From a virus, in the IMG/VR virus record IMGVR_UViG_3300020195_000171, positions 1-22,463 of that record: DNA of 22,463 bases, one strand, 5' to 3'. Positions 1 through 22,463 of the stretch are shown here, piece after piece. The notes under the pieces are model-generated. The model did not search any database and had not been told where the DNA came from. It saw only the letters and a list, made by a program, of their open reading frames with translations. The stretch's first letter is position 1. Each line of letters begins with the position of its first letter. The position numbers were made by a program, and so were the translations under genes.

Positions 1-32
1 AGTTTTCACGCCCGCGCGGAAAATGTCCCCAA
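1..32 (+). other. left edge of window, possible 5' extension of the small terminase frame
   Basis: These bases contain no stop codon in the reading frame of the next gene, so that gene could begin upstream of the window. No convincing Shine-Dalgarno sequence is visible just before the GTG at 33. Nothing else is recognisable here. Confidence 0.4.
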
Positions 33-569
33 GTGATTGAAAACACAAGCGTTAACGAATTAGCAGCGAAAAAACTCCTGAATTCCCGGCAAACCGCGAA
101 ACTGCTGGGAATCTCATGGCAAAGGCTCGGGGCGCTGGCAAAAGAGGGGCGGATCACGCGCAACGAGGATGGGAAGTACGATCCTGAGCAGGTGCGGGCA
201 GAGTTCGAAGCATCGAAAGATCCGGTTCGCCCGTCAAAGTTAGGATTGGCTGGTGACTATCCTTCGCTGGAGCGCGGCTATCATCAGATCCGAACTGAGC
301 ATGAGGATTTGCGCCGGCAAATGACGGCGAATCAACTGGCGATCGACGAAGGCCGGATCATTGAAACGGATTACGTAGTCGGCACGGTCGGCGAATTACT
401 GAAGTCGATCAGCAACGGCGTGCTGGCGATGGGCAGCAAGCTCGCTCCAGTGCTAGCGATGGAAACGAACGCGGCGGTAATTCAAGGGATGATGGCAGAC
501 GAAGGCCACAAGCTGCTGAGCGAATTGTCGAGATGGAAACCAAGTACCAAGCCAGCGCCGATCGGTTAG
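33..569 (+). CDS. terminase small subunit, Nu1-like
   Basis: This is the probable DNA-recognition subunit of the packaging terminase. It would bind the phage packaging site and guide the large subunit, which follows directly. Residues about 15-45 read as a helix-turn-helix of the Nu1/MerR-like winged type (SRQTAKLLGISWQRLGALAK, then a basic turn and a short YDPEQV helix). The middle, about residues 80-110, is charged and helical (YHQIRTEHEDLRRQM), as expected for the dimerisation region of such proteins. The length of 178 residues is near that of lambda Nu1. The chosen start is GTG at 33. The frame stays open to the left edge, so a longer N-terminus is possible. The last 37 bases overlap the large terminase gene in another frame, which suggests coupled translation. 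The function rests on the HTH and on position next to a clear large terminase. Confidence 0.8.
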   Translation: MIENTSVNELAAKKLLNSRQTAKLLGISWQRLGALAKEGRITRNEDGKYDPEQVRAEFEASKDPVRPSKLGLAGDYPSLERGYHQIRTEHEDLRRQMTANQLAIDEGRIIETDYVVGTVGELLKSISNGVLAMGSKLAPVLAMETNAAVIQGMMADEGHKLLSELSRWKPSTKPAPIG

Positions 570-2476
570 TCGAGCAGCTTACCGGCCTGCTAGCGCCGCC
601 GGAAAGGCTGACGGTAACGGAGTGGGCAGATAAGAACCGAAGGCTGGTAACGAAGTCCAGCGCGCAAAACGGCGAGTGGGTTACGAGGCCGTATCAGCGC
701 GAGCCGATGGATGTTTTTACCGATCCAAAGGTGCATACCATCGTCCTTATGGTGGCACGGCAAACCTTGAAAACTGAGACAGTCCAAAACTGCATCGGTT
801 ACGCGGTGGATAAAGATCCGGGTCCGATCTTGGTGGTCCAGTATAGGGACACGGATTGCCGGAAGTTTTCTAAGATTCGATTGATGCCGATGATTGCGGC
901 GACGCCTTGTCTTGCGTCTAAAATCTCACCGTCAAAGTCGCGCAGTTCCGGGAACACGGTAGATTACAAGGAGTTCCCCGGCGGGCATGTGTCGATTGTG
1001 GCGAGCGGTTCACCCGGCAACCTGGCGGCGCTTCCGATTCGATATCTGTTTTGCGATGAGATCGACAAGTATCCGGCGAGTGCGGGCGCTGCCGGCGATC
1101 CGATCAGCCTTGCACAAGGTCGTCAAGAGGAATTCTGGAACAGGAAGACGGTACTGGGATGTACGCCAACGAATCTTGGCACATCACGAATCGAGGCGGC
1201 GTGGCGGCAATCAGATCAGCGAGAGTATGAACTGAAGTGTCCGAAGTGCGGGGAGTTCCAAATTCCGAACTGGCGCACGCAGGTTCGTTGGGAGCAGGAT
1301 CTTCCGAGGCATTTGCAGGCGGAAAGCGCCCGATATTTTTGTGCGCATTGTGACGCGGCATGGAACGATGTAGAGCGATGGAAGGCATCGCGGCACGGGA
1401 GGTACAGCGCGACGGCGCCGTTCAACGGTATCGCTGGGTTTCGGGTCTCCGGGCTGGCGCGAATGGGCACGAAGCTATCGGCGATGGTAGACGAATGGCT
1501 TGCGGCGCAAGGGAACGCGCACATGCTCAAGACGTTCATCAACGAGCAATTGTCTGAACTGTGGCGGGAGCCGGGAGAGGCGCCTGAATGGAGGCAAATC
1601 TTGGACCGGCGAGACCCTACGTATTCTGCCGGCACGGTGCCGATGGGCGGGTTGCTGTTAACCGCGGCGGTTGACGTACAGCGCGCCGACGGCGGTCGGC
1701 TTGAGGTCGAGATTCTGGCGCATGGCGACAATCGGGAAACATGGTCAATCGATTATAGAATCCTGCACGGCGATCCGGCACAGCCGGACGTGTGGGACCG
1801 GCTGGAAAAGATCCTGTATGAGATGTTTCCGCATGAGTCCGGCGGCTCGATGGGTATCGAGCGGATGTTCGTTGACTCAGGCGACGGGTCTACTACGAGC
1901 GCGGTGTATCGGTGGGTGCAGAAGCAACCGCGGGCGCGGGTTTTCGCGGTCAAGGGCGATAACCGATCCGATCAGCCGGTGAGCAGGCCGAAGGCGGTAG
2001 AGCTCAAGAAGAGCGGGAAGATTGATAAGTTTGGGGCGATCCTCAGAACTATTAACGTCGATTTTTTCAAAGGGACTTTGTACTCTGATTTGACCAAGCG
2101 CGCGCCAACGGCACAGGAATTATCGACCGGGCAGGACTATCCGCAAGGATACTGTCATTTCCCGCTGGATACGACGTACGGTGATGAGCATTTCAAGCAA
2201 CTTTGCGCGGAGCAACTTGTCACGAAGCGAGACCGGACGGGCCGGGCAAAGACCGAATACCAGCAGATCAGGCCCCGCAACGAAGCACTCGACGCACGGA
2301 TTTACAACATGGCTGCTGGCTGGGATTGCAACGTGCATCGCATGAAAACATCGGATTGGGCGCGGCTAAAACAAAGGATCGAAGCGAGTGCTCCGAAGCT
2401 GGCTTTTGGCGTTCCGGATGTTCCGAAAAGGTTCACGGCGCCTAGACCGATTGTGACTAACGATGGGTGGATATGA
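533..2476 (+). CDS. terminase large subunit, GpA family
   Basis: This is the packaging motor ATPase plus the nuclease that cuts concatemeric DNA; it docks on the portal. At 647 residues it matches the GpA family (lambda gpA is 641). The ATPase part has a variant Walker A at about 75-82 (ARQTLKTE), with Leu where the family usually has Gly before the Lys, and a Walker B at about 171-178 (YLFCDEID). A zinc-binding region has two CxxC pairs (C236/C239 and C270/C273). The nuclease part carries acidic residues in TAAVDVQ (D381), FVDSGDG (D448) and the C-terminal NEALDARIYNMAA (D587), all typical of GpA. The ATG at 533 lies inside the small terminase gene (37-base overlap) with only a weak ribosome site, so coupling is likely. 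The stop overlaps the ATG of the next gene. Identification is secure; active residues are inferred from family pattern. Confidence 0.96.
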   Translation: METKYQASADRLVEQLTGLLAPPERLTVTEWADKNRRLVTKSSAQNGEWVTRPYQREPMDVFTDPKVHTIVLMVARQTLKTETVQNCIGYAVDKDPGPILVVQYRDTDCRKFSKIRLMPMIAATPCLASKISPSKSRSSGNTVDYKEFPGGHVSIVASGSPGNLAALPIRYLFCDEIDKYPASAGAAGDPISLAQGRQEEFWNRKTVLGCTPTNLGTSRIEAAWRQSDQREYELKCPKCGEFQIPNWRTQVRWEQDLPRHLQAESARYFCAHCDAAWNDVERWKASRHGRYSATAPFNGIAGFRVSGLARMGTKLSAMVDEWLAAQGNAHMLKTFINEQLSELWREPGEAPEWRQILDRRDPTYSAGTVPMGGLLLTAAVDVQRADGGRLEVEILAHGDNRETWSIDYRILHGDPAQPDVWDRLEKILYEMFPHESGGSMGIERMFVDSGDGSTTSAVYRWVQKQPRARVFAVKGDNRSDQPVSRPKAVELKKSGKIDKFGAILRTINVDFFKGTLYSDLTKRAPTAQELSTGQDYPQGYCHFPLDTTYGDEHFKQLCAEQLVTKRDRTGRAKTEYQQIRPRNEALDARIYNMAAGWDCNVHRMKTSDWARLKQRIEASAPKLAFGVPDVPKRFTAPRPIVTNDGWI

Positions 2477-2703
2477 CACAAGCAGAACTCGAAGTATTGC
2501 GAGTCGCGGCACGCGCCGCTATGCACCGCTTCGCCATCGGCGGCGTGGTGGAGGAAATCAGCGGGCCTAACGGTATTCGCACGCGGTTTGCGGCTATGAG
2601 CATGGCGGATTTACAGTCCTACATTTCGTGGCTCGATGGCCAGATCGGCGCGGTTACGACCGGATACCGGCAACGCCCAATTTATTTCTCGCCGGACATG
2701 TAA
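2473..2703 (+). CDS. gpW-like head-tail connector (head completion protein)
   Basis: This 76-residue protein occupies the lambda W position between terminase and portal. In lambda, gpW joins the portal ring after DNA packaging, stabilises the packaged genome and provides the site for gpFII. The sequence begins with a helix (MTQAELEVLRVAARAAMHRF), continues with a short beta region (VVEEISGPNGIRTRFAAM), and has a second helix (SMADLQSYISWLDGQIG). This is the alpha-beta-alpha plan of the gpW family, which is usually about 65-75 residues. The ATG at 2473 was chosen because it forms an ATGA overlap with the terminase stop; a GTG at 2467 in the same frame would add only two residues. The TAA overlaps the ATG of the portal gene by one base. 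Identification comes from pattern and gene order. Confidence 0.85.
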   Translation: MTQAELEVLRVAARAAMHRFAIGGVVEEISGPNGIRTRFAAMSMADLQSYISWLDGQIGAVTTGYRQRPIYFSPDM

Positions 2704-4301
2704 TGGCAATAGAAACTCTACTTTCGCTGGCCGCCGAATACGGGCACGATCTCTATCCGTCCGCCTCAGCATCGTCTCTATCGCTGTCAAGCGGAGCGCA
2801 TTTGGGCGCATCAGGAACAGCGAAAGAGGTGCAAAATTGGTGGCCGTCTAAAGGCTCGGCTGATGCTGATTTACTGCCGGACCTAGCAGTGCTGCGTGAA
2901 CGGTCCCGTGATATCACCAGGAACAACGGAATCGGCGCTGGGATCGTTCAGACGACTCATGACAACGTCGTGGGGGCCGGGGCTAGGCTGAAGGCCAAGC
3001 CAGACTTCCGCGCGTTGGGCAAGTCGCGAGAATGGGCTGCCGAGTGGGGCCAGAAGACTGAGGCTAGATGGCGCGCCTATGCCGAAACCAAGGAATCTGA
3101 CGCGGCTTGGACGCTGACCTTCGCAGCGCAAACCGGGCAAGTGTTTCGCGCCGGTCTGGTAAACGGCGAAGCTATCGCGCTCCCGCTTTGGCTGCCATGG
3201 AAGGGCAGCACGTTCCAAACTCGTTTTCAGGTGGTGGAGTCTGACCGCCTGTGCAATCCAGACAACCGGGCGGATACTGATAAGCTGCGCGGCGGTGTGG
3301 AACTCGACCGCTACGGGCGACCAGTGGCATACCATATTCGGAAAACGCATCCTGGCGATATGAGTTGGGGAATTAACGCGCCTGGCGAATGGGAGCGTAT
3401 TCCTTCCGAGACCAGTTGGGGACGCGCTCGGGTATTGCACATCCACGAAAAAGAGAGGACCGGGCAGACGCGCGGGAAGCCGTTATTGGCGGCTGTATTG
3501 CCGCAGTTCCGCATGGCGGATACCTACGTTAGGACCGAAATGCAGGCGGCGCTCATCAATGCGTTCGTCGCTGCGTTCATGGAAACCCCGCTTCCCGCTG
3601 AAGATGTTGCCACTATGCTTGGTGCCGATACGAACGATGCGAAGTGGCAGGACTACGCCAACAATCAGGCTCAATATATTGCACCGCTGCGTGGCGCTGC
3701 GATCATTCCGGTTATGCCGGGCACGAAAATGACGCCATGGGCACCGGCGCGGCCATCGGATCAGTTCACCGCGTTCACGGAGTCGGTTTATCAGCACATC
3801 GGGGTCGGCGTCGGCCTGCCGCGGGAATTGCTGCTGAAGGATTTTTCGAAGACGACATACAGCAGTTCGCGGTCTTCTATGCTTGAGGCCTACCGATTTT
3901 TCGTAGGCCGCCGCCGCTGGCTCACTGACTTTTGGCTGAATCCGGTTTACATACTCTGGCTCGAAGAGCAGGTAAACGGCGGCTTTATTGAGGCTCCAGG
4001 ATTTTACGAGAACATGTACGCCTACGGGCGTTGCGTCTGGGGATGGCCTCCCCGCGGTTGGGTGGACCCGGTGAAGGAAGCAGAAGCGACCAAGGTCCGC
4101 ATGGCTATCGGGATCTCCACTTTGGAACGCGAGTGCGCGGAACAGGGCGAGGACTGGGAAGACGTGCAGGATCAGCGGGCGCTCGAAATGCGCAGGCTGG
4201 AAGAGTTAGGCTTGCCGGCGCAAACGCCGATCTTGCCGGGGGCGCCTGGTTCGTTCATGCCAGATACAGGTGATGATGCGCAGGAGGTAATGCCGGCATG
4301 A
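2703..4301 (+). CDS. portal protein, lambda gpB family
   Basis: The portal forms the ring at one vertex through which DNA enters and leaves the head and to which the tail connects. The product is 532 residues, almost the same length as lambda gpB (533). Typical features are the N-terminal RSRDITRNNGIGAGIVQT stretch (about 67-84) with a VGAGARLKAKP strand after it, and the motif FSKTTYSSSRSSMLEAYRFF near residue 381, a hallmark of lambda-type portals. The last 30 or so residues are acidic and Pro-rich, like the processed or flexible tails seen in this family. The frame extends upstream to an ATG at 2628, but that would overlap nearly the whole end of the gpW gene. The ATG at 2703, in a TAATG overlap, gives the expected length and a normal N-terminus (MAIETLLSLAAEYG). 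The stop forms an ATGA overlap with the protease gene. Confidence 0.95.
   Translation: MAIETLLSLAAEYGHDLYPSASASSLSLSSGAHLGASGTAKEVQNWWPSKGSADADLLPDLAVLRERSRDITRNNGIGAGIVQTTHDNVVGAGARLKAKPDFRALGKSREWAAEWGQKTEARWRAYAETKESDAAWTLTFAAQTGQVFRAGLVNGEAIALPLWLPWKGSTFQTRFQVVESDRLCNPDNRADTDKLRGGVELDRYGRPVAYHIRKTHPGDMSWGINAPGEWERIPSETSWGRARVLHIHEKERTGQTRGKPLLAAVLPQFRMADTYVRTEMQAALINAFVAAFMETPLPAEDVATMLGADTNDAKWQDYANNQAQYIAPLRGAAIIPVMPGTKMTPWAPARPSDQFTAFTESVYQHIGVGVGLPRELLLKDFSKTTYSSSRSSMLEAYRFFVGRRRWLTDFWLNPVYILWLEEQVNGGFIEAPGFYENMYAYGRCVWGWPPRGWVDPVKEAEATKVRMAIGISTLERECAEQGEDWEDVQDQRALEMRRLEELGLPAQTPILPGAPGSFMPDTGDDAQEVMPA
4282..4288 (+). promoter_or_regulatory. strong Shine-Dalgarno site for the capsid protease gene
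   Basis: AGGAGGT lies nine bases before the ATG at 4298, inside the 3' end of the portal gene. It is among the strongest ribosome binding sites in the window and supports that start over any upstream one. Confidence 0.8.
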
Positions 4302-5533
4302 GAGCATTTGATTTCGCGGCCAATCAGCCGTGGGTGATCCGCGAGGAAAACTTGCGGCTAATCCTCGATATCGCTCAGCGCGACCATACTGCCGATTTTG
4401 AGGCTGTGGCCGCGCGGCAAGCGAAAACATCCGATCAGGGCGGTGTGCTGGAGATGCGCGGCTCGACGGCCATAGTCAACGTCTCCGGCCCGATTTTTCG
4501 GTACTCAAATATCTTCACAGATATCTCAGGCGCCAGCAGTATTGAGACCCTGGCTATTGCTTTTGAAAAAGCGCGCGCCAATTCTCAGGTGCAATCAATC
4601 CTTCTCAACATCGATTCGCCGGGCGGGGAAGTATCAGGCGTGGCCGAGTTCGCGGCGCAAATCTACGCTGCGCGCGGTGATAAAAAGATTGTCGCGTATG
4701 GCGGGGATCTCATGGCCTCCGGCGCGTACTGGATAGCGGCGGCGGCCAGTGAAATTGTTTTAGCGGAGACTGCTATGGCCGGGTCAATCGGCGTGGTCAT
4801 GGCGATGGTTGATAGGAGTATGCAGGACGCAGCCCGCGGCGTGAAAACATTTCAATTCGTCTCATCTCAATCTCCAAAAAAGCGAGTTGACCCGGCGACA
4901 GACGAAGGCCGTTCCGTACTTCAAACCACGACTGACGATTTGGCCGATGAGTTCATTTCAGCTATCGCCAAATATCGCGGCGTGGCCGCTGAAACAATCA
5001 TTTCAGACTTTGGGCAGGGCGGCGTTTTGATCGCCCGTAAGGCCATCGCGGCCGGCATGGCCGACCGATTGGGGAGCTTTGAGGGCGTGCTGGCAACGCT
5101 CGAAAGCGCACTTCCAACCTACAGTTTTGGCGGGTCCGCCGTCAATAATCCGAACACAAAAGGAGTACTTATGAGTACACAAACGGCGGAGCCAACCATC
5201 TCCGCTACACCTCCGGTTGACGTTGCGGCGATTCGCGCCGAAGCAGTCAACGGCGAACGCGCTCGGGTGAAAGCAATTCTGACTTGCGAAGAGGCCGCTG
5301 GCCGCGCTTCGCAGGCTCAGACGCTTGCGCTCGAATCGGACCTGTCCCTCGACCTGGTAAAGAAGATTCTTACGTCTTTGCCAAAGGCCGAAACCAAAAC
5401 CAATGATTTCGCCGCGCACATGGCGAACGTCAAGAATCCTGAAGTGGGACAGGACGAAACGAGCGGCGCTGACTCAGACGCCGTATCCATTAAGTCCACG
5501 CTCGCGCTGCACAATAATGGAAAGGGTAAATAG
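4298..5533 (+). CDS. S49-family capsid maturation protease with C-terminal scaffold (gpC/Nu3-like)
   Basis: This 411-residue protein combines a ClpP/SppA-fold serine protease with a scaffold domain, as lambda gpC does with Nu3. Such proteases act inside the procapsid and digest the scaffold and themselves during maturation. The protease core spans about residues 50-275: the strand-turn LLNIDSPGGEVSG (102-114), the nucleophile region LMASGAYWIA (Ser141), MAGSIGVVMA (160-169), and KKRVDP, where Lys194 is spaced from Ser141 as the catalytic Lys is from Ser in lambda gpC. A low-complexity linker near 275-292 leads to a helical, charged C-terminal part (about 305-365), which is the scaffold. The start at 4298 has a strong ribosome site and an ATGA overlap with the portal gene. 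An internal start for the scaffold alone is listed separately. No protease residue appears to be missing. Confidence 0.93.
   Translation: MRAFDFAANQPWVIREENLRLILDIAQRDHTADFEAVAARQAKTSDQGGVLEMRGSTAIVNVSGPIFRYSNIFTDISGASSIETLAIAFEKARANSQVQSILLNIDSPGGEVSGVAEFAAQIYAARGDKKIVAYGGDLMASGAYWIAAAASEIVLAETAMAGSIGVVMAMVDRSMQDAARGVKTFQFVSSQSPKKRVDPATDEGRSVLQTTTDDLADEFISAIAKYRGVAAETIISDFGQGGVLIARKAIAAGMADRLGSFEGVLATLESALPTYSFGGSAVNNPNTKGVLMSTQTAEPTISATPPVDVAAIRAEAVNGERARVKAILTCEEAAGRASQAQTLALESDLSLDLVKKILTSLPKAETKTNDFAAHMANVKNPEVGQDETSGADSDAVSIKSTLALHNNGKGK
5159..5165 (+). promoter_or_regulatory. internal Shine-Dalgarno site for a separate scaffold product
   Basis: AAAGGAG lies within the protease coding region, five bases before an in-frame ATG at 5171. 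Its strength and spacing are as good as those of true gene starts in this window. It falls at the junction between the protease domain and the scaffold domain, exactly where a Nu3-type internal start is expected. Confidence 0.7.
5171..5533 (+). CDS. capsid scaffold protein from an in-frame internal start (Nu3-like)
   Basis: This nested gene shares frame and stop with the S49 protease gene and would produce a 120-residue protein equal to residues 292-411 of the longer product. It starts MSTQTAEPTISATPPVDVAA, has a helical, charged centre (AIRAEAVNGERARVKAILTC and following), and ends in a flexible Gly/Ser/Asp-rich tail. In lambda, Nu3 is made the same way, by an internal start in gene C, and acts as the main scaffold around which the major capsid protein assembles before being degraded. 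The AAAGGAG box upstream of the ATG is the direct evidence for separate translation. The scaffold role is inferred from position and helical content; no scaffold family motif was recognised. Confidence 0.68.
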   Translation: MSTQTAEPTISATPPVDVAAIRAEAVNGERARVKAILTCEEAAGRASQAQTLALESDLSLDLVKKILTSLPKAETKTNDFAAHMANVKNPEVGQDETSGADSDAVSIKSTLALHNNGKGK

Positions 5534-5905
5534 ATGCCTGCATCTTTTAGTTCGACATCATCGACTGCCGATAATCTCATTGGCGGTGAACACTCGGTTT
5601 TAAGCCGGTCTATCACGCTGTTAAGCGGTCAGAATCTGGTCCGCGGCGCGGTGCTCGGAAAGATCACCACGGGCGGGAAATACATTCTTTCCCTTTCTGG
5701 CGCCAGCGACGGATCACAGACGCCTGACGCCATTCTCGCCGAGACGACCGACGCCAGCGCGGCCGATAAGGTCACAGTGGCCTACTTTAACGGCGATTAT
5801 CAGAGCGTTGAATTAACTCTTGGCGCATCGCACACAATCGCATCGATCACGGAAGGATTACGTGGCAAAGGGATCAACATTGTTGTTCCTCAAGTCACGT
5901 ACTAG
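5534..5905 (+). CDS. head decoration protein, lambda gpD family
   Basis: This 123-residue protein corresponds to lambda gpD (110 residues) and phage 21 SHP, which form trimers on the outside of the expanded capsid and cement it against DNA pressure. It sits in the gpD position, between protease/scaffold and major capsid gene. The composition fits: a Ser/Thr-rich N-terminal arm (about 1-20), which in gpD binds the capsid lattice, then small beta strands (LVRGAVLGKITTGGKYILS near 36-54) followed by AILAETTDASAADKVTVAYF (67-86), the pattern seen in most gpD relatives. The ATG follows the protease stop directly, with a GGAAAGGG stretch about eight bases upstream. No cysteines or membrane segments are present. 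Homology is judged by pattern, but the fit of order, size and motif is good. Confidence 0.9.
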   Translation: MPASFSSTSSTADNLIGGEHSVLSRSITLLSGQNLVRGAVLGKITTGGKYILSLSGASDGSQTPDAILAETTDASAADKVTVAYFNGDYQSVELTLGASHTIASITEGLRGKGINIVVPQVTY

Positions 5906-5914
5906 GACACAACC

Positions 5915-6937
5915 ATGACCCTTTTTTCTACAGATCATTTGAGCGGCGTCGTGAACAGCTTGTTCAACGAGGCGCCGTCGTTTTTGCTGGATCGCTATTT
6001 CCCGAACGTTCAATTGGAGGCCAGCGAGGAAATTCACTTCGACGTGGAGACGGCTTTCGAGGGTTTGGCTCCGTTCGTTTCTCCGGTCGTTGAGGGGAAG
6101 ATCATGACCAACCTTGGATTCACCACCAAGACGTTCAAACCCGCATATATCAAGCCCAAAAACGTTTTTGAGGCCAATGCGGCGTTGAGGCGCACCATCG
6201 GCGAGACCCTTACCGGCAACATGAGCCCGCAACAGCGCATGCAAATGCTGGTTGCGCAAAATCTGATGAACCACGTTTCCATGATTCGTCGTCGCTTGGA
6301 GTGGATGGCGTCGAGCATTTTGAGGCTTGGGTCAGTCACCATTACCGGCGATCTGTATCCTACAACGGTAGTGTCGTTTGGCCGGACGGCGGGGCTGACG
6401 GTCACGCTGGCAGGCGGCACACTTTGGACGGCGGCGGGCGTAAATCCGCTGGCCAATTTGAAGACGTGGGCGGCGCTAGTGCTTGCTACTTCAGGCTCCG
6501 CTGTAACCGATGTCGTTATGGATATCGGCGCATGGCTGGTGTTCTCGGAGAACTCTTTTGTGATCGCCCGTATGGCAGGCCAGCAGGCCCTGGGGCAGCG
6601 TCCTACGCTCAGCCAGGATGTGGTGCTTCAGCGCGGCGGAGTTCAGATGGGTACCGTTGATGGGTTCACGATCTGGGTGTACTCGGGCCGGTACAAAAAC
6701 GATTCCGGAACAGTGGTTCCCATGCTTCCCAACGGCACCGTGCTGATGGTTGGCGCGGTTGACGGCGTGCAAGCCTACGGCGCGATTCAGGACGAGGCGG
6801 CGGGCCTACAGGCTTTGCCGTACTACTCGAAGTCGTGGCTATCGGAAGATCCTCCGCGCCGTTTTATTATGACGCAATCGGCCCCGCTGCTTGTGCCTTA
6901 CCGGCCCGATGCAACGCTGGCCGCTACGGTCCTTTAA
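5915..6937 (+). CDS. major capsid protein, lambda gpE family
   Basis: This is the shell-forming protein, 340 residues against 341 in lambda gpE, with the HK97 fold expected of the family. The N-terminal region (DHLSGVVNSLFNEAPSFLLD, then FPNVQLEASEEIHFDVE) and the following FVSPVVEGKIM stretch are characteristic of gpE-type capsids. The C-terminal half includes the long VGAVDGVQAYGAIQDEAAG region and ends in SAPLLVPYRPDATLAATVL, another familiar gpE-like ending. The start at 5915 has an AGGA box seven bases upstream, and the gap after the decoration gene is nine bases. Unlike HK97, there is no N-terminal delta scaffold, which agrees with a separate scaffold protein being encoded upstream. Confidence in the assignment is high from pattern, length and order. 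Confidence 0.95.
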   Translation: MTLFSTDHLSGVVNSLFNEAPSFLLDRYFPNVQLEASEEIHFDVETAFEGLAPFVSPVVEGKIMTNLGFTTKTFKPAYIKPKNVFEANAALRRTIGETLTGNMSPQQRMQMLVAQNLMNHVSMIRRRLEWMASSILRLGSVTITGDLYPTTVVSFGRTAGLTVTLAGGTLWTAAGVNPLANLKTWAALVLATSGSAVTDVVMDIGAWLVFSENSFVIARMAGQQALGQRPTLSQDVVLQRGGVQMGTVDGFTIWVYSGRYKNDSGTVVPMLPNGTVLMVGAVDGVQAYGAIQDEAAGLQALPYYSKSWLSEDPPRRFIMTQSAPLLVPYRPDATLAATVL

Positions 6938-6950
6938 TAGGGAGTTCCTC

Positions 6951-7460
6951 ATGCGACGAAGAGACGCACTGTTCGCGCTTTTGTCCTGCGCCGGGCCCAT
7001 CCTGGCGCAGGGGTCAATTAGTGAATATTACATCGACCGTGAAGTCACCCTTTCTGCGGCTGCATCGGTCGTGACTATTCAGATTCCGGCTGCCAGTACT
7101 CGGAGTCTGCAACTTAAATTCGCGCAAGTATGGTGCTCGGCTGGCTCCGTGGAGGTTACTATAGAGCGCGACGGCGCCGCGGCAACGACTACCAGCGTTA
7201 CGCCCGCTAAAATCAATCCTAATGCGGTGTGGGTTCCTTCGTCCATCGCATCGGCGTTTCATACATCAAACGTTGGCGCTGGAACGCAAATCGGGATCAA
7301 GCAGACGGCCTACGCCGGCAACGACGGGCTGAAATTGGACATGACTTCGACTGTTCTTGAAAAGGCATCGGCGTCTGTTCGAAACCTCACTTTCCGGACT
7401 GCTTCCTTTACGGGTACAGTTCGCATTTACATCCTTTGGGAAGAACGAGTAAACTTATGA
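6951..7460 (+). CDS. protein of unknown function with N-terminal export signal, inserted in the head module
   Basis: I do not recognise this 169-residue protein. It opens with a clear signal-peptide-like segment: a basic start (MRRRD), a hydrophobic core (ALFALLSCAGPIL) and an AQG exit, so the mature chain would begin near residue 20. The RRRD start could suit the Tat route. The LLSC sequence around Cys13 is a weak lipobox, but the hydrophobic stretch before it is short. The rest is rich in Thr, Ser, Val and Ala, alternates like beta strands, and has one further Cys in QVWCSAGSV. The ATG at 6951 was chosen over one at 6891, which lies inside the capsid gene, because TAGGGAG precedes it at good spacing and it creates the signal. 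The end overlaps the next gene by ATGA. A virion protein is expected to stay in the cytoplasm, so this may be cargo acting on the host envelope, or the hydrophobic start may serve another purpose. Confidence 0.72.
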   Translation: MRRRDALFALLSCAGPILAQGSISEYYIDREVTLSAAASVVTIQIPAASTRSLQLKFAQVWCSAGSVEVTIERDGAAATTTSVTPAKINPNAVWVPSSIASAFHTSNVGAGTQIGIKQTAYAGNDGLKLDMTSTVLEKASASVRNLTFRTASFTGTVRIYILWEERVNL

Positions 7461-7747
7461 AAATTTCAGCGCTTGGAACGATTATCGTGAATGAGGCGAC
7501 ATACAGTCAGGGAGACAGCTTCAACATAGACTCCGGGGCGGGGCAGGAACTGATCGCCGCCGGCAAGGCCGAATTGGTTCCGGACCTGGTGGCAAATGAC
7601 ATCACGTCTGCCGACGGCGCCATCGACCGGGCTGCATACGAACACGGCATGAAGCGGGAGTCTGATGCAACCGGGGAGGCGTCAGGTCTGCCGGTACAAA
7701 AGAAAGCTGTGGTCCATCCGCCTGTAAAGCCGCCGGTTAAGCCGTAA
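7457..7747 (+). CDS. small head protein, possibly gpFI-like packaging accessory factor
   Basis: This 96-residue protein lies between the capsid region and the gpFII-like gene, the place of lambda FI. Residues about 17-42 (SYSQ-like turn, then GDSFNIDSGAGQELIAAGKA) resemble the pattern that ends lambda gpFI as I remember it (a Gly-x-x-Phe strand, an Ala/Glu helix and a Gly-x-Ala turn). In lambda, gpFI helps terminase dock on the procapsid and is not a stable part of the virion. The C-terminus is a basic, proline-rich tail (KKAVVHPPVKPPVKP) likely to be unstructured. The ATG at 7457 in an ATGA overlap was preferred to one at 7436, deeper in the preceding gene. The stop overlaps the next ATG by one base. 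The role is inferred mainly from order and a short motif. Confidence 0.62.
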   Translation: MKISALGTIIVNEATYSQGDSFNIDSGAGQELIAAGKAELVPDLVANDITSADGAIDRAAYEHGMKRESDATGEASGLPVQKKAVVHPPVKPPVKP

Positions 7748-8067
7748 TGTCTTTTTTTCCGTCTGGGCTGGTGATGACCGATGAATTAATTCGATCCAAC
7801 GCAGCCCAGATTGAATATTCCGGGGAAGCTGCAACTTGGACGCCCGCGGGCGGGGTGGCGACGGCTGTCCGAGTAGTCCGCGCCGATCCGAGCGAGCTAT
7901 CCGCCGGAGGCGTGCTTATGATGTTGTTCGGCACGATGGCCGGGTCCGGGTTTACGCAGATGCCAGTGAAAAACGACGTGTTTACCGTGAACTCGATCAA
8001 CTACCGCGCCTTTGACGTGCAAGGTCCAGACGTCGCTCTGGGTCTCTGGATTCATCTAACCAAATGA
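7747..8067 (+). CDS. head-tail joining protein, gpFII-like
   Basis: This 106-residue protein is placed and sized like lambda gpFII (117 residues), which binds gpW under the portal and forms the surface to which the tail attaches. The sequence reads as a short helix (GLVMTDELIRSNAAQ) followed by a beta barrel: ATAVRVVRADPSEL, then QMPVKNDVFTVNSINYRAFDV and GPDVALGLWIHLTK. The V-x-x-x-D-x-F/L-T-V-N/G-x-x-x-Y/F segment followed by a last strand with a Trp and His is the usual pattern of this stopper/joining fold. The gene begins in a TAATG overlap and ends in an ATGA overlap with the next one. The name rests on fold pattern and gene order, not on close identity. Confidence 0.7.
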   Translation: MSFFPSGLVMTDELIRSNAAQIEYSGEAATWTPAGGVATAVRVVRADPSELSAGGVLMMLFGTMAGSGFTQMPVKNDVFTVNSINYRAFDVQGPDVALGLWIHLTK

Positions 8068-8519
8068 TAGATCCAGCTACATTACGGGAGGCGCAGGTGA
8101 CCGCGTTGCGTGAGATCCCCGGCGTAGTCGCGCTCCTGGGCGCGAGTACATCAAATATCGTCGATTACATCGAGCAGGAAAACGGAGACCTGTTCAACGC
8201 TATCTGGAGCCTTTCGCCGCCGAAACTTTTGGTCGTCTACCAGGGGACCAATCCCAGCGGCGGATCGACGAATATGTGGCAGCATAACTTTTCCTGGATC
8301 ATTCGTGTATCTGGTTCTCCGACGGCGCTATTCGCCGCCATCATGAATGGCTCCAGAACGGGCGGGAATGGCCTGCCGTTTGTGCACGACTCGATCAACA
8401 ACGTTTATCATCCGATGGGCATTCCATCCATGAGACGCTCCGTGATACCGGTTAGCGACATGGCTTCGAAAGACTATTGGGAAATCACAACCAGCTACAC
8501 TAGCAGAGGAATTGAATAA
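8064..8519 (+). CDS. probable tail terminator / tail completion protein (gpU-like position)
   Basis: This 151-residue protein follows the head-tail joining gene and precedes the tail tube gene, where siphophages encode the tail terminator (lambda gpU), which caps the finished tube and fixes tail length. The N-terminus is helical (LREAQVTALREIPGVVALLG), followed by PPKLLVVYQGTNPSG, a strand pair WQHNFSWIIRVSGS, and a helix SPTALFAAIMNGS. An alternation of helix, edge strand and a xxWxxxxxYxSRG ending (YWEITTSYTSRGIE) fits terminator-like and related tail completion folds. The start lies in an ATGA overlap; an AGAGGA box near its end serves the next gene. A connector role cannot be excluded because no single motif is diagnostic. 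Confidence 0.6.
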   Translation: MIDPATLREAQVTALREIPGVVALLGASTSNIVDYIEQENGDLFNAIWSLSPPKLLVVYQGTNPSGGSTNMWQHNFSWIIRVSGSPTALFAAIMNGSRTGGNGLPFVHDSINNVYHPMGIPSMRRSVIPVSDMASKDYWEITTSYTSRGIE

Positions 8520-9589
8520 TGCCAGCACGCGCGCAAAACCTACGGGTCGGGATGGGCTTCAAGCGACAACCTAATACGGGCGAGGTTGCGACGACGGCGG
8601 CAGAGTTGCAAGCCGCTTTAACAGCGTCGGATCTGTGGAGTCTGGGTAACTCTACATTCAGCGTTCCGTTTCCAGAATTCGTTCAAGAAAACGATGCGGG
8701 TTTTTTTGGCAAGGGCCACGAATGGTCCACGCAGGTGTTCCCAACATCGATCAGTATTCCCTATGCGTGGGAATATCACCTCACCTCACAAAATTGGGCG
8801 CAGGTGAGTGTCTTTGCCCTTGGAAAAACAATCGAATCCACCCCAGGGGTGGGCGCTACTCAGTACCTATCTACGCCAATGGACCCATCCGTTGACGGCG
8901 TGAACATGAAGGCTACAACCTTCGTTGGGGATATTCTTGCCGGCGGCGCGCTGGAGATCCTGGATATTGCGGCTGTGGGCATGGTTTGCAGCGGCTTCAA
9001 TTTGAAGCTAGAGCGCGGGCCTGGGCTGCAAAATAGCCAGCTTTCATCGCAATGGGTCGGATGCGGAAAGTACGTCAATAACTCCGGCATCGTCATCCCC
9101 GCCGCTACGGTTGAGCAGCGTTTGGGCGCTGGCTCCGCCACGGCGATTACAATCAACAGCGTCAACTACATTACTAACGCCCGTTTCGTCAACATGGAAT
9201 TTGGCTTCCAAAACAATCCTGTTATCGGGCATTACCCTGGGTCCGGGTCTCAGTCAGGTTTTGATATCGCTGGCCGCATGCGGTATGGCGAACGCTCAGC
9301 AACGTTTAATTGGCAGGTAGAACTCGAAGCATCGTCTGCGGAGCTTACGGATTTGCTGGCTGGCACCGAAGGGACGACGACGATAACCGTCGAAGGACCT
9401 ACGATAGTTGCGGCCATCAAGCATACAGCCGAGATCGTGTTGCACCGCGTGCGGCACAAGGCGTTTAAGATCGGCGAGATCGATGGTTTCGTAACTGCCG
9501 GAGTGGAGACGGAAGTGATGTATCATCCCTCGAATGGACTGATGACACTCAAGGCAATCACAACAAAAGCCCTGATCGGAACGGAATAA
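8519..9589 (+). CDS. major tail tube protein
   Basis: This 356-residue protein is the best candidate for the tail tube subunit, which stacks in rings to form the channel for DNA. It lies between the terminator and chaperone genes, where tube genes are normally found. The chain is dominated by strand-like stretches with many Gly, Thr, Ser and Asn residues, including TFSVPFPEFVQENDAGFFGK (45-64), then GHEWSTQVFPTSISIPYAWE (65-84), and a C-terminal beta portion (FNWQVELEASSAELTDLLAG near 260-280, then KAFKIGEIDGFVTAGVETEV). It is longer than lambda gpV (246), so it probably carries an insertion or an extra surface domain in the middle. AGAGGA lies eight bases before the ATG. Two cysteines only; no signal or membrane segment. 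Confidence 0.72.
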   Translation: MPARAQNLRVGMGFKRQPNTGEVATTAAELQAALTASDLWSLGNSTFSVPFPEFVQENDAGFFGKGHEWSTQVFPTSISIPYAWEYHLTSQNWAQVSVFALGKTIESTPGVGATQYLSTPMDPSVDGVNMKATTFVGDILAGGALEILDIAAVGMVCSGFNLKLERGPGLQNSQLSSQWVGCGKYVNNSGIVIPAATVEQRLGAGSATAITINSVNYITNARFVNMEFGFQNNPVIGHYPGSGSQSGFDIAGRMRYGERSATFNWQVELEASSAELTDLLAGTEGTTTITVEGPTIVAAIKHTAEIVLHRVRHKAFKIGEIDGFVTAGVETEVMYHPSNGLMTLKAITTKALIGTE

Positions 9590-10219
9590 ATGTTCGACAC
9601 AAATAAAGAAATCGATATCAGCATTTACAGCGGCGGCCAGAAACACTGTACCGTCGCATGGCCGACAGATGCCGAGTGGAAGCGGCGCGCGAACAAAACG
9701 CGCATCAAGGAGGAATCTATCGGTCGTGACAAATCTCGTACCAGCGTCATCGGCGCGGAACCGGCTGCGCTCGAGATGTTCGAAAAGATCCGGAAGGACG
9801 GGGGTGATCCATTCGACGCGGCTGAAGCGATGGAAGTGATCGACCGCTTGGAATTTTGTGAACTTTGTGAAAGCGACGAAGGCGAGCCAGGGATAGACGT
9901 ACGCGGAGATAAGATCACGGTGCGGTTAGCGGCGCTGAAGCACAAGGGGCGGGCGCTGATGAACGGCATGGCGCACACGCTGAAGCATCCGAGCATGAAG
10001 CAGATGCGCGAGTACAAGCTGGCATGCGTGGATCTCAGTCGCGTGCGGAAGGGTACGGAAATGACGCAGCCGCTCGCGCCAGGTGAAGCCCTTTTCGATG
10101 CGCTCGTTGAGCATTCTGAAGGGTACGCGGCCGGCGTGCCGGTCACGCATAAAGACTTTGTAGTGTGCCGGATTTTGGAAGCCATCCGCGAGTTGGAGGA
10201 AGACGAAGCCGAGGCATGA
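9590..10219 (+). CDS. tail assembly chaperone, gpG-like position
   Basis: This 209-residue acidic protein lies directly after the tail tube gene and before a small overlapping gene and the tape measure gene. That is the G/GT slot, whose products coat the tape measure protein and recruit tube subunits during tail assembly but are absent from the virion. It starts with a strand (KEIDISIYSGGQKHCTVAWP), followed by mostly helical sequence with many charged residues (KHKGRALMNGMAHTLKHPSM), and ends in an acidic helix (LEAIRELEEDEAEA). The CELCESDEG part near 94-100 contains two Cys but not a full metal-binding set. The start follows the tube stop without a gap. The role is inferred from position, charge and the paired downstream gene. 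Confidence 0.68.
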   Translation: MFDTNKEIDISIYSGGQKHCTVAWPTDAEWKRRANKTRIKEESIGRDKSRTSVIGAEPAALEMFEKIRKDGGDPFDAAEAMEVIDRLEFCELCESDEGEPGIDVRGDKITVRLAALKHKGRALMNGMAHTLKHPSMKQMREYKLACVDLSRVRKGTEMTQPLAPGEALFDALVEHSEGYAAGVPVTHKDFVVCRILEAIRELEEDEAEA

Positions 10220-10482
10220 TCGGCGCGTTCCGGGAAGCGGCGCGGTCCATAGTCCGCGGCGGTGAGCCGGAACTCGGGGCCGGTCTCAGGGAATTTGTGA
10301 TGTGCGTGTTTGATTTGGACGCGGCATTGGAGATGGGGTTCACTATCACGCTCGCCGAAGTCACTCCGCTGGAGTTCCGCGGACTGATGGTAGTACGCGA
10401 GGAGCGGGCGAGGTATCAGGAGCAACAGCGGGCGATGGAAGAGCAAAAAGGGAAGATGCGCCGCGGCGCGGGAGCGTTTTAA
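10216..10482 (+). CDS. second tail assembly chaperone-like protein (gpT-like position)
   Basis: This 88-residue helical protein is encoded in the -1 frame relative to the preceding gene and immediately before the completion and tape measure genes. The pattern VTPLEFRGLMVVREERARYQ (about residues 50-69) followed by a Glu/Gln/Lys-rich helix and GKMRRGAGAF resembles the second part of many chaperone pairs. In lambda this part is made only as a -1 frameshift fusion (gpGT). Here the ATG at 10216 forms an ATGA overlap with the gpG-like stop, so re-initiation can explain its synthesis. A GTG at 10165 in the same frame would give 17 more residues. The frame is closed by a stop at 10150-10152, and no clear slippery heptamer is seen in the 10153-10219 overlap. 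Confidence 0.68.
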   Translation: MIGAFREAARSIVRGGEPELGAGLREFVMCVFDLDAALEMGFTITLAEVTPLEFRGLMVVREERARYQEQQRAMEEQKGKMRRGAGAF

Positions 10483-10946
10483 TGGCGGTAAAATTCCAGA
10501 CAAAGATCACTAAAGCGCGGTTTGTCTATTCACCGTTGACCGGGCAGAGAATGGCTGAAATAGGCACGTCGCTTATCGCGCAAATCTTCGAACGATGGGA
10601 TCGAGGTATGGGAGTGAGCGATTCCCCAGCGCGGCCGCTGGCGTTGGGGTACGCAAAAGCTAAGCAGCGGCGTGGCGGGCAGGGAATCCGTGATCTTAGC
10701 ATGACAGGCCGGTTGCGCCGGTCAATAAAAGCACTTTCGGCAAATCAGAATAAGGTCACGTTGGGTCCGACTGATGGCATGCACACGCGGCTAAAACGAG
10801 GCGGAATCCTGAGCTTTTCTGACGTGCTGACTCTGAATCAGAGGCGGTTTCGCATGTGGGGCGTGAGTCAGGCTGAGAGGGCGAAGCTAGTGCGGCTATT
10901 CGCCGGCGAGCGCATGGTCAAAGCGCAGATAGTGCAGGCGGAGTAA
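10482..10946 (+). CDS. tail completion / virion morphogenesis protein (Phage_tail_S or gp10-like)
   Basis: This 154-residue basic protein has the hallmarks of the morphogenesis proteins that complete the head-proximal part of the tail. A helix with MAEIGTSLIAQIFERWDRGM is followed by PARPLALGYAKAKQRRGGQ, a basic stretch, and then the motif LSMTGRLRRSIKALSANQNK, which is typical of this group. The C-terminal part has RRFRMWGVSQAERAKLVRLF. Members of the family bind near the tail terminator or the connector. In lambda the analogous gene (Z) lies before the tube gene, whereas here it comes after the chaperones. The gene starts in a TAATG overlap with the T-like gene and ends the same way with the tape measure gene. 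Placement in the family is by motif; the exact binding partner is unknown. Confidence 0.75.
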   Translation: MAVKFQTKITKARFVYSPLTGQRMAEIGTSLIAQIFERWDRGMGVSDSPARPLALGYAKAKQRRGGQGIRDLSMTGRLRRSIKALSANQNKVTLGPTDGMHTRLKRGGILSFSDVLTLNQRRFRMWGVSQAERAKLVRLFAGERMVKAQIVQAE

Positions 10947-13900
10947 TGGCGGACGAACGCATAACTTTATCTTATGACACAGCCGACGCGATAGCGGCGT
11001 CGGGCAAGGTCAACAAGGCCATCGAGTCCAACGAGAAGGCTGCCGAAAAAGCAGTCTCATCGATTGGTGGAGCTACTGAGAAAGTTGTTACTTCTATCGT
11101 TTCCGTGACCGATAGAAGCCAAAACGCCATTAACCGCATTGTGGCTGCGGCTGAGCGCAAGGCGGCGCTTGCTGTGGCCAGTCCGGCAGAACTACGCTTA
11201 GATGCGAAGCAGCGCGACCTGGGCCGCGTTAAGGGTGACGTTGAGGCCTCTAATCGAATTACCGTAGCCTACGAGAAGCAGGAGATCGCTGCGCGCAAGG
11301 CGTCGGACGCCTTGCAGTTACAGTCCGCCATTACCGCGAGTCGGCAAGCGGCAAGGGGTGCCGATGAATTCGCCGCTGCACTAAATCGCGTCGAGAAGCA
11401 GGCGGTCGCGGCGCGCAAGGCGGCGGACGCCTCGCAGTTACAGTCCGCCATTACCGCGAGTCGGCAAGCGGCAAAGGGTGCCGATGAATTCGCCGCTGCA
11501 CTAAATCGCGTCAATCTTGCCGCTCAAAAGGAAAGAGAGTCAATCGAGCAGGGTATCCGCGCCCTAGAGCGCAGGGCGGCGCTTGCTGGCAAAAGTCCGA
11601 ATCAAAGATTGGTATTTGAAGCTAATTCGGCGATTGCCAGCGCCAGCCCTAGAACTACCCCCGAGCAAATGCAGAGACTTATCGCGGGGCACAGAGAGAT
11701 TATACGACAGCAGGTAAAGGCTTCTGAAACTAGCAATGATCTTGGCGGTTCGATATTCCAATTGGCCGGTAGAATGGGTTTGGCTATTGGAGCATTCGAA
11801 GCATTTCGATCAGTCTTAGGGTTTGGAAAGGACGCCGTGCTGTACGCCGCGCGGACTGAGCAATTAGGTGTCGCGTTAAATGCCGTTGCGAGAGCCAACA
11901 AGATAGCGGAAAGTACTACGGCGACGTTGGAAGCGCGGCTTAAAATTACAGGAATTGTTACGCAGGATGCGCGCCAGTCGCTGTCGCGTCTGGTCGCTGC
12001 GCAGGTGGATCACACGAAGGCCGTACAACTTGCGCGCGCTGCGCAAGATCTCAGCAGGATAGCCGGTATTACATCCTCAGAGGCGTTTGAAAGGCTTACT
12101 CATGCCATCGTGACTCAACAGCCGGAATTACTTCGTATGCTTGGACTGAACGTGAACCTGGAGCTAGAGTTTCAAAAGGTAGCGAAACAGTCCGGTCGCG
12201 TGTCTACCGATCTATCTGAAATGGAGAAACGGCAGATAGCGGTTAATGCCGTGCTTGTGGCCGCAAAGGGTTATACAAGCGTTTATGAGGAGTCGTTGAA
12301 GACGGCTGGTGGGCAGTTGCTATCTCTTCAGCGGTACGCTCTTGAGGCCAAGGACGCTTTTGGGCAAGAATTCTTGCCCGCGCTTACACTCGTGGCAAAG
12401 GCGCTTACACTTGTGGCGAAGGAAGGGGAGACCGCCGGAAAGTTTTTAGCGAAAGGATTTAAGTTTGCTCTCATTCCGGTAACAGGGTTGATAGATGCCG
12501 CTGATGTGCTAAAGGAAAAGCTGCAATTACTGAACCCTTTACTCGAAGAAAACAATCGCCGGTCGCTCGAGGCCGACAATAAAAAGCTGGTATCGCAGAA
12601 GACTCTAGAAGGATCGTCAAAAGCACTCCGCGAGCAGGAAGAAATTATAGAGCGGTCGCGGATCGCGCAACTTGAGAAGGACAAGAAGGACAAGGAAGAA
12701 CTGCTTAAGTTCAATGAGCGAGCGCTAGAATTTCTTAAATCAGCGCAATTCCAGGAAGGCGAAGGTCTGGACCGCATCGCTATCAAGCGAAAGCAGGCTC
12801 TTAATGAATTCGGTAAGAGTCCAGAAGCTCGCGCAAATATCGAAAAAGCTATCGCCATAGAGCGGGCGAAGTTCTTGTCCGACTTCGAGCAGAAGCGGTT
12901 TAAGGATGTCGAGAAGTTTGAAAAGTCTATGTCCGATGGCCGTAATAAAAGAACGATGGAAGATTTTGATCGGGAAACTAAATTCACTCAGGATATTTCC
13001 AAACTGGAAGAGCAGACGCGAAAGGCAATAGATGAAAACTCGCTTTTCGGTTTAGAGGCGCGCAAGGAATCCGAATTGCGCGGCGTGAAGGAAGTCACAG
13101 GAAAAAGAGTCGAGGACCGATTGGCAGCAGAGGATAAAATTGCGGCCATCGAGGTAGACTTCGCGCTAAAAACATACGCGATAAAGGCTGAGCTAATTAA
13201 CAAAGAGGCCGTTCTAAGAGCCGCCATGGTGACTACTTTAGGAGAGAAGCAAGCCATCATGCAAGAGGCAGCCGCGCGCGGCGCTTTGTTGATGGCGCAA
13301 TCTCAGGCCGTTGTAGATGCCGCGGGCGAAAATGCTGCAATTAAAAAATTAGAGATTATACGGGACGCCAATCAAAAAACTTTCGACTCGATTAAAAACG
13401 CTGCTGAGGGACTATTCGATACGCTTGTACTCCGCACTAAATCATGGGGCGACCTGTTAAGAAATACTGTGCTTCTTCCAGCCCTGACGCTGGTAAAGCA
13501 GCTTGTTAGCACGGCCATCGCGGGAGCGCTGACAGGACGGAGTGGTGGTGGTACATCGGGCGGCGGGCTTGGCGGACTACTTGGCGGGTTGCTGGGCGGT
13601 GTACGAATATCGCGCGCTGGCGCGCCTGGTGGAACTCCCGGCTTTACCGGGCCGGTTGGCGGCGGCGGTATCAGCGGGATGCTCGCCGGTCTCGGCGGCG
13701 GTGGCGCCGGTGCTGGCAGCAAACTGGCTGGTTTGGGCGGCGCTGGTGGCCTTGGTCTGGCTGCTGCGGCGTTAGGGGGGTTCGGCGCATTCAAGGCCGG
13801 GCAGGCGGACAACAAAGTACTAAAATACTCCGCTCCGGCCATTGGCGCGGTGGCTGGGCTTGTCGGCTTCGGGTCGCTGGCGTCTCTATTTCCTGCGCTC

Positions 13901-14461
13901 ATTGCGGCTGGCCCTGCTGGTTGGATCGCTGCCGCTGGTATTGGCGCGACTATCGGTCTTATTGGCGTCTTTAAGAAAAAAGCCGAAGACAAGATTATCG
14001 AAAAAATCAAGTCGGTTTACGGGATCACCGTGGACCGAAGTTTTGCAAAGAACCCACTCGCCGGCATTATCAAGGATCAATTCGGCGGAAACATCGAAGC
14101 CGGTATCCGCTCGCCGATAATCCGGGAAATGCTTTCTATCTATCGTATGCAATCGAATCAGGCGGGGGCGGGAAGCGGTCTCAGCCCGTACAATGACTCG
14201 GCGCGCGGCGTGTCGCTTTCCGGGTACGGCGGCGGAGTGTTTCAGAATCCTGTGAGCGTCAACGGCGGGTCATACGGGTACGGTGGGGCGCTGCCATCAA
14301 CAGGTCCATCTCAGCCATTCCAGCAGCCTATCGTGATCGAGAATCGCCTTCAGATTGACGGTCGTGATGTGCAGGCTTCGGTACTGCGTACCAATCAAGG
14401 CTCGACCGGGCGGCGGGAATCGGCGGCGGTGCTGAGCGATCCGCTACTGGTGTTTGGATAG
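10946..14461 (+). CDS. tail tape measure protein
   Basis: This 1171-residue protein is the tail length ruler. By the usual rule of about 1.5 angstrom per residue it would give a tail of roughly 175 nm. It is largely helical and rich in Ala, Lys, Glu and Arg up to about residue 830. The long coiled-coil stretches include residues 530-720. A 40-residue tandem repeat lies at 110-189, and ERKAALA at 70 recurs as ERRAALA at 208. After the conserved NTVLLPALTLVKQLVSTAIA (about 841-860) comes a Gly-rich linker (about 862-945) and a hydrophobic region (about 962-1008) that could insert in the host membrane during DNA delivery. The C-terminus has IVIENRLQIDGRDVQASVLR (about 1127-1146), a common tape measure ending. 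The start lies in a TAATG overlap. No lysozyme or peptidase domain was recognised inside it. Confidence 0.93.
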   Translation: MADERITLSYDTADAIAASGKVNKAIESNEKAAEKAVSSIGGATEKVVTSIVSVTDRSQNAINRIVAAAERKAALAVASPAELRLDAKQRDLGRVKGDVEASNRITVAYEKQEIAARKASDALQLQSAITASRQAARGADEFAAALNRVEKQAVAARKAADASQLQSAITASRQAAKGADEFAAALNRVNLAAQKERESIEQGIRALERRAALAGKSPNQRLVFEANSAIASASPRTTPEQMQRLIAGHREIIRQQVKASETSNDLGGSIFQLAGRMGLAIGAFEAFRSVLGFGKDAVLYAARTEQLGVALNAVARANKIAESTTATLEARLKITGIVTQDARQSLSRLVAAQVDHTKAVQLARAAQDLSRIAGITSSEAFERLTHAIVTQQPELLRMLGLNVNLELEFQKVAKQSGRVSTDLSEMEKRQIAVNAVLVAAKGYTSVYEESLKTAGGQLLSLQRYALEAKDAFGQEFLPALTLVAKALTLVAKEGETAGKFLAKGFKFALIPVTGLIDAADVLKEKLQLLNPLLEENNRRSLEADNKKLVSQKTLEGSSKALREQEEIIERSRIAQLEKDKKDKEELLKFNERALEFLKSAQFQEGEGLDRIAIKRKQALNEFGKSPEARANIEKAIAIERAKFLSDFEQKRFKDVEKFEKSMSDGRNKRTMEDFDRETKFTQDISKLEEQTRKAIDENSLFGLEARKESELRGVKEVTGKRVEDRLAAEDKIAAIEVDFALKTYAIKAELINKEAVLRAAMVTTLGEKQAIMQEAAARGALLMAQSQAVVDAAGENAAIKKLEIIRDANQKTFDSIKNAAEGLFDTLVLRTKSWGDLLRNTVLLPALTLVKQLVSTAIAGALTGRSGGGTSGGGLGGLLGGLLGGVRISRAGAPGGTPGFTGPVGGGGISGMLAGLGGGGAGAGSKLAGLGGAGGLGLAAAALGGFGAFKAGQADNKVLKYSAPAIGAVAGLVGFGSLASLFPALIAAGPAGWIAAAGIGATIGLIGVFKKKAEDKIIEKIKSVYGITVDRSFAKNPLAGIIKDQFGGNIEAGIRSPIIREMLSIYRMQSNQAGAGSGLSPYNDSARGVSLSGYGGGVFQNPVSVNGGSYGYGGALPSTGPSQPFQQPIVIENRLQIDGRDVQASVLRTNQGSTGRRESAAVLSDPLLVFG
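11273..11512 (+). repeat. 120-bp tandem direct repeat inside the tape measure gene
   Basis: Two adjacent copies of exactly 120 bases (11273-11392 and 11393-11512) encode 40 residues each, residues 110-149 and 150-189 of the tape measure protein. I count six differing bases between the copies, so they are about 95% identical. The length is a multiple of three, so the frame is kept. Both copies carry QLQSAITASRQAA and GADEFAAALNRV. Confidence 0.95.
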
Positions 14462-14464
14462 TTC

Positions 14465-14854
14465 ATGCCGGGCATCGTCTCCCAAGCCGTCGCCGCAACG
14501 GTGCTTCCCTACTCACTCGCATCCGAGTACGTGGAGTGCCGGACGTGGCCAGTGATCGAAAATGGCCCTATGCCCGACGGCTCCTATCTCAAGTTTGTTC
14601 AGGGCGCGGCGGACAGGCGGGAATGGAAACTTGGGCGTCGTCCTACGGGCGCGCAATACACGGCGATGCTGGCCTTTTGGACCGCGCGGAAAGGTTCCCA
14701 TCAGGCATTCCATTTCTACCCGGTCATGGCGCAACACGACGCAACAGGCGTTTCCGCTACAGGCCGTTTCCTCGTTCGATTCCTTGGACCATTTTCAACT
14801 ACTCACTCCATTGGCCTTGATTCCGTCTCCTTCGCCCTAATTCAACTTCAATGA
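14465..14854 (+). CDS. minor tail tip protein, gpM-like
   Basis: This 129-residue protein directly follows the tape measure gene with a three-base gap, where lambda encodes gpM, one of the tail tip subunits. The sequence has the M/Dit-like plan: a short N-terminal arm, a strand with LKFVQGAADRREWKLGRRPT, a helix with AMLAFWTARKGSHQAFHFYP, and a late strand group VRFLGPFSTTHSIGLDSVSF. Aromatic residues in FHFYPV and the VRF strand are typical. The same plan appears again in the first 115 or so residues of the next, giant gene, which suggests a duplication. The stop forms an ATGA overlap with that gene. The fold assignment is inferred from the pattern. Confidence 0.65.
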   Translation: MPGIVSQAVAATVLPYSLASEYVECRTWPVIENGPMPDGSYLKFVQGAADRREWKLGRRPTGAQYTAMLAFWTARKGSHQAFHFYPVMAQHDATGVSATGRFLVRFLGPFSTTHSIGLDSVSFALIQLQ

Positions 14855-17800
14855 TTCGACTCCCCTACGGTACGACTGAATCGCGCGAGCCCATCATTCA
14901 CGTCCATCGTTTCGAAACGCGGGATACGAAGACGGAGCAGCGCTTCTACGCGGGTGCGGGCGAGCGGCGTTTGCGCGTTTCTCTTGATAGTTTGGCGCCA
15001 GATGAGCGGGCGGAAATCATCAACCAATTCGCGGCTGCGCAGGGTTCATATCTGCCGTTCACGATCAACCTGGTTCTACCCGACGGCTCGACGGAAGTTT
15101 TGTCCGTTCGGTTTGCTGCGCCTCGGCTGGAAATCCAGACGCTGATTGACGGCTCCACCTGGGCCGCGTCATTCGATCTGATTGTGGATCCGGGAGCGGC
15201 TCCAGCATATACTAGCGCCTCGACTGAAACGCGTTTTCCTGGCGCGTCTCTTCAGACCGCTTTGTTGAGTCCGGTGCAGGAGATCATTCCGCTATTGGTC
15301 ATCACCACATTGGCAGGGACGGTCCATCGCGTCTCTGAGCGCGCTTGCGCGGTTGACGGAGTAGCCTACGCGGCTAAGCTGATTGAATGGGACGGCATCA
15401 AGCAGACTTTGTACGGCGCGGACCAAGCAAGTTTCACGCTGGCGAATGCCGACCGGGCATTTACGACGGCGGTGAACGCTGATAATTGGCACGCAGCGGA
15501 CGTGCAATTTTCGCTCCTTCACGTTGGCACTCTTATCAAGCTCAACCTTTGGCGCGGGCACGTTATTCCCGGCGGTTGGGATTTGTCGGGCGGGACTACG
15601 TTCCGAATCACTGCCGGTGATGGCGCTTATCAGCTACGCCTTGCCTATCCTCCGCGAAAGATCACGCGGCAAGATGGGTTTGTCACTCCTGCCGATCACC
15701 AGCCGGTGAATCTGGGCAAAGGCAAAAATAGAATTACGGCGACATCGGTGGTTCACGATACCGGCTACGGCAAGCCGTTGAAGGATATTTGGGTGGACGA
15801 CGCAACCGCGCCGCTGCAGGTTCGTTGCGACGTGTTGGCGGGGAGGGATGAAAAGGAATTCTACGCGGCGATCGGCATTGTTGGGCGCGGCCCGATCGGC
15901 GACTTTGGCGCGGTGCCGATTATTGCCGGGGCGACGATTTACAAGTACGGCACGTTGGATGGGCAACCACATCACGGCCCTGGCTTGCTGGGCCTTCGTC
16001 GTTCGCGTGGCGGCAACGCGGCCACGGGGTCAGAAACGCAAATCAATAGCAACCCCGATGCCGGATCGACGATTTTGGCGATTGACGAAGTAGGTACACC
16101 GCTGCCAGCCACACCGCTCGCTCCTCCGGGCGCGGCGTTCCTGCAAATTCGTCGCACCGATGAGGCCGGTATACAGCCGGATAATGCCACGAAAGAACAC
16201 GAAATGATCGCGTTTGTTTCGCAGGGCAATGGCGGGTATATTTGGACTGCGGGAGTTCGCTCCTGGGCAACGGCACTCACAAATCCGGCATGGATAGCGA
16301 TCAACGTCTGGCTCCGCGGCCTCGGCCTCGGCGCTGCATCGCAGGCCTCGCAGGAGGCGGAATTCGACGTCGTAGCGGCTGAGGCTTTCGCGGCAACTTG
16401 CGCTACGGTTGCGCCGGTTCTGGTTGGTGCTGGGACGGAAACTCAGTTTCGATTTGTCGGCGTGATCGAAGAGGAAAAGCCGCTTCGCGATTGGTTGAAG
16501 GAAATATTGGCGTGCGCGCTGGGCTACTTCACGTTTTCCTTTGGCAAGCTGAAACTCGGCAGCCGGTTTCATTCGGGATCGACTGAAGCTTTCGATAGTG
16601 GGAATATCATTCTGAATTCGCTCGCTTTGAGCGCGGCGACGGCGGAATACAATAACCTTTCCGCTACCTTTGCCGACCGGGAGTACGGCTATCAGAGCAA
16701 CACCCTTGAATTTATAGAGACCGATCATAGTGCCGCGATTGGGCAGGAGCTCAAAGCGTCTATAAATCTGGCTGGCGTCGCCACAAAGTCACAGGCAGCG
16801 CGACTCACGACAACATTGGTACGCGAGCAACTGGGCGGCGCAAACGCGGCTGAATGGGCAAAGGCACGGCGCATTGCGGCTTCGACGACGGTTCTCGCGC
16901 TGAACGTCGATTGCGGAACTATTGGCAATCTGACCCATGCGGACATGCCGTCCGGGGCCGGTGAATTTATTGTAGAAGGCTGGACGCTCAATCGAGACAT
17001 GAGCATCTCGATTGAGGGCCGCTCGACGACCGATGCAATGTACGACATGCTCGTGGGGAATAAGCCGACAGATGTGGCGGTGAATCTTCCTCCGGGATCT
17101 GTGGACAAACTGCCGGGATTGTTCATTTATACGCCGGTCGTCAAAGATATCGGCTTTTTGACTTTGACCAATTGTTCGATGACTGACGGCTCCAACCGGG
17201 GCCTGCGCAGCGTGACTGTATTTTTGGTTTACATCGACGAAACGGAGCCGAATAACTGGGTAACGAATAACTCTGATCCTGGCACCGTTGATCCAGCTAC
17301 ATTTAACGTGACGCCGAACGGAGTGGTTACTTTTGGCGTCGATGACTACGTTGTTTTTGAAGACGTAGGAGATTACGAGATCGACCGGATTACAGCGATT
17401 GCAACGCCCGCATGGACGCTACAACGAAGCTGGCCGGGGAACGATCCGGCTGAGGCTATATTTGAGTCGCTACGGGCCGCCCACGCAGCGGGCACGCGCA
17501 TCTATCGGTGCAAGGTCCAAAAGTTTAGCTTCAACGCTGCGGGCGGGACGTTTGAGGATTCGAGCGACACGGGGACGCTGGCCACGGAATTTGCTTGTCA
17601 GATTGCTGATGCCCGCGTTATGGCCGTTGTGGCCAGCGCCTCAAATGGGTACGGATACTCCGATTGGGTGGTCTATAACCTCGGAGCCGGGCTGAGTACC
17701 GGCAATATGTCAACGTATGGCGGTGGATCAATTCCTCCTGATCCGGTAACCATCGTTTCCGCAGATTATGAATATATCGACGCCTATCGCCTGCGTGTGC

Positions 17801-20484
17801 GGATTTATTGGACGCCGCCAGTAGTGCCGGGGACTTTCGCCGGGGTCCATTGTTTTGAGGAATCGCCGGACGTTTCCTCGATTGGCAGCACGCCGATGGA
17901 CGGCACGCAGGCGATGGATGGCACGTCGAATCTAGGCGGGGATTGGGCTCCAGCCGATCTAGGGCGCGGTGTCGTGAGTCCGTTTGTTATCGAGATGGCC
18001 GCGCCTGTCATTGGGTTGACGAAGCGATTTTATCTGGCGAGCTATTCCGCTGGCGCAGAGGCTCCGCTGGTCAGGGCAACCGATCCCAGCCCGACGCCAA
18101 GCATTACGCTGGCAATCGTTTTGCCGGTCTACCAATCCGGCGTCGAGTACGCGCAACTCGTTACCGGCGCGGTGGCCACGATTGAATACGATGAGTCTCA
18201 GGTGGCCTCACCAAAATACCGCATTCGGTTTCAGTGGGCGGTTCCATCTATCGCGTCTGCTGCGTGGCAACTTGGATTTGGCGGGGTGCAGATAGTCTAC
18301 CAGTACGACGACGGAGGCCGCTCGAATGGCCCGAGTTTCGCGGTGAACGAACTCGATGCGAAGAGCGATTGGTACGATCTGTATATCGGCACCAGCGTTA
18401 TCGGATGCTGGTTTGTCTCCTACGACAACTCCGAACAGCCGCGCCTGAATACCATTGTCCCTGGCGTGACACCGCGTTCCGATGTCACGGTGGTTTGGCC
18501 GCTTGCCACACGTCCGGCGGCGGCTCCATACGCGGATAACGTCACTACATTCGCCGTATCGAATGCCCGTTATACGACCAATGGGCAGGGCCTAAAGGTT
18601 TTGAAAATCGACTGGGTTTGGACGATACCCGTGGGAGCTGACGCGCTCGCACGGTGGGGCGGGGCAATCATCTACCTGTTCATTCCCGGCGATACGAACC
18701 CGTATCAGATCAGCGGCGCCGAGTCTGGCGCGGCGGGTACGATGGAGTTTTCCCAGTTCCCGATAGCAATTGAAAGCTGGACGTTTTACGCAATCAGTCA
18801 GGACAACAACGGAAACCCGAACACGACAGCAGCCGCGCCGATTGGAGGAACGCCTAGTTCTTCGATATCCGTTGGGCCTCCTACGCCTGGGGCTGCGGGG
18901 ACGGAGTGGACCGGGAATGTCACCAGCCCTTCATTCTCCGTCGCCTCCGTATCCGCCTCTGATGGCACTACCACGCAGCGAATCTCCGCTACCTTTACAA
19001 GGCCCGGCGATGTGACGTGGGGCGGCGTGGAGGGACGAGTGTACGATGGGGCGGCACTCGTTGCGAAGACTCCGGCCAGCGCGTCTCCGTGGAGGATCGA
19101 GGTTCCGAATCCGACGACGTCAACGACGCTGACAATCAAGCTGGTATCTTTCGATGTCAACGGACAGACGAACACGGAAACTGCCGGAACTCCGCAGGGT
19201 ACGGTGCTTGTTGGCTCGACTGCCGGTACTTTGGATTTGCGCAAGTTTCTTCCGGCATCGACCGACAATTTTGCCATCGTCGGTTCGTTCCTTCAGGTCA
19301 AAACCGGCGTCGCGATTACGGTCGATGCGTCAGGAAATTTGAGGGTAGCTGTGAGCGGGATCGACGCCAGCCTCATAGCGGCGGGCGCGGTCGGCAACGC
19401 CGCTTTGATAAATGGCTCCGTTGATGATCTCAAGCTCGCAGCGGCGGCTGTGACGGCTGCCAAGATTGCGGCGGGCGCGGTAACATCTCCGGCTATCGCA
19501 GCCAGCGCGGTTACAGCGGGTAAGATCGCGGCTTTGTCCATCGTGGCTGGCGACATTGCGGCAGACGCCATCACGGCGGCAAAGATTTTGGCGGGATCTA
19601 TCACAACCGTGAAGATCGCCGCCGGAGCAGTGACGGCGACGGAGATCGCCGCACTCGCTATCGTCGCTGGCAAGATCGCAGCAAACGCCATCACGGCCAC
19701 GGAGATTGCTACCGATGCGGTGACTGCCGGCAAGATCCTGGCAGGGTCGATAACCACGGGAAAGGTTGCAGCAAACGCTATCAGTTCGGACAAGCTGGAC
19801 GCGACGGTTATCAACGTTGGCGGCGGCGGGTCGAAGCCTGGTAAGTTCGCGGTATTCAACGCGGCTGGTTCGCAGATCGGGTTTATTGGCGTCGAAGGTG
19901 CGAACGAGGGCGGCTGGCTCAAGACTTTGAGCGTCGGAGGTTCGTCCTACGCAACCGGAAAACTTAAGGCCGATGCAAGCGGGAATGTGACGATTGATGG
20001 CGCGACGCTGACTTTGTTTGCGAATGGGATCACGTCTGTAATCGACAATAGTAACTCGGGTGGATACGTTTCCGGGTTCCGAAGCACTGACGCGAGCGGG
20101 TATCTGGCGCGCATGGGCGTTTCGAGCGGGGGAGGCGGCATTCCGTTTGTGAGCACTTTGCGAGGATCAATCAGAGGTGAGATGACTTCCGATTCATCGG
20201 GAGCGTACCTGACGTTGACTAATTCCGCTGGCACGCAAACGATTGAGCTCGACGGGAATCAAGGGCGGGCCAATCTCACATCGGTGAATGCTTCTTCGTC
20301 CTACAGCGTTGCTTCATCTCAGGTAGTGTCCGCCCGTAAGACCGGTTGGGCGACGGCGACTGGCACGGCGAACCGAACCACGTTTGCAACATCCACCGTA
20401 ACTTTGCCGGAGTTGGCGGAACGCTTGAAAGCCCTAATCGACGATTTGCACAATTCCGCTGGCCATGGGCTGATAGGAACGTAG
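14851..20484 (+). CDS. giant tail tip / host specificity protein, fused gpM-gpL-gpJ-like with fibre C-terminus
   Basis: At 1877 residues this is the largest product here and probably the central tip of the tail: hub, receptor-binding stem and fibre. Residues 1-115 repeat the gpM-like plan of the preceding gene (GERRLRVSLDSLAPDERAEI, then SVRFAAPR). Residues about 150-260 resemble gpL or other hub domains (VDGVAYAAKLIEWDGIKQTL, then SFTLANADRAFTTAV). Residues about 504-735 look like the gpJ hub (NSLALSAATAEYNNLSATFA, then REYGYQ). Four beta-sandwich modules follow, with core strands near 980, 1122, 1248 and 1376, perhaps FN3-like. Residues 1529-1648 are 12 decapeptide repeats. The C-terminal 225 residues are Gly/Ser/Thr-rich beta sequence ending in a helix and GHGLIGT. 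The start is in an ATGA overlap; the end is ten bases before the next gene. Domain names are inferred from pattern, not alignment. Confidence 0.85.
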   Translation: MIRLPYGTTESREPIIHVHRFETRDTKTEQRFYAGAGERRLRVSLDSLAPDERAEIINQFAAAQGSYLPFTINLVLPDGSTEVLSVRFAAPRLEIQTLIDGSTWAASFDLIVDPGAAPAYTSASTETRFPGASLQTALLSPVQEIIPLLVITTLAGTVHRVSERACAVDGVAYAAKLIEWDGIKQTLYGADQASFTLANADRAFTTAVNADNWHAADVQFSLLHVGTLIKLNLWRGHVIPGGWDLSGGTTFRITAGDGAYQLRLAYPPRKITRQDGFVTPADHQPVNLGKGKNRITATSVVHDTGYGKPLKDIWVDDATAPLQVRCDVLAGRDEKEFYAAIGIVGRGPIGDFGAVPIIAGATIYKYGTLDGQPHHGPGLLGLRRSRGGNAATGSETQINSNPDAGSTILAIDEVGTPLPATPLAPPGAAFLQIRRTDEAGIQPDNATKEHEMIAFVSQGNGGYIWTAGVRSWATALTNPAWIAINVWLRGLGLGAASQASQEAEFDVVAAEAFAATCATVAPVLVGAGTETQFRFVGVIEEEKPLRDWLKEILACALGYFTFSFGKLKLGSRFHSGSTEAFDSGNIILNSLALSAATAEYNNLSATFADREYGYQSNTLEFIETDHSAAIGQELKASINLAGVATKSQAARLTTTLVREQLGGANAAEWAKARRIAASTTVLALNVDCGTIGNLTHADMPSGAGEFIVEGWTLNRDMSISIEGRSTTDAMYDMLVGNKPTDVAVNLPPGSVDKLPGLFIYTPVVKDIGFLTLTNCSMTDGSNRGLRSVTVFLVYIDETEPNNWVTNNSDPGTVDPATFNVTPNGVVTFGVDDYVVFEDVGDYEIDRITAIATPAWTLQRSWPGNDPAEAIFESLRAAHAAGTRIYRCKVQKFSFNAAGGTFEDSSDTGTLATEFACQIADARVMAVVASASNGYGYSDWVVYNLGAGLSTGNMSTYGGGSIPPDPVTIVSADYEYIDAYRLRVRIYWTPPVVPGTFAGVHCFEESPDVSSIGSTPMDGTQAMDGTSNLGGDWAPADLGRGVVSPFVIEMAAPVIGLTKRFYLASYSAGAEAPLVRATDPSPTPSITLAIVLPVYQSGVEYAQLVTGAVATIEYDESQVASPKYRIRFQWAVPSIASAAWQLGFGGVQIVYQYDDGGRSNGPSFAVNELDAKSDWYDLYIGTSVIGCWFVSYDNSEQPRLNTIVPGVTPRSDVTVVWPLATRPAAAPYADNVTTFAVSNARYTTNGQGLKVLKIDWVWTIPVGADALARWGGAIIYLFIPGDTNPYQISGAESGAAGTMEFSQFPIAIESWTFYAISQDNNGNPNTTAAAPIGGTPSSSISVGPPTPGAAGTEWTGNVTSPSFSVASVSASDGTTTQRISATFTRPGDVTWGGVEGRVYDGAALVAKTPASASPWRIEVPNPTTSTTLTIKLVSFDVNGQTNTETAGTPQGTVLVGSTAGTLDLRKFLPASTDNFAIVGSFLQVKTGVAITVDASGNLRVAVSGIDASLIAAGAVGNAALINGSVDDLKLAAAAVTAAKIAAGAVTSPAIAASAVTAGKIAALSIVAGDIAADAITAAKILAGSITTVKIAAGAVTATEIAALAIVAGKIAANAITATEIATDAVTAGKILAGSITTGKVAANAISSDKLDATVINVGGGGSKPGKFAVFNAAGSQIGFIGVEGANEGGWLKTLSVGGSSYATGKLKADASGNVTIDGATLTLFANGITSVIDNSNSGGYVSGFRSTDASGYLARMGVSSGGGGIPFVSTLRGSIRGEMTSDSSGAYLTLTNSAGTQTIELDGNQGRANLTSVNASSSYSVASSQVVSARKTGWATATGTANRTTFATSTVTLPELAERLKALIDDLHNSAGHGLIGT
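17788..19230 (+). repeat. four divergent beta-sandwich modules in the tip protein
   Basis: Similar core strands recur at protein residues about 980 (RLRVRIYWTPP), 1122 (KYRIRFQWAVP), 1248 (LKVLKIDWVWTIP) and 1376 (QRISATFTRP), 126-142 residues apart. Each is followed by a segment describing a Gly-rich turn and another strand. The copies differ too much to look like recent duplications. FN3-like folds are common in lambda gpJ-type tip proteins, and this reading is inferred. Confidence 0.6.
19435..19794 (+). repeat. twelve 30-bp (decapeptide) repeats in the tip protein
   Basis: Residues 1529-1648 consist of 12 consecutive ten-residue units with consensus I-A-A-x-A-(I/V)-T-A-x-K/E. Examples are IAADAITAAK, IAANAITATE and ILAGSITTGK. 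The DNA is degenerate between units, so this is an old repeat kept by selection, although a longer pattern of about 50 residues is also visible (IAALSIVAGD and IAALAIVAGK). Similar spaced I-x-x-x-x-I/V repeats in phage fibres form trimeric beta or coiled stalks. Confidence 0.92.
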
Positions 20485-20494
20485 AATAGGAATA

Positions 20495-20872
20495 ATGAAA
20501 ACACTTTTTCTTGCGCTAACGCTTTTATTGATGCCAATGCTGGCGCAGACTAAATCGTATTGGTGGCACTCTGCCATTAAGCCTCCAATCTCCGGCACAA
20601 TATTGGCTGGTGAAGCTAAGGAGTTTGTGGCCATGGTGGCATCAGACCCGGACCCAAGCATCATCGGGTTCCGTTTTATATGCCGGTTTACGGCTGGCGG
20701 TGTTGAGTACACGGTGGATCGTATGGAGCCAATCACGCGTCGCACGCCGGACGGTGCAACCGCATCCCTGGTATTCGAAGTGCAGAACGCTAAGGTTCTG
20801 TCTGCAACCGCTCAGCCTTTGAGGGGCGGGGCGGTCACATCAGCATGGGGAGGAACGGATGGAACGAATTGA
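20495..20872 (+). CDS. small protein with signal peptide, unknown function, in the lambda lom position
   Basis: I do not recognise the family of this 125-residue protein. It begins with a typical Sec signal peptide: MK, a hydrophobic stretch (TLFLALTLLLMPM), then LAQ, so cleavage would fall near residue 17-18. The remaining chain is about 107 residues, beta-rich in look (EFVAMVASDPDPSIIGFRFI, then SLVFEVQNAKVLSATAQPL), with one Cys, so no internal disulphide is possible. The start at 20495 has an AGGA box and lies ten bases after the tip gene. The end overlaps the next gene by 14 bases. In lambda, lom, which encodes an outer membrane protein that changes the host surface, lies in the same position after gene J. 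There is no visible sequence link to lom. It could be a conversion factor, an exclusion factor, or a protein used with the tail fibres. Confidence 0.75.
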   Translation: MKTLFLALTLLLMPMLAQTKSYWWHSAIKPPISGTILAGEAKEFVAMVASDPDPSIIGFRFICRFTAGGVEYTVDRMEPITRRTPDGATASLVFEVQNAKVLSATAQPLRGGAVTSAWGGTDGTN

Positions 20873-21140
20873 GCTGACTCAGAATCAGCAGCAGCGCCTC
20901 CAGCACTTTCGGCGTCAAATCGAGCCGCTTAAGGCGCAGGCGGCTGCGCTCGAACAAGGAGTTTTCGCCATGCTTTCAACGGTCGTTGAATGCGCCGGTG
21001 CCGATCCTGGCGCTAACTACTCGCTCAACGAGGAGGGCACTGCATTGGTTTGCACGAACCAACAGGAGCCGGCAGCCGGTTCCATGTCCGCGGCACCGAT
21101 TCCAAACGAGGGAATGGTCAATGGCCTGGCTCAGCAGTAA
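20859..21140 (+). CDS. small protein with N-terminal coiled coil, unknown function
   Basis: This 93-residue protein was not recognised. The first 45 residues are helical and polar with heptad-like spacing (RIELTQNQQQRLQHFRRQIE, then PLKAQAAALEQGVFAML), and the rest is acidic and probably loose (CAGADPGANYSLNEEGTALV). Two Cys occur in VVECAG and LVCTNQ. A strong GGGGAGGA box lies a few bases before the ATG at 20859, so the gene is very likely expressed. It overlaps the previous gene by 14 bases and the next one by 20 bases. Its place before a tail fibre gene fits a fibre-associated or assembly role, but that is only position-based. Confidence 0.66.
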   Translation: MERIELTQNQQQRLQHFRRQIEPLKAQAAALEQGVFAMLSTVVECAGADPGANYSLNEEGTALVCTNQQEPAAGSMSAAPIPNEGMVNGLAQQ

Positions 21141-21822
21141 CAGTTTTACGGCAGGCATGGCCATGAGCCATGCCTATCTGAACAACCTGGCGAACGATAT
21201 CCGCGCATGGGGCGGGAACGTTAACGCGGGCGGGTACACGCTTTCTAACGTGCTGTCGATTTCATTGGGTGCCGGCACAGCGGCGCAGAAACTTGCGGTT
21301 TATGAGAGCGGCGCAAACTTCTACGGCCTCGGCATGGAAACCGGAGCATTTGGGGCGGCAATGCGGCATGTCGCCGGCACCACTGGCGGTCACAGTTTTT
21401 TTGTTGATAACACCATTCGCGCCGCGTTCATAACGCCGTCTGGCAGAGTTCAGATTGGGACGGGAACCGATCCGCAGACGACACTCCATGTAACCGGCAA
21501 CGTGAGCAATGAGATCGCGAGATTTCAGGCTGGTGGCCTGACGGCCAATCGGGCATTTCTGAGTTTGTACAACAACAATTCTGCATTCTGGTTCGAGGTG
21601 GCAAACGGAGATCCGGCGGGCGGCGGGACGCTGAACGGGCTCGGCTTTTGGGACCGCAACGGAGCAGGCTCATCCGTTTTGAGGATGTATCTGCATGGCG
21701 GCGGCGGGGCTTCGATTTACGGCTTGCCGACGCACGCCGACAACGCAGCGGCGACTGGGGCGGGACTGGCTTCCGGTCGATTGTACCGAACGTCAACTGG
21801 TGTAATGGGAGTAGTATTTTAA
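21121..21822 (+). CDS. tail fibre / receptor-binding protein
   Basis: This 233-residue protein has a fibre-like build. The N-terminus (MAWLSSNSFTAGMAMSHAYL, then NNLANDIRAWGGNVNAGGYTLSNV) contains the short docking-like segment often seen before fibre stems, and the chain then becomes Gly/Ala/Thr-rich with beta alternation. The C-terminus, YGLPTHADNAAATGAGLASG followed by RLYRTSTGVMGVVF, matches a widespread fibre ending of the type ADNAAA...AGLxxGxxYRTxTG. A peptidase or chaperone domain was not seen. The ATG at 21121 was chosen over one at 20986, which would lie well inside the previous gene and produce a basic, non-fibre N-terminus. GAGGGA precedes it at seven bases. The stop overlaps the next ATG. 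Confidence 0.8.
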   Translation: MAWLSSNSFTAGMAMSHAYLNNLANDIRAWGGNVNAGGYTLSNVLSISLGAGTAAQKLAVYESGANFYGLGMETGAFGAAMRHVAGTTGGHSFFVDNTIRAAFITPSGRVQIGTGTDPQTTLHVTGNVSNEIARFQAGGLTANRAFLSLYNNNSAFWFEVANGDPAGGGTLNGLGFWDRNGAGSSVLRMYLHGGGGASIYGLPTHADNAAATGAGLASGRLYRTSTGVMGVVF

Positions 21823-22139
21823 TGGCACTTTCACTAGCGGTAAGACAAGCGATTCTGGCCGAGATTGCGGCGAATGGAATCGACAGCGTTACCGCTGCAA
21901 TTAGAGAATCTTACTTTACTGCCAAGGTCGGATCGGCCATCACCGGGCTCGAGGCGGCGGTTAAGATGCAGATCGCCGATTGGACAACGCTTGAAGCGTT
22001 TTTGACCGCTGGCGTATCCTCGACCGCTCTATATCCGATACGGGATGCGATTTCAGATAAAATCGCCGCTCGTGATGAGACCGGTTTGGGAATACTGCTA
22101 CTTACGTTTTACGCCTCCGATAAGGCGCATAGAGGATAA
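21822..22139 (+). CDS. small helical protein of unknown function downstream of the fibre gene
   Basis: This 105-residue protein was not recognised. It is nearly all helical (LSLAVRQAILAEIAANGIDS, then VTAAIRESYFTAKVGSAITG) and contains no Cys, signal peptide or full-length membrane span; the hydrophobic piece LGILLLTFYA is too short. The gene starts in a TAATG overlap with the fibre gene and is preceded by GGGAG ten bases upstream. It ends eight bases before the endolysin gene. Its slot between fibre and lysis genes is where tail fibre assembly factors or holins often lie. A holin is unlikely for lack of a membrane segment. A fibre chaperone is possible but not supported by motif. A start at 21648 would nearly duplicate the end of the fibre gene in another frame and was not used. 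Confidence 0.7.
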   Translation: MALSLAVRQAILAEIAANGIDSVTAAIRESYFTAKVGSAITGLEAAVKMQIADWTTLEAFLTAGVSSTALYPIRDAISDKIAARDETGLGILLLTFYASDKAHRG

Positions 22140-22147
22140 TAATCACC

Positions 22148-22463
22148 ATGACTACCAAACAACGCGCCGCGAATCTTAAGCTAATCGCGGAAGGCTCGGT
22201 ATCCATTGAGTGCAAATACTCAATCCCGGCTGAACTTTCGACGGGTCAGTGCATCATTGAGAGCGCGTGGCTGGAAAAGGCCCCTCGTAATAACTGTTTC
22301 GGATTGAAATCGCCAAAGGGCGCGGCGGTCTACCAAACGCTGGCAACGAAAGAATTGCTCACAAATGCGCAGATAGAAGCCGAAAGAAAGCGCGGGAAGA
22401 ATATCATATCTGTTGGACTGCTGATCAACGGCAAACGGACTGTGGTGATCGAGGAACGCTTCC
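22148..22463 (+). CDS. endolysin, FlgJ-like beta-N-acetylglucosaminidase (5' part, runs off the window)
   Basis: Only the first 105 codons are inside the window. The sequence fits the glucosaminidase domain of the FlgJ/LytG type, which cuts the glycan strand of peptidoglycan. Visible motifs are IPAELSTGQCIIESAWLEKA (26-45), with Glu38 in the place of the catalytic acid, then NNCFGLKSPKGAAVYQT, the usual NNxFG-K segment. No signal peptide is present at the N-terminus, so release from the cytoplasm should depend on a holin that must lie elsewhere, probably downstream. An AGAGGA box is near 22131, 11 bases before the ATG, and the gene follows an operon-style gap of eight bases. Whether a cell-wall binding domain follows cannot be seen. 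The gene could instead be a tail-associated lysin, but its place after the fibre genes favours lysis. Confidence 0.85.
   Translation, partial: MTTKQRAANLKLIAEGSVSIECKYSIPAELSTGQCIIESAWLEKAPRNNCFGLKSPKGAAVYQTLATKELLTNAQIEAERKRGKNIISVGLLINGKRTVVIEERF

Follow-up and report, generated by a model that had tools for sequence, protein, structure and literature searches.

Why would a tailed phage keep a gene for an apparently exported protein among its head genes? The textbook view is that assembly of tailed phages takes place in the cytoplasm, and the question is raised by a gene of 169 codons at 6951–7460 (+ strand) of the window analyzed here, which comprises an entire viral record (22463 bases). 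The gene opens with an ATG that lies a few bases behind a Shine-Dalgarno-like GGGAG (6940–6944, +) and closes with a TGA that overlaps the ATG at 7457, so both the good ribosome site and the ATGA coupling on the 3′ side reported in the initial annotation hold. Upstream stand a lambda D-like head decoration gene without a signal (5534–5905, +; PF02924, 6.2e-16) and the Phage_cap_E major capsid gene (5915–6937, +; PF03864, 1.2e-70; phrog_29, 7e-81), which bears out the claimed capsid flank. The "gpFI-like" label given to the downstream flank, a small head gene at 7457–7747 (+), reflects its position, because its sole match is phrog_2616 (7.2e-6), a family of unknown function.

Two further observations concern the surroundings. 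The protease gene at 4298–5533 is 98% identical in contig IMGVR_UViG_3300020213_000270 (L036), which indicates that a near-identical phage was sampled elsewhere; that contig stops short of the 6951–7460 gene. Ahead of the gene of tape-measure size, ORFs 9590–10219 and 10165–10482 overlap and may represent two tail chaperones produced by frameshifting, with a counterpart in a Bryobacter prophage (L038:9979–10554 and 10497–10931).

The exported-looking N-terminus proved to be a clear leader, but its exit is probably not after "AQG" as first described. Codons 1–19 (6951–7007, +) encode a putative Sec signal peptide, MRRRDALFALLSCAGPILA, followed by Q, with likely cleavage between A19 and Q20 at a host-type A-Q exit. 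Behind it lies a mature chain of 150 aa (7008–7457, +). A basic n-region, a hydrophobic h-region, and a small −1 residue are all present, as judged by a crude filter and by alignment. Of the 48 ATG/GTG starts in the window that have a Shine-Dalgarno-like site, two pass the signal filter, namely 6951–7460 and 20495–20872; another run of the filter on the window also flagged the FI-position gene (7457). The possibility that the true start lies downstream of the hydrophobic stretch is unlikely, because the next in-frame starts are TTG at codon 11, GTG at codon 41, and ATG at codon 131. The TTG falls within the hydrophobic stretch and the GTG within a strand, leaving no usable start just behind the leader.

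The closest relative is carried by contig L002, whose capsid protein is 85% identical to that of the window; a 77% identical version of the gene occupies the corresponding position there and has a conserved leader, MRRREALFALLAPCARPLLAQG. Between the two phages, pN and pS are 0.09 and 0.45 over 22 leader codons, 0.15 and 0.77 over the mature part, and 0.13 and 0.73 over the capsid gene; on this comparison of sequences, the leader codons are under purifying selection. Synonymous divergence is lower in the leader (window 6951–7016 versus L002) than in the mature part (Fisher 0.008, computed from rounded counts), and this low synonymous change may reflect a constraint on the initiation region. 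Tat export, which the RRRD start had been thought to allow, finds no support at the level of the family, because L002 is the only one of the other nine members to retain the twin arginine (RRRDALF in the window, RRREALF in L002). One further member has RR elsewhere in its n-region, and the Tat motif (S/T)RRxFLK is not kept in the other eight.

Membership of the family was established in stages. As a single query, the window protein gave no convincing match in viral contigs, Pfam, or NCBIfam, and among PHROGs it retrieved only weak unnamed families or "lipoprotein" at E 0.3. Four phage records at E 0.03–0.09 were taken as chance, and three plasmid matches at E 0.1 were likewise unconvincing. 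The L002 protein performed no better as a query, and a two-row profile of both proteins returned nothing convincing from solved structures and genome contigs. The first relatives came from a DNA pattern search built on the C-terminal motif NLTxRTxSxTGT, after which profile searches added more. The pattern gave 14 matches, nine of them unrelated, with L073 being L002's contig and L072 repeating the protein of L068. Ten distinct members were obtained: seven from viral contigs (the window, L002, L067, L068 with its protein repeated in L072/L100, L101, L102, and L066, which equals L103) and three (G437, G399, and G440, the last truncated where its contig stops) from the 257 Bryobacterales genomes searched with the family model. 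In 396 Acidobacteriota genomes, a first search gave matches in 18 genomes at E 0.009–0.09, which were taken as chance, and an earlier six-row version of the family model had no matches at E 0.001.

The leader is present in all ten distinct members, and in all ten the exit is A or G followed by Q. In a seven-row alignment, M1 and Q20 are invariant, and identity to the query is 32–40% for members other than L002. Leader sequences otherwise vary freely, keeping their n-, h-, and c-regions and the A/G-Q exit. The original suggestion of export is supported by this conservation and by the host's use of an A-Q exit, and Sec export is well supported as far as sequence can indicate it.

The host's usage was gauged on 400 kb of a Bryobacter genome (G001), where 35 of 514 long ORFs in any frame pass the signal filter. 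In 17 of these 35, the first polar residue behind the hydrophobic stretch is Q, and A, G, or S precedes that Q in 16 of the 35. The leader of 6951–7460 looks host-type because Q follows the leader in 17/35 signal-like Bryobacter ORFs. The same genome contains a prophage (L038) with a related capsid protein (55%) and a similar gene order, in which a different signal-bearing gene (MRKLSALIAIVFVVVLFAQ, L038:7189–7575) lies near the slot of the window gene. Two longer signal-bearing ORFs stand at the far end of the late region of this prophage, possibly within it. A host-type leader would also be expected of a passenger gene captured from the host and exported without a role in the phage cycle, and a host secreted protein in a Bryobacterales genome (G548) did match the family model. 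That fourth genome match was dropped, as its alignment covers only model positions 1–53, the leader region. No cellular homologue of the mature domain was seen, the three convincing genome matches adjoining phage-like or signal-bearing cassette genes, and the window and L002 share both the slot and purifying selection. We consider a mere passenger very improbable.

AlphaFold supplied with seven sequences (pLDDT 83.6, pTM 0.77) predicts the mature part as a ten-strand, jelly-roll-like beta sandwich with pLDDT mostly 78–94, whereas the leader (pLDDT about 50, residues 14–20 below 50) lies outside the fold. A previous prediction that used two sequences was of low quality (pLDDT 48), and the matches it gave were disregarded. 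A Foldseek comparison with viral models listed 111 matches with E no higher than 0.001; those at the top are mostly unnamed phage proteins of 150–200 aa with TM about 0.5–0.67. Among solved structures the best matches (Z 6–8.8) include the lambda central fiber; capsid jelly rolls and the HFTV1 turret (Z 7.9) and KHP40 cement (Z 7.4) proteins, also among them, score at levels common for unrelated sandwiches. The predicted fold thus fits a surface jelly roll without identifying one, being compatible with a capsid cement or decoration jelly roll (about 110–170 aa) but not specific to it. Jelly-roll cement and turret proteins (KHP40 cement, HFTV1 turret, Pam1) resemble the window protein in size, beta-sandwich fold, and capsid-adjacent gene. 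They are cytoplasmic and not known to carry a leader, the match scores to them are unspecific (Z 7–8), and there is already a lambda D-like gene for head decoration in the window phage. In CVT22 and LIMEzero, the structural relatives, chosen from the annotation by protein length, have no leader, and the one in CVT22 has no detectable sequence relation to the window protein. The filter flags one of 20 genes in each of these two phages. No canonical virion-anchor domain was seen in the jelly-roll family.

The window and L002 genes stand alone between the capsid and FI-position genes, but in the L067, L101, L103, G437, and G399 contigs a member is adjoined by other signal-bearing genes, some of which match the tail-fiber families phrog_5073, phrog_366, phrog_819, and phrog_15455. 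The L067 member is grouped with two further signal-bearing ORFs, the first of the two matching the tail-fiber family phrog_5073 (9.5e-8), and this group is flanked by a capsid gene (PF05065, 5e-43) and a connector-like gene. L103 has a run of five signal-bearing ORFs (4998–9799), and a collagen-like one (phrog_5073, 4.2e-5) comes after the member in L101. The contig of the G437 member is a phage contig, with genes for capsid, portal, and terminase; the member has a spike with a signal (phrog_15455, 3e-13) on one side and a collagen fiber with a signal (phrog_819, 8.5e-10) on the other. The major head gene of L068 and L101 matches phrog_9953. The filter also flagged starts in 14 of 37 related-capsid loci besides the window, L002, and L038; these were judged false by eye, being internal starts or the first strand of the FI-position gene.

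Several side observations belong with these contigs. The last signal-bearing ORF of L103 has a Tat-type RRRFGK start and looks metallophosphoesterase-like by eye, without a Pfam match. Putative glycosyltransferase genes separate the head genes from the family gene in L068 (4229–5499, with a methyltransferase-like gene also present) and L101 (6195–6950, matching an unnamed family only), making virion glycosylation possible. On the minus strand of a 73-kb viral contig (L069, 7620–8657), a chance pattern match has a signal-like start, MKKALLPLLLFILPLLCFG, followed by a beta-helical look, and is perhaps another signal-bearing spike.

Rather than an export signal, the hydrophobic N-terminus could be a virion-binding or oligomerization peptide retained on a cytoplasmic virion protein; virion proteins of tailed phages are normally cytoplasmic, the window gene adjoins the capsid gene, and the leaders stand exactly before spike anchor domains. 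In the G437 spike, the 105 residues that directly follow the leader have matches in 15 phage records, of which several are annotated as tail spike. None of the four records inspected has a leader, each starting within a few residues of the aligned mature start. When an 87-aa anchor query was run on 257 Bryobacterales genomes, all four matches carried a leader, whereas none of the four matches from 300 Burkholderiales genomes did (Fisher 0.029 for this comparison alone; 0.002 with the phage records added). Homologous spikes elsewhere lack the leader segment entirely, which argues against a retained peptide, as do the preserved n-, h-, and c-regions and A/G-Q exit of host signal peptides, the position of the leader outside the predicted fold, and the cysteine content described below. 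We regard retention without export as improbable.

Three of the four Bryobacterales spikes (G437, G495, and G582) come after internal-virion-type genes, as judged by size, order, and sequence, which is the usual spike place; the G582 spike matches only the unnamed family phrog_26190. The fourth (G425) has host-like flanks yet matches spike families (phrog_2234, 4.9e-12). These proteins share an anchor domain with the podovirus spikes of Xanthomonas phage PBR31, Rhodoferax P26218, and Pseudanabaena Pan3 and, in 3/4, their gene place, but differ from them in the leader of about 16–21 residues in front. The window protein itself, unlike orthodox podovirus tail spikes, is not a spike.

Cysteine content was compared after residue 25. 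The 24 signal-bearing proteins have 121 Cys in 7623 residues (1.59%) versus 109 in 19271 (0.57%) for structural controls from the same phages (Fisher 9e-15), the controls being hand-chosen ORFs of five other contigs/loci plus the window and the proteins not being independent. The Cys number is even in 16 of the 23 signal-bearing proteins that have any. Such enrichment fits folding in an oxidizing place; the disulfide argument is not applicable to the window protein alone because its mature chain has one Cys.

Cultivated phages carry genes of a similar kind. In the Acidobacteriota podoviruses Tunturi 1 (host Tunturiibacter psychrotolerans X5P2) and Tunturi 2, six successive genes, gp12–gp17, have leader-like starts and stand between a tail gene and the lysis region, with annotations that include tail spike, tail fiber, pectin lyase, and virion structural protein. 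In Tunturi 1, five of these genes pass the signal filter and gp15 does not; when the six proteins were searched against PHROGs, only gp17 had a match, near its C-terminus. The leader-bearing runs in the structural region each exceed 12 kb (L114:10371–23028 in Tunturi 1, L126:803–13745 in Tunturi 2). The jelly-roll family itself is absent from Tunturi 1. The leader feature is not universal, because it is missing from the window's own tail gene (14851–20484, +; 1877 aa, J-like by position and size), from the window gene at 21121–21822, and from the 28 and 23 late genes scanned in Tunturi 3 and Tunturi 4. In its main text, the Tunturi paper (PMC11924767) uses "signal peptide" 0 times and "mass spectrometry" 0 times.

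These data also bear on the idea, raised in the initial annotation, of lysogenic conversion cargo. Its export component agrees with the leader; the cargo label is probably too narrow, and is weakened because the same leader type precedes orthodox spikes, fiber genes, and six Tunturi 1/2 genes in a row. The main rival is related: an exported envelope protein that never reaches the virion and that would prevent superinfection or re-adsorption or assist release, in the manner of Lom, Cor, and other exported late-operon morons. Lambda Lom is described as signal-bearing and encoded between tail spike and fiber genes (PMC12309495) and Cor as inactivating FhuA (PMC11436027). Like such exclusion proteins, the window product is a small signal-bearing protein encoded among structural genes, and its leader is conserved. 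It is unlike Lom in lying between the major capsid and FI-position genes, and unlike the Lom/Cor type in being jelly-roll-like without an outer-membrane barrel and in that related phages have signal-bearing spikes and fibers as neighbors. The envelope role is a better fit for the second signal-bearing late gene of the window (20495–20872, +; 125 aa), which directly follows the J-like gene, the lambda lom position; its product begins with MKTLFLALTLLLMPMLA followed by QTKSYWW, exits at LA before Q, and has no family match. Moron-like behavior is further suggested by the different signal-bearing proteins in nearby slots of related phages, as at L038:7189–7575, and by the Tat-type start among the L103 ORFs. 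Against an envelope role for 6951–7460, leaders also precede anchored tail spikes, Tunturi 1 devotes about 12.6 kb to such genes, which is much for exclusion alone, and no relative of a known exclusion protein was found in Pfam, NCBIfam, or named PHROGs, although absence from these libraries weighs little. We judge this alternative unlikely, if a serious contender.

An exported virion-surface protein is favored because the same leaders precede virion-anchored spikes. We tentatively propose that 6951–7460 encodes a small surface protein of jelly-roll type, made as a secretory precursor and exported late through Sec, whose likeliest end point is the virion surface. The gene would be expressed together with the head genes; its Sec-type leader would direct the product to the periplasm, signal peptidase I would cut at A19/Q20, and the mature sandwich would fold there. 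Export and cleavage of the product, like attachment of the mature protein to virions, are steps that we infer; the virion surface would be reached at lysis, when periplasm and cytoplasm mix. With a leader and host-type A/G-Q exit inside a late structural operon, the protein would be one of a late set of secretory precursors in phages of Bryobacterales and other Acidobacteriota, orthodox tail spikes included.

Filamentous phages offer a familiar case of virion proteins (pIII, pVIII) whose signal peptide is removed by cleavage; these phages differ from the window phage in being membrane-extruded ssDNA phages rather than tailed. We know of no tailed phage whose virion proteins derive from cleaved signal-peptide precursors. 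The searched literature, in the parts consulted, contained no report of a tailed-phage virion protein made as a secretory precursor, nor of signal-bearing spikes or fibers in Acidobacteriota phages. More broadly, and with greater reserve, Acidobacteriota tailed phages may make spikes, fibers, and a capsid-side jelly roll as Sec precursors that fold and oxidize in the periplasm and dress virions at lysis, a two-compartment assembly. For annotation, leader-bearing spikes could be mistaken for host genes or lysogenic cargo. Because the cultivated Tunturi 1 and Tunturi 2 carry the same kind of gene, one virion proteome could answer the export question. On this reading, these phages of soil bacteria would export some of their surface proteins from the cytoplasm ahead of release, and if surface and receptor-binding proteins take the Sec route in phages of the whole host group, virion assembly, disulfide use, and superinfection control would work differently there.
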